NCBI GenBank assembly: GCA_021234155.1
Contig: JAJEKV010000340.1
Span: forward strand, 188,001 to 252,000
DNA: 64,000 nt
Reading direction: 5' to 3'
DNA from: Isoetes taiwanensis
Taxonomy: Eukaryota; Streptophyta; Lycopodiopsida; Isoetales; Isoetaceae
The notes below the pieces were generated by a model that saw only the letters and a program-made list of their open reading frames with translations, was not told the origin of the DNA and did no database searches. A program made the translations under genes and the position numbers. Positions 1-64,000 of this stretch are shown one piece after another (the stretch's first letter is position 1; every line of letters begins with the position of its first letter).

Positions 1-170
1 CATAGGGATCTTCATAAGAAGAATCTAGCAAAGAAAAAACCAAGCAAGGTATGTCAGGTCAAAGTTTTCGCCACCTATATATCTTGATACATAGGGATCG
101 ATGCTCCATCTACATTAAGACTTGCGTTTTAATCCTTGGGAAATGGCCCGGCCCGGCGGCACTAAAATCT

Positions 171-172
<2 letters not shown>

Positions 173-244
<72 letters not shown>
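173..244. repeat. (TA)n microsatellite
   Basis: An uninterrupted run of about 36 TA dinucleotides. Both strands read open as Ile-Tyr repeats, so open frames across it (51-365 plus, 115-345 minus) are artefacts of the repeat. Similar tracts at 5789-5869 and 15412-15547 sit at the edges of a duplicated unit; this one has no visible partner. Confidence 0.98.
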
Positions 245-246
<2 letters not shown>

Positions 247-365
247 AGTTTTTGTACTATCAATGGGATAAAATAAAGGGAAGATTACGAAAATTCTACT
301 ATCATCTAGCTTCTTTCCTACTTCTTTCTCGTGCAATATTTCCATTGGCAGTGGCTGACATTTGA

Positions 366-3300
366 ATTAAAGGTTCCACGATGTAGTTTATCAAGATAGG
401 CATTTCATTTTAGGGTGCTCATCATGGTGGTCGAATTTCATTCATTTTCATTTTTAGGGTTCCCATCATGGTGGTCAAATTTCATTCATATATTTTGTGT
501 TTATCCTGGCCCGAGGATTTAGCAATAATAAGGATTTATCCATAGAAGTGATACATATGGAACATGTTGTAAGACCATTTTTCTAAACAAACAATGCATA
601 TATGAAAGATATTTTTTAAGTAGAATATTGTTTTCTTATCCTTATCCATGAAATACACAATGCATCAAACGACTTTAGCCTTGAATTGCAAAACCAAAGC
701 TCAATTGAAGGTTTAAGATAATGGGCGATAAAGGTAAGAAAATAAATAGTTCTCATTTTGCCTTGAGATAACTACCTTAAAGTAAGGCTTAAAAATAAAG
801 GGTAGAGAACATACCTTTGCCTTAAGGTAACCGACATTAAAGCATGGTTTGGGTTATCTCGATTCAAATTTACATCCCTCGTAATAACCAAAAGATAAAG
901 GACTAAGGGTTTAGAAATAAACAATTGTTCCCAACATCCTCGTAATAGATCAATGCTTAAAGACTCGAGAAAACCCTAAGAGGAGCTATGAAATGTCAAT
1001 GGGCAAACCTCAATCAAAGCTGCAGTCCACATTTAGATGTAAAGCTTTAGGCTTTTGAGCCATATGAATCGGCAGCTTAGAATACATTGGCTTGAAAGCA
1101 AGAGAAAGCCATGTTGAATCAAAGCGAGAAAGTGAAAAATCCTTCATAGAGTGGCCAAATAGAGCTATTCCACGGAAAAACATGTCGGAATAAAAATTAT
1201 GACAAAGGAAAATGCCAACATTTGCATAACATCGGTGACGGGTCGTACTTCTTGGGCTTATCATAAGATACAACCCCAGTTGATTCAAAATATAATGCCC
1301 ACATTGCCGTTGTCAATCTCCCTTCAAGAAGTACCCAATCCATATCTCAATCAACGTCACAAAGGTTAATTTGAATTTAGGCAGGGAATAATCACTAACG
1401 GGCCAAGTGGATACGCCAACATCTTTGAAGATATTAATGCACACTTTGAGAAGAACTCCAAAATCTGATATGCAAAGCCGGCCCTAGCGGATGGTTGTCA
1501 CGCCATGAAAAAATTAATGGCGATATCGCCCTCTTATCTTTGTGGCCCGATCTGGCTGCCCTACAAAGAGGAGCTCTGTTGCAAGATTTGATAAGAATAA
1601 GCCCTATCGCATTCAAATCTAAATTATCATTTAGCATCCGCCAAGCCGATTAGTTTAGGCAGTCCGGCTCAAATGGAATGCAAATGGCAATCCCCCTTAG
1701 GCTGCCGTGGTGATTGTGGAATGCACCTTTGTTATGTCATTGAGGTTTTTTCAGCGCCTTACGCCATCAATGTTGTTACTAATAGAACATGCCTGCAACA
1801 CAATTCATAGTGTATCACCATCTTCCGACCTGCGAATTTCATTTCATGATTAATGGCTTCTAGTGTAAACTACTTCAAGATCGTCGGACTTAACTTACTT
1901 CTTTATTTAAGAGTAAATCATGTCAATCATGTCGGAAGAAATCAAAAGCTTTTTTGCTTTATCTACGATTCCATGTCTGCGAAGCCAGATAAGGCAATCG
2001 TTTTAACTTCCAACAACAATTTAATTTGTAATCTCAAATACAACAATTTAATTTGTAATCTCAAATGCACAACATGCTCAATATATCTTAAACAAATGTT
2101 TTGGTCTAAGAATATGCCGAGAGCAAAATTTTCGAACAGTTGACTATTTTGGCACGATAAGCTATAAAGAGAATGCCTTGCAATTTTGCATGCTAGATCA
2201 CGGTCCGTTGGAACATCGGGACACCATTCTGATTTTTTATTGCATGCATGCACTCCATGGCAACAATTGGAAAGAGCGCGCAAGCAACTCTAGAACAATA
2301 ATATCGACAACTTAATTCTCTTTACCTTTCCTAGGAGTTACGTGGAGCTAGGCGACATGGCATGTGAAGTGCGCGCATGTTCGATTGGGGTCGGTTATCC
2401 CTCGCTACATCAAAAGCCCGCAGATTCAACAACACTTGTGTGCCCGGATAAACTCTGCAAAAGATATTAATTTTTCATATAGCAATAAGTAAACATTCCA
2501 CCATAACTATGCCATCCGACTTATCATATATGATCATTGCATGCCACGGTGAATCTGGTGATCCACGAGAAAGAAAGGTCTACTACTTTGTTAAATAAGC
2601 CACAATAAAATACATCACAAAAGCGAACCCGGGGTTGCATATGGTAATAGATTTGGATTCATGATATTTCTTTCTGAAGCAACCTTCCACGGAATGGAGT
2701 ATTGGCAAATGAGAAAGCCATCAAAGAAACCGGGGTTCAAAAATACACGGATAAACCCTTTGTTTATCGGTCCACTTTAGAAATTGCTGGTCTAAAATTT
2801 TGGATGCGGAAAAAATCCGATAGAAAAAACGTTGTTTAATGTAAAATCCGGTATATTTGTATCTTGTTATGAATATATCCGGTACATATTTTATGCATAT
2901 TTTATGTAGGAAGGAAAAATTATGCGGTGAAGGTGCGGAGTTTTTGAACCACGAAAAGAAACTATCATGGCATTTAATGCTCATTACGAGTCATTATGCG
3001 AGCAGGACTTTATCTAAAAGAGGTTTAAATCCAAAGATATTATATTTAAATACCGGTATGGTAAATCTTGTTCGAACCCGCGAAGCGAGCAAACTTTAAA
3101 ATTTTGAAGCACTCCGTGCTTGAAAACTAACCGAGGAGAAATGTCACGCATGAAATTCAGCGGTTTGCGAGTAAAATCTCAATTCTTTGGGTTAATAAAC
3201 CTCACATTTGGATTGACAACACAATTTTGAAGACAAACATCGCCATCTACATTAATAAAAGCTAGAACATAAACATATCTACATTAATAAAAGCTAGAGC

Positions 3301-3600
3301 GTAAGCGGAACCACGGACATTGGATCCATCCTTTGCATATTCGGCACAACATAATCTCAAATACATGTTACCATCCCAATTTTGTACCTTAAAGGCAGAG
3401 TTGCATTATATATTGCAGAGTTAATCATGTGGCTCAATCGGTAGTCTCTCGGCGTGATTCATAAAGTTAACATAAGTACAACCTTGAAGGAAAAAAAAAC
3501 CGATATATGTTGCTCCAAGGAGGATCGCGGATAGAAGAGAATAATAAAATTCAAAGAAAAAATCTTGGAGTCCGGGGCTAATATGTTTTCATATACCCTC
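366..3600. other. Anonymous repetitive DNA, no gene recognised
   Basis: No open frame here has a recognisable domain and none exceeds about 106 codons. There is a small direct duplication at 2018-2066 (two copies of a CAATTTAATTTGTAATCTCAAA motif) and another around 3245-3300 (ACATTAATAAAAGCTAGA twice). Frequent CGG/CGA where related copies elsewhere have CAG suggests this stretch shares the consensus problem described in the findings. It is most likely decayed transposon sequence. Confidence 0.5.
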
Positions 3601-3606
3601 GGCTGC

Positions 3607-3975
3607 TGTTACGAGCCAGCGAAGACATTAGATCATTTGGCCTTGTTTTAGCCCATTTATGCTAAGAATTTGGAAAATGGATGCCTAGCATCAATTGTGG
3701 ATCTTCAGTGACCTTTTCAGCCACGGATGTTCACATTGAGAAAATAGAGCTTTTCGTTTTGGAGTTATGGCCATATGTCTACCCAAGCTGTAAAACTGTG
3801 GCAGCAAAGACATTGCCTGATTTGCACGATTTTGGCCCATTTCTGCTAGGAATTTGGAAAATGGGCGCCTAGCATCAATTGTGGACCTTCCGGTGACCTT
3901 TCCAATGGATGTTCTGTGCATAAAGCAGAGCTTCAATTTGGGAGTTATGCCCATGTTTGTAGTTGAGAAGTCACG
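3607..3975. repeat. Imperfect tandem duplication, ~184-bp period
   Basis: Two units begin near 3607 and 3791. Both contain 'GCCCATTT.TGCTA.GAATTTGGAAAATGG' followed by 'GCCTAGCATCAATTGTGGA' and 'GGAGTTATG.CCAT'. The units differ by scattered substitutions, including CTTCAGTGACC in the first against CTTCCGGTGACC in the second. That is the same CAG/CGG difference seen between the larger duplicated copies. No coding function is evident. Confidence 0.75.
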
Positions 3976-5460
3976 CAAAAAGAATCAAGCAAGCTCCGGC
4001 TAGAGATGGATACATAATTTAGAAAATGTACACTGTAGATTTCCTCCATGTTAGTAATGTGCAAATGGCATGTAGAGCGAGGTGCGCAAAAACTAAGAAA
4101 GATAAAAGTAACCAAGGTAAATAATCAAGAGACAAGCAAGAGTCTAATGGCGAGGCTAGGTTGGTTAACAAACCATAATGGGGTATCGTAAGTGGGTGCT
4201 CTACTGCTTCTACATCTCGTGCAATGCATCCATTCCAGCCCCATACAAAAATGAGTCACAAAAACATGTTACGCTTCCATTTGCAAACCCAATATCCAGG
4301 TCTTCCTATTTTGCAAGCTTAAATATTGAAAAGACAATATCATTTGTGAAGAATTTCCTATTGGTGTCATTTACGCAAAAGGATTCCCAATAAGCTGTTG
4401 GAAGTGTGATTCGGATAAAAATTAAGTCAATATAAAGGTCAGATTTCTAAACTTCATGTATCTTTGTGGTTTATTTGCTTGATCCTTGAAAGCTCCACTA
4501 AAGCTAGACCACCTTTTGAATCGATTATCCGTTTTAAAAATCTTGTCAATCACTAACTAATTAAACAACATAAACTACATTTTCTAAATAAACACCGTTT
4601 AAAATTCTCCCCGGAAATAAACACCACGGACTAATATTTACACTGGTAACCACAATGGCGGGGTCTCAAATGCCGATCTGTTATATCCATCTCTTCCATG
4701 CATAAAGAACATAAATGGGAGGACATTCAGGTATACCACAATTTTGCCAACCAAGAGCTCCAATCCAATAACTTCAAAGGAAATGCCAACCCTAGACATA
4801 AAATAAAAATATCAACTAAATGCATGGATATTTCAGATTTGGTTCTTAAAAGGTCGACCTAGTACTAAGGTGTGATGTCCCAACACTAAAGCTGCTCTCG
4901 ACTAATCTACCACATATAACATATCTCGGATCTTGCTCAAGCTCCAACGAGATACTAAAACCTAGTAACCGGTGATCTGCGGATCATGTGGGCCGATATC
5001 GAGCACCACATCACAAAAATACAAAGCAAAATTCGAAAAAAATGCGAACCCGCCTTGCAAGAAACGGATGGTCGGAGGAGCTCAAATGAAGAAGAGATGG
5101 CACATGGCAAAAGAAGAGACCTTGCCTCGGAATGGCATCAGGTTTCTACAAATTCAAAGGCGATTCTTGCTTTCATACAAAAATCCATGCCCGAGAGACA
5201 AAAGCCCGTAATTACGTAAGTAATTGGGCTCACAGTAAGCAAAAGAAAGGAAAAAACAATTTTGTGAACCCAAATTAGAGATACCCAACTCAAATCCAGG
5301 CAAGCTTAAACACAATTGAATCAAAAGAGAGCGAGATGGCAAAAAATGAGAATCACACGAGAAGAATTTAAGGAAAGCTAAGTCACATGTAGTATAGAAA
5401 AAATTCGAGCTAGAGATGTGCGCGCACTCCGGAGGTCGTTCAACATCCCAACTTCACCGG
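3976..5460. other. Anonymous sequence, no gene recognised
   Basis: Only short open frames are present. The longest overlapping pair, at 4972-5219 plus, has a hydrophilic lysine/glutamate-rich composition but no motif I recognise, and no splice or promoter context supports it. Likely decayed repeat. Confidence 0.4.
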
Positions 5461-5475
5461 ATCCGAAGCGTCACG

Positions 5476-5740
5476 AAGCCCCAAATAAAGGGGTCAAATT
5501 GGGGCTTTTGTTGTGAGGCAAATCCGGATCCGAGATGGGCCGGTCGGAGAGCGGCAAACAAAATCTCTAGAAATAAGGCTTTCTCTAGAAAAAGGGGGTC
5601 TCATATGGCCTAAATCTCGGCCATTGATGCGCACATTCAGCGGGCGTGATCAAAAGCCCCAAATAAAGGGGTCATTTAAGGTGGGTTATTTGGGGGGCTT
5701 CCGTGGGCCGTCGGATCTAAGATGGGCCGGTAGAGATCAA
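5476..5740. repeat. Two direct copies of a hairpin-forming unit
   Basis: AGCCCCAAATAAAGGGGTCA occurs at 5477 and at 5655. Each copy is followed by a T/G-rich segment containing GGGGCTT and then by GATCCGAGATGGGCCGGT (first) or GATCTAAGATGGGCCGGT (second). Within a unit, AAGCCCC can pair with the following GGGGCTT, so each unit can fold as a small stem. The first copy contains CCGGATCCGAG where the second has TCGGATCTAAG. Confidence 0.7.
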
Positions 5741-5784
5741 CTGTCTACACACATCTACACACAATATAATTGTATATATATATA

Positions 5785-5788
<4 letters not shown>

Positions 5789-5869
<81 letters not shown>
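5789..5869. repeat. (AT)n microsatellite at the left edge of duplicated unit copy 1
   Basis: About 40 AT repeats end exactly where the duplicated unit starts (AAACTTGGCCTTAGCC). The second copy of the unit is preceded by a short ATATATAA, so the tract belongs to, or marks, the boundary of the repeat. Confidence 0.95.
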
Positions 5870-5873
<4 letters not shown>

Positions 5874-8800
5874 TGGCCTTAGCCTTATCCAAAAGACTTA
5901 GCCATTCCGGACCATGGGCTCACGGAACTTATCGATCCCTAGACATAGTCTGGGGAGCCTTGAAGTCCTTTAACTAAACACTTTGTAAGTGTTATTTATT
6001 CATTTTCCATATTAGCCAGAAAGCTTGTCCATGACATACCCTAGACCCATCCATGGCCTATTATTACACTATTACAGAAATTTGTGCCATCTATAACCTT
6101 TTCTAAGAGTTAAGCAATCTTTGCTTTACCTCGGCTGGGCAATAAACTCATTTCATGGAAAGCCGGACCTCCACTTATTTTTTGAGATCCACTATTACGA
6201 GCGGATCTATTATGCTTGAATAGCACAAAATCAACTTGTTACTATTTTCGTCATTACATTTACAGTTAATATGATGTCTCCTAGCCATGAGCTCATGCTG
6301 CATAATTATTCCTGTTTTCTAGCCTGTAATTATTTATGCTATATTACTAGTAATGCATTGTTAACCACCACCAAGGGGACATAGATGCTACCATTAATTC
6401 TGTTTAGCAGCGTGCTGACTTATGCATGCATGCTATAACTTCACCAGTTTTACTGCCAGAAAATAATTAACTAGCTGCCAGAAAATCATTAACTAGCTTT
6501 AAATAAGACAGAACGATATGTAGATTGATCTTTCCTTCCATTAAGCCAAAAAAAACCCAAATAAAAGGCTTACATTGTTTAATGCCTTGAGCAGTGATAT
6601 CCAGTCAGCTAGCATACAATGGTATTATGAGCATGACGTCATTTTTTTTAAATGCATAGAGTTTACTATCCTTTCGCAAGATACAATTCAACAAAATCAA
6701 ATACTAACAGAACTGTTTGTGTGGTCTGCAAGCTGAGACCAGATTGTTTTTCTTATGTAGTCCATTGTCTCCAACCATCCAATCATTCAAAAAAAACTGG
6801 AGATGTAAGACCAGTTACCTCAATGGTTAAGAAAAGTTCAAAGACTCCCATTTAAATAGAAACCAGAAATGCTGATCCATTGCTTTCAGCCCAAAGGGCA
6901 ATCTTCTATATGTAACACTGCTCCAAGACATCCATAAACGAATGAAATCTGGAGATGCAAGATTGGTTACCTGCATTGAAACATGCCTAAGTTAGCTTTA
7001 GATAAGGTAACTAGACAAGCAATGACAGGTAAGCAGTAATCTTAGCATGGCTCATCGCCCTTCACCAGATATTTGCTTTAGAATAATTATCCAAAGACAA
7101 TTTCAGTCATCAAACATTTGAATCAGCAAATATACAAGTCTGTATACCACTTACTGACCCTTTGTTAGGGTGTTCTCATCGACCAACAAACCATTATTAC
7201 TTGATGAATCTAGAATTTACTAACACTAAACCTGATTTAGAAGAAGTTCCAGTTCTGTTTCAGCATTTGATTCCTCCTGTTGCTCATGTTCTTGGGCCTT
7301 TGTACCTTGATTAATGCATGTGTCCATGATCTGCTTTCTGCAACCAGCCTTCTGCAAGACCTACTTAGTCATGCCACCGTTCTTCTTTATGGTATCAAAC
7401 ACATCCAGCATATAGTTGTCAGGGATTGCTTGCTAAACTATGCATATACCTCATTCTGCTATTTGCACCAGGCTGCCGGATCCAGCCTTGCCTTCTTGCT
7501 TAAAGCCATCATTTTATGTCAGCCCAGCTTGCTCTTTATACCTGAAGGCAGAGGCGCCATCGCCAGAGTGCCATCGCCAGAATGCCACTGTTAAAACCAG
7601 AAGGCATAGTCCCAATTTTCTTGCATCTTATAGCCTGTCGGCAGTTGTAGCTGCAGCGCCACATCCGGATTCCGCTTTCCTCTGTTTTGCACCCTAATGG
7701 CCGGATAAGCCATCGCCAAGTGCCAGTTGCTACCTTTGGAGCATTGCTAAATTCAAACCAAAACTAGCACTTACATGCATGTAACTCCAATTTTGGCGGA
7801 GCACCAGTTCGTGGCATCATGCCATATATCTTCCGGTACTTTTGCTTGCAGCCATAGCCATTATCTTTTATCATACCAGGATATTTGTTTCCCCTAAAAA
7901 AAGTTAGTATAAAGAACAAGTGGTCAATTTAGTGTCACCCCCAAGGGTCGTTAAACAAGTGGGCTCAACATACCCTTGCCACCATGCAACAATAAAAAAT
8001 TCATGTTTACACATGCCACCATGTATATGCTGCTCAACATACCGTTGCCTCCATGCAACAATAAAAAATTCATGTTTACACATGCCACTTAAAAATGACG
8101 AATCTTAAGGTTTTAACACCTTGCTCTCTTGCTATTTAAGTTGTAAAGTGCCAAATCAATTACCTTGTCCAAGAATGCCCCCATGCATATTCAAGTGTAC
8201 ACATTTTATTCCATCTTTTCCATCTGCCATTTCTCCAGAGTAGGCCATGCAAGGATTGCGCCAGTCCGTATGCAAAAAGCACTATGCAAAAGCACTAGGC
8301 TAGTCGCACCATCCCACCCGTTATAGGGCCAAGAGATAAGCTCCAGAAAATGCAAACACATTATTTTCCCTTGAGATTTCAATACTCTAGGCAAGGGTGT
8401 CTCCCTTTATAGAAAACTTAATCTTCATGTTATTATCCCTAAGGAGACTTCAGATAAATGCCCATAGATGTAAAAAATTATGCCACATGTCATAATGCCT
8501 ACATTTCTTCTAAAATACGCAAGCAAGGTTACGAAAGCCATTTTTTGTGCACCTTTTTACCTTTATACCATATGTGCAAGTGGGCACATGGTCTTGCACA
8601 TGGTTTTATGACCATGTATGCCAATATACCCATCATAGTCCCATGTTTCCTAAAAAATTGCTTTTCTTTACCCTGAGGTGAACCTGGTTCATTTCGTAAT
8701 CCAATTTCCAGTTCACAAAATCATTGATTTGAGGTGATACAACCCTGTAAAACTTGCTTTTTATTTTTATGTCCATCAACTGGTCAATTATGCACTAACC

Positions 8801-9003
8801 TGGAAGCATAGTTTGCTTAGTAGATTTGAACTTGCCATTTTCGCTTGTTCTCCAATAATGCAACATATGCCATCGTAAACCAACTTGCTGATGTCTTAGT
8901 GCAACACCAGATCATGTGAACCAAGTATTTATACTATGAGCTGTAAAGCTTGTACATGGTCAAATCCATCTGTTAATTTGATATATATATGTATATATAT
9001 ATA
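5870..9003. mobile_element. 3.1-kb dispersed repeat, copy 1
   Basis: This segment starts with AAACTTGGCCTTAGCC and ends in TTAATTTG followed by a short (AT)n. It is repeated in the same orientation at 9762-12914. The copies are near-identical from about 7740 to 9003. In 5870-6240 and 6440-7740 they differ almost only at CAG/CTG triplets. Neither copy has a long open frame; an identical 62-codon minus-strand frame occurs at 8206-8394 and 12115-12303, and nothing supports it as a gene. I saw no terminal inverted repeats or LTRs. It is a non-coding dispersed or segmentally duplicated repeat of unknown class. Confidence 0.85.
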
Positions 9004-9761
9004 AGCTAAACCCTACCTCCAACCGGAAGGCAAAGTAGAACCCTAGATAGCAATGGGACAGGAGGATCCCTATGCTCTAGGGATCCCCCTGCCAACTGTA
9101 CTAAAATTTAGCAAGACAAATGAGAAATACCTGTATGCTTTGAGTTCTCTTTGTAGAATTGCTCGATGGACCTTGAGTCCTGGGAGTGCTCCGAATTTCA
9201 ATGAATTGTTGACAGCTGGTGTATCTTTATAGCAGCCTTTGCAAGATTACTCTAAATCCTTGAAACCGGTTGAACATCCAAGACTGTAACATTTCTTGAG
9301 GCTGAATTTAGGGATACTTGGAGATGAACTCCGTTCTTAATTTATGCTGGCAGATTTGCCAATTACTTTGGAAGCCCTAAGGCAACTTTTTGACCAATGG
9401 CCATATTTTGGTTAGTAGCAGACAATTCATATGAATGCCTACCTTGAAATATACGAATTTACCATATAGTATAAGACCTCGGAGTGAATTGAGAAAGAAC
9501 CACTGTACTTACTTTGTTTCCAAGGGATATCATACTCTGCCACAGACCCTTATTTCTGCAGTCTGCAGCAGCCTGTTCCTTTTGTATGTCTTCGAGAATC
9601 AATGGAATCTGAAAATCAGTGGTTAAATATCCTCTGATAAACAAATTAAAGAAAATAGAGATAAAGAATTACTTGGATCATACCCTTCCAAAATTTTAAT
9701 TCTCATTGGACTACCAAGGCCCATGCCAGTTATACTGGCATCCTGAAATCACAGAATATAT
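9004..9761. other. Spacer between the two 3.1-kb copies
   Basis: This 0.76-kb stretch separates the direct copies and has no counterpart after copy 2. It contains only frames of about 60 codons and a small duplicated phrase (AGGGATCC twice at 9062-9085). No gene is recognised. Confidence 0.6.
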
Positions 9762-12700
9762 AAACTTGGCCTTAGCCTTATCCAAAAGACTTAGCCATTC
9801 CAGACCATGGGCTCTGGAACTTATCAGTCCCTAGACATAGTCTAGGGGAGCCTTGGAAGTCCTTTAACTAAACACTTTGTAAGTGTTATTTATTCATTTT
9901 CCATATTAGCCAGAAAGCTTGTCCATGACATACCCTAGACCCATCCATGGCCTATTATTACACTATTACAGAAATTTGTGCCATCTATAACCTTTTCTAA
10001 GAGTTAAGCAATGCTGCTTTACCTCAGCCTGGGCAATAAACTCATTTCATGGAAAGCCAGACCTCCACTTATTTTCAGCAGATCCACTATTCTGAACAGA
10101 TCTATTATGCTTGAATAGCACAAAATCAACTTGTTACTATTTTCGTCATTACATTTACAGTTAATATGATGTCTCCTAGCCATGAGCTCATGCTGCATAA
10201 TTATTCCTGTTTTCTAGCCTGTAATTATTTATGCTATATTACTAGTAATGCATTGTTAACCACCACCAAGGGGACATAGATGCTACCATTAATTCTGTTT
10301 AGCAGCGTGCTGACTTATGCATGCATGCTATAACTTCACCATTTTTCTTGCCGCGGAAAATAATTAACTAGTTTGCCGGAAAATCATTAACTAGCTTTAA
10401 ATAAGACGAGCGATATGTAGATTGATCTTTCCTTCCATTAAGCCAAAAAAACCCAAATAAAAAGGCTTACATTGTTTAATGCCTTGAGCGGTGATATCGG
10501 TCGACTAGCATACAATGGTATTATGAGCATGGCGTCATTTTTTAAATGCATAGAGTTTACCATCCTTTCAACAAGATACAATTCAACAAAATCAAATACT
10601 AATGAGCTGTTTGTGTGGTGCAAATTTGAGACAGATTGTTTTTCTTATGTAGTCCATTGTCTCCAACCATCCAATCATTCAAAAAAAACTGGAGATGTAA
10701 GACCAGTTACCTCAATGGTTAAGAAAAGTTCAAAGACTCCCATTTAAATAGAAACCGAAATCTTGATCCATTGCTTTCAAAACCCAAAAGGGCAATCTTC
10801 TATATGTTCGCTCCAAGACATCCATAAGCGAATGAAATGCGGAGATGCAAGATTGGTTACCGCATTGAAACATGCCTAAGTTAGCTTTAGATAAGGTAAC
10901 TAGACAAGCAATGGCGGTAAGCGATAATCTTAGCATGGCTCATCGCCCTTCACGGATATTTGCTTTAGAATAATTATCCAAAGACAATTTCAGTCATCAA
11001 ACATTTGAATCAGCAAATATACAAGTCTGTATACCACTTACTGACCCTTTGTTAGGGTGTTCTCATCGACCAACAAACCATTATTACTTGATGAATCTAG
11101 AATTTACTAACACTAAACCCGATTTAGAAGAAGTTCCGATTCATTTTCAAAGCATTTGATTCCTCACATTGCTCATGTTCTTGGGCCTTTGTACCTTGAT
11201 TAATGCATGTGTCCATGATCGCTTTTACGCAACCTGCATCTTACGCAAGACCTACTTAGTCATGCCGGATTTCTTCTTTATGGTATCAAACACATCCAAA
11301 GATATAGTTGTCGGGATTGCTTGCTAAACTATGCATATACCTCATTTACGCTATTTGCAATCCATGTCACTGCCGGATCCGCCACCTGCCTTCTTGCTTA
11401 AAGCCATCATTTTATGTCAGCCCAGCTTGCTCTTTATACCTGAAGGCAGAGGCGCCATCGCCAGAGTGCCATCGCCAGAATGCCACTGTTAAAACCAGAA
11501 GGCATAGTCCCAATTTTCTTGCATCTTATAGCACCTGTTCGGCTTTTTCTTGTAGCCTAATAAATCATTTACATCCGGATTCCGCTTTCCTGCATTTTGC
11601 ACCCTAATGGCGGATAAGCCATCGCCAAGTGCCGGTTGCTACCTTTGGAGCATTGCTAAATTCAAACCAAAAAACTAGCACTTACATGCATGTAACTCCA
11701 ATTTTGGCGGAGCACCAGTTCGTGGCATCATGCCATATATCTTCCGGTACTTTTGCTTGCAGCCATAGCCATTATCTTTTATCATACCAGGATATTTGTT
11801 TCCCCTAAAAAAAGTTAGTATAAAGAACAAGTGGTCAATTTAGTGTCACCCCAAGGGTCGTTAAACAAGTGGGCTCAACATACCCTTGCCACCATGCAAC
11901 AATAAAAAATTCATGTTTACACATGCCACCATGTATATGCTGCTCAACATACCGTTGCCTCCATGCAACAATAAAAAATTCATGTTTACACATGCCACTT
12001 AAAAATGACGAATCTTAAGGTTTTAACACCTTGCTCTCTTGCTATTTAAGTTGTAAAGTGCCAAATCAATTACCTTGTCCAAGAATGCCCCATGCATATT
12101 CAAGTGTACACATTTTATTCCATCTTTTCCATCTGCCATTTCTCCAGAGTAGGCCATGCAAGGATTGCGCCAGTCCGTATGCAAAAAGCACTATGCAAAA
12201 GCACTAGGCTAGTCGCACCATCCCACCCGTTATAGGGCCAAGAGATAAGCTCCAGAAAATGCAAACACATTATTTTCCCTTGAGATTTCAATACTCTAGG
12301 CAAGGGTGTCTCCCTTTATAGAAAACTTAATCTTCATGTTATTATCCCTAAGGAGACTTCAGATAAATGCCCATAGATGTAAAAAATTATGCCACATGTC
12401 ATAATGCCTACATTTCTTCTAAAATACGCAAGCAAGGTTACGAAAGCCATTTTTTGTGCACCTTTTTACCTTTATACCATATGTGCAAGTGGGCACATGG
12501 TCTTGCACATGGTTTTATGACCATGTATGCCAATATACCCATCATAGTCCCATGTTTCCTAAAAATTGCTTTTCTTTATCCTGAGGTGAACCTAGTTCAT
12601 TTTGTAATCCAATTTCCAGTTCACAAAATCATTGATTTGAGGTGATACAACCCTGTAAAACTTGCTTTTTATTTTTATGTCCATCAACTGGTCAATTATG

Positions 12701-12914
12701 CACTAACCTGGAAGCATAGTTTGCTTAGTAGATTTGAACTTGCCATTTTCGCTTGTTCTCCAATAATGCAACATATGCCATCGTAAACCAACTTGCTGAT
12801 GTCTTAGTGCAACACCAGATCATGTGAACCAAGTATTTATACTATGAGCTGTAAAGCTTGTACATGGTCAAATCCATCTGTTAATTTGATATATATATGT
12901 ATATATATATATAA
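9762..12914. mobile_element. 3.1-kb dispersed repeat, copy 2
   Basis: Direct copy of 5870-9003. Its left 570 bp carries CAG/CTG where copy 1 has CGG/CGA/ACG. Between about 10340 and 11640 the situation reverses, with copy 2 carrying the CG-containing forms. From about 11640 to the end the copies agree nearly base for base. The switching of the 'wrong' copy in blocks argues against ordinary divergence. It ends in GATATATATATG followed by (AT)n, like copy 1. Confidence 0.85.
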
Positions 12915-15557
<2,643 letters not shown>

Positions 15558-15559
15558 GA

Positions 15560-17480
15560 ATTTTGCTTATCTCAAGCAACCTTCCATTGACTGGGATCCA
15601 ATAACTAAAGTGAAAGCAACAGATAGCAACATTGAATTATACTCCTACGCATTTTAGACTCATGTGTTACTTGAGTCATAATGAGCATATAAGAATACAA
15701 ATTCTGGAGCCATATTATGATCTTCTAATATAGAACATGTACTCCTAGGTGGGAAAAATTACACACAACGTCCATAGTAAAACAAGAGTTAGAACCGTTG
15801 TCAACTCTGGGAATGCACGGTGTCATAGCTTTTAAAATACCCCCCTTGCTATCGGTGTCATAGGAGTTCCTACATTAGAGAAATCATATTGGTGGTCTAC
15901 ATGCTCAAATATCTCCCCTTATACAATTACTACATAGATGGTCTATTCACCCACAATGAAAAATATTTTAACAAAAACATCTATAACTATATCTAGACCA
16001 ATATGTCTAGATGAGCATAACAGAAATGGTAAAATCTACCACTAGAATGATGGGACTATTATGCTTCAATAATCATATGTGAGTACCGGCATAACCATCA
16101 CATCCATTATCAACGTCATAGTGCTCTATCAAGCTTGAAACATAGTTTGAGAAAATCCTCATCATTAACTATGTTTTTGCCATCATTTGGCAATAATACA
16201 AAGCAATAATCCATTTGTTGGATTTCATAATGAGATGCTTTATGAAAACCCAAAGTAGAAAAGAACTGGGTTGTTAGTCTCCATCCCTTCCAATCCTTGT
16301 TGTTCCTCGATTGGAAACCATTGTTCTGACTAGTGTTTAGCTCAATCCAAAGATGCCCCTTTTAAGATTGGCACAATAATACATGCCATTGTCTCAGACT
16401 GGCAAAAATAATAGAAGAGTTGGCTTGCAAACAAGAAAAATTTTCTATGGCTGTGCAAAGCTTTCAAGTGAAATTAGATGTTTTATCACCTCCAAAAATA
16501 TGAAAAATACCACGTGCAACACCAAGCATGCTTATATTTTCTCATGGCAAACGATCATAAGATCCATTCAAGTGTTGCATACAGGTCAAAAATAAACATT
16601 TGCAATAATAATTTTTACCTGTGCATTTGTGTCTCAACTGAGGTCAACCAAAATCGCCTTCAGAAGTTACTCCAGACTCAGCCTGGGAAAAGCGTTATCT
16701 GTCTGTCCCTGTCCCGAGCTGTCTGGCTATCCTAGCCTGGGCGATGTGCCCGACCTCTGAGCTTAGCCACCGATTATCCCCCTTATGTTTACACGGTAAG
16801 GCAAAACGTGGCCTTCCCATAAGGAAATCCCTACTTGCCAATTTCGAAATATTTTGTGGCCCAATAGTCACTTGTCAAACCCTTGCATGCAAGGTTTTTA
16901 GCTTCCGGCAAATACCATCGCAACTTCCTAGCATGACCCACTTTTTTTAAGGGATAATAATATCTCCCAAACTTGTCAAACTTTATTGTTTGCCAGGTTA
17001 TTGTTCCAAAAAGCTATGTTCATGCCAATCTTTGGTGTCAAAATTCCCATAACCGAATGCTAGAAATTAATACTCTAGCTTTCCAACCAAGGGGACCCAC
17101 TTGCCAAATTAAAATATTTTCATACTCTAATAGATCCTTGGCAAACCCCTTGTAAGTTTTATATCCTTGCATATGGCCAAACCTTTGCAAATATATCACC
17201 CCTTAGCATGCCCCTTTACGGGATATCAAAAATTTACTGTCTGCCTCTGAAATCGATTGTTGCTTCAGAAATTATGTAAATGCATGATCTCTGGCGCTAA
17301 CTCCTATATATTAATGGAATATTCTCTTCTTTCTAGAATGTTGAATATCCATTCTTTCTTTAGAGAGCCTTGATGACCTTAAATAACAAGGGGTAGAAGG
17401 CATATAATATTTTTGCATCCTTGTCATTATAATAAGTCCATGAGCTGCAAAACTTGTTTTGCTTCATATTTACACCCTAT
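15560..17480. other. Anonymous sequence, no gene recognised
   Basis: AT-rich DNA with only short frames (up to about 85 codons). No domain, tRNA fold or clear tandem structure is visible. CCTTGGCAAACCCCTTG and related CTTGGCAAA/CTTGCCAA words recur between 16830 and 17200, probably from a decayed repeat. Confidence 0.45.
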
Positions 17481-19150
17481 TGGTGTATAGTCTTTAAATG
17501 TCCGCCTAAAGACATTGACTAAGCGGTCCTTGTTAAAACCATTTTTATGAAAGTCCGGACCATTTTTTGAACTCGATTACAAAGAGATATGGATCAACTG
17601 CATAAGTAAAATAATGTATGGATCTTGGCGTGGCTATTAAGTATTTGAAGCCAAACGATTGACAAATACTGATTCCGATGAGCTGCCTGCAGATGAAGAC
17701 CACGATCGCGGGGGCCCGGATGACCCCTCCACAAGTAATGACTCATTAAAAAAACAGACAAAGCTTGCAAATAAGGCAAAAGCCCCTTCTTAGGAGAGAG
17801 ATTGGGCGAAATCGATGGCGAAGGGAGATCGGACAAGGGTAAATGATCTGAGAGAGAAACAACGATTGGAGGAAGAATAGGGAAGAATGGTGCCCTACAC
17901 AACAAGGCCGGCGAGCTTTCGGCGACGATACGGCAGCAAGTTGAAGCAATAGTAGGCTGGGAGCAGAATGATTGCCAAGATTTTGGTATTTGGAAGCGGC
18001 AAGCGCTCGCGGCGGCGACCAAGATGAGGCACAGGCTAGACCCGGTGATTCCAACAGGGCAAGAGGGCCCTCGGGATTCTCCCTTTTACCCGCGATCCGA
18101 GGCGGACCAACTGACTAGCCTTGACCCAGCCATGGGGCTCTGCGTAGAACCATCCCGGTGATGGGGCTTCAGTGAATCACATCAAAAGCGGGGGCTTACG
18201 CCTGCAAGAGGTAAATCAATCCAATATTTTGCGGATAAGAGTTCTAGCCCTAGTTACAAATGTCTCTCGGCTTGCATAGCATAGACAACTCCCAAAAGGG
18301 GCAAAGCGAAAATGGGCGAGGCGGTTAAAAGGAAGGGAAGATGGGGCTCCCATTGCATGTGTGAGTGCTCTTGGGGCCATCAATAAAGCGAAAAACTCAA
18401 TGTTAGGAGCAGAGGCGAGGAGTTAGTGTGATTGGGAGTAAACAATCCACTCAAGTAGGAATATGAGGGCCTTAACCATGAGAGATGTAGCAACAAGATT
18501 GAGTGAGAATGGGCGGAAAAGGATCCGTTGAGGTCAAATACATCCGGACTCAACCATGGAAGATGTAATAACAAGGCGGCGAGATAGCAATGGAAGCAAA
18601 TAGTAAACTAGCGAGAATGTAGGTGCGCAATATTGAAGCCTTACGGGGAAGGAAAACATACTTGAGATTTTTACATAAATAGGGGAAAAGAATATTGGAT
18701 CGAGCATCATAAGGATGGGAGTGATGCTTGCCAAGGAATTTTACACAAAGCGAGGGTGAATCATTCAAAGGGTTCAGCTTGGAAAGGGCGAGGATTGATG
18801 AGAATAGTGAACAAGCCGAGATTCTCGGGGTGGATTCAAAAGCAAACTCATGCTACTACTTGAAGCACAAGAGTGTGGAGGCTCTCAAGCATTCTGAGAA
18901 AGGTCTCGTCTGAGAACCACAGGGTAGTAACTACAAAACGAGCTGGATTGGTCAATGGCGGTAATGTGGAGATAGAAGATAATTTCGGTGGGCTGTAATT
19001 GATCACGAGATGCACAAAAGGTATCTGGAAAGTTTGATCTCGCGCTCAGTAGTGGGCTTCTTTACTGGGGGCTTCCTGGACTTGCGCAGGTTAAACTCAT
19101 GGCTATCAGCTCACCTGAAGAGGTTAGGTTTGCCCCAACACCAATCGCTA
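17480..19150 (+). other. Possible 5' portion of the L1-like LINE, uncertain
   Basis: Between about 17877 and 18160 the plus strand is open without an early ATG and encodes a hydrophilic, charged sequence ending at a TGA near 18160. The minus-strand frames over the same DNA (17594-18054) are Ser/Pro/Leu-rich and look like its shadow. From 18200 to 19150 only broken frames are seen. The position directly upstream of ORF1 suggests a 5' UTR or N-terminal coding part of the LINE, but I cannot place its 5' end or a target-site duplication. Confidence 0.3.
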
Positions 19151-19181
19151 AAGGCAGCGGGTAACAACTTTTTTTCTCATC

Positions 19182-19769
19182 ATGTTTAAACCGGTGAAGG
19201 CGGTTGTGGATAGATTAGTTGCGTCTGGCAGACCCATTTGCGAGGAAGCTTCATTTTGTACCGAGTTCTACACACGGGCTTTCTCGACAAGCTCTCCGCT
19301 ATCAAAATCCCTTCTTTGGTTTGAAATAGAGTATCTTCCACCAGACCTACTAGTCCGGGAGTTCCTAAAGTCTATTGCCAACACGCTAGGCTCATATGTA
19401 TCTCACTCTATCGCCAAAGGGCCTAGAATTTGTGTTGCCATCACAGCCAACACCTTGAATCCCCAAAGGGGTGGTGTGAAAAGTGGTATGTGTTGCTTTA
19501 AGTTTTTACTCAAGCTATTAAATGGATGGGAAATAAGGAAGATGTTCCCAAATGTGGAACTAGAAGAAGTGATCAAACCAAGCCGGACAAGCGTCAATGA
19601 TCAAAATGCCTCAGGGGCAATGGCCAGAGAACATGTGCATGTGGCCCGGGGGCTGACACACAGGAGGAAGCCCCTCAAGGGACACATGTTCCCCTTCCGC
19701 GTTCGCGGTCACTCCCCATTTACTCCAGCTCCTTTTGACTTTTGCTACCCCTTCTTCATCCGGGTGTAA
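19182..19769 (+). CDS. LINE ORF1 (gag-like, DUF4283-type) fragment
   Basis: A 195-codon open frame. Residues about 45-110 contain LLWFEIEYLPPDLLVREF, then SIANTLGSYVS, then KGPRICVAI. This matches the pattern of plant LINE ORF1 proteins with a DUF4283-like domain (hydrophobic strand, LP.DL, helix ending in LG, then RI.V.I). Such proteins bind RNA and form the ribonucleoprotein with the ORF2 protein. The usual CCHC knuckle is not seen in this frame. A short open stretch at 19962-20156 may be its continuation after frameshifts. The ATG at 19182 is the first in frame, but the true start may lie upstream. Confidence 0.6.
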   Translation: MFKPVKAVVDRLVASGRPICEEASFCTEFYTRAFSTSSPLSKSLLWFEIEYLPPDLLVREFLKSIANTLGSYVSHSIAKGPRICVAITANTLNPQRGGVKSGMCCFKFLLKLLNGWEIRKMFPNVELEEVIKPSRTSVNDQNASGAMAREHVHVARGLTHRRKPLKGHMFPFRVRGHSPFTPAPFDFCYPFFIRV

Positions 19770-20281
19770 TGCGGAAAGCGACCCGAGTGTGCCATGTTCT
19801 AAAGTGGACACCACGGGTGGGGAGACTCAATGGCAAGTGGTGGCCTCAAACATGGTATAAGAGCTAGAAATTTGGCGAGGAAACCGAGGAGGCTCTCATG
19901 ACATGGTGAACTCAAAATGTGCAGACTCCCCTCAACCAATGTCAGCTCTGTCTAAATATATTTGGAGGTTTCTTCTCTCGAGAAGGGGGCTCTCACGGGT
20001 TTGATAACCAAGAATACTCGAGGAGCAAGGCTTCTTGTACCTGCTCACTGGGGAATCAAAAGGAAACTCCAAGCTGGGCGAGATAATGAAATAGGTACAA
20101 CAGGATGGCGTGGAGATGCTAGAGAATCCATTTGCTCTACTTGGGAAGAAAAATAAGCTTGATGCAAATATGAGTCAGATAACTTTCGGGTGAGATGAAA
20201 GGAAGAAAGCTTCGACCTCTTCCTTTAGCAACTCATTGATGACAATGGTATAGCTGGCCGTCCCACAACTTTTAACTCATG

Positions 20282-20963
20282 ATTATTGTCTCATGGAATT
20301 TTGCGTGGCATCAAGGGTGTTCTTAAGCGTGGTCGAGTGTTAGCGACTATCCAGGTCTATGAAGGCGGATGTCATCCTTCTTGAGGAGCATAGACTTCAG
20401 GACTTTGAGGCGAGGTCCATTGGCGGGTTGGATTGGAGGTAATTACTCCTCCTTTAGTTGTAAATTTGAAGGAACTAAAGGAGGCACTTTGTATCTTATG
20501 GAAGGGACAAGTCAAAAATATCAATATCGGGGAAGTGGTAGATGGCAGGTTGTAATTTTGAAACAAATAATTGTATGTGGGGGCTCATCAACATTTATGC
20601 CTCTAATATACTGCTTGAAAAGGGCGACTATGTGGAGAGAGATAGAGCTCACGGATAACTCATCGGGGTTTTGGAGTTGAAAATTGGGTCCTTGGAGGAT
20701 CTGAATATGATGAGATGTATGGGATCAAAAATTGGGTTGCACAGAATTTGCTACAAGAGGAGGAAGTTACGTGGAACTCACTTCTAAGCGGCGTTGGCTT
20801 CTCCCTAATTCCTCCATCTACTTATTTGCATTCTCTGGGTCTAATAAGCGAAGGGGCATGGCAGAGTATCTTGCTTACTAGAGCGGGTTCTACATGGCTA
20901 ATAGGACAGCCTCCTTCATGGGCCGGATGTTATGTTGAAGGAGAGCTTGCTTTCTCTCATTAG
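20282..20963 (+). pseudogene. LINE APE-type endonuclease domain, frameshifted
   Basis: Starting at 20281 the translation reads IIVSWNF, the conserved first strand of L1 endonucleases. After a frame change it continues RGIKGVLKRGRVLATIQ. After another it continues MKADVILLEEHRLQDFE, the position of the catalytic Q/E-E-(T/H) motif. Downstream frames at 20369-20680 and 20715-20963 keep strand-like segments (GTLYLMEG, WQVVILKQIIVCGG). The domain nicks target DNA to prime reverse transcription. As written it is disrupted by at least two frameshifts and stops, so either the copy is dead or the consensus is wrong. Confidence 0.65.
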
Positions 20964-21738
20964 GACCATGTGCCACAAAAGTTAGTGTTGGAGAGCATCC
21001 CTACTAAAAAGAAGAGGAGGGAATGTGCCTTTCAAGTTCAATACCTCCCTATTAGGGAAGGAGGCATTGCTTGAGACCCTTTAGGACTTTCTGGCTTCTC
21101 TAACTAATACAGAATGCCTACCTTCCATGAAGGCTTGGGTTAAAAGATCAGCCTTATGAAGATGTGGATCAAGAAATGGGGCAAGGAGGAATGCTTGAAA
21201 TTCAAGAAAGAAAAAAAATGTAGGTGTACAACCTTCTAAAGAGGATCAAAGCGGGGATCATTACTTGATCCCCATACTTGAGAGACAAACAATCCTTAGA
21301 GGAGGAACTGGAAATAAAAGCCAAAGCTATTGAGGAGGAGGAAGCCGGGGGCTGCGGTTCGTTCTAAAACAAAGTGGTATGTAAGTCGGATCATGAAAAC
21401 TCTAAGTGCTTCTTTAGAATGGCGGGGGGGATTAGCAGAGAAAAACGATATTACTTCAATTAAAGATAAGCTGTCAAAATATACTTTTCGATCCCGGGGC
21501 TATCAAGGCGTTTATTAGGGACGACTTTGGGGGCTCAATTCAAAGCGGACAATCTCCCATCTTCTTATCAATCCCAAATCTCTCTTTGGTTGGCCCAGTT
21601 AGTGGGCACATAAGATTCACGGAGATGACAACCACACTCTCTGCGTCGGTAGGGTGCAGAAGGAGATATTTAAAGTACTATGCTCTCTCAAAGCTACGGT
21701 AAGTCCCAGGCCACGATGGCTTCCCTCCTGAATTCTTT

Positions 21739-24115
21739 GTGGAGTTTTGGGACGCTCTTGGACCAGACTTTGTGGAGGCTGTTTCGGGGGCTTGGTCCTC
21801 TTGCTCGTTACATCCAACTCTAGCGGCAGGATTCATCACCTTGGTCCCAAAAGTCTCAAGACCTCAATCACTTGGAGAGTGGCGTCCCATTGCACTAACA
21901 AATGTCTTATATAAGGTTATCATGAAAGGCATCGCCAACCGTCTTAAGCCTATCTTGAACAGAGTTATTGGAAGGGAGCAATCAGCTTTTACGCGGTAGG
22001 TATATTTTGGACAATTACCTAGCGGCTAGAGAAGGTTTGCATTGGTGCTTGAATCCACCACGGCAAAATTGTGTACTTGTTAAGATGGATTTTAGAAAGG
22101 CCTACGATTCCCTTAGGTGGGATGGCCTGCGAGAAGTTATGAGCCACATGGGTTTCAATAAGCAGTTCATCGACATCTCAATGGGAATGAACAAATTTGC
22201 CTCTACATCTGTTTTGGTTAATGGTGAACCTTCTGGTCTCTTTGACCTCAGGAAGGGTATTAGGCAGGGTTGCCCGCTTGCCCCATACCTTTTTCTAATT
22301 ATGGCCAACCTTCTCACAAGGATGGTTAATCTCAAAATAATTGGAAGGGGCATCAATGGTGCGGTTCTACCGAATCAAGTAGAAAAACTCACAATCATGC
22401 AATATGCGGATGACACCTTTATGTTCCTCAGGTATGACGATGGCAGCTTTCATTCCTTTCGTGAGATATTGATTGCTTTTGAGGTTATATCAGGCATAGG
22501 GCTAAATGCCACCAAATGTTCCGTTCTATGGGCTTTAGAGGGAGATATTGACCCTCGTGCTAATGGATTGGGCTTCCCAGTCGTGGCTGCAGGGGAAACA
22601 ATTAAGCTGTTGGGTTTGCCCCTCTCTGTCTCAGATAATATGAAGGGTCTCTGGGCCCCTATTCTAGACAAACTTAGAAAAAAGGTTGGGTTATGGTCAT
22701 CTAAAGGATTATCTGTAGCAGGAAGAGTAACAGTTGCTAATGTTGTTCTGGCCAGCTCTCACATATATTCCTCGTCAGTGCTGGTAGCCCAGAAAGGAAT
22801 ATATAATCAAATACAGGTTATCATTAGAAAGTTTATTTGGGGGGGTATGGCTCATGTTGCTTGGTCCGAGCTATGTAGGGATAAAAGGGATGGAGGGATT
22901 GGATGTAAGGACCCTTTCACGCAGGCTCAAGCTCTGGCGGCTAGATTTGTCTGGCGAGTTTTACAAGGGGATACATCTCCTGCTCTGGCATTTGTTAAGC
23001 ACTGGTTTGATCTATGCAAGATTCATGGTAAACCATCTCTTCCTAGGGATGAACTAGGAGCCTTTTTTTGTAATTTTAAGGTGGCCCCTGGCACCTCCCC
23101 GGTCATGAGGCGTCTTCTTCATGCTTGGAGGGAGGTGCAAAGCAAGATGTTCCCCATAACTATACCTCGAGAAATTTGGGAAAGTCGGTATATTCGGAAC
23201 ACTCATGTATGGGAAGAGAATGGACGTCCCTTGGCATTAGTTCATCCTCGCATCTTTAAGAAATGGCGAGACCATGGGATCTTAAAATTGCAGCATCTTT
23301 GGGAAAACGATAGATGGATATCTTGGATGGAATTTAGACTCAAAGTGCAAAGAGCAGGGGAGGGTGATAGAAAGATACTACGAAAGATCCTAGATAATGT
23401 TAAGCTTCTCTCAGGGTCTACTGGTCCTGAGGAAAAGTGGTCTTGTGCAGGCAAGGAGACATACAATGTTGCAAGTATATATCGGGCCCTTTCTGATGAC
23501 TCCCCTCTTAAAGCAGAGGCTAGGCTCCAAGTGAATGGTTCAGCGGCTAAGCTCCTCTTAGCAAACTCCTGGAAAACCTTATGCTCTAGGAGAATACAAT
23601 TTTTTAGATGGGAGGCTCTCCATGGAGGTCTCAACACTAAAGTGAAGCTGGTCCATAGAGGAATTGTGTCTTCAGACCTGTGTCCTCTGGGGTGCCAGGC
23701 TAGCGAATCTCTTTCACACCTCTTCTTCTGTCCAAGAATTACTGAGTTCTGGTTTTGGGTATGCCCTATTATGAGAATGCATACGCATCAACTTCGATGG
23801 CCGAATGTTGTTATGATCTCAGACAGAGACTGTATTGACGCCTCCCTGGTTAGTGTGGCTCTCTGGATTATATGGAGGCATCGATGCGATGTCACTTTGG
23901 GGGGGCAATCTATCTCTATTGAGAAACTCAAGAGTCTTTTTAATAAGGAAGTTGCTTTAATGGCATTGTCCCACCACAGGAAAATGGGGATGAGTTACAA
24001 TAGGGGATTGGACAGAATTGGTAAGATTGAAGGATTCTATAACTACTTTAAGTGCCATTGGATGAGCTCTGAGGACCCAGACTTTCACGATAGTTCTAAT
24101 GGTGGAACAGTTTGA
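21739..24115 (+). CDS. LINE ORF2 reverse transcriptase with zf-RVT tail
   Basis: Two frames, 21739-21999 and 21968-24115, encode one RT interrupted by a two-base frame slip near 21997. The first holds the fingers motif (FITLVPK ... WRPIALTNVLYKVI ... GREQSAF). The second holds RYILDN, then LVKMDFRKAYDSL (motif A, catalytic Asp), GIRQGCPLAPYLF (motif B), MQYADDTFMFL (motif C, YADD catalytic pair), then LGLPL, the thumb region, and a C-terminal zf-RVT with FFRWEALHGGLNTK and C...C....S..HLFF.C. The long open frame of 715 codons contrasts with the broken endonuclease upstream. The slip is explained if TTTTACGCGGTAGG was originally TTTTCTGCAGGGTAGG, giving SAFLQGRYILD. Confidence 0.92.
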
Positions 24116-24316
24116 GTTTAGTGGAGAAAGCAATCTGAGTAACTGACCAGATAGGGTCTCTCTACCATTATGCTGTTGTGGAATAGGACTTCCCTTAAAT
24201 GCGCACATCATGATGCATAGAGAACCCATATAATAGCCCCAATGCTTCCTATTTGCCCCATTGGGGACTCTCATGTATTTTTATTACTATTATTAATAAC
24301 AAAAAACACACTCTTA

Positions 24317-24321
<5 letters not shown>

Positions 24322-24358
<37 letters not shown>
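24322..24358 (+). repeat. Poly(A) tail of the L1-like LINE
   Basis: Thirty-seven consecutive A residues mark the 3' end of the element on the plus strand. The sequence immediately after it belongs to the reverse-strand RT element, whose open frame runs through the tail as poly-Phe. Confidence 0.97.
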
Positions 24359-24363
<5 letters not shown>

Positions 24364-27060
24364 TTAAATTGTAGCATTGCCTTATGTCTCTATTGGAAGC
24401 CAATTGAATATATTGAATAAATTCGAACGGTAATGACCTCCGTTTGTCAAATTTAGTAGTATCATATTTGCCTAGCTTGTCATCAAAAACCTGTATGTGG
24501 ACATTTAAGAAATTGCATCTTGGTAGATTATAGTCATTCAATATGCTTTCACATTTATCCTCTTTAATTTCTAGGAAATTAAGAGGATAAATCCACCAAG
24601 GATTGTCATCTATTCTTGGTTGCTCCTTGTCCATGAACATTCTTATGTTATGATTATTAAGACTTGCTAAATCATCAATATATCTGTATGTATCTTGAAA
24701 TAGCACTACAAATCCTTTCTTCCTAAAACTGCCAATCTTCGGATGAATCTGAGCTCATATTGTGCCAAATAAATATTACACCACAATGGAGAACATGAAA
24801 ATCCCATGGGTATTCCTTTCATTTGTTTCCATACCGGCATTTCCCTAATTGAATGTGGCAATTGGATATCAACCAATTATTGATGGCAACCATTTCGTTT
24901 AATGATATTTCCTTAGCCCCATCAAATGTGTTTTCCCAATATAGCAAAAAAATCCGTTGATACCATTTTTTACCCACAACTTACATGGGTGCTTGAATTT
25001 ATAAATCATTTCAATGAACCCCTGTCATGTTTCTAATAAGTCCATCATGCCCATTCAATGGTATGGATTCATAACACTGGCTATGTGCGCCACAAATGTA
25101 TTCTTGATTTTGCCGTGCAAATTAATGACAAACTCAATTGTTGATTCAGTCCACCATATGGTTCTAGTTTTGACACCAAGAAATCTCTTTACATCTGTGT
25201 CTAATTTATGTCCAATCTCTTTGAATGCTGGTATCATACTTCTCAAGGCTTTGGTTACGAGTAATGCCATCTCTGAGAATACACAATTAGATGCATTGGT
25301 CAACCATCTGAAAGCATCTTTATGTGCTTTGTAAATAAGGTACGGTAGGTTGTTAGACGACGGACGTATTAAATTAGTTATATTCGTCATCTCCGCAATA
25401 CATTGGCTAGCAACAAGGTCCGTTGCACATGATAAATAATCATCATCAAGGCACATTTGGAAGTCATCACTTTGCATTCTAATAATGCTTGACTTCCTAA
25501 TATATGCTTTGCAAATAAATCTTTGGAGTATTTGATGCTTTATCTACTCCAGAGATATACAAGTTTTGGAGCAACCATGATTTCTCCTCTAAACTTGCAT
25601 TATTTAGCTCACACACTTGAGGTATTCTTACCTTGTGTCTATTTTTTCTAGTTAATTCCTTGACTTGGTTTCTGATATAAGCAAAGGATGCGGCAAGACG
25701 TCTTTGTGAAATATTTGGGCTTATTTCAAGAATTTCAATAGTTTTTCTCCAAGCCCCAAACATCTCTTTCACTACTTCCTCCCTGTCAAAGGGTCTCAAT
25801 GGGATATGATTCAACCCTTTTTTTAACTCATTTTGGATCTGCTTTTGGGAACAAATTTGCAATGACAAGGTTTTTACATGTTGTTTGCTATCATTGCATG
25901 GTGCCAAGAAATTTTGAAGCATTTGTTCACTTCACATCTGCATAGTAATTCATCGTGAATACTAAAACCGCAAAAAATGTTTCTTGGTTTATACCATGAG
26001 TTGCAAATGGCTGGCAAATATTTCCATCCATATATAATATCATCCAGCAAGTTGCCATTTTCAAAGCCAAAAATATGTTTTAAACAATACTTGAAAATCA
26101 CTTTTGGCTTAATCAATTCAAAAGCTCTGTTTACATAAGTCATATGCACATAACTATGATTCATTGTTTGAAATTTGACTATTATGTTCCTACCAGAACA
26201 TTTCCATTTTCCTTGGAATGATTTGAGAATCCTCAAAGCGTTTCTGTGAGAGTGATAACATCAAAAATCCTTCATAAAGCAAAAAGCTTTTCAATCTTGA
26301 ATTCACACAAAAAGTCTGCAATACTATACTTGTAACTTTACTCAAATAGTACTGTTCTATCCTCGCAGAGTAGAAACATATTTCCAAAGTACAAGCAAGC
26401 CAAATTCTTGTTGAGCATATCTTTTTTTGCTAGTCCCATTGGTTGTTGAAATTCAATGAATTGGGAACAATTTCATCTTCTTCAAATGATCTCGTGACTG
26501 CTTGTTTACGCATGTCTATCATAAGAATCACTAGCGGATGTGGAGGTCTGCATCAAAACCTCTTGCTCTTGATCGCCTCTTCCTCTTCCTCTACCACGCC
26601 CCCCCTTCCTCTCATATTACTTCTTCCTCTAACATTAAGGTAAAATTAGAACTATGGGGCTGGGTCTCCTGTTCTAGGTGTAGACACGGAATCCTTTGTA
26701 TTGTGTCCTCCACTATATGGAGTGCTATTATGCGATCTGTTATGCATGAGCATTACCATGTTGATCATAAAAAGTACCTGTATTAAGCATTTGTGCATCA
26801 TTTCTTGGCGTGGCCACCGTCTCACTTGAAGTTCTAGCCTGTCCCACATTAGCTCCATTGCTATTATCTCTAGTTCTTTTTGCTGATGTGGGGGTATTCA
26901 AAAACTCAGTAAAGGATGCTGGTTTTATCATTTTCTCAATAATTATGGGCCTATAAGTATGTGCATGTGTGGGTAGTGTGGGGGAAAGAGAGACAAGGAT
27001 GCATGTACCATGTGTGTCGGGGAGGCAGAGCGCGAAGGCATCTAAAAGCAAACAAGGCAA
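24359..27060 (-). pseudogene. Decayed RT element with YIDD motif and RGG-rich N terminus
   Basis: Reading the minus strand from 27060 downward: a short N-terminal frame (26740-27060), an Arg-Gly-rich box near 26521-26640 (NMRGRGGRGRGRGRGDQEQE), then 26387-25497 with TLSLQICSQKQI and ELKKGLNHIPLRPFDRE, then 25477-25055 (TIWWTESTIEFV ... KNTFVAHIASV, motif A region with the expected Asp replaced by His), then an interrupted stretch with GIFMFS, then 24706-24359 with RYIDDLASLNN (catalytic DD), YPLNFLEIK, FLNVHIQVFDD and FDKRRSLPFEF. The combination resembles RTs of the Penelope-like or related non-L1 groups known from animals; that assignment is from memory of motif patterns. It has many stops and ends abruptly at the LINE poly(A). 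Confidence 0.7.
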
Positions 27061-27175
27061 ATTGATACATTACATGTAGCTACTCCATGTGTTCATGCAG
27101 TGTACTTTGATTTTGCGTGATTAAAAAAAATAGAAATAAAAAAGAGGTTGGGGAGAGGGGGGCTAAGTAAGAGTC

Positions 27176-27733
27176 TAGAAAATGGATATATAAAAGAACG
27201 ACTGTTTAGAACTTTCTAAAATGTCTGCGCAGTGCAATCTCTCCTCAATCAAGAGATGAATTTATCTTCTAGTCTCGAAAACGAAGATATATGTCCACTT
27301 CTTGATTGAGTCGAGTCACAAAACAACACAAGGCTTATGCTGAAACAAAGGCAGATAGAAGGCAAATGGAGGTCGACATGGCAACTCTCTCAGCCTCTGC
27401 TTCTTGGTTCTATCTTCATGATCTAGTTGCCCATTGTCTCTCTCTCCATTGCTACTCGCCTAAACGCCCTGTCTTCTCCAGCTTCTGGTTTAGATCGTTG
27501 TCTTTAGTTTGTGCTTACCTTGCACAACATGCATCCCTTCATTCCTTTTCTAAAGAGGGGTCTCTATTTCTTTTTGTTTGTTTTGCTCAAACTCAACCTT
27601 GTAGTCCAGATTTTTGCTTTCTTGAACACCCCCCCTCTTTTTTGTTCTCCTAGCTACCCTATTCTTTGTTTGGGTCCCATAGGCCACTTGGTCTCCGTGA
27701 ACAATAAAAAAAAATTCAATTCAATTCAATTCT
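27176..27733 (+). mobile_element. LINE 3' end with (TTCAA)n tail
   Basis: The segment ends with TTGGGTCCCATAGGCCACTT and GGTCTCCGTGAACAATAAAA, followed by TTCAATTCAATTCAATTC. The same kind of 3' terminus recurs at 30238-30302, 40417-40468, 50600-50657, 51778-51838 (minus) and 53030-53085 (minus), with different pentanucleotide tails. Upstream frames (27306-27777) have no recognisable domain, so only the 3' UTR end is supported and the left limit is arbitrary. Confidence 0.55.
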
Positions 27734-27820
27734 CACACAGATCCTCGTCACAAACAACAAAGAAGCTATGCAAGTGAGTGAATAAAGAAAAGAGAAAATA
27801 TAAGTGGTGCACTGGCACAT

Positions 27821-27853
27821 CTCTCTCTCTCTCTCTCCCTCCATCCCCCCGGG

Positions 27854-27900
<47 letters not shown>
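27821..27900 (+). repeat. (CT)n followed by 45-nt poly(A)
   Basis: A short CT repeat, a CCATCCCCCCGGG patch, then 45 A residues (27856-27900). This looks like the tail of a retroposed sequence inserted on the plus strand into older LINE sequence that resumes at 27901. Confidence 0.85.
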
Positions 27901-27901
<1 letters not shown>

Positions 27902-27984
27902 CCAATGAAGTATGTAATGTATATATCTCAAGTGAGGTAGAAAATGAGAGACATTTTATTAGCTATTGCCCGGGATACCAGAAC
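27901..27984 (+). pseudogene. LINE zf-RVT remnant
   Basis: Translation immediately after the poly(A) gives EVCNVYISSEVENERHFISY then CPGYQN. This matches the C-terminal zinc-ribbon-like end of LINE ORF2 proteins (C..C....VE.E.HF...CP.Y). The same pattern is clearer at 29934-30000 and 40162-40240. Only about 28 codons remain before a stop. Confidence 0.5.
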
Positions 27985-29480
27985 TAAGAAATAGAATGAA
28001 CTTGCAAATCTGTCTAGGCATCCAATTGTGTACACCGAGCATATCTATGGTTCAATGTATGTGACATCCCTATCTTCCTTTCCTTGCAGATCTCAGTTCA
28101 ATCAGTTCAATTTGAAGTTTAAAGGCTGCGTATGTAACAAAATCAATAAAGAGGAAGGTAAATGATGCATTTAATTAGATGGTGCGTCAAGTTTTTAGTT
28201 TGAATCAAAACTTGCCAAAGATTGCTTTAAGATGACAAGTAATGGGAAGCCAGTAGAGGCTACTGTGAAGCGAAAGTTGATTTCAAAATCTTATGGATGG
28301 CCTCCAAGAGGTGAAGTCTGCAAACAACATGATAAACTTACGGCTAAGCACTCTGCTCTTACTACGATAGTTGGAAAGGAAAGAGATTTGAAGACTTCGT
28401 TGGCAGCCAAATTGTTGAAGGTAACCCCTAAAAATATGAACTAGCAGCAAAGAGGGAAACACATGTCATTGGAGCAAATTTATGGGCATTGGTTGGCCGC
28501 TCATTTTTGGTTAAAGAATACGAACGTCTCACCAAGAGTCAAGTCATAAAGAAGTGAATACAACTACTCCAATGCATTAATATTACTCAGATATGAATTG
28601 CCTTGAATTGCTATGATGTATTTTCAAGGCATTGAAGTATTTTGACAATAATGTTTTTACCGAGGTAACGTTGATGTAATAAGAAATGTCAATTTAGTCA
28701 CTGATACATAAATTGAGGTAAATATGTCAATTCAAAGAAGATGTGAAAGAAAATATGTAAATGCATGAAGGGAAGTATGAATATAAGTATGTGGTAGATG
28801 TGATCAGTGTCATATAGGTGCATAGGATCTAGAAGATGTGAGAAGAAATTTCAGAATATATAAATGTGGAAGATGTTTAATGTTTAGATGTGGAAGATGT
28901 TAAGCATGTACATTGTTTTTGTAGATTTGCAGGCTAAATTATACCAAAACTTTGATGAGCAACTTCCAGGAGTCCATATTGAATTAGGTAGTTTGAATAC
29001 TTGAACCCCATTTATATACGAAAGTTCAAGGAAAAAAATACATAGAATATAGACAAGCAAATTTATACAAGAGAGCATTTGATTTGATGAGGTCGAAGCC
29101 CATGTTAATTGTTCTTACAATTGCACCGTGGTGCACCGTGAATGCTATGGTGGCATTTGTCAAACAAAGAATAAGCAATAGAATGGTATGTGACAAAGGA
29201 GAACGTGACGAGTGGCGCAAGCTCAAATGTGCAAATTTCTTATAGGAAACAATTATTTGACTTGTGTCCAAAAGAAAAGATTGTAGGCATTGAAGACAAG
29301 TGTGAATCTATTGATTGGCAAGTGTATAGCTACGTTAATGAACCATCAAAGAGAAGAACTTACAAGTTGAAGCTAGTTGACAAGAATAGCAATGTAAGAA
29401 ATGTGTCAACCAATTCAAGACATCCATACGGGCGCGGTGATACTGCGTTACTAGTTGTTGATTTTTGAAAAAATTATACT
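27985..29480. other. Unassigned sequence with two small frames
   Basis: Frames at 28232-28444 (70 codons, Lys-rich, plus) and 29190-29468 (92 codons, plus) are open but match no family I know. Between them the DNA is AT-rich with GATGTG/GAAGATGT words repeated (28735-28905, several AGATGTG copies). No evidence of splicing or expression signals. Confidence 0.35.
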
Positions 29481-29483
29481 TTG

Positions 29484-29640
29484 AAGCCATTGAACGAGAT
29501 TCACAACAACACTGGTACAATGAACAAATTAGAATCTTGGTTCATATAGGGGGTACAATGAACAAATTAGAATCTTGGTTCATATCCCTATATGACAAGA
29601 TGAGGAAGTGCATGTCCTCTTTTATTTCGGATGACAAGAA
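29484..29640 (+). repeat. Left member of a duplicated segment, with internal 41-bp tandem copy
   Basis: AATGAACAAATTAGAATCTTGGTTCATAT occurs twice in tandem (29520 and 29558). The surrounding GAACGAGATTCA...ACACTGG.ACAATGAACAA...GATGAGGAAGTGCAT...GACAAGAAGC recurs, diverged, at 30509-30620. A LINE 3' end (29730-30302) lies between the two members, so the locus may have been duplicated around an insertion. Confidence 0.65.
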
Positions 29641-29729
29641 GCGCAACCCACTTTGTGCATGCACTTTGAGCTTTTGCAACAATATCTCAATAGTCGTTTT
29701 TCTCAAAAGATATGGGACGCAGTTACTTT

Positions 29730-30302
29730 GGCCCAAGTGAAAACTGGTCATTATCATGCACACATAAATCCCACCTTGGCACCAGGGCCCCAAGCTTATT
29801 TGCTTGCTTCATTGTCCAGGAACAAGCTTGTAGCTATTGCATCAATTCGCACGGGGTCCCACAGGCTACGGATTGAGACAGGTAGATGGGAGCGGCCGCA
29901 ATTGCCGCGAGAAGCGAGACTATGTGCATGTTGCCAGTTATAGGTTATTGAAGATGAAAGCCATACTCTTCTGAGTTGCCCTGCTTTTGAGATAGTCCGG
30001 AATCATTTTTTGACCTTAGCATTCCATTCCACGCTTCCACAACTTCTCAGAGCACCATCTGTGCATGACTTGGCATTATACATACTTGAGGTTCTAGATA
30101 AACGTCTGCAATTACTGAGCCCTCAGTAGTCATTATCTCTGTTTGTCTAGTATCATCATTACTGCAAAGGTTTTTCCCTTGAAAACCTTTCGAGGCAGGG
30201 GTTTTTTAATCCTAGTAGTAATGATTGTACTAGCCCATTGTATGGGTCCCATGACCTATTGGTCTCTGTGGACGTTAAAAAAAACTATTCTATTCTATTC
30301 AA
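29730..30302 (+). mobile_element. 3'-terminal LINE fragment with (TTCTA)n tail
   Basis: The frame 29740-29943 and its continuation encode RTGSHRLRIETGRW, LPREARLCACCQ, an in-frame stop, then VIEDESHTLLSCPAFEIVR. This is a zf-RVT-type C-terminal end like the one at 39424-40362. It is followed by a 3' UTR with a small hairpin (AAAACC at 30182 with GGTTTT at 30200), the GGGTCCCATGACCTATTGGT terminus and CTATTCTATTCTATTC. The element is 5'-truncated and lacks the RT core. Confidence 0.75.
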
Positions 30303-30690
30303 GGTGCACCTCGAATGGTTGCAACAAAGTGCACCTGACAGGGGTTGCGTAGCATGCATTCAAGATGCACCTCGAATGATTGCAATGAAATGCACCTGGC
30401 ACCTTCAAGTTTCAGCTAGTTTGGCCATAAGATATGCGGCCCAATTCAAATCCTTTCAAATCACTAGACTCGGGAGCAACAAAAGAGATGTTGCAACAAT
30501 AGAGAGCCAATGAACGAGATTCAAGCAAACACTGGCACAATGAACAATTCAGTATCTTAGTTCATATACCCATATAATAGATGAGGAAGTGCATATTTTT
30601 GACGACAAGAAGCATAATCTACTTTGTGAAACATGCATTTAAGATGCACCTCGAATGGTTGCAACAGCCCGTGGCAAGTTTCACTGGTAA
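30300..30690. repeat. Three copies of a GGTGCACCTCGAATG repeat
   Basis: A[G]GTGCACCTCGAATGGTTGCAACA occurs near 30300, with variants near 30365 and 30647; the associated AGCATGCATTCAAGATG / AACATGCATTTAAGATG leaders are also repeated. Between copies 2 and 3 lies the second member of the duplicated segment described at 29484. The order suggests local rearrangement after LINE insertion. Confidence 0.6.
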
Positions 30691-31061
30691 AAGGGTTGCA
30701 ACAAATGCCCCTAGCACTAGATTCGGGAGCAAGAATGCAACAATGTAAAAGTAGCTACAACCGAATTGAAGCAGGTCAAGGTAGAATGCATAATGAGTTT
30801 CTATTCTCGAGAAGAATATGCCGCACTTACGACTAGTATTGGATCACACGCAAGAAGGCACACCCACTTGCTTGATATAAAACAAAAAAACAGAACATAA
30901 TCCTTTCTGCAACCAAGCATTATCTTCAATCAACGGAGCTTAGGGTAACCTCAACGTGTAGACGGCTTTTGAAACATTTTATTTCTCAATTCTGATTGCT
31001 AATGGAAATGGATTCCTGGTTGATCGGCCAGAAAACAGCCCATCAGGCCTTTGGCATAACA

Positions 31062-31297
31062 TAAAGGACGGTTGGGCCCAATCCAGCCTTTTCGTCTAAT
31101 CAAATCATGACACGTGTACCACTTTCAAACCCCGAAAATGAGGTAGCACGTCTCCTTTAATTTTACTGAACATTCCGTCTTTTTTACGCTCTTTCTGTCC
31201 TTTTTACTCGCTGTTTTGTTTTTCTTACTTGCTTTTATTAAGGCTGACCACTACTTGCTTGACACGTGGCAATTGGATTGGGCCCAGCCATCCTTTA
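31062..31297. mobile_element. Small inverted-repeat element (MITE-like), 236 bp
   Basis: Terminal inverted repeats of 24 bp: TAAAGGACGGTTGGGCCCAA at 31062 against the complement ending at 31297, which reads TAAAGGATGGCTGGGCCCAA; both continue TCCA. That is two mismatches in 24. The interior has no coding capacity but contains two CACGTG boxes (31111 and 31263). Flanking bases show no clear target-site duplication. Confidence 0.7.
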
Positions 31298-31330
31298 CGT
31301 ACTAGGTACGTAATTTGCGGCGGCGGCGCC

Positions 31331-31505
31331 AACCTCGGTAGCGACTCGCGGCTCCGCCGCTCGTCGGCTGCCTCTGCTATCCGCGCCGCCTCAAAAAATT
31401 ATAGGTCGGGATCTGCCAGCCTCGGCAGCGACTTGCGGCTCCGCCGCTCGTCGGCTGCCTCTGCTATCGGCGCCGCCTCAAAAATTTATAGGCTGGGATC
31501 TCTTC
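31331..31505. repeat. GC-rich tandem duplication, 87-bp period
   Basis: Two units share CTCGG.AGCGACT.GCGGCTC, CGCCGCTCGTCGGCTGCC and TCTGCTATC.GCGCCGCCTC, then an A-run, ATTATAGG or TTTATAGG, and GGGATCT. The composition (about two-thirds GC) differs sharply from the AT-rich surroundings. Translation gives a Ser/Arg/Ala repeat, but nothing supports a protein. Confidence 0.9.
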
Positions 31506-31524
31506 CGGCCGTGCATTACCTGAC

Positions 31525-32123
31525 GTAAACAACGGTTGCCTCAAATTACTGTTAATTACAGCATATTTTATCCCCCGTAGTGTTTGCTCCACTATTTTAG
31601 GAGCGGCGCTCGCATGCATCCAAGCATCCTCTTCTTCTGCATCCAAGCAATCCCATTACCAAGAAATTTGGCCCCTTCCGACTGTCTTCCCCATATTTTG
31701 CTTCAATTTGCCTAAAAGGGCTTCAGATGCCTAAGGAGGAGGTCTTAAATTACCCAAATGGGATGCCTTTGCCAAATCGGCCCTTGTTTGTTGCGAACAG
31801 AGTATGGAAAGGGCAATAGAAGAAACGGAACAGTCAAGCTTTCTCTGGAAGAAGCACAGTGAAGAAGCAAAGCATTGGATCTGCCCGCAGGGCAAGAACT
31901 GATACAAAACAGGAAGGGAAGGATCGATTTACTTGGTTGATCGGATTTGGAGATCGTTGGGTTGCTGAAATCTGCTTTTCATCACAAGAAGAACTCAGTA
32001 AAACAGAGTTTCCAGCTGGATTGAAAACTTTTGGGCTCATGTGAGCGGCTATGGCTAAGCTCCATTCTCAAGAACAGAGAAGCTCACTTCAGCAGGACGT
32101 AATTTGAGGCAACCGTTGTTTAC
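31525..32123. mobile_element. Inverted-repeat element (MITE-like), 599 bp, perfect 25-bp termini
   Basis: GTAAACAACGGTTGCCTCAA (31525) continues to a 25-bp sequence whose exact reverse complement ends at 32123. The interior has one 61-codon frame on each strand (31859-32044, 31834-32040) but no transposase. Perfect termini suggest recent mobility. The flanks (CTGAC on the left, TTATC on the right) show no obvious duplication. It lies 0.7 kb beyond the 3' end of the LPP gene. Confidence 0.8.
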
Positions 32124-32808
32124 TTATCCAGAAAACACCATTTGGTTTCATTCTGCTGCTGAATGCAAGGTAAGATCGACGGAATGCAGGGTAAAATCCA
32201 TGGAATGCATGAGAAGGTAAAAATCAGCCGCTATTCGTGCTCGACTTTCACAGAAGAAATACTGCCACGTGTCATAACCTGATTGTACAGGAAGGCAGAA
32301 TGAAGCCCAATGGTTTTTTTCGATGAGAGAAGACTTAAAAACAAAGAAACTTATCACGAAACACCAAAAAGCTCCTCCACCTTCGCAAAAGTTCGGGCAG
32401 CTACAGACTAACTAGAAATTGTCAATCCACCGTCTGCAATTTTGCCCTGGACTTGTCAGCAAAAAGTCTGGGCGATTTTAGCTTGATTTTGATGTCCACA
32501 ACGTCTTTAACCTTGACCTATTAGTCCCGTCCAATTGGGTTTAGCAAATCAAAGGCAATCAGCATTTCCCACTGGCATGAGATAAAAGACTATCACCGTC
32601 TTCATGGCTTGAGAAACAAGGGGGCATCCAAGGAAAAAAAAAAAAGAGCAGGATGTGGAGCTCATATCCTATACTGTGGAACGTATTGGCAATTTACTAA
32701 GTTCATAGTGCAGAATATTCAATCAGGTCCATAGAAAACACCTATACAAGTGAAGAAAAGAGCACGAGTTTTACAACAATAAACAGGTAAAGTCAGTGTT
32801 TGGAAAAT
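32124..32808. other. Region beyond the LPP stop codon: 3' UTR and spacer
   Basis: No gene is recognised. The part nearest 32808 should hold the minus-strand LPP 3' UTR. A CACGTGTCA box lies at 32270 and a short GGAATGCA repeat at 32160-32205 (GAATGCAAGGTAAGATCGAC / GAATGCAGGGTAAAATCCAT). Confidence 0.5.
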
Positions 32809-35800
32809 TTAAAATGAAGAGTCTTGCACACTTCGTCCCACCTCCAGATCGCGTGTTGGTGTCCCATTTGCTTCTGGAGGCCAGTCTGCAACCCTCACTG
32901 CAATGCAGGGATATGGTTCCATGCCTACAACACGAAAATTAATATATTTCAGCAAAAGCAGCTCAAACATTTAAAGGGATGAGAGAAATTGGACGCTCAC
33001 ATCGGTCATCATAAAGACTGGGAAAATGCTGTCTGTAGCAAATATACGAGACAATGAGGCCTGCATGGAGAACAAGTAGATTAGCCACAAAATTCAGACA
33101 CGAAGAGCCACATTTACCATGAACTAACCCAAAATTGCACCAGCAAAAACATCTTGCCAGTGATGCCAATAGTCATCAACACGTGAAACACCAACTAGAG
33201 TTGCTAACAGAAGTGGAGTCGTAACAATAATAAGCTTTCCAACTCGACCTCTACGGTCAAAAATTTCAAGCTTCCCTGCAAAGTACATTGACAAATAGCC
33301 CAGTCCTGCAAATGACCCTGACATAAAAATGCTGTTAAAGAATGAAAGCAGTCTACCACTGACCGACATGCACAGTTCTTACTTGTTCTGACAGGATGAG
33401 AAAGCATGTTAAAGTGTCCCCCTTCAAATAATGGGATTCAAAGACTGTTGAAAACATTCAGATCTTGCTTTTCTAAATGTTGTCAAATCTCTTAGGTACA
33501 TAATGATCAAATGTTGGCCATTGTGAAGCTATTTGGCAGGGTTTAGACACATGTCAAATATGCTTAAGGGAAGTAAATTGTATTACTCCGTCTTCTGAAA
33601 CCATCAGGCGGTCTATGAGACAAGAGAAAGAGCTATCCTCAAACGAAAACAGATCGTATAGGGGCTAAAAGTAGTGTATGCATTACAACTATCCTCTCTA
33701 AAAAATACCCGACTGCAACAAGACAATGAGTAGAGGAATGCAAACTACATGATGTATGTCCACTTGGGAAGCTTTTATATCCTTCCTTTATTACTGCTCG
33801 GTCACCATTACATATAGCTGCACGAGTGGTGTTGTCATACACCTGCAAAAAAACTTAAGAAACTTAATCATTGCATTCTCCTATTTGAAATACAAAACAG
33901 TCACAAAAACAGGATAGCAATCAATATCAATCCTCTAGACTTTATCCAAGGTATAATCCTATTCTTACCCCTTTACCATCCGGGAAACAACGCCAAAAGA
34001 AATTTGGCCTTGGACGTCCAACCCCATCTTTGACAGCATCAGTAATAACTGCTGTGATTAGAACAGCATAAAGCAAACCTAAATTCACATCAAAGAGGGT
34101 AACTGGTTGGTACGAAATATTGTGGTTCAAAACTTCACTAAATCATGCAAACAAATTGATATAAAGGCTTTTCTATAGATGGCTGTTCTAAATAACCTTA
34201 AGTTCTAAGTGCATTAGCCCTTTGCTTAATGTTCCCATATGCCACAATTGATATATGAAGCATCCTAGCTTCGGTACTATGATTAAGCTCAACGACCTTC
34301 AATGCAACAAACAAGTTTGTGAGGGGTGGTCAAACTAGAGCTCAGCATGGGCTATAAAGACATGTTAGAACGTAGATCCAAACTGAAAACTTCCTTAACC
34401 GGAACAGCTACATGAATCATAAATCAGTAGTTGCCGAGATAGTAATGCACAACCCAATTTCATAGTAAGGTGCTCCAGGACAGCGGTACGCAGATGACAC
34501 CCTTGTGTTCCTCAAAAATAATGATCACATACATTCTGGTACCTTATAATTTGCTTAGAAGTGGCAAGTAGCATAATTACAAGCACTCACATCCTAAGAA
34601 ACTAATGTGGCCTCTTATCAGGAAACTGAAGCTGCTTTTAGAAAGTTTAACTGGCAAGGAATGCATAGCATAAACCTACCAAGGCTCAAAACAGACACTG
34701 GCAAACAAGGACAGCACCAAATTGATTTGGAGGGTGATTTATGGTGAAAATCCATCATCCTCGCAAAAGCTAATCAAAGAGTGGCTTCAAACCTCCAAAC
34801 CAGTTGGCAGTGATACTATCAAGCATGACCCAGCTTTTTTCATCGTTATGGCTGCCCCTTATACTTCAACTCTCAGAAGAAATTTGTTTAGAATAAGACC
34901 TCCCCCCTGATCCAGACCACCGTTTCTAGAGAATGGCTGCGGCGTGTCCATTTCTTCTGGCACTCGGATCTAATTGACCCTGAGGAAAGTGGTTGTTTGG
35001 CCCTTCCAAATGGACTGCCCAGTGAAAAAGAGAGTTATAAGGTTAACATCATCTATATCTCATTTTTGACACCCTGCATTCTAATATGATGACTCTCAAG
35101 CTGTCAAAATATACCAATATATGAATAACACTTCATCTTCATCTTCCCAGTGTACTATAAAATTAGACCAAGACTCTGTTCTTTTTCCCATGGGCTTCTA
35201 CAGTCAAAGATGCTTGGATTTCTATGTCTACGAACTCCCCAATGCAGGAGCGTTATTAAGCTAAAAGATAGTGACATAGCTAAAGGAAAGGGCTGGGCTA
35301 TATAGACGAAGAAAGAAACAACACAGACGCACAGAGAAAAATCTTCTTCCATAATACAAGACATTCACCGACTGCTGGCTGATTGGGTTTCAAAAAGCAC
35401 CAAGTTATAGTTTACTCCTCATACTGTCTCTACCCAAATTATACTTATTCCTCTCCAAAATTGATGTAAGATAGGCGTATGTCTGTAGTATGTTAATAAA
35501 TCTCCTTAGCGATCCCATTTACATTAGCCTAATTTCATGTCAGCTGCATTATTTAGGCATTGTGGCTAACAGCACCCCACTCAAGACACACCACCCTTTT
35601 GTCTACAGCATCGTTTTGGTATTAATTTCAATATTAATGAGGAGTTGAGTGTAGATTCTCTGCTTTCACATTCCTGAATAAAGCGTTGCAAGTATTTGTG
35701 TTTTATGACTGGAACATGCTGGTTAGTTTTTACACGTAGAGCCAAGACTACAATGGCCAAGAATACAATACTAAACTGGTCCTGACATAGGTGATCAAAA

Positions 35801-36361
35801 TCCTGGATGAATCGTTGTTTTGGTCATATAAAGTACAATTACACTGAGCCATTGATTTATAGATGAAGTAAATATAACCTTCTGAGCAATAACCACAAAA
35901 ATAATAACGCATAAGCATCCCCCTTACCAAGTACAGCCTGATGCAAATCGCGTATATCTCTTTTGTAAATATAGTATGCAATAAAAAATGCAAGCGGTAT
36001 CCCAACGGCAATAACCTGATCAGAAAAAGTGACCATATGATTCAGATTAACTGGAAACAAAATAGCCACTGATTAAAATGCTAATGCTTAAATGCGAGGC
36101 ACAAACAATATAAACTGCAAGATTGCATATAGAAAATACAGGATAACCTACCGGTACAGTAGCTAGTGGTACTGTATTAGACTTGAGGGGGAACCTGACA
36201 TCATCTATAAAAAACTCTCCAACAAACCTCTTGAAAGGATGAATTATGTTCAAGCAAGCATCCAAAATGATAAGAACGAGTAGGCCAATCCAGTCATGTA
36301 AATGGAATGTAAAGTGAGTCCTTAGTGGCCCAGGAGGCCCCAGTTTAACAAATCTTTGCAT
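32809..36361 (-). CDS. LPP: Lipid phosphate phosphatase (PAP2 superfamily), seven coding exons
   Basis: Membrane phosphatase that removes phosphate from phosphatidic acid and related lipids. Coding exons, in transcription order: 36361-36152, 36015-35928, 34078-33969, 33842-33749, 33317-33129, 33060-33001, 32924-32809. All introns are GT-AG and all phases agree, giving 288 residues, within the usual size for plant LPPs. All three PAP2 signature motifs are present: KDGVGRPRP (exon 3), SFPSGHTS (exon 4) and [12 protein letters not shown] (exon 5). Hydrophobic segments such as [19 protein letters not shown] and [15 protein letters not shown] fit six membrane spans. The chosen ATG is the first in frame. 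An upstream exon (donor at 36439) is open in frame but has no ATG, so I treat it as 5' UTR; a longer N terminus is possible. Intron 2 is 1.85 kb and carries LINE debris. Confidence 0.92.
34470..35030 (+). pseudogene. LINE RT remnant inside LPP intron 2, antisense to the gene
   Basis: At 34485-34530 the plus strand encodes [17 protein letters not shown], the RT catalytic YADD motif. Further on, 34722-34910 encodes [20 protein letters not shown], comparable in position and pattern to VWRVLQGDTSPALAFVKHWF of the LINE at 22 kb. The pieces are separated by deletions and stops. It is an old insertion tolerated in the intron, opposite in direction to LPP transcription. Confidence 0.75.
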
Positions 36362-36439
36362 GCTTTTTTCCTGCCAAAATATCACATACACTTCAAACTT
36401 GTATTTCAATGCCATTTTACAAGGTTAAAGGGAAGAACC

Positions 36440-37507
36440 TTCAAAAAACCAAAGCCGCGTCCTTTACTAGATGATGCACCCGAGATAAAAGAAACGAAAT
36501 ATGAGTAATCACGGCAACTAAAATTTCCAGCAAGAATCCTCACAGAAAACGCTTGTAAATTTCTTAGACAGATTCGGTGTTATTTTCACGCCGGCAGCAT
36601 ACAATGCTAGAATAATCACGTTCTTGTAATGTACTTGTAATCTGCTGTCCCGCAGACCGAGACAAAAAATGAGCAGTGCATCTGAAAGAACAACCAAACA
36701 TGTTACCCGCAGGAAATACTAAATCTGCCACAGAAAGAAAAGCATATTCCCGACGGAACTGACCTTTTTTGCTATTGTGGAGTGCAAAATCGTTAAAGCC
36801 CAATTAGCAGCTGCAGCGACAGAAGATGCTCACGACCTCGCGTTTAGATAATTGAAAATTTCTTTCTCCTACCCACGGGCCACGTTGCGTTATTAATTTA
36901 GCCTCTAAAACCTTGTCACCTAGTTATTAATACCTTCAATTACTTTCATACGTATTTTTAATTACACCAGACTGTCATGTATTCGCGTCAAACCATTATT
37001 TTCCATTCCTTATGGCTTTTTTTTGGTAAAGTTGATGTGAGCCGTTGATTCCTGGTATATTCGTGAGATTGTTCCAGATCCATGGATATGAACATTTTGC
37101 CAGAAAAAACGCATGCCAAATCCTATGGTCCAGATAAAAACAACCGTGCCACAACATAAACCAAAGGTATGAGCGGGCTTAGAATATAAACCACAGCTGG
37201 CTTAAACCATAGCTCCTTTGCAACACAACACAACTGACACCGAACACAACTGACACCTCCACACCTCACCAAAACCTTCCCTGCCACTCGGCTGTGCTAC
37301 TCGGCTCAATCACCTGCAATCGGCACACCTGCATTTTGAATCGACCATTGTCCGGAATCCTGCAAATCGAACCATCCTGGGCACACCAGGGCTCATCTTA
37401 AGAACGTGAGCTATGATTCAGAAGCACTATGATTCAGAAGCACTGCTGCCTTCTTATCTAAGACCTCTTGTGCCAATGCCAATGGTAAGCACCGAATTTG
37501 AACCCCC
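36440..37507. promoter_or_regulatory. LPP 5' UTR exon and probable promoter region
   Basis: The LPP transcript must begin upstream (higher coordinate) of its first coding exon. A plausible 5' exon ends at 36439 with donor GTTCTT, a weak match. The minus strand from 36803 to 36564 has an 80-codon frame that could be an upstream ORF or chance. A CCACGTTGCG word lies at 36888. I cannot place a TATA box or transcription start. The stretch 36995-37030 resembles 49730-49800. Confidence 0.35.
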
Positions 37508-38368
37508 GGGTCCTCGCATGATACGCTGTCTCATTTTTAGTGTCCTTTTGTCCACCCAAATTAGCACTATTTTTTAGTATTATGGAAGAGGGAAATTCAA
37601 AATTAACGAGAATATCGGGGGGTGGTTGATTCCCCCTTTCTCGAGGGAGAGAGATCTCGTTTCTTTCATTCCATCCATTTTTGTTCGGGGCTTCTTGTGA
37701 TCCAATGACTAATGACGAAGGCGAGGCCCGGAAATGGCGTTTGCGTATAAGCGGCAAAGAGCAAGCAAGATGAGGCAATAATTGTCAAATGAAAATTTAG
37801 ATTGGAGTATTGAGCACTCAAAAAAGCAATTGCAACATTCAGCCTCCATAATCACAAAAACGTTTTTGGATTTGTGGGTTCGATGTCTCTGAGACGGAAA
37901 AGAAAGAAGTATGGCATCTAGTGGAGAAACGGCAAAGTTATGCGAGGGTTGCGGTGGGCGATAAGGAAAAGATTGTTCACGGTGACATTGTCGGTGAGCA
38001 TCCAAGAAACCATACAAAGATGTGAAAGGAGTGGAGTCCAATGACAAATTAGCGAAAAAGAGCAAAGATTAGTCATGGCACTTGGGAAGGTCGGACATGG
38101 CAAAGAAAAGATTACCGCCAAGGCTTTAGGAATTCATCCAAGGAATTGTTCCAGAGCTAAGAAGCACCGTGTTGCAATTAGTAATAAAAACGCATTGTGG
38201 CCTCTTGGGGGAAGGAAGAAGAGAATGGATTCCCTGAGCCAAGAAGTCATTGAAAAAGTTGTGGGTTATTGGACAAACTACACCAGAGTTTCGCCTAACT
38301 TCAAGGACGTCAGATCTGGTAGAGGAAAACATCCTAAGCATCCAACACATTACCTTGATGTGAGCCAG

Positions 38369-38915
38369 GTATACTATCTGTAGTCTTTTTCACGTTTACT
38401 AATACTAATATTTTTTATAAGTTTTGAAGTATTGATTCTAATATGATCTGCTAATGAAATTAATCTGCACGTTCTTCTCGTGGTAGCAAGTCTTAGTGCT
38501 ATTGATGGTTGATAATGGATCATTTTTTGATATAGTGCTAAGGTTTCTCACCTTTATAATGTTGATGCCACGTTTAGTAATTGTGTTGATGTTAGTGCCA
38601 CTGTTAGTGATTTTGTAAATGACAGTGCTAATATTACTAATTTCGTTAATGTTGTTCCACTGTTAGTAATTTTGTCAATGTTAGCACTAAACTTAATCTG
38701 TAGTTAGTGAAGCACCACCTACCACTACAGATTAGCAATGCTTTCATCTCAATGTCCTAGCACTGGTTAGTGGTTTTGTTTGCTAAGGGTTATGTTGTAA
38801 TGCTAATGGAATCAGTAATTAGTTCTAAGTTGCTATTCATTAGCAGTTGTTTTTTCTAGTGGTATTAGCATTAGCATTAGCATTTACTAAGTAGTTTTCT
38901 ATTCTTATTCTGCAG
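38369..38915 (+). other. Intron 1 of the transposase-like gene
   Basis: Donor CAG|GTATAC and acceptor TTCTGCAG|ACAG join codons in phase 0. The 547-bp intron is full of GTTAGTG/GTTAATG/TTAGCA words at roughly 20-40 bp spacing (38580-38880). It contains TTAGCACTAAACTTAATCT at 38681, which recurs with one mismatch at 48093, outside the RING gene. Confidence 0.75.
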
Positions 38916-39412
38916 ACAGAATTCTTCACTAGTTTCAAGCAAGACAATCCAGATGTTCAAATTAAGCAGAGAGCCTTCGAGAAATTAAAGCCTTACTTTG
39001 TTGTAAAGCTATCGAATTCAAATACCGTTGTTGCGTCTATCATGAGAGGATGTCAATCTTTGAGGGAAGGGGTGAAGAACATGAGGAAAAAGTCCATGGT
39101 CTTGTGGTCGCATTGCACTGTGAGTGCAAGATATGTGACCACACGGCAAGCCAAGTAAGGTGCAATGCAGCAAGACATGTTTGGCAGTCTAACAGTGACA
39201 TGTGGAGAAGCATGGTTTGCCCAAAGCCTGAAGGTGAGGAGTGGCACAATGAAGCATGCTTGTCAGGAACCTACAACAAATGTGGTGTGGACAAAATGGA
39301 AAGGTGTCCAAAAGAAGAAGCAACGGACAGTACCTCTAAAATCACTTGGGAGAACATAGACTACATTGAAATTGGTAAGGATAAAAATGGCAAACCCAAA
39401 AAAAAAGAATTG

Positions 39413-40468
39413 AGCATCAATATTTGGGAATTGAGATAACAGAAAATTACAGATGGAATACAGCAGTAGATAAGAGAGTTGTTGGTGGAAAGAAAGCTTT
39501 ATACGCAATGCAAGCTAAATGTAGAACAATTCAGCTATGGGACTGGTCCATGCGGCTTCATTTATATCGAGCTTTAGTTATGCTTGTAATATTGTATGGA
39601 TGCCAGATATGGGGACCGGGTTTAGCAAGAAAAAAGTGGAAAGATATAGAAGCAGTCCAAAAGCGCTATCTAATGGATGAGCTCGGAGTTAAACTCCAAA
39701 CACCATATGCCATGATGCTTGCTGAAGTTGGTATGTTGCCATTAGAGGGAGAGGCAATCTATCAATACCTTGTTTATGTAACCAGAGTTAAAGCCTTACC
39801 ACATGAAAGGCTACCATATAAGGCAACGGAAGAAAGCAAGGAAAATGGTTGGTATGCAGATGGAGAATTATGGCTGCAAAGATGGAATATTAGTATGAAC
39901 GATATGCCATCACGAGAAGAAGCTATTCGAGACCTTGTCAGGACCAAAGTGATCGAGAAATTATGGGCCAACCCACAAGGCAAGATGGACTTTTACAGAC
40001 GTGAAATAAATCCCATGGTTATGTACACAGCACAACAATATTTGATAGACCATCTGCCTATGTCATCTAGGCACCAGATTTGTCGGATGAGGGTTAGTTC
40101 CCATCACCTACAAGTCGAGTGTGGAAGGTGGCATAAATTACCAAGGTCCAGTCGCATATGTCAGGTGTGTCAGACAGGGGAAGTGGAGGACGAGCATCAC
40201 GTTTTGCTTAGTTGTGCAGCTTATACATCTGTAAGAGAGCGACACAAGATCCAGGAAACAGATTGTGTGAATATTTATACTTTTTTTCAGTTGCCATCAT
40301 GGAAACTAGCAAATTTTCTCACGGAAATGTTGCTTGTTCGTGATGCACAACTAAATAAGTAGCCTAGGTCATAAGGTTTTTTAAGAAGTGCGCCTACTAT
40401 GTAAACATTTCGTCTCCTAGACCGTAGGGTCTTTAAGAGATCGTGAATAATCAATTCAATTCAATTCA
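39413..40468 (+). mobile_element. 5'-truncated LINE inserted in the transposase gene
   Basis: The 312-codon frame 39424-40362 (preceded by YLGIE in the same frame) covers the post-catalytic part of a LINE ORF2. It contains YRWNTAVDKRVVGGKKALYA, LYRALVMLVILYGCQIWGPG, and then the C-terminal WHKLPRSSRICQVCQTG with DEHHVLLSCAAY (zf-RVT type). The catalytic YADD region is absent. After the stop comes a short 3' UTR, CCGTAGGGTCTTTAAGAGAT and a TCAATTCAATTCAATTCATT tail. Host coding is present on both sides, so the insertion is secondary. No target-site duplication was recognised. Confidence 0.85.
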
Positions 40469-41929
40469 TTTACAGACTTCATCCAATGTTTTGATGGAAA
40501 CCTTCAGGTCTAAAGCAAAGGAGTTTGTGACACATAATTTCAGGTATAAATGGTAGCAAGCCATGTTTAGACAACTACTGAACAGGTTTGCTGATGATAC
40601 TATTGTATATGCACCTCACATATAGAAGGGATCCTGAGACACAAGAAATGATCAAGGAAGAACATTTTTATATATCTGATGACAGAAATGATTATTTGTT
40701 TGTGCAGCATTGCTTTCTCTTATACAATCATTGGATGTAAGAGAAGGAAATCACTTTGAAGATGCATTATGTCTTCTCAGATGGTGCAGCCTCACAATTC
40801 AAAGGTAAAAAATCATTTTACTTTGATGCTAGATTCAAATCTTTAACAGGTTTAGACATTTGGTGCTCTGGCCATGGGAAGGGAGAACATGATGGTATAG
40901 GAGCAGTAATAAAGAGGGCTTTGAGAGCAGCACAGTTGAAGGGCAACAAGATGACCAATGCACAGGAGGTGGTGGAATGGCTAAAGCAGTACATCTCAAC
41001 AGCAGCACCCACAACATATAAAAAAAAGATTCAAACTGTAAGTAGAACTTTTTGGGGGGTTGAAATAGGACAAGTGGACAGAAAAAATCAGTGGGAAGCA
41101 CGTCTTATTGAAGGATATAGAAACCTTCATTGTTTCCATGGGTGTTCAAATCACATGACACATTTACAGGTCAGAAACCTCTCTTGCTTTTGCACATATT
41201 GTTTAGATTTGAATTGGGAATCTTGCCCCAATGTATCATATACTAAGAAGTTTGAACTAGTTGTGGTACAGCCCATCAAAGCTATTATTGAAGAAGAAGT
41301 ACATGATGAAGGAGAAGAAGCATATATTGGCAGCGCTGACTTATGTAGCATGCAAGTATCTATAGGTGATGTCTTTGCAGTGGTAGCTCCAAATAACAAT
41401 CACGAGAATGTGAAATTCTACCTTATCCTATGTACCAAAGCTAAGTACTTGGTGTTAGAAGACTTTGTAGATATGCAAGGGCAAAAGTTTGTGAAAGGGG
41501 ATGAGGTCATAGAAGGGACATACTATGAGAAGTTGGTGAATTGTAAATCCAGCTACAAGTTTTGTAGAGGAAATAAAGCAATTGTTTATGCCACTCAAGT
41601 TGCAAAGAACAAAATCAGGTTGGTTGAAGCAAAGCATGTTCTTAAGCGGGGAGTGGTTTACACTCTAAGTGCCAAAGAAGAACAAGATATTCTAGAGAGG
41701 CTTCCCACGTTGTTGGAATAGTGGAAAGAGCAATTATGTAAAGGGTACTGTATAGATACTTTTATGAATATAAAGAAGTTTCTGTATTTTGCATTCTCAT
41801 TTTTTATGCTTCAGTTACAGAATTTTGTACTCGAATGTTGAATGAATTCCAAATTTCAATCAATTTCAATTGTTGGTGTTTCATAGTATTTTAAATTGCT
41901 GGTATATAAACAGGGCACTGAGGCCAATT

Positions 41930-42495
41930 TACAAGGTAAAACATCTAAGTACAAGGTATAACAAAACCAATTTACAAGGTACAACAGAATTAGAAAAAGA
42001 GACAAGGCACAAATTTACACAAATTTACAGAAAGGCACAAGGCCATCTTCCACATTAAAGAAGGCACTAAGGCCTGGATTACAGAAGGCACAAGGCCTGG
42101 ATTACAGTCGGCACAAGGCCATTACAATTAAAGGCACTAAGGCCTGGATTAAACAAAAGGCACAAGGTCTGGATTAAACTGAAGGCACAAGGTATAATAA
42201 AAAGGTATTACAAAACCAATTGATTAAAACAGAAAACAAAACCATAATACTTGACATGTAATAAATCAGAGAATTTTCAGAAAGGCACAAGGCCATCATA
42301 TATTACAATAGGCACTAAGGCCACGTGTTACACAAGGGTTTCAAACCATTACATTTCAAAGGCACTAAGGCCTGTTTCACAGAAGGGTCATTACAAAGAA
42401 AGGCATTAAGGCCATTACAAAGAAAGGCACTAAGGCCTATAGCATCTGTTTTTAAAAAAAATTACAAAGGCACAAAAGGCCTGTTTCTGAAGAAC
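41930..42495. repeat. Degenerate AAGGCACTAAGGCC / AAGGCACAAGGCC array
   Basis: About twenty imperfect copies of AAGGCAC(T)AAGGCCTGGATTA or shorter versions, alternating 'cactaagg' and 'cacaagg', start from TACAAGGTA words near 41930 and run to 42495. The array begins about 200 bp after the transposase stop codon. It is non-coding and highly variable in unit length (13-40 bp). Confidence 0.85.
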
Positions 42496-42649
42496 TTGAT
42501 CAAAAAAAAAAAAAAGCAAAACATGTCTTCATGAGCTGCCGAGACTTCAAGCTTCATCTGTAAGAAAAGTTCAGAAAGTTAGAAAGCTCTATGGGAAAGA
42601 AAGCAAAAAATGAAATTGCGTGCGACTTACTCTCCAGCCAATTTTGAAA

Positions 42650-43099
42650 TTAAAAAAAAATGTCTTCTTCTTCTAGGTCCGGGTCTTCTTCTTCGCTGGT
42701 CGTCTCAGATTCGCTCCAGACCTCATCTGCTGAATCATACTGCTGCTCTTCGGAGGAATCCACGTCAGAGGAATCCACTTCTGAAGAATCCACCTCAGAA
42801 GAAAGCTCAGAAAGAGAGTATTCAGATTTCTTTGGAATCGGAGTCGCTTGTATTCAGCCGCTTGCTCTCGGCCAAATGTAATTGGTCGACATTAATTCTT
42901 CAAGGTCTTCTTTGGGCTCCTGCAAAGGAATTATCCAAGAACCTATGCCATAACTAGCGAGGACCTCTGCCAAAGATAAGGAAATTAAGGACCGACGTTT
43001 GGAAGGGCCAGGGGCAAGGGAAGCAGAGCGGGAGCGGGAGCGGCAGCGCTTCGACATTCTGTTTGGGAGAATTGGACGATGCTTCTCCCTCACGACCAT
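42650..43099 (-). pseudogene. Small bipartite protein: basic Arg/Ser N-terminus, acidic C-terminus
   Basis: The minus-strand frame from ATG at 43099 reads through RCRSRSRSASLAPGPSKRR, a hydrophobic patch (SLAEVLASYGIGSWIIPL) and LEELMSTNYIWPRASG. It meets a TGA at 42856-42854 and continues in the same frame as a strongly acidic Glu/Ser/Asp tail (SEVDSSEVDSSDVDSSEE, TSEEEDPDLEEEDIFF) to TAA at 42650. Total 149 codons with the one internal stop. The plus strand over the tail is Ser-rich and open, which is its shadow. No family recognised. Its place between the two convergent genes suggests a third protein of the transposon. Confidence 0.5.
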
Positions 43100-43329
43100 A
43101 GCCTATAAAGACTGGCGTGAAATTAATTTCGTAGGCTACGATTTTAGGATTTTCGTACCATTAGTATCTTAATCGTAATGATTTAGTAGGATACGAAGTG
43201 AAATGTAATTACCTCGAAATGACCATAATTTTATTTTCTAAAACATTACAAAAAAAAAAAAATTATCTATCCTAAAATGGCCATTCTTTTTTGGACACCA
43301 ATCATCTTATGTTGGCTTGGCACTTGTTT

Positions 43330-45080
43330 AATAATTGTAATTATAATTAGTTAGTGTAAATTGCTTGTTGACTTCAAAATTGTTGACTTACGCTTCACCA
43401 AACATGTTGGTCAATGAAAGTCAAATATGTAACAAAGGGGGTAATTCACACTTGTTGACTTGAAAATTGTTGTCTTACATAATATGCCTTAACATAATGC
43501 ATAGAATAGCATATGTCAAAATTGTTGCCTTACGCTTTACCAAATGCTTGGGGGTGATTCACACTTGTTGACTTGAAAATTGTTGACTCACGCTTTATGA
43601 AACATTGGTCAATGAAAGTAAAACTTTAGCTTAGGGGTGATTCATACTTGTTGACTTGAAAATTGTTGACTTACGCTTTACCAAAGATGTTGGTCAATAA
43701 AAGTCAAACATTTTGCTTGGGGGTGATTCACACTTCTTGACTTGAAAGTTGTTGACTTACACAATATGCCTTAACATAATGCATAGAATAGCATAGGTCA
43801 AAACTGTTGACTTATGCTTTACCAAATGCTTGGGGGTGATTCACACTTGTTGACTTGAAAATTGTTGACTCACGCTTTACCAAACATGTTGATCAATGAA
43901 AGTAAAACTTTAGCTTAGGGGTGATTCATACTTGTTGACTTGAAAATTGTTGACTTTGTTGTACCAAAGGCGTTGGTCAATAAAAAGTCAAACATTTTGC
44001 TTGGGGTGATTCGGACTTCTTGACTTGAAAGTTGTTGACTTACACAATATCCGTGAACATAATGCATAGAATAGCATAGGTCAAAACTGTTGACTTATGC
44101 TTTACCAAATGCTTGGGGGTGATTCATACTTGTTGACTTAAAAATTGTTGACTCACGCTTTACCAAACATGTTGGTCAATGAAAGTCAAACTTTAGCTTA
44201 GGGGTGAAAATTGTTGAATTACACAATATGCCTTAACATAATGCATAGAATAGCATAGGTCAAAATTGTTGCCTTACGCTTTACCAAATGCTTGGGGGTG
44301 ATTCACACTTGTTGACTTGAAAATTGTTGACTCACGCTTTTACTGAAACATTTTGGTCAATGAAAGTAAAACTTTAGCTTAGGGGTGATTCATACTTGTT
44401 GACTTGAAAATTGTTGACTTACGCTTTACCAAAGATGTTGGTCAATAAAAGTCAAATATTTTGCTTGGGGGTGATTCACACTTCTTGACTTGAAAGTTGT
44501 TGACTTACACAATATGCCTTAACATAATGCATAGAATAGCATAGGTCAAAACTATTGACTTATGCTTTACCAAATGCTTGGGGGTGATTCACACTTGTTG
44601 ACTTGAAAATTGTTGACTCACGCTTTATCAAACATGTTGGTCAATGAAAGTAAAACTTTAGCTTAGGGGTGATTCATACTTGTTGACTTGAAAATTGTTG
44701 ACTTATGCTGTACCAAAGATGTTGGTCAATAAAAGTCAAACATTTTGCTTGGGGGTGATTCAGACTTCTTGACTTAAAAGTTGTTGACTTACACAATATG
44801 CCTTAACATAATGCATAGAATAGCATAGGTCAAAACTGTTGACTTATGCTTTACCAAATGCTTGGGGGTGATTCACACTTGTTGACTTGAAAATTGTTGA
44901 CTCACGCTTTACCAAACATGTTGGTCAATGAAAGTCAAACTTTAGCTTAGGGGTGAAAATTGTTGACTTACACAATATGCCTTAACATAATGCATAGAAT
45001 AGCATAGGTCAAAATTGCATAGGTACACAATATGCCTTAACATAATCCATTCATTTGGCATTTGTTGATTTGGCAATTGT
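43330..45080. repeat. W-box-rich satellite, ~283-bp higher-order unit
   Basis: The higher-order repeats can be tracked by CTTGGGGGTGATTCA. Its G-run starts at 43550, 43832, 44115, 44294, 44580 and 44864, spacings of 282, 283, 179, 286 and 284; the 179 is a shortened unit. Each full unit has about three subunits with TTGACTTGAAAATTGTTGACT and ends with ACACAATATGCCTTAACATA and ATGCATAGAATAGCATAGGT. TTGAC, the W-box core, occurs several times per unit in one orientation. There are no spacers of unique sequence, so it is not CRISPR-like. Confidence 0.95.
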
Positions 45081-45179
45081 TGATTTGGTAACATGTGGAA
45101 CATTGAATGCATGTGGGATATTTGAGCCCATTACTAAAAAAAAGGGTGGACGAGGATTACATTTTGAAAGGTCATGACA

Positions 45180-45212
45180 CTCTGGCCTGTAACTGAAGAT
45201 TACAAGCCAGAG
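45180..45212. other. 13-bp-stem hairpin after the satellite
   Basis: CTCTGGCCTGTAA (45180-45192) pairs with TTACAAGCCAGAG (45200-45212), with one G-T mismatch and a 7-base loop. It lies between the satellite and the 3' end of the RING gene, so it could take part in 3'-end formation or protect against convergent transcription. That role is inference. Confidence 0.8.
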
Positions 45213-45479
45213 AGCCATAGCCTTTCATCATCTAATCTCTATACACACTCTTCAATGAAGCAGCAAAAAACTATTTATATATGCGCACGAATTTTGTAAT
45301 ATATGCATGTGGGATATTGCTAACTTTGTGTTAGGTTTGTGCTAATTTTGGGGTTGCTTTTTTTATAATTTTGGGAACTGCATACCAGAGAATTATAAAG
45401 TTCTTTAAACGTTTGTGGTGTTGATGAACACCAAATTGCAATAAAAAAGGGATCTAGTATTTCAAAAACATACAACAGT

Positions 45480-47843
45480 TTAGGACAAGTCCATGGTCTT
45501 TAGTACCTCTAACACTTTTGTGCTTTTCTCATCATACTGATTTCGAAAATGCACAGACCTCTGTACATAAGCCATTACGTTCACTTCTGTTATTAGCTTC
45601 TCCAAGTAAGGTATCATAGTCTTCAACAGGTAATCACCGTCATTTATGTCAGGCATGAAGGACCTTGGTGTGATGCAGGAATCTGCATTATTCTTAAAAT
45701 TCACGTACCTGTAAGGATCAATCATTGTCCTCATGCTAAATTCTGGACATTTCTCATAAACTTTTGTGAGTTTTTTGATGTAGCAAGAAGTTCCTCCATT
45801 CATTTTCAAAGGATGCACCATCCATTTGAAAATAAACTTATCCACTAAGGACTGAGGAATGAAAGACCTCAGGCAGCTAATCACTGAGTGATTGGAAGAC
45901 CATATACCAACAGCAAAATGTTCGGTGATTTAAAATCGTGAATCAGACCGGCGGCCCGACAAAGAAGAACCTCTTTTCTTGATGGAAGAAGTTGGACACC
46001 TTCCACCACATCAGGTACTGCTTTAGCCTTTTTGGAAACCTTGTACAGGAAATCCTCTGGCTCATTAACCAGAAGCTTTTTGCCAACAACACTAGCACTG
46101 TGCAATGACAACTATTAGAGAAATTATATCAATACAACAGGCAGAAAGAAACACACTAGAATCACCTTAGTTTCTTAGTTATTGATCTGGATGGAGCTCG
46201 TTTGATGGAGGAAACCTGCTTGGAATTATTCTTAGAAGGAGATTCTCCAACTGATGCCAAATCAGTTTCTTCCTCTGTGATTGTCTTCTCCACCACGTTT
46301 GTCCAAATTGGAAACATAATCATCTATATTCTTCAACACTGCTTCACATTCTTCATCTATTACTTGCACAACATTGTCTTCAATTCTGTTAGAAATGTCA
46401 CTATAGAGTTTGAAATATCCAAACTTGAGCCTGCATAATTCAAATTATCAAACTAAATAAGTACTTATAGAAGAAAAATCCAAAGTAGTTATACTTCACA
46501 AGAATAACTTACTTTTCAGTCTTTTACAACTATTACTTTGTTCAGCATTGTCTCTCTTCAAGTTTGGGCTTGTGGAAAATAATAAAGTGCAATCTTCAAT
46601 GGATTGCATAATTATGTCAGGCTCCTCCAAGTCAGCAGGTGTGCTTAATGATGGATCTTGACTCTTTTCAATGGACTGCACTGCACTATAATTGGGAGCA
46701 GATTCCATTGCAGATCTACCTGGAAGTCCAATGGACCTGAACCAATTATGAGGCATCTGGCTCTCACAAGAGGGACAAGTTGATCTCTTTGAGAAACATA
46801 TGTAAGCGAAAATTGAATGAAAACTGTGCATGCAATGTGCAACAATAGCTGAGACACAAAGTGGGTCATAGGCATATGTACAGAAAGAACAACTTTGTAA
46901 TTTTGCAAATGCTACGGTAGAGCATTTTGGATGTTCCAAAAATGGAATGTTGAGTTACAGTCCAGACATCTTATTTAGAGATGAAGCTATTTCTTTCAAC
47001 TTCTCCAGCCTTGGTTGGAGTCTATGTTCTTCGTCTTCTGCCTGTTTAAAAATAAAAAGAATGATGAAGCAGAAAGAAAAAGTATTGAGCACTATGTAAT
47101 TGCAAAGGTCATTAGCAATTACCCCTTTGTGAATTTCCTCCATACTCTTGTATGCTGTTGTCGCCTCCAAAAGTTCCTTTTCCTTGGAAACCAACATTGA
47201 CGACAAGAATGTAATGACACTGGAGTGCTCACACCTGGCCTTTGCTGCTTCAATTTGCTGTTTTGCAGCATCCACCTCGTAACTGCACTTCTTCCACAAC
47301 TTCCTTTTTTCCTTCATTTCACTGGCTGCACTTTTAACTCTAACATTCAAGTCATCCTTCTGCTTATCTAACTCAGCAATCAAGGAGTTGATGACAGAAT
47401 AGTCCACTACACAACCAACAACGTTTGTATGAGGAAACTGACTCATACTCATCTTCTTTCTCAACCTTAGCTGTAACACTTTTCTTCGTTTTAACCACAA
47501 ATGACTGCCAGTTAATCTTTTGTCATCTCACATGCAAAGTGAATGCCCGTGCAAAAAACTTCCCAATCTCTCCAACACAAACATCAGTTCTTTGGTAACG
47601 TCTTCTGTAGATGTTCACAAACTGATCCTCAAATAGTGGATTCATTCGACTAGACTTATAAATTTGCTTGGTACCCACCAGTTTTACACAACCAAATATT
47701 TTGCTTATCTCATCTTCAGCCACATCTGCCGTTCTTACATCTGAAGAGGTCATGCCCTCAGAAGGCAACACAGATGTGTCAAACATCCTCCTTGCTTCCT
47801 CTTCGTCTATGGTCACTTTAGGTTGAGTTTTCTTTGTTGCCAT
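45480..47843 (-). pseudogene. Spliced coiled-coil / RING-like protein, second transposon gene
   Basis: Exon A 47843-47523 (MATKKTQPKVTIDEEEARRM...), exon B 47500-47123 (coiled coil, e.g. LIAELDKQKDDLNVRVKSAA), intron 47122-47042, exon C 47041-46513, exon D 46430-46166, exon E 46097-45480. Introns B/C, C/D and D/E have GT-AG borders. Exon C has a RING-like pattern (CSFC, then HCMHSFHSIF, then CPSCESQMP). Exon E encodes a conserved-looking C-terminal domain (FLYKVSKKAKAVPDVVEG, then SMRTMIDPYRYVNFKN). Breaks: an unresolved A/B junction, a TAA at 46957-46955 within exon C, and frameshifts near 46295 and 45924. The last is repaired exactly if CCGAAC is read as CCAGAAC. Likely an accessory protein of the element; no named family recognised. 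Confidence 0.55.
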
Positions 47844-48640
47844 TCTATCCCTGCACCAGCTTTGAAATTATATATCACTGGAAGTTCTTCATTGTGTATG
47901 CAAAAAGCTAAACCAATCCAAATCATAGCACTAAGTATCCTGAATAGTATTAACTCTAAGAGCTTAGCAATGAACTGCTACTTTTTCCAAATAATTACTA
48001 ATTGTCATCAACACCAATTACCTTGGGCCTACTGTCTGCAAAATAGCAAATGCTTAGCATGTCATGCTAAATAGCAGCTAACTCTTTCTAACTTAGCACT
48101 AAACTTCATCTTCTTAGCAACCGTCGCTAATAACAATTTGAGCCTGCAAGTGTAGCACAAAATTTGCGTTCTTAATGTAACCTGCTACTTAGCAAATGTT
48201 GCCTGCAAACATAGAATAAAATCACTAAGTAACTCGGGTACACAGCATATACTAACTAGCAAGTACTGCCTGCGAAATATAGTACCAATATAACCTGTTA
48301 GCATAAACATAGTACCAAATGCTTAACTCGTTAGCATCAACTACTGAACTTGCACGACCAAACATTACTGCGTTGTACTTTCCGCTGATGCCAAGCCCAA
48401 AAAATTCGAGCTTGAAATATCACACTAATAAAGAGATGAATCAAAGCAAGATGGAATGCAATCCTCCACACCTGCTACATTAACCTTTGTCTTCAATATA
48501 GAAGCATGAAATATAATAGAATGAAACCATTTCCACATTACTTACCATTCCCAAAGATTTGTCAACAAAGATTAGATGCTTACCACTAAAACAACTTTTT
48601 TTGAGTCTGAGAAATTGTTCAGACAAGTAATTTGATCCGA
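47844..48640. other. Upstream region of the RING-like gene
   Basis: Rich in TTAGCA/TAGCAA words (47950-48330), resembling the GTTAGT/TTAGCA-rich intron of the transposase gene and including the near-identical 19-mer at 48093. A 67-codon minus-strand frame at 48480-48683 might be a 5' exon, but nothing connects it to 47843. Confidence 0.45.
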
Positions 48641-48935
48641 GCTCTTTACCAAGCAGGGTAATGGGATCTCGATTGTCTGGCAATCAATTGTTTAGAATGG
48701 TACAAATAACCGAATTCGATAATTACTGCTGTGGAAGTAGCACAGTCACAGCAATTTAATCTGGCCAGTTAACCAAGCAGGGAAATGGGATCGCGATTGG
48801 GGATTTTGTTGAATCTAATGACTGGCAATTGTTTAGAATGGTACAAATAACGGATTTCGATAATTACTGTTGTAGGAGCAGTACAGTCACAGCAATTTGA
48901 TCCGGCCAGTTAACCAAGCAGAGTACGTGGATCTC
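48640..48935. repeat. Subterminal tandem repeats, ~130 bp
   Basis: Two full copies and a partial one share GGCAATTGTTTAGAATGGTA, CAAATAAC.GA.TTCGATAA, AGTCACAGCAATTTGATC (or TTTAATC) and GGCCAGTTAACCAAGCAG, followed by ATGGGATC.CGATTG. Tandem repeats just inside a terminus are typical binding sites for transposase or accessory proteins in several DNA transposon superfamilies. Here they lie 190-480 bp from the proposed right end. Confidence 0.85.
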
Positions 48936-49124
48936 GATGGGGAGCAGCTATGTTTCTGAATCCGATCCAAGAAACTCCAAGAAAGAAGGAAAGGAGGAAA
49001 TGTTCGACGGTTTAGGATCCCATGGGCGGGATTTAGTGCTAAAATAAAATTCAAAAATTCAGTTAAACCCCCTTGCAGGGCTAAAAATGGCGTCATTTAT
49101 GCCACCCGTAGCGTGCGAGGACCC

Positions 49125-50599
49125 CCACCAATTCCTACACTACTCTAAATACAGATTGAACGGGTCTATTCCTGGACTTTGAATCGGCAGAATGAACTCC
49201 TGCCAGCCTGCACCTCAATGCCCAGCCTGCATCTCTGAAGAAATCGAATCGGCAGCCCTCAACAAGGAGTCGAATCGGCAGCCCTCAACAAGCCGCCCCT
49301 GTATCCTCCTCATAGCAACTGGAATTAGCCCCCACGAACTATTAAGCCTCTCTCTGCCCTGTCATCTGACCTGTTTCTATCATCTGCCCTGTTTCCAACC
49401 GGATTGTTGCAACTGCTCAAAGATTGCACACCTTTCTCTGGAACCGCCAAGAATGGCATGCCATCCACACCTGTCTTCCCAATAGACATGCCCATGTGCG
49501 CATTCCATGCCTTCCATTCTCGTACCATGCCTACAAACGCTAAGAAAACACATACCCACAGCCCAATTTGGAACATCTACCTTTCAGAGCTAACAAGCAG
49601 CTCAAATCAGCTAAAAAATACAGCTTGACTACGTTTTTGCATATAATACAGTGGCAAAATCTTGGCAAAACCATGCCAGAAATACCGCCTCCAAATACCA
49701 AACGAAATAATTAGAAGTTTATGGCAATTGCCGCGTCAAACTATTAATATATATTTTTCATTATTCATTATTTTTCATTCCTTTCCTTATGGATTTTTTT
49801 TGCATCTTCTATTCCTGACCATTAATCTCTGGAATATTCCGCGTTTTATGCCAGATCAAAGGCCATTACATTTTTCATCAACAATTTGCCTGCCACTTGC
49901 AACGGTTCAAACCGAACACATGGTTCCAAGCAAAAAAAAAAGGCCAAAAATCTCCAAACTGGAAAAGGCAATGGTGCGTGGCCACGAAGCCTTCAACAGG
50001 CATTCCGTCAATCTTCTCTGGCCTTCCGAGCCCCTTCAATCCTTGGGTGGGCATAAAGCTTCACTCGCTCCAGGAATAGGGCTCACCACGCCAAAATTTG
50101 CTCTACCTCTCTCAAAACCACCACAAAGGCCGCTGACAATGATTTGTTCCGGAGGATGTAGGCAGGCCATCAATTTGTTTGATCCCCTTGATCAAACAGG
50201 GATCTCAGGAAGAAACTTTTCGGATCACTCTTCCTTTTCTGACCTGCAATCGGATGGTCGATTGGATTCATAAATTTGTCACGATTCAACAAAATGAAAC
50301 GCAGCATGGCCATCTCAGATTCAGCCGGAACCCTTGCCTGGAAGGCCGCCCCTGCCCAAAGAAGAAAGAGGTGTGCATTCTTATCCTTCCCTTCTCAAAC
50401 CATGCATACAAACCACAAAAAAAAACACATCCCAGAGCCGAAAGTTAATGAGATGGTAATTCAAAAGTTAATTTGAGAAGGAAAAAAACTAAGTTCCGAA
50501 TTATTGAAGGGCGGAATCATGTTATTTGTCCAATAAACTTTTCTAAAGTAAAACTACGTTTTTAAAGTAAAACTTTTCTACCTTTCATGTGCTTTTTTA
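49125..50599. other. Repeat-like sequence outside the right transposon end
   Basis: GAATCGGCAGCCCTCAACAA is duplicated at 49244-49282. The 203-codon plus frame 49662-50273 has a hydrophobic patch but no domain. CGCGTCAAAC.ATTA...CATTCCT.ATGG near 49728-49800 resembles 36985-37020, left of the transposon and in the same orientation, so both sides contain a related older repeat. No gene is recognised. Confidence 0.4.
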
Positions 50600-50657
50600 T
50601 TGGGTCTCGTAGGCTTATTAGTGTTTGTGGAAATAAAAATGTATTCAATTCAATCCA
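50600..50657 (+). repeat. LINE 3' terminus with TTCAATTCAATCC tail
   Basis: TATTGGGTCTCGTAGGCTTA followed by TTAGTGTTTGTGG, AAATAAAAATG and TATTCAATTCAATCC. It is a member of the pentanucleotide-tailed 3' ends; no coding part is recognisable upstream. Confidence 0.55.
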
Positions 50658-51777
50658 ATGATATGTACCTTATGATTTTTTGGTCTGCTCAACAAGACCA
50701 ATGCATGGTGTTTGGAAATGTTAACTCTAAGCTTCTAGAGCAACACATTAATGGTAGTTTTTACAAAAAGTTATAGGAGTTAAAAATCTGGCATTACCAT
50801 GGCCAGATAGCTACTTCGAACCTCCAGAGCTTGTGGAAAGCTCAGGTAGGTGCTACTTAGACCACTTAACTAGTTCTTAAATCATCGATCTAGTTGACTA
50901 TCTCAAATGCTTTTGAGTGGTGCCAACCGTATATTTCTACACTTTTAAAATAGATTATACATTTCTAAACTAAAACTTTTGTACGATTTTGCAGTTAATT
51001 GATCAATATTAATATTAATCAAGCCATTTTAGGCCCACTTGCCCTCTATGGCGCCAAAAAAAAAAAAAAAAGTAAATATGCTAATGCATTGTGGGTTGCC
51101 CTTGCGATTGTGTTGTAGATGGGGTTTACAAGCTAAGCTAATTATATGTGAAAGATGCTAGGAATTACCGTATTGGGTCTGCAAATGGTATGAGCTTAAT
51201 ATGTGACTAGATCATGCTACTGTGACGATTAACTATCAGGTCCCGTCCAGTCCCTTAGATGTGACAGCTACATCCATGCCCCCGTACTTTCATATCTTTC
51301 GTGCCATTCGTAAACTTCCTGGAGCACGTAGCAATGGTGAGGGTGCATTCCAAAGAGTTGATTGTTTATATACGATTGGTGTATTTACTCTAAGAAGTAT
51401 ATGGGTTTGTATGCTCTTTTTTGTGCAATTAGAGTGGTTTTGATTTTTCTGTTTAATTTACAGGCTGCTTTATTGGACTACTTTTGAGAAGATGACGCAA
51501 TAGGTAAAGTTGAAATCTCAAATGCAAAATTTTAAACCAACTCAAAACAATAATCGTTCGAATAGTATGTAAATTGCAATGAATCTCAAGTGTTTGTTGT
51601 GGTGGTTTTAAATGAGCATTGAAGGCTTTCATTTCACTTATTACATTAGCGTGGAGGTTAATTCCTCCACCCCTTCACTTATTACATCAGTAATGAGGTT
51701 AATTTTTCCACCCCTCTATTAATCTGCAAAGTGCATGTAACTTGTGAATTCAGATGCGTTAAAAAAAAGGGCAGTGT
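50658..51777. other. Anonymous AT-rich sequence
   Basis: Only short frames. Contains a short direct repeat, CACTTATTACAT followed 30-40 bases later by CACTTATTACATCAG, with GAGGTTAATT..TCCACCCC after each (51636-51715). No gene is recognised. Confidence 0.5.
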
Positions 51778-51838
51778 AAAAATTGAATTGAATGACCTTT
51801 ATCGTCCATGGAGGCCAATCGGTATATGGGACCCAATA
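51778..51838 (-). repeat. LINE 3' terminus, minus strand
   Basis: Read on the minus strand: ATTGGGTCCCATATACCGAT, TGGCCTCCATGGACGATAAA, then CATTCAATTCAATTTTTACA. This is the same terminus as at 27676 and 30238, in the opposite orientation. Confidence 0.65.
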
Positions 51839-53029
51839 CAAGATACAGCAGGCATATTGCTGGCCGGATCCAAGTAATTTTGAATTTTTTTCTAAACTGC
51901 AGCCACCGATGGTGAATCATGGTCAAAGTGTCGACTAAATATATTAGCATTTTTCTAGATTATGCTTTTAGTTTACAATTAGCCATAGTATAAATGGCCA
52001 TTTAAAAAGGGTGTGTCATGGTCATAAAAAGAAAAAAAATAATAATAATTGAGAATGGTCCAGTACATAACTATAAGTCTTTGAATCTGTCATAATCAAG
52101 ACAAGCATATAGAAATTCTCTGAAGCTGGACGTAATGACAGAAAGCCCCCTTGCAATATGTACATAAGTTCCCAACTCTAAAATGAAAATTATGTTTAAC
52201 TAAAAAATGTTCTACACATCTATCGAACATCAGCTCACTTATTGAGGATATGTTCCATACAGAGAATAATTCCTATAGCCATATATTGCATATCCATAAT
52301 ATGCAACACCATTCCACCGATTCGGATCAGGCTTTAATCAGGCTGAGGTTGTCCCCATCCAGCAAGGAGCTTGCTTCTGTAAAGGAGTCTACATATCAGT
52401 GTACTTCAATATCAACATCATCATCAAAATAATACATGTTTATTAGCTGGACTCCTTCCTTACGACAAATGAATTGTTTGCTGACAAATGACATAAACAT
52501 GAAGCTTCAACCCCGCCTCTTATGCACTAGCTCTGAAGCCAAAAGTCCATGGTTAGAAAAAGCAAAGGACAACATGACTTTAGCAGCTTAAAAGCACAAA
52601 CAACACCTAGTAGTAAATTGCACAAAACCAAGTCCTTTCCCAACAGGAACCTTCACATAAACTATTTCTCCAAATGAAGAGAATACTTATCTAAGATCAT
52701 CATCGGCTCAAATTTGATCTAGACCACCAATAAATACATGCCAAAAGAGTCATTTCTGTCAAATAAGTACTTATTATCCAAGTCCTCCATGTCAGTAATA
52801 ACTGACAAAAGTAGCATGCTCACAGTGGTGTTGTAGGGATTATTATCAACTGAAATGGCTATGGAGAGAAGCTTTGTTAGCCTTGCTAAGAAGCTGCATA
52901 CACACACATACACAAAAAAAAAGGGGAGACGTTATTAAGATCAACATCCTTGTCCATAAAGTTGGAAATGTTCAACAATAAAAATGATTAATAAAGTTAA
53001 ATACTAATGTTCAAAATGGGAATTATAAT
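51839..53029. other. Anonymous sequence, no gene recognised
   Basis: AT-rich with frames of at most about 65 codons. No repeats of note and no RNA gene. Probably old LINE or spacer DNA. Confidence 0.5.
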
Positions 53030-53500
53030 AAGATAAGATAAGATGAATTTTTACGTCCACGGGAACCCAACGGGTTATGGGACGGCACATGCAAGGGCAA
53101 CAGCCCATCTAAAACCTGGGGACTAGGCCCCATCACCAAACACAATAATCAAATATTAAAAGGCTACCAAGAATAAGATAAGATAATGCTAATGCTAGTG
53201 GTAAATTTATGCTTCTAAAATTATCTAGACATAGCCAGTCCAAGGATTGAAAGGCCATTGATCTAGAATAATTGCTGCGCCTCCCCTGTACACTGCCCAT
53301 TTCTTTTGCAGGCGGGCTGCCCTCACCTTGCAGAGCTCCTCCTTACGGTTACACAATTGAAGAGGGGAGAGGTCCTCCTGTACTGAAAAACTAGTCCCTC
53401 TGAGATGGTTTCCATGCTGAAGAACATGTAAGCGGCTAATAGTGTCTTGAAACCGAACCAAAAGATGGCGAGGACGATGCATATGTTGTTTGTCCGAACT
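53030..53500 (-). mobile_element. Minus-strand LINE remnant with (TTATC)n tail
   Basis: On the minus strand the 86-codon frame 53482-53225 reads RHLLVRFQDTISRLHVLQ, then LCNRKEELCKVRAARLQKKW, a pattern I associate only loosely with C-terminal parts of LINE ORF1 proteins. About 140 bp further comes GTCCCATAACCCGTTGGGTT, CCCGTGGACGTAAAAA, then CATCTTATCTTATCTTATTA. The terminus is well supported by its relatives; the ORF1 assignment is weak. Confidence 0.45.
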
Positions 53501-54440
53501 CTATTATATATAAATGAAAATATCCAACTCTTTTAAAAACAGAGGTTCACAACCTCTGAACATGAAGGTCTGAACCAAATTCCAGCCAAAAAAAAATCTA
53601 TTCTATTATATTCTACAATAATTTGGCACCGGCGAAGCTGGCGCATTATGTATCCTCGGGATTGAAGTCAAGTACGTGATGTGTAGAGGGAGCATCGATC
53701 TCCATGTGGCAAGGTATATATGAGATGAAAACATTGAACTGATATATCTTATTTATTTTTTTCTTTGCCAGATTCCCCTTGTGTTTGATTGCCTCGATGA
53801 AGCTGGCTGCATGATATCGTAGAACACCATAGAGTGTGTTGACGTAGGTGGGCGAATTTAGAATGCTTGCTCAAAGCCTAGTCAAACCACTGGTCAATCA
53901 ATTGGCCAACCCTATGGTGAGACACTTGTCAAATGTGTGGTTGAACGTCTGGTCAATGCTCTATCAACTGCAATTTAGTCGCAGGCATAGGGCAGTGAAA
54001 TTATCATCTGCAATGGATGTTTTTCACCTAATATAACAACATTTGAACCTAGTGTTATAACCTATGCTATTGTCAAATATAGTTTGTGTAAGCCCATCTA
54101 AACGTAAAGAGATGATGCATGAATTAAAACCTACCAAGGACAAAGAACTAAGTGTGGAATATAATGACGAGGGAATCTCGAAGATGTTTGCAAGGTTTTT
54201 GATGTAACCAGACAAAGCTACGCTTGCTAGTGCATTGAAAAAATGTAGTAATTGAAGTCGTGGATCAGGAAAACGGGTCCATGGGAGTACAATGTTGGTG
54301 GATGGCAAAAATCCATGAGGAACTGGAAAATGCATTGCAAGGTTTCTTACGCATTTCTTATCCAAGATATAGTGCCATGTGAGACGAAAAGAACTTATCA
54401 CCCATTTTGCTTAATCATCAAACATCATGCTTGAAAATCC
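53501..54440. other. Anonymous sequence, no gene recognised
   Basis: A CTATTCTATTATATTCTA patch (53599-53616) may be another pentanucleotide tail. TGGTCAA words recur at 53890-53960. A minus-strand frame at 54024-54401 shares FPVP.GFLP with one at 54952-55149, from a phrase (ATCCAT.AGGAACTGGAAAATGCA) duplicated at 54308 and 55020. Confidence 0.4.
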
Positions 54441-54450
54441 ATGTGAGGGA

Positions 54451-54720
54451 TTTCGTAGGCCTGATGACGACGGCAACATAAAAGTTGCCTGTTTGTTAGA
54501 GATTCTAGAACGTGTAGGCCTGATGATGACGCACGACAACATAAAAGTTGCTTGTTTGTTAGAGATTCTAGGACGTTAGAAATTGCTTACCGCATATATA
54601 TTTGTATAGCCTAGTTGATTTTTTTATTATCATATTTCATATTGCAAACAATTACTGTGTATGTGTTTTGTATAGCCTAGTTGATTTTTTTACTATCACA
54701 TTTCATATTGCAAACAACTT
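54451..54720. repeat. Two adjacent tandem dimers
   Basis: First dimer: GTAGGCCTGATGA.GACG...CAACATAAAAGTTGC.TGTTTGTTAGAGATTCTA, twice between about 54455 and 54577. Second dimer: TGTATAGCCTAGTTGATTTT followed by TTATTATCATATTTCATATT and GCAAACAA, twice between 54602 and 54719. The units are unrelated to each other. Confidence 0.9.
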
Positions 54721-55601
54721 AAGAAGACATCATTAATAGCATCATTTGGCAACTGAAAGCCTAGTGTAGACTGAATACTTAGCTCACATTTTCATTTTTT
54801 TGCTCTAAAACAATCATAGATCTGCCAGAATGGTACCAATTTGCAGCATGGTTTTCTTCAACGGTTTTGAAATTAGCTTGTTTGTGCTTGGTCTAAGAGA
54901 ATGTAGAGTTCATCAGTACTATTCCATGTTTGTTATTTGCATGTATAAGTTTCAGCTCAATATAAGATTCTGCATTGCATTTTCAAATGCACTAACTTTG
55001 GTTAAAGACATTGGCAGAAATCCATAAGGAACTGGAAAATGCAGCAGATTAGCATGAATCACACTTATGTCTTGAGCAATATTCATTTTGAAAGGCCCAA
55101 GAGAATGTATTCTAAATGATTTCCATGAATTTGACTCGTTCAGTAGCATTAGGTAGCAACATCGCTTGTGGTCTTACTCCACGTGATAACACAATTACTA
55201 GAGGCCGGCTACCAGCTTTGTATATGGAGCTTCAAATGTGTCATCCACAAGCCCCTTCATCAGGTATTCGAGAGAAAGAGTTATTGGCAGAAATAAGAAA
55301 CATTGAGTCTATACAGGCAACTCAAGCTCGCGTTAAGGCCGGTTTGGATTGGTTTAAATTGGGACATAGGTGCTCTCACTTCTCTTTAGAGCGGCAAGGA
55401 GAAGACATGTGTCAAGCTCCATATCTTCGCTACTTCTACTTGATGGCTTTGAAATTTCGGATGCTGCACAGTTGAAGCAGTTTCTTTTTTATCATTTTTC
55501 TGCTTTTTTTTGCTGACCAGCCTCTGCCCTTCCAAGAGGACATGTAGGAGGCAGTTTTATCTAAGATCCATCCTATTATTTCCCCACAGCAGCGTGTTCA
55601 G

Positions 55602-57031
55602 TTGGAATCAAGTATTACTATCGATGACTTGCATTCTGCTGTAGACTCTTTAAAGAAGAATAAGTGCCCAGACTTGGATGGTTTTCCTAAAGAGTTTTTC
55701 CAAGCTTATTGGAATTGGCTTGGTTTCGCCGGTTCAGGAGCTTGGATAAGATCATCAACACTGGTTGCATTTCCCTTACTCCTAAGTGCAAAGAGCCTAA
55801 AACCATCTCGGATTGGCGCCCTATAACTTTGCTATCTACGGTGTACAAGATCTTTGCTAAGGCCTTGGCAGAGAAAGTGAGAGATATCTTGGCAGAATCT
55901 ATCTCCTTCACACAATCAGGTTTTTTACCTAAGCGTTGTATTCTTGATAATGTGGCTGCAGCTTATGAGGGGATGCATTGGGCGCGCCTAAAGGGTCAGC
56001 ACATTGTATATCTCAAATTGGATTTTGCTAAAGCCTATGACAGCATAGATTGGAATTCCTACAAAAATGCCTTATGACATTGGGATTTGGAGAGTTGTTT
56101 ACCAGAGATGGTTATGAAGCTCCATCTTTTTGCTCGATCTACTATGCTTTTTCAGGGAGAACCGTCCGCTATGTTTCCTGTTGGTAGAGGAGTTCGACAA
56201 GGATGTCCCCTTGCCCCGTTATTGTTCACTATTGTGGCAGAGGTATTATCCCAGCTATTCTCTTCGGCTACTCAAGATGGCATAATTCGGGGATTGACTA
56301 TGGAGGATGGTTCTCAAGAAGTGTGCAATCCGTATGCCGATGATATATTTCTCTTTCTAGTGGCTGAGGATGATAATCTTCAGAATGCTAAGCTTTTGCT
56401 GGACTCTTACTCCCTGGCTTCAGGGGTTCTTGTTGGGTGGCTAAAGTGCTCTGCTTTATGGACTTTGGATGTGGATGTTCCTCCCTGTGTTTACGAGCAT
56501 CCATGGAAAGTGCTTCCTCAAGGGAAGGCCACTAAACTCTTCGGCATTCCTGTAGGTATACATATCTCTACTTCAGATGCATGGGATGTTATAGTGGAAG
56601 GCCTGCGTAAGCATCTTTTTTGGTGGAATACAGCTAAGCTTTCTCTGGCAGGGTGGATAGTAGTTGCTAAGCAGGTTCTCAGAAACACTCATATGTATAT
56701 GGCATTTGCTGTGCTTGCTTCACAAATAAAGTTTCAAGAGGTTGTCGCAATTGTCTATAACTTCATTTGGGCAGGTACTGAGACAGGTCTAGTTGTGGAG
56801 GTCGCTTGGTCCACATGTATCAAACCAAAATTTGCTGGAGGTTTAGGTATGATTGACTTTCATTTACAGAGTAAAATTATGATATCTAAGTTCATTTGTC
56901 GCTACTTGGCGGGTATGTTACATTCGTCTGGAATGAGATTGGTTGCGCAAGCACTTGGGCAGTGTATTCCTTTTTGGAAACCGGCACTTAGTGCAGTTCT
57001 TTGGTCTAGTGGTAATACACTAGTTCCTTAG
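55602..57031 (+). pseudogene. Reverse transcriptase of the second L1-like LINE
   Basis: Frames in order: 55602-55826 (SITIDDLHSAVDSLKKNKCP, DGFPKEFFQAYW), 55709-56077 (GCISLTPKCKEPKTISDWRP, SGFLPKRCILDN, YLKLDFAKAYDSIDW with the motif A Asp), a TGA, then 56087-57031 (GRGVRQGCPLAPLLF motif B, NPYADDIFLFL motif C, KLFGIPVG, thumb). The catalytic residues are intact, but one frameshift and one in-frame stop separate fingers from palm. 57031 is an artificial stop caused by the SINE. Confidence 0.88.
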
Positions 57032-57203
57032 CAATGTGGTCTCGAGTTCGAGACCGCCCATAATCGCACTCGGTACTGTTGGGGGTCAAATCCCAACAGA
57101 CGCAATGTAAGGTGGTTGGGGGCAGGGCCCAACCGAGCAATGTAGTGTGGTGTGTGGTCACATGTCCAGTTGGATGCTGCCTAGTGGTGTGACGTTAAAA
57201 CTA

Positions 57204-57248
<45 letters not shown>
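57006..57248 (+). mobile_element. tRNA-derived SINE with (CTAT)n tail
   Basis: The head reads CTAGTGGTAATACACTAG, an A-box-like TGG context, and GAGTTCGAGACC (57044-57055), a good RNA polymerase III B-box. A unique body with GGGGTCAAATCCCAACAGAC and GGTTGGGGGCAGGGCCC follows, then (CTAT)n at 57204-57248. Flanks CTTTGGT on the left and CCTTGGT on the right fit a short target-site duplication. Insertion into the RT of the LINE makes it younger than that LINE. Confidence 0.85.
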
Positions 57249-57589
57249 CTTGGTGTCTAATTTTATCAGCTTTATCCATATCCGAATGCTTCCCCCTTCT
57301 TGAAGGAACTGCTTGATTCTTGGGAGACAGTTCGTATGCTATTTAAGATTAATCCAGGTGTGTGTCCACATGTAGGTTGTGGATTCCTTTGGATAATAAC
57401 ATGCCTCTGCGTGCTATTGTATATCCATTGACTCAGCGGCGTTGGAGGCTTGCTGGTATTCTCCCAGTTGGTGCTTGGTATGAGGCTGGACACTTGTTGA
57501 CTTGGGATGCTTTTCAGACTAAGTTTATGCTATCTCAATGGGACAGAGCTCTTTACTCCATCTTCAATGAATGCTTGGGAAAGCAGGGA

Positions 57590-58260
57590 GGGGGAATCTC
57601 CTGCTACTACTGGACAGCCTTGGCACATTTAGTTTCCATGCGCAAGATAGACAAGCACAAGCGGTACTTGCGGGTGCACGTGCAAAACTATAGTGGCAGC
57701 CCTCTATTTGTGGCGGCTTGCTACTTCCCACATGCTGAGAGAAGCATCTATCATACCCACTCGGATGTGGATACGGTGAACCTTTTTGTCGATCTATATA
57801 ATGACATACATCAGCACAAGCAATGGGGTAGTATCATGCTCGTTTGAGACTTCGATGCACACACTGGTGCAGAACAACCCATGCGATTTGACCCCTTGGC
57901 ACACGATGTGTTGCAACTATGCCTTTCAGAAGGAGCTTAGTCACGGGCATCAGCTGAAAATCAGGTCACGTGCTATGGTAGGCACCTGTAGTTGCTCTAC
58001 AGTATCCTCAATCTAGTCATTTGCAATGGACTGGCACAGTAGCCATCCACTCGCAAGCACACTTGTAGGCAAGATAATCAAGGGGGCGGGTTTACTATAG
58101 TGGACTATGTGTTGGTAGCTGAGTAGGATGTGCATGTCATTGAGCATTCCAAGTGGGAATAGATGGTAGGAATGAGGAGGTGGACTCAAACCACCTGCCA
58201 CTCTACTTGCAGCTGGCTTGGCGGGTAGTTCCAACCTCATGTACAACACCTCCTCATATC
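57590..58260 (+). pseudogene. APE-type LINE endonuclease fragment
   Basis: The frame 57362-57847 changes identity near 57585. From there it encodes KQGGGISCYYWTALAHLVSM, YLRVHVQNYSGSPLFVAACY, FPHAER and VDLYNDIHQHKQWGSIMLV. After a stop it continues as RDFDAHTGAEQP, a degenerate GDFNA.TG motif. Downstream (about 58090-58215) VDYVLVAE and DSNHLPLYLQLAW correspond to the DY and SDH motifs of EEP endonucleases. It is a remnant, with several frame changes. Confidence 0.65.
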
Positions 58261-59940
58261 CTCAACTGTGATCGGACTATGAACATGCAGAGACCTATGC
58301 AGAGAATGCGCATTAATGACTTGGCAGGCATTTCGTAATCCTCTACACTAGAGTAACAGATGGGCAGGCTGATTGAAGTCCTCCGGGCCGCTGTAGAAAG
58401 ATGCTTTAGAAGAAGCCGCCCTCGATGAACCTCATGAACCACAACCTTCTCGTGTAACTAGTGGTTTGATGCTGAGTGCAGGAACACAAATGCTGGCTCC
58501 ACCAGGTCACAGACCCTTCTCTGTGTCCGCATGCTATCAGGCAACACCGCAATTTCCTTAAGGCTAGAAATGCCAGGTACATTGCTTGCGGTCCATCAAC
58601 AAGAAATGTTCTCTCTCCTGGACACTGCATCTCAGCCGTCCATCTCACATATGTGGCACCTTTAATGGCCAGATGGAGATATATAAATCGAGCCTGATGT
58701 AAATATATATAAGAGAGATACAGAGAGGCTCAGCTCCGCCGTACACCAGGATAGCGAGCGCTGGACCCACCAACTGGTAATCTGGATAAACTCGAAACCA
58801 TCACGAGAACAACAAAATTTTGTCCACCATAGAATAACAGCCAGCATGAAAGGACACAATGCATATGTATATAAGTGTGGTATTTGTAGTAAAAAACGAG
58901 ACTGGGATACGCTACGGACTGAGGGATCTAACCCCTGCCGTAGGCCAGGATAGCGAGGGCACGATCCTCCAACTAGTTCCCGGATCACCAAAATGACTGA
59001 AGGAAGGCCTAAAGGCTTTAATAAATAATAGCTTACAAGTGCTCTTACATCAAGTGCTTGAGGATGTGTTGCAGCTTATGTGAAGACATCCATAGAGTAA
59101 TCAAAATCCCTGTTTGGGGCTCTACAAGAAGTTTTGCCAACTGCAGAATGTTCAACAAAGTGGAGCGGGGAATAGCACAATCAATTATGCTGAGGACGTT
59201 CATCTAATCAGGTTTTTTCATTTGAATTGAATATCTAGTATCACACAAAATAAGGGAAGGGTGATACCATTATCTGCATGATCTGGATGATTGATCTTTT
59301 CATTCTTTATCATCATTAGCTATAAATATAGATCTGATGTTGTAAGCTATGAAATTGGACGGTTTCTCTGCACAATACATCGGTTTTATCAGCATAGTAT
59401 ATGCATGCTATGTATGAAACTAGGAAGGTTCTTTAGATGCTTTATACTAATATAAATCTGAACTATTAGGCAGTGACTACATAAGCTGGTGGATTGTGCT
59501 AACATAGTGTAGTTAGAATATTTCAAGATGGGTTATAAACACGAACCTTTGGATGCGTGATGTTATGTTGCCAGTAATCACCACATATTCATAGCTCTGG
59601 AATGGAGCTCTAATCAGTACTAATCAGTTTAGTTTAGGGTTTTTGCAGCCTAACAATAATGCTCATCTGTGTTGTGGACGAATTGGACATTCAGACAGTT
59701 AGTAGAAAAATCCACAAAGGCATCCATCGGCTTCTGCAACGATCTTAGGCTTCTTGCAGGAAGCTCTTCAAAGCAACAATACAAAAGGAGAAAAACATGA
59801 TAGCTATGGCAGATTTTGGAAGAGCAGTAGATGGAAAAATACAAAATCCAGAATGATGGAAAAAGGATGAATGGCAGCAGGGAATCCAAAATCCACACGA
59901 TGGAAAAAGGATGTAGCAGCAGGAAAAATCCAAAATCCAG
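58261..59940. other. Repeat debris, no gene recognised
   Basis: CCAGGATAGCGAG.GC occurs at 58748 (after CCGCCGTACA) and at 58947 (after CCGTAGG), each followed about 15 bases later by CC.CCAACT.GT. A related CCACCAGGATAGAGCGGGTA is at 60182. These look like fragments of one dispersed family. No open frame of interest is present. Confidence 0.45.
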
Positions 59941-59974
59941 AATGACGGAAAAACTGATAATAATACTGTGCATT

Positions 59975-60532
59975 AGTGAGCCCATTACTATTAAGGTTTT
60001 TTCCTCGAAAACCCTTCGGGGCGGGTTTTTTAATCCTGATAGTACTCGGCGTCACTAATGTAGCCCAGGTCAGTGCGACTTTATTGTCGCTGGGCACCAT
60101 TATTGGGCACCAAGACTATGCACTATAATTGTAGAAAAAGGAAAGGAGCTAAGTGTCGGGACAGTGAGGAACCTCCGACCGACCACCAGGATAGAGCGGG
60201 TACAACCTGCCGGCTGGTGTTCTATTTCCACATAAGAGTTCTGGTGCACCAAAAGCTGAGGGTTCATAATTTGACCCACTATTAAAGGTGGGACAATGGA
60301 ATCCACAATGTGCACAACTCAAAGCTGTTAATAGCGAAGCATTCTCGCATGGCCACGAAGCCAAATATAAGCGGGGTGCCGGCACTAAAAGAAACCAAGA
60401 AAAGCCTTCAGAAAAGGCTACAATATACCAGCGTGATGTGCTAGTAGCGCCCTCTTGGGAGCTCGCCCATGCTACATCAGTCCAGGGGCCTTGGGCACAA
60501 GGGACAATAATTTCTATTCTATTCTATTCTAT
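59975..60532 (+). mobile_element. LINE 3' UTR segments with hairpin and (TTCTA)n tail
   Basis: AAGGTTTTTTCCTCGAAAAC, then CCTTCGGGGCGGG, then TTTTTTAATCCT is shared with 30168-30210. AAAACCC (60008-60014) and GGGTTTT (60023-60029) form a stem. A separate terminus, GGGGCCTTGGGCACAAGGGA followed by CAATAATTTCTATTCTATTC, closes at about 60532. Two different 3' ends may be joined here. Confidence 0.55.
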
Positions 60533-60559
60533 ATGTTCTTATAAATGTCGTACACTTTA

Positions 60560-60890
60560 ATCTGAATGTCAATTTGAGATCCTACGGCCCAGATGGCTTG
60601 GAAAAGTATATATAGACGATCCTACGGTCCAGGTTGTTCTTGATCCTGATCGCCGATACGAGATCCTACGGCTCACGTTGCTCTGGGATATATCCTATGG
60701 CCTAGATGGCTTGGGAGTTTATAAATAGACGGTCCTACAGTCCAAATTGTTATTGGTCCTGATCATCGATCAAAGATCATATGGTTCACGTTGATTCAGA
60801 TATACCCTACGTGATTCTATCGTCCAGATTGATCTAATCCTTGGTTCAAGATCCTATGGCTCATGTTGCATGCTCGGGCCTTAGTATTTT
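60560..60890. repeat. Degenerate array of GATCCTACGGTCCAGATTG units
   Basis: About eight imperfect copies of GATCCTA(C/T)GG(C/T)(C/T)CA(G/C).TTG.T spaced 35-50 bp, alternating with GATCCTGATC.CCGAT.CGA and ATATATAGACG/ATAAATAGACG. Such arrays often lie in retrotransposon untranslated regions; no coding sequence accompanies it. Confidence 0.75.
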
Positions 60891-61019
60891 CAATTAATCT
60901 TAGGGAGAGGTTTGAAAGTTTTTATGTTAATTGAGGGATTTGAACCCTGGTCATTGTCCCTCAAGCCCCCCATTCTAACCAAAAAAATGATGCTTCATAC
61001 CTATGTAAGAATAAGGATC

Positions 61020-61625
61020 TAATTAAGACAGGAATAGAGGAGAATGTCCTAGAAAGTTCTAGAATGTTCTTGATAGTTCTACAAAGTTCAAGAATGTTCT
61101 GAAATACTCTAGATAGTTTTGGAATGCTCTAGAATGTTCTAGGAAGTTCAAAAAGTTCTAAATATTCTAGATTGTTCTAGAAGTTCAAGTGGACGCAATC
61201 TGAGCCGTTGGATCTGGTGGCCCATCTCATCCATCCATTTGTCCACAAATATCGCACATGCATTCGTGCAAAAATGAGGCCCATTTTCCAGTATATAAGG
61301 GGGCCATCCACATGAGGATGGGCATTCTGATTCACCGCTAGAATGTTCTAGAATTCTCTAGAAAGTTCTAGAATGTTCAAAATAATTTTAAAATATTTTA
61401 GAAAGTTCAGGAGTCTACTAGATTGCTAGAGTTCTAAAATATTTCAAAAAATTCTAGAATGTCCTAGAACATTCCAGAAAGTTTTAGAATATTCTAGAAT
61501 ACTCTAGAAAGTTGTAGAATCTTCTAGAAGATTCTAGAATATTGTTCTAGAAATTTCTAGAATCTCCTAAAAGAATTTAGGATCTTCTAGAAAGTTCTAA
61601 AGGATTCTAGATAGTTCTACAATGT
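61020..61625. repeat. Array of TTCTAGAA-type imperfect palindromes
   Basis: Dense repeats of GTTCTAGAATGTTCTAGAAA and variants with a basic period near 10-11 bp, interrupted at 61185-61335 by unique sequence. Many positions contain GAA..TTC or TTC..GAA in the alternating arrangement of eukaryotic heat-shock elements. No gene adjoins it on either side within 3 kb. Confidence 0.9.
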
Positions 61626-61639
61626 TCTAAAAGTTATAA

Positions 61640-62130
61640 TTTCATAAAATCTACGGGAATCTAAGGGCATCTCATAAATCTAAGGGAATCTAAGGGCATT
61701 CTTATTAAACCGAAGGGAATCTAGGGGCATCCTCATAAAACCTCAGGGAATTTAGGAGAACCTAATAAAATAGAAAGGAATCTTGAAGAATCTAGAGCAA
61801 TCTTCATTGAATGTAAGGGAACCTACATAGAATCTAACAGAATCTCATAAAATTTAAGTGAATCTTCACAAAATCTTGAAGAATCTAGAGGAATTTCATA
61901 AAATCTAAAGAACCAAAGAAATCTCATAAAATCTTCGAGAATTTAGGAAGTCTTTAACTTGAGGCAATCTTGATGGAATCTTGAATAATCTAGAAGAACC
62001 TTCATAAAATCTAAGGGAGTCTAAGAGAATCTACATAGAATCTTAAGGAATCTAGAGCAATCCTAGGATAACCTTTGGAAATCTAGGGGAATCTCAAGGG
62101 AATCTTAGGGGATTTCAAAAAAAATTTTGA
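61640..62130. repeat. Array of (G)GAATCTAAGG / CATAAAATCT units
   Basis: Imperfect repeats of ATCTAAGGGAATCTAAGGGC and TCATAAAATCTAAGGGAATC with a period near 12 bp, immediately following the TTCTAGAA array. The word AATCT.(A/G)GG is shared with the end of that array, so one may have grown from the other by mutation. Confidence 0.85.
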
Positions 62131-64000
62131 GAATCTAAATCGTAGGAACATGCTAAAACAGAATTATTGTACCGTAGAAATATGCTAAAACTAGAACTTG
62201 CATTGTAGAACGTATTAAATAACTCATATATCTAGCTTATATATATATTCTTATAGAGGGTTGTCTGGCTTGACGAACATTTGATAGTTGAGGGGATTTG
62301 AGCCCTTGAAATTGCCACATGACTAGATTGGACGGCTGGTATAGGGTGTGAATACTAATGGGATATTGTTGATAATTAGGAAGATCATAGCCATACGCTT
62401 GTGGTGATGGGTATGTTTGACAACTAGAAAACATTGAGAGCATCAGAGTCTTACAGTAGCGTGGTCGAGACTTGGGATCAGGTTGTATCTGTCTTGCTTT
62501 CTGGCGTAGATGTTTGGCGACAAATTTGATGCTTATTGAATCAGAGATTGCTTTCCTGCCTCCTTGCCTTGCTCGACATCGTATTGTTTGTTGTAAGTGT
62601 TACCGTTGCTTATGCTAGTAGAGCCATTTTAATAAAGGGTTTTAGTCTCTCTGTTATGCCTGACTGCTAGGTTTCTTGCAAGGACATGCCAACTGCTTAA
62701 TCGACTTGCAATTTTTTCTCTGCCACGGTCATGCTTGGTGGAGGCCTCTGGAACAAAGCTTTCCATGGCGAATCAAATTTTCTAACTATGTGTTTTACTT
62801 GGCGTTTTCCACCTTAGGGTTTTCGTTCTGTCAGTCATATTTTCTAACGAAATTGTAGAAGGTCGCCATAACTCCAACGTTACCATAGTTATCAATTTCA
62901 CTTCGATCTTATCCTGCTTCAATCTGCGTAGGGCCTGAAGAATGTGAAGAAATTTGGGAAGATGAAGACGTGTGCAGTAGCCTGGGTAAACATGGGCAGA
63001 AAAGCGAGAACCGATGTGGATGAAGAGGGGGGCAAAATCCGAGATGGAATGATAAAATTACACTATTGATTGATGAAGATTTACTCAATGAAGAAATGAC
63101 AATCATTGTTGGTAGAACAAATCCCCTTTCCCACTGCATTTTTGCTTCCAATACGATGCGGCCATGTTAAATCTGGTGCATATAACAGTGGCACAACACT
63201 TGAATTGAGTTTTCAGGCCCTACCACCTCCGTAACCGTCAAAAATATGAAGCAAAAGTTCAAATGCATCTATAACAATTTAATAACAACATATTTGATCT
63301 ACAGCTTCAGCATTCTGGTTAGTTCCTAACACTGGTCGCTTTTGAATTTGATGTGCAGCTTGGCCGATTTTGAAGCTTGACTGCTTTTGAATCTGATGTG
63401 CAGCTTGGCCGCGTTTGAATCTGATCTGGCAACTCGTCGCGTCTGGATCCACTGTCACATTCCATGGCAAATTTGAAATCCCAAAGTCCCATGGCCAGTT
63501 GCCAATTGCCTCCCAACATCCTTGCCTGGGCTGATGGTAAGAGGTCTCCCTTTTCATCCGATGTTGTAGCCTCTAGCATTTTCTTTTTCTTTTATTTTTC
63601 TCAAATTCTGACTTTCCAGTATATCCTTTTCTCACCTTGGCCTCTGCCACTCTAGATCAGGTCGCACTCTGCATTGGATTCCTTCTTTCAAAACAAATTA
63701 AATGGCATGGTTATGGCCTTGCGAACTTCTTCCTTGTCACATTTCAACTTTGGTCATATCGTTTTGGCTGGATTTAAGTCCAAGAAACTATAGGCAGTCA
63801 GTCAGCTGAGAAACAAAGCCTTTGAATCTGTAGTTGTATGCATGGATTGATTGTGATGCCGGATTGAGGGAAGTGAGAATGAATTGATACCATGATTGTT
63901 GGGCGAGAGATCCAAAAACAATGCCCATTTTTGCTTCGTTAGACGAGATTTTTTTTTTTTATTTTTTTTGCTGTCGGAACAAGTATACGATGCCTTCTCG
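62131..64000. other. Anonymous sequence with a short tandem repeat
   Basis: TTTTGAAT.TGATGTGCAGCT followed by TGGCCG occurs at 63340 and 63385, and partially at 63413. Frames here reach only about 92 codons and match nothing. A T-rich run lies at 63950. No gene is supported to the end of the window. Confidence 0.5.

Follow-up and report, generated by a model that had tools for sequence, protein, structure and literature searches.

The segment at positions 37508–49124 of the window (the whole 64 000-bp stretch of Isoetes taiwanensis DNA that was analysed) is very probably a decayed copy of a cut-and-paste DNA transposon with terminal inverted repeats (TIRs) and two genes, which would encode a transposase and an accessory partner. 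Copies, motifs and loci were sought across the 1.66-Gb I. taiwanensis assembly, and C numbers designate individual element copies. The window copy measures 11 617 bp and its ends are common to copies elsewhere. The left TIR, GGGTCCTCGCATGATACG (37508–37525, plus strand), and the right TIR, GGGTCCTCGCACGCTACG in minus-strand reading (49107–49124), match at 16 of 18 positions. The TIR is about 18 bp long in the near family and starts with 5′-GGGTC, the elements having the ends GGGT...ACCC. An Rfam search of the window gave no match.

Ends were compared in 10 near copies (C908, C1089, C913, C1071, C933, C268, C1078, C974, C960 and C1026). On the left, the alignment started exactly at 37508 in four of them (C908, C1089, C913 and C1071). 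C933 and C268 have GGG at 37508, though their alignments extend slightly beyond, the left repeat of C1078 is reduced to GGGTCCTCG, and C974, C960 and C1026 lack a left end. On the right, five of the 10 aligned to exactly 49124 and three ran 1–3 bases beyond; the C913 alignment ended at 49109, its last stretch being diverged, and C1026 lacks this end. Perfect 4-bp target-site duplications flanked 10 elements, namely seven near copies (AAGT, GCTA, TTAT, TGCC, TCAA, TCAA and CAAT) and three more distant ones: C23 and C1105 (GCCA and CAAT) and C1033 (AAAA). The window copy retains remnants, CCCC on the left (37504–37507) and CCAC on the right (49125–49128), which agree at three of four bases. An earlier note, made from the window alone, had considered these imperfect inverted repeats the weakest part of its proposal, their perfect 10-bp core being possibly fortuitous, and had expected other copies to end at GGGTCCTCGC. 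They do so, with 4-bp duplications at their flanks, which confirms the ends.

The pattern GGGTCCTCGCAYGNTACG, with one mismatch allowed, occurred 278 times in the genome, compared with 12 times for the reversed control. The 100 listed of these 278 sites formed 15 inward-facing pairs within 25 kb (8.0–19.9 kb apart), no outward-facing pair and two pairs on one strand. Four of the seven two-ended near copies were 8.9–9.6 kb long and the other three 10.4–12.8 kb. A LINE and an expanded satellite have added to the length of the window copy. With this qualification, the results support the earlier proposal of a DNA transposon, about 11.6 kb in size, in which a transposase is paired with a RING/coiled-coil protein.

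C23, C1105 and C1033 belong to two further families (transposase 46–62% identical). In layout, in GGGT termini and in 4-bp duplications they agree with the near family. C1033 sits inside a Gypsy gag-pol frame. When its flanks were joined, 12 of 14 genome matches were uninterrupted, and the other two were C1033's own flanks, overlapping by 4 bases. Among genome contigs, a transposase profile (query A2) detected a decayed relative (29%). Its contig had been assigned to the bin of a Trichormus cyanobacterium but is probably Azolla fern DNA. Query A1 found no relatives in genome contigs, and none were found in viral contigs.

The plus-strand gene is presumed, from its sequence, to encode the transposase. 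Exon 1 (37715–38368), for the basic N-terminal part, is frameshifted in the window and open in other copies; its frame and GT donor are visible, and it has homologues in C1105 and C23. It is followed by a predicted GT...AG intron (38369–38915) and by exon 2 (38916–41721), which in relatives reads through without a break for about 620 aa. In the window, exon 2 is interrupted by a 5′-truncated LINE (39426–40467, plus strand) with a TTCAA tail, flanked by ATTT and foreign to the element. This insertion was missing from all nine of the 10 near copies that cover its site. One of the zinc clusters previously credited to this plus-strand spliced gene is foreign, as it belongs to the LINE lying within the gene. 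Relative to five near copies, an 89-bp deletion at 40606–40611 has removed the first catalytic Asp (VVDFAEN). The surviving core and C-terminal part (40741–41721, plus strand) include SDGAASQFK and HGKGEHDG. The 321-residue frame recommended as a genome query (40756–41721) is real and gave 136 matches, the best full-length ones being 94–95% identical.

The candidate catalytic triad is D-84-D-38/40-E/D, with conserved acidic residues D221, D306 and E345/D347 in C23. Comparison of the transposase with Pfam and with PDB sequences gave no significant match, and an AlphaFold prediction restricted to the window core was poor (pLDDT 36). The window copy is unable to make an active transposase and could move only in trans. 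dN/dS values were computed after removal of poorly aligned codons. In the six of nine pairs involving C23 or C1105 that had a finite dS, the transposase dN/dS was 0.12–0.14, which indicates purifying selection between families. Near copies compared with each other gave 0.48–1.30, as expected from decay after insertion.

The partner gene lies on the minus strand (45480–47843) and would encode an N-terminal domain, a coiled coil (judged by eye), a RING-H2-like cluster, a linker and an NLI-interacting-factor (NIF) phosphatase-type domain. Its predicted exons are 47843–47123, 47041–46513, 46430–46166 and 46097–45480. The three junctions were found in 10, seven and seven of 11 copies, always in frame and with GT...AG sites. 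In every near copy examined for partner splicing the frame was broken. The cluster C-x2-C-x15-C-x-H-x2-H-x2-C-x10-C-x2-C (46766–46894, minus strand) has eight metal ligands in RING-H2 spacing. The near family and C23 retain all of them; the Pfam hit is weak (11.2–12.7 bits, below the cut-off of 27.3). The earlier note had recognized the coiled-coil/RING gene, a real gene that occurs together with the transposase, but had missed its C-terminal NIF (FCP1/SCP-type phosphatase) domain (45480–46097, minus strand), which is frameshifted in the window. In an undamaged exon of C960, PF03031 was matched with E = 1.3e-8 and 35.1 bits, against a gathering cut-off of 21.8; the NIF piece of C23 alone gave no Pfam match. 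Hits to the domain occurred genome-wide. The catalytic nucleophile motif of NIF/FCP1 phosphatases is DxDx(T/V). Here it reads EPEDF in the near family, EINDF in C23 and ELDGV in C1033, so none of these has the motif of an active phosphatase. The nucleophile Asp is replaced by Glu wherever it can be read, the motif not being readable in C1105. The NIF dN/dS was 0.20 between C23 and C1105, and dS was saturated for the RING and coiled-coil parts compared with C23. The partner is probably under purifying selection between families as well.

If the element is a single unit, its two genes must occur together, and they frequently do. Of 121 transposase loci among the matches listed, 65 had a convergent RING gene no more than 25 kb away. 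Of the other 56 loci, 53 had no partner in these lists and three had another arrangement, partly because not all matches are listed and because copies are fragments. No partner was found before a run of N at the C1089 relative at 16.1 Mb. In C1033, NIF was recognizable at the first motif only (E = 0.013) and the RING match was weak and crossed stops (E = 0.025).

A small basic-then-acidic ORF (42650–43057, minus strand) had been proposed as a third gene. It is a frame of 119–186 aa in eight near copies and of 112 aa in C974, and its pairwise dN/dS was 0.26–1.03. It was seen in the near family only: a search of two divergent copies (C23 and C1105) did not find it, and in the window copy it is interrupted by one in-frame stop. 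Among the frames listed for C908, none of at least 110 aa corresponded to it. The internal W-box satellite does exist, as an intergenic TTGAC-rich tandem array (43364–45018), with 68 TTGAC in the window copy versus 18–38 in seven other near copies. It was excluded from the mechanism because its size varies between copies. The subterminal repeats of about 130 bp were recovered as direct repeats near the right end (48626–48942), where 48626–48801 and 48750–48942 are 76% identical with an offset of 124–141 bp. No enriched subterminal 7-mer was common to the four elements compared. A motif picked by eye, TTAGYRCTA(A), is concentrated towards the ends in the near family, in C23 and in C1105, with a single occurrence in C1033; it is a lead only.

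In the proposed mechanism, the plus-strand DDE/D transposase would bind the GGGTC termini, and perhaps also the subterminal TTAGYRCTA motifs, excise the element and insert it elsewhere with a 4-bp stagger. The partner protein would most likely be a dedicated accessory factor. It may dimerize via its coiled coil, and the RING-like cluster and the NIF domain, with its altered catalytic motif, could be docking surfaces on host nuclear proteins, such as the ubiquitin machinery and the phosphorylated RNA polymerase II tail. Such docking would assist transposition or help the element to escape silencing.

There is about an even chance that this is an ordinary Sola-superfamily element whose accessory gene is specific to its lineage. 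Reviews describe Sola elements as having DDD transposases, 4-bp duplications, sizes of mostly 2–9 kb and sometimes more than 15 kb, and TIRs from 11 bp up; Sola1 is reported from the moss Physcomitrella. The element has both the 4-bp duplications and the inverted-repeat ends, and it further resembles Sola1 in its large size, candidate three-acid transposase and occurrence in early land plants. A Sola1 element in Ectocarpus also carries a gene on the opposite strand, a layout resembling that of the minus-strand partner. This likeness is one of description (duplication length, TIR, size) rather than of compared sequences. Sola2 duplications were AT-rich in one paper, whereas TGCC, GCTA and GCCA occur here, and no description of a RING-NIF partner was found in the open-licence literature.

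A less probable possibility is that early land plants have a separate, unnamed DDE/D superfamily, marked by GGGT ends, by 4-bp duplications and by a RING-NIF partner. No Pfam family covers the transposase, several families in the I. taiwanensis genome share the layout, and the decayed relative is probably from a fern; a missing Pfam model is weak evidence, however. It seems unlikely that such a lycophyte/fern superfamily would also depend on its own RING and pseudo-phosphatase partner, whose docking to RNA polymerase II or to the ubiquitin system would steer insertion or block silencing. Such a system would be an interface with host transcription that the transposon itself encodes. That the family is undescribed is plausible.

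Rather improbably, the RING-NIF gene may be a passenger captured from the host with no role in movement. Additional genes are common in large DNA transposons, as in Ectocarpus, and the NIF catalytic motif is altered; yet the position and orientation of the partner are constant across three families, and between families its amino-acid-changing sites differ less than its silent sites. A chance match of inverted repeats around unrelated neighbouring genes, raised by the earlier note and suggested by the weakness of an 18-bp repeat with two mismatches from a wide search, is refuted by the common ends, duplications, gene co-occurrence and uninterrupted sites.

If the partner of this two-gene transposon is needed for movement, the element would be a plant transposon with a RING and NIF-type partner of a kind not found described in the open-licence literature. 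Its altered phosphatase domain would then allow tests of the way in which a transposon reads or manipulates transcription or silencing in its host. In searches of the open-licence literature, NLI interacting factor was not found together with both transposase and terminal inverted repeat, and no paper matched most features of a RING/coiled-coil accessory gene on the opposite strand. Few descriptions of lycophyte DNA transposon families were found. The exact ends and duplication length allow annotation of these families in Isoetes and a search in ferns and mosses.

Other known systems were compared. Kolobok has TTAA-specific duplications, as has piggyBac; both were rejected, as none of the 10 duplications here is TTAA and their sequences are varied. 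Kolobok nevertheless resembles the element in its 5′-RR...YY-3′ termini, and in KolobokP an accessory gene likewise lies downstream of the transposase gene, on the opposite strand. Ginger, which has 5′-TG...CA-3′ ends and TIRs of 40–270 bp, was discarded in view of the GGGT...ACCC ends and the TIR of about 18 bp. The Mariner duplication is reported as TA. Duplications measure 3 bp in CACTA, about 9 bp in MULE, 8 bp in hAT, 3 bp in PIF/Harbinger and 2 bp in Tc1/Mariner. The 4-bp duplications fit none of these, and the transposase has no Pfam match. Compared with NIF phosphatases (PF03031), the partner has a C-terminal domain that exceeds the gathering cut-off, but its nucleophile motif is altered and it is preceded by a coiled coil and a RING-like cluster. 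PIF/Harbinger, Mutator and CACTA plant transposons use two dedicated proteins per element, and Harbinger has two tail-to-tail genes. The present element resembles these three groups in its two proteins and differs from them in the length of its duplications.

The element at 37508..49124 carries imperfect inverted repeats that match at 16 of 18 positions. The earlier note took these as its ends, which was borne out by the closest relatives in the same genome (near copies, named by contig), which stop there with 4-bp duplications. Ten matches to the core (the 321-residue plus-strand transposase frame) were taken with about 10 kb on either side and aligned to the window. The alignment started exactly at 37508 in C908, C1089, C913 and C1071; in C933 and C268 it extended further, yet GGG falls on the same base. 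C1078 retained GGGTCCTCG, followed by a deletion, and the left end was missing from C974, C960 and C1026. The alignment ended exactly at 49124 in C974, C908, C1089, C933 and C960 and overshot it by 1-3 bases in C1078, C1071 and C268. C913 was aligned up to 49109, its final stretch having diverged, and the right end was absent as well from C1026. Perfect 4-bp flanking duplications were present in 7/7 near copies with both ends: AAGT (C908), GCTA (C1089), TTAT (C913), TGCC (C933), TCAA (C1078 and C1071) and CAAT (C268). Four of these copies measured 8.9-9.6 kb and three 10.4-12.8 kb. The window copy is flanked by CCCC and CCAC (3/4 bases agree).

The genome (1,658,258,908 bases, 1,110 contigs; window at G000:C42:188001-252000) was searched with the pattern GGGTCCTCGCAYGNTACG, one mismatch being allowed. 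It occurred 133 + 145 times on the two strands, and its reversed control 8 + 4 times. The first 100 places listed gave 15 inward-facing pairs within 25 kb (spacing 8.0-19.9 kb), two same-strand pairs and no outward-facing pair. No inward pair was less than 3 kb apart among these 100 places, so miniature derivatives are not evident there. Joint occurrence of the transposase and the convergent minus-strand partner gene had been set beforehand as a test. The core search gave at least 136 matches (125 of 7,377 candidates scored). The search with the RING part of the partner, in which 150 of 815 candidates were scored, gave at least 153; the analysis used the 150 that were listed. After merging, 121 transposase and 147 RING loci were obtained. 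Among the matches listed, 65 transposase loci had a RING locus on the other strand no more than 25 kb downstream, against a chance expectation estimated from these counts at about 0.1; three loci had another arrangement and 53 had none. A RING match was located 0.7-6.5 kb upstream on the same strand for 45 of the first 50 NIF matches listed.

The putative transposase consists of a basic N-terminal part (exon 1) and about 620 residues in exon 2. In C23, a more divergent copy, conserved acidic residues are D221 (VSILDFAEN), D306 (SDGAASQFK) and E345/D347 (HGKGEHDG). Judged from sequence, they would show the motif order expected of an RNase H-type transposase, as described in PMC8230255. Pfam and PDB sequence searches with the transposase gave no match, and the structure model of the window core alone was poor.

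In the partner, four exons joined by splice sites encode an N-terminal domain with a coiled coil (by eye), a RING-H2-like cluster, an acidic linker and a NIF domain (PF03031). The RING gene of the earlier note was recovered, its coiled coil by eye only, and a NIF domain was added. The three exon junctions were located in 10, 7 and 7 of 11 copies, window included; each continues in frame with GT...AG sites. We infer removal of the first intron, which is itself in frame. Frameshifts or stops occurred somewhere in 4/4 copies translated throughout; some may be assembly errors, the assembly being Nanopore-based. The NIF domain in the undamaged exon of C960 scored 35.1 bits (Pfam cut-off 21.8); the C23 NIF piece alone had no Pfam match. 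The nucleophile motif, not readable in C1105, was compared between the near family (EPEDF), C23 (EINDF) and C1033 (ELDGV). Because of these readings, the partner is unlikely to be an active phosphatase.

C23, C1105 and C1033 represent two further families. The C23 (11,308 bp) and C1105 (11,734 bp) elements have the termini GGGTCCAAGCA, target-site duplications GCCA and CAAT, respectively, and the same minus-strand partner; their transposases share about 56-62% identity with that of the near family. The C1033 element (9,771 bp; ends GGGTTAAAGCA and GGGTCAAAGCA; duplication AAAA) has an undamaged 674-aa transposase frame with 46% identity to C23. It was inserted into a Gypsy gag-pol frame. Its joined flanks had 14 genome matches: 12 were uninterrupted across the junction and two were its own flanks, with a 4-base overlap. 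Its partner still has the N-terminal domain, at 26% identity (E 1.4e-10), and a helical stretch that by eye is coiled-coil-like. The RING match is weak and crosses stops (E 0.025), with one frame holding six of the eight ligands, and of the NIF domain only the first motif was recognised (E 0.013). A search with this N-terminal domain (at least 150 matches of 1,931 candidates) was compared by eye with 22 transposases (41-47% identity). Among the matches listed, the domain was convergent and downstream within about 11 kb for four (C1033, C928, C1066 and C1078), 18 kb upstream on the same strand in C1036 and 33 kb downstream in C1026. No partner was seen up to a run of N beside the 16.1-Mb relative on C1089 (41%, undamaged transposase).

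Further transposase lineages (41-47%, e.g. C1089:16101636-16103513) and many additional lineages of the partner N-terminal domain (42-47%, open frames, e.g. G000:C1063:4451624-4461027) are present in the genome, so the group exceeds the three families studied. A decayed transposase relative (29% identity) lies at 4568-5424 of L037, an outside contig binned as uncultured Trichormus (ERR2144891). This contig is probably Azolla fern DNA within a cyanobiont bin, by which the family would reach ferns.

For dN/dS, codons in stretches below 30% local identity were removed beforehand, which biases the result towards apparent constraint. The transposase gave 0.12-0.14 in six of nine pairs involving C23 or C1105, dS being saturated in the other three, and the NIF domain gave 0.20 for C23 versus C1105. 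dS was likewise saturated in the six other NIF pairs with C23 or C1105 and, against C23, in the three pairs for the RING and the two for the coiled coil (pN 0.29-0.44 vs pS 0.75-0.90). Inside the near family, both genes gave 0.48-1.30, as expected from decay of copies. For the small basic-acidic protein proposed earlier, 28 pairs of eight copies gave 0.26-1.03; C23 and C1105 yielded no counterpart.

The window copy is non-autonomous because a LINE was inserted, the presumed first catalytic Asp deleted and a tandem array expanded. The 5'-truncated LINE (39426-40467, ATTT on both sides) is missing in the 9/10 near copies covering the site. Its C-terminal cysteine-histidine cluster is foreign to the element, and one of the zinc clusters earlier ascribed to the plus-strand gene must be withdrawn. 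The Asp was lost in an 89-bp deletion at about 40606. The array at 43364-45018, previously described as a W-box satellite, is present, with a TTGAC number that varies between copies (68 here, 18-38 in seven other near copies).

Elsewhere in the window, LINE sequence lies at 19152-24115 (weak DUF4283-like ORF, reverse transcriptase, zf-RVT) and 56078-57031 (a second reverse transcriptase fragment). A direct duplication of 3.18 kb (5863-9003 / 9756-12911), its units set about 0.75 kb apart with 95.3% identity, could be segmental or represent long terminal repeats. The 14 perfect three-unit heat-shock elements present in the window (8 GAAnnTTCnnGAA, 6 TTCnnGAAnnTTC) are all in a single array at 61052-61585, which may be a heat-responsive repeat or the promoter of a retrotransposon.

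Most likely, the plus-strand protein would move the element by cut-and-paste with a 4-bp stagger; the ends and duplications argue for this, as do the uninterrupted sites and purifying selection. The minus-strand protein would assist it, given their repeated association and its probable constraint. From its domains, docking of the partner on host transcription or ubiquitin machinery may be guessed. The motif TTAGYRCTA(A), picked by eye, is nearly confined to the outermost 2 kb at either end of the window element, C23 and C1105; it is a possible transposase-binding site.

The duplications of CACTA, MULE, hAT, PIF/Harbinger and Mariner differ in length from 4 bp. These kinds and Ginger were ruled out by duplication length and ends, in agreement with the lack of fit to the first four noted earlier, and Kolobok and piggyBac by their TTAA duplications. 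A transposon with such a RING-NIF partner was not found in the open-licence papers searched. Since the comparison with Sola covered described features, the element is not assigned to it; by those given in PMC3627910, PMC10741241, PMC9033089 and PMC12477816, Sola is compatible in both duplication length and ends.
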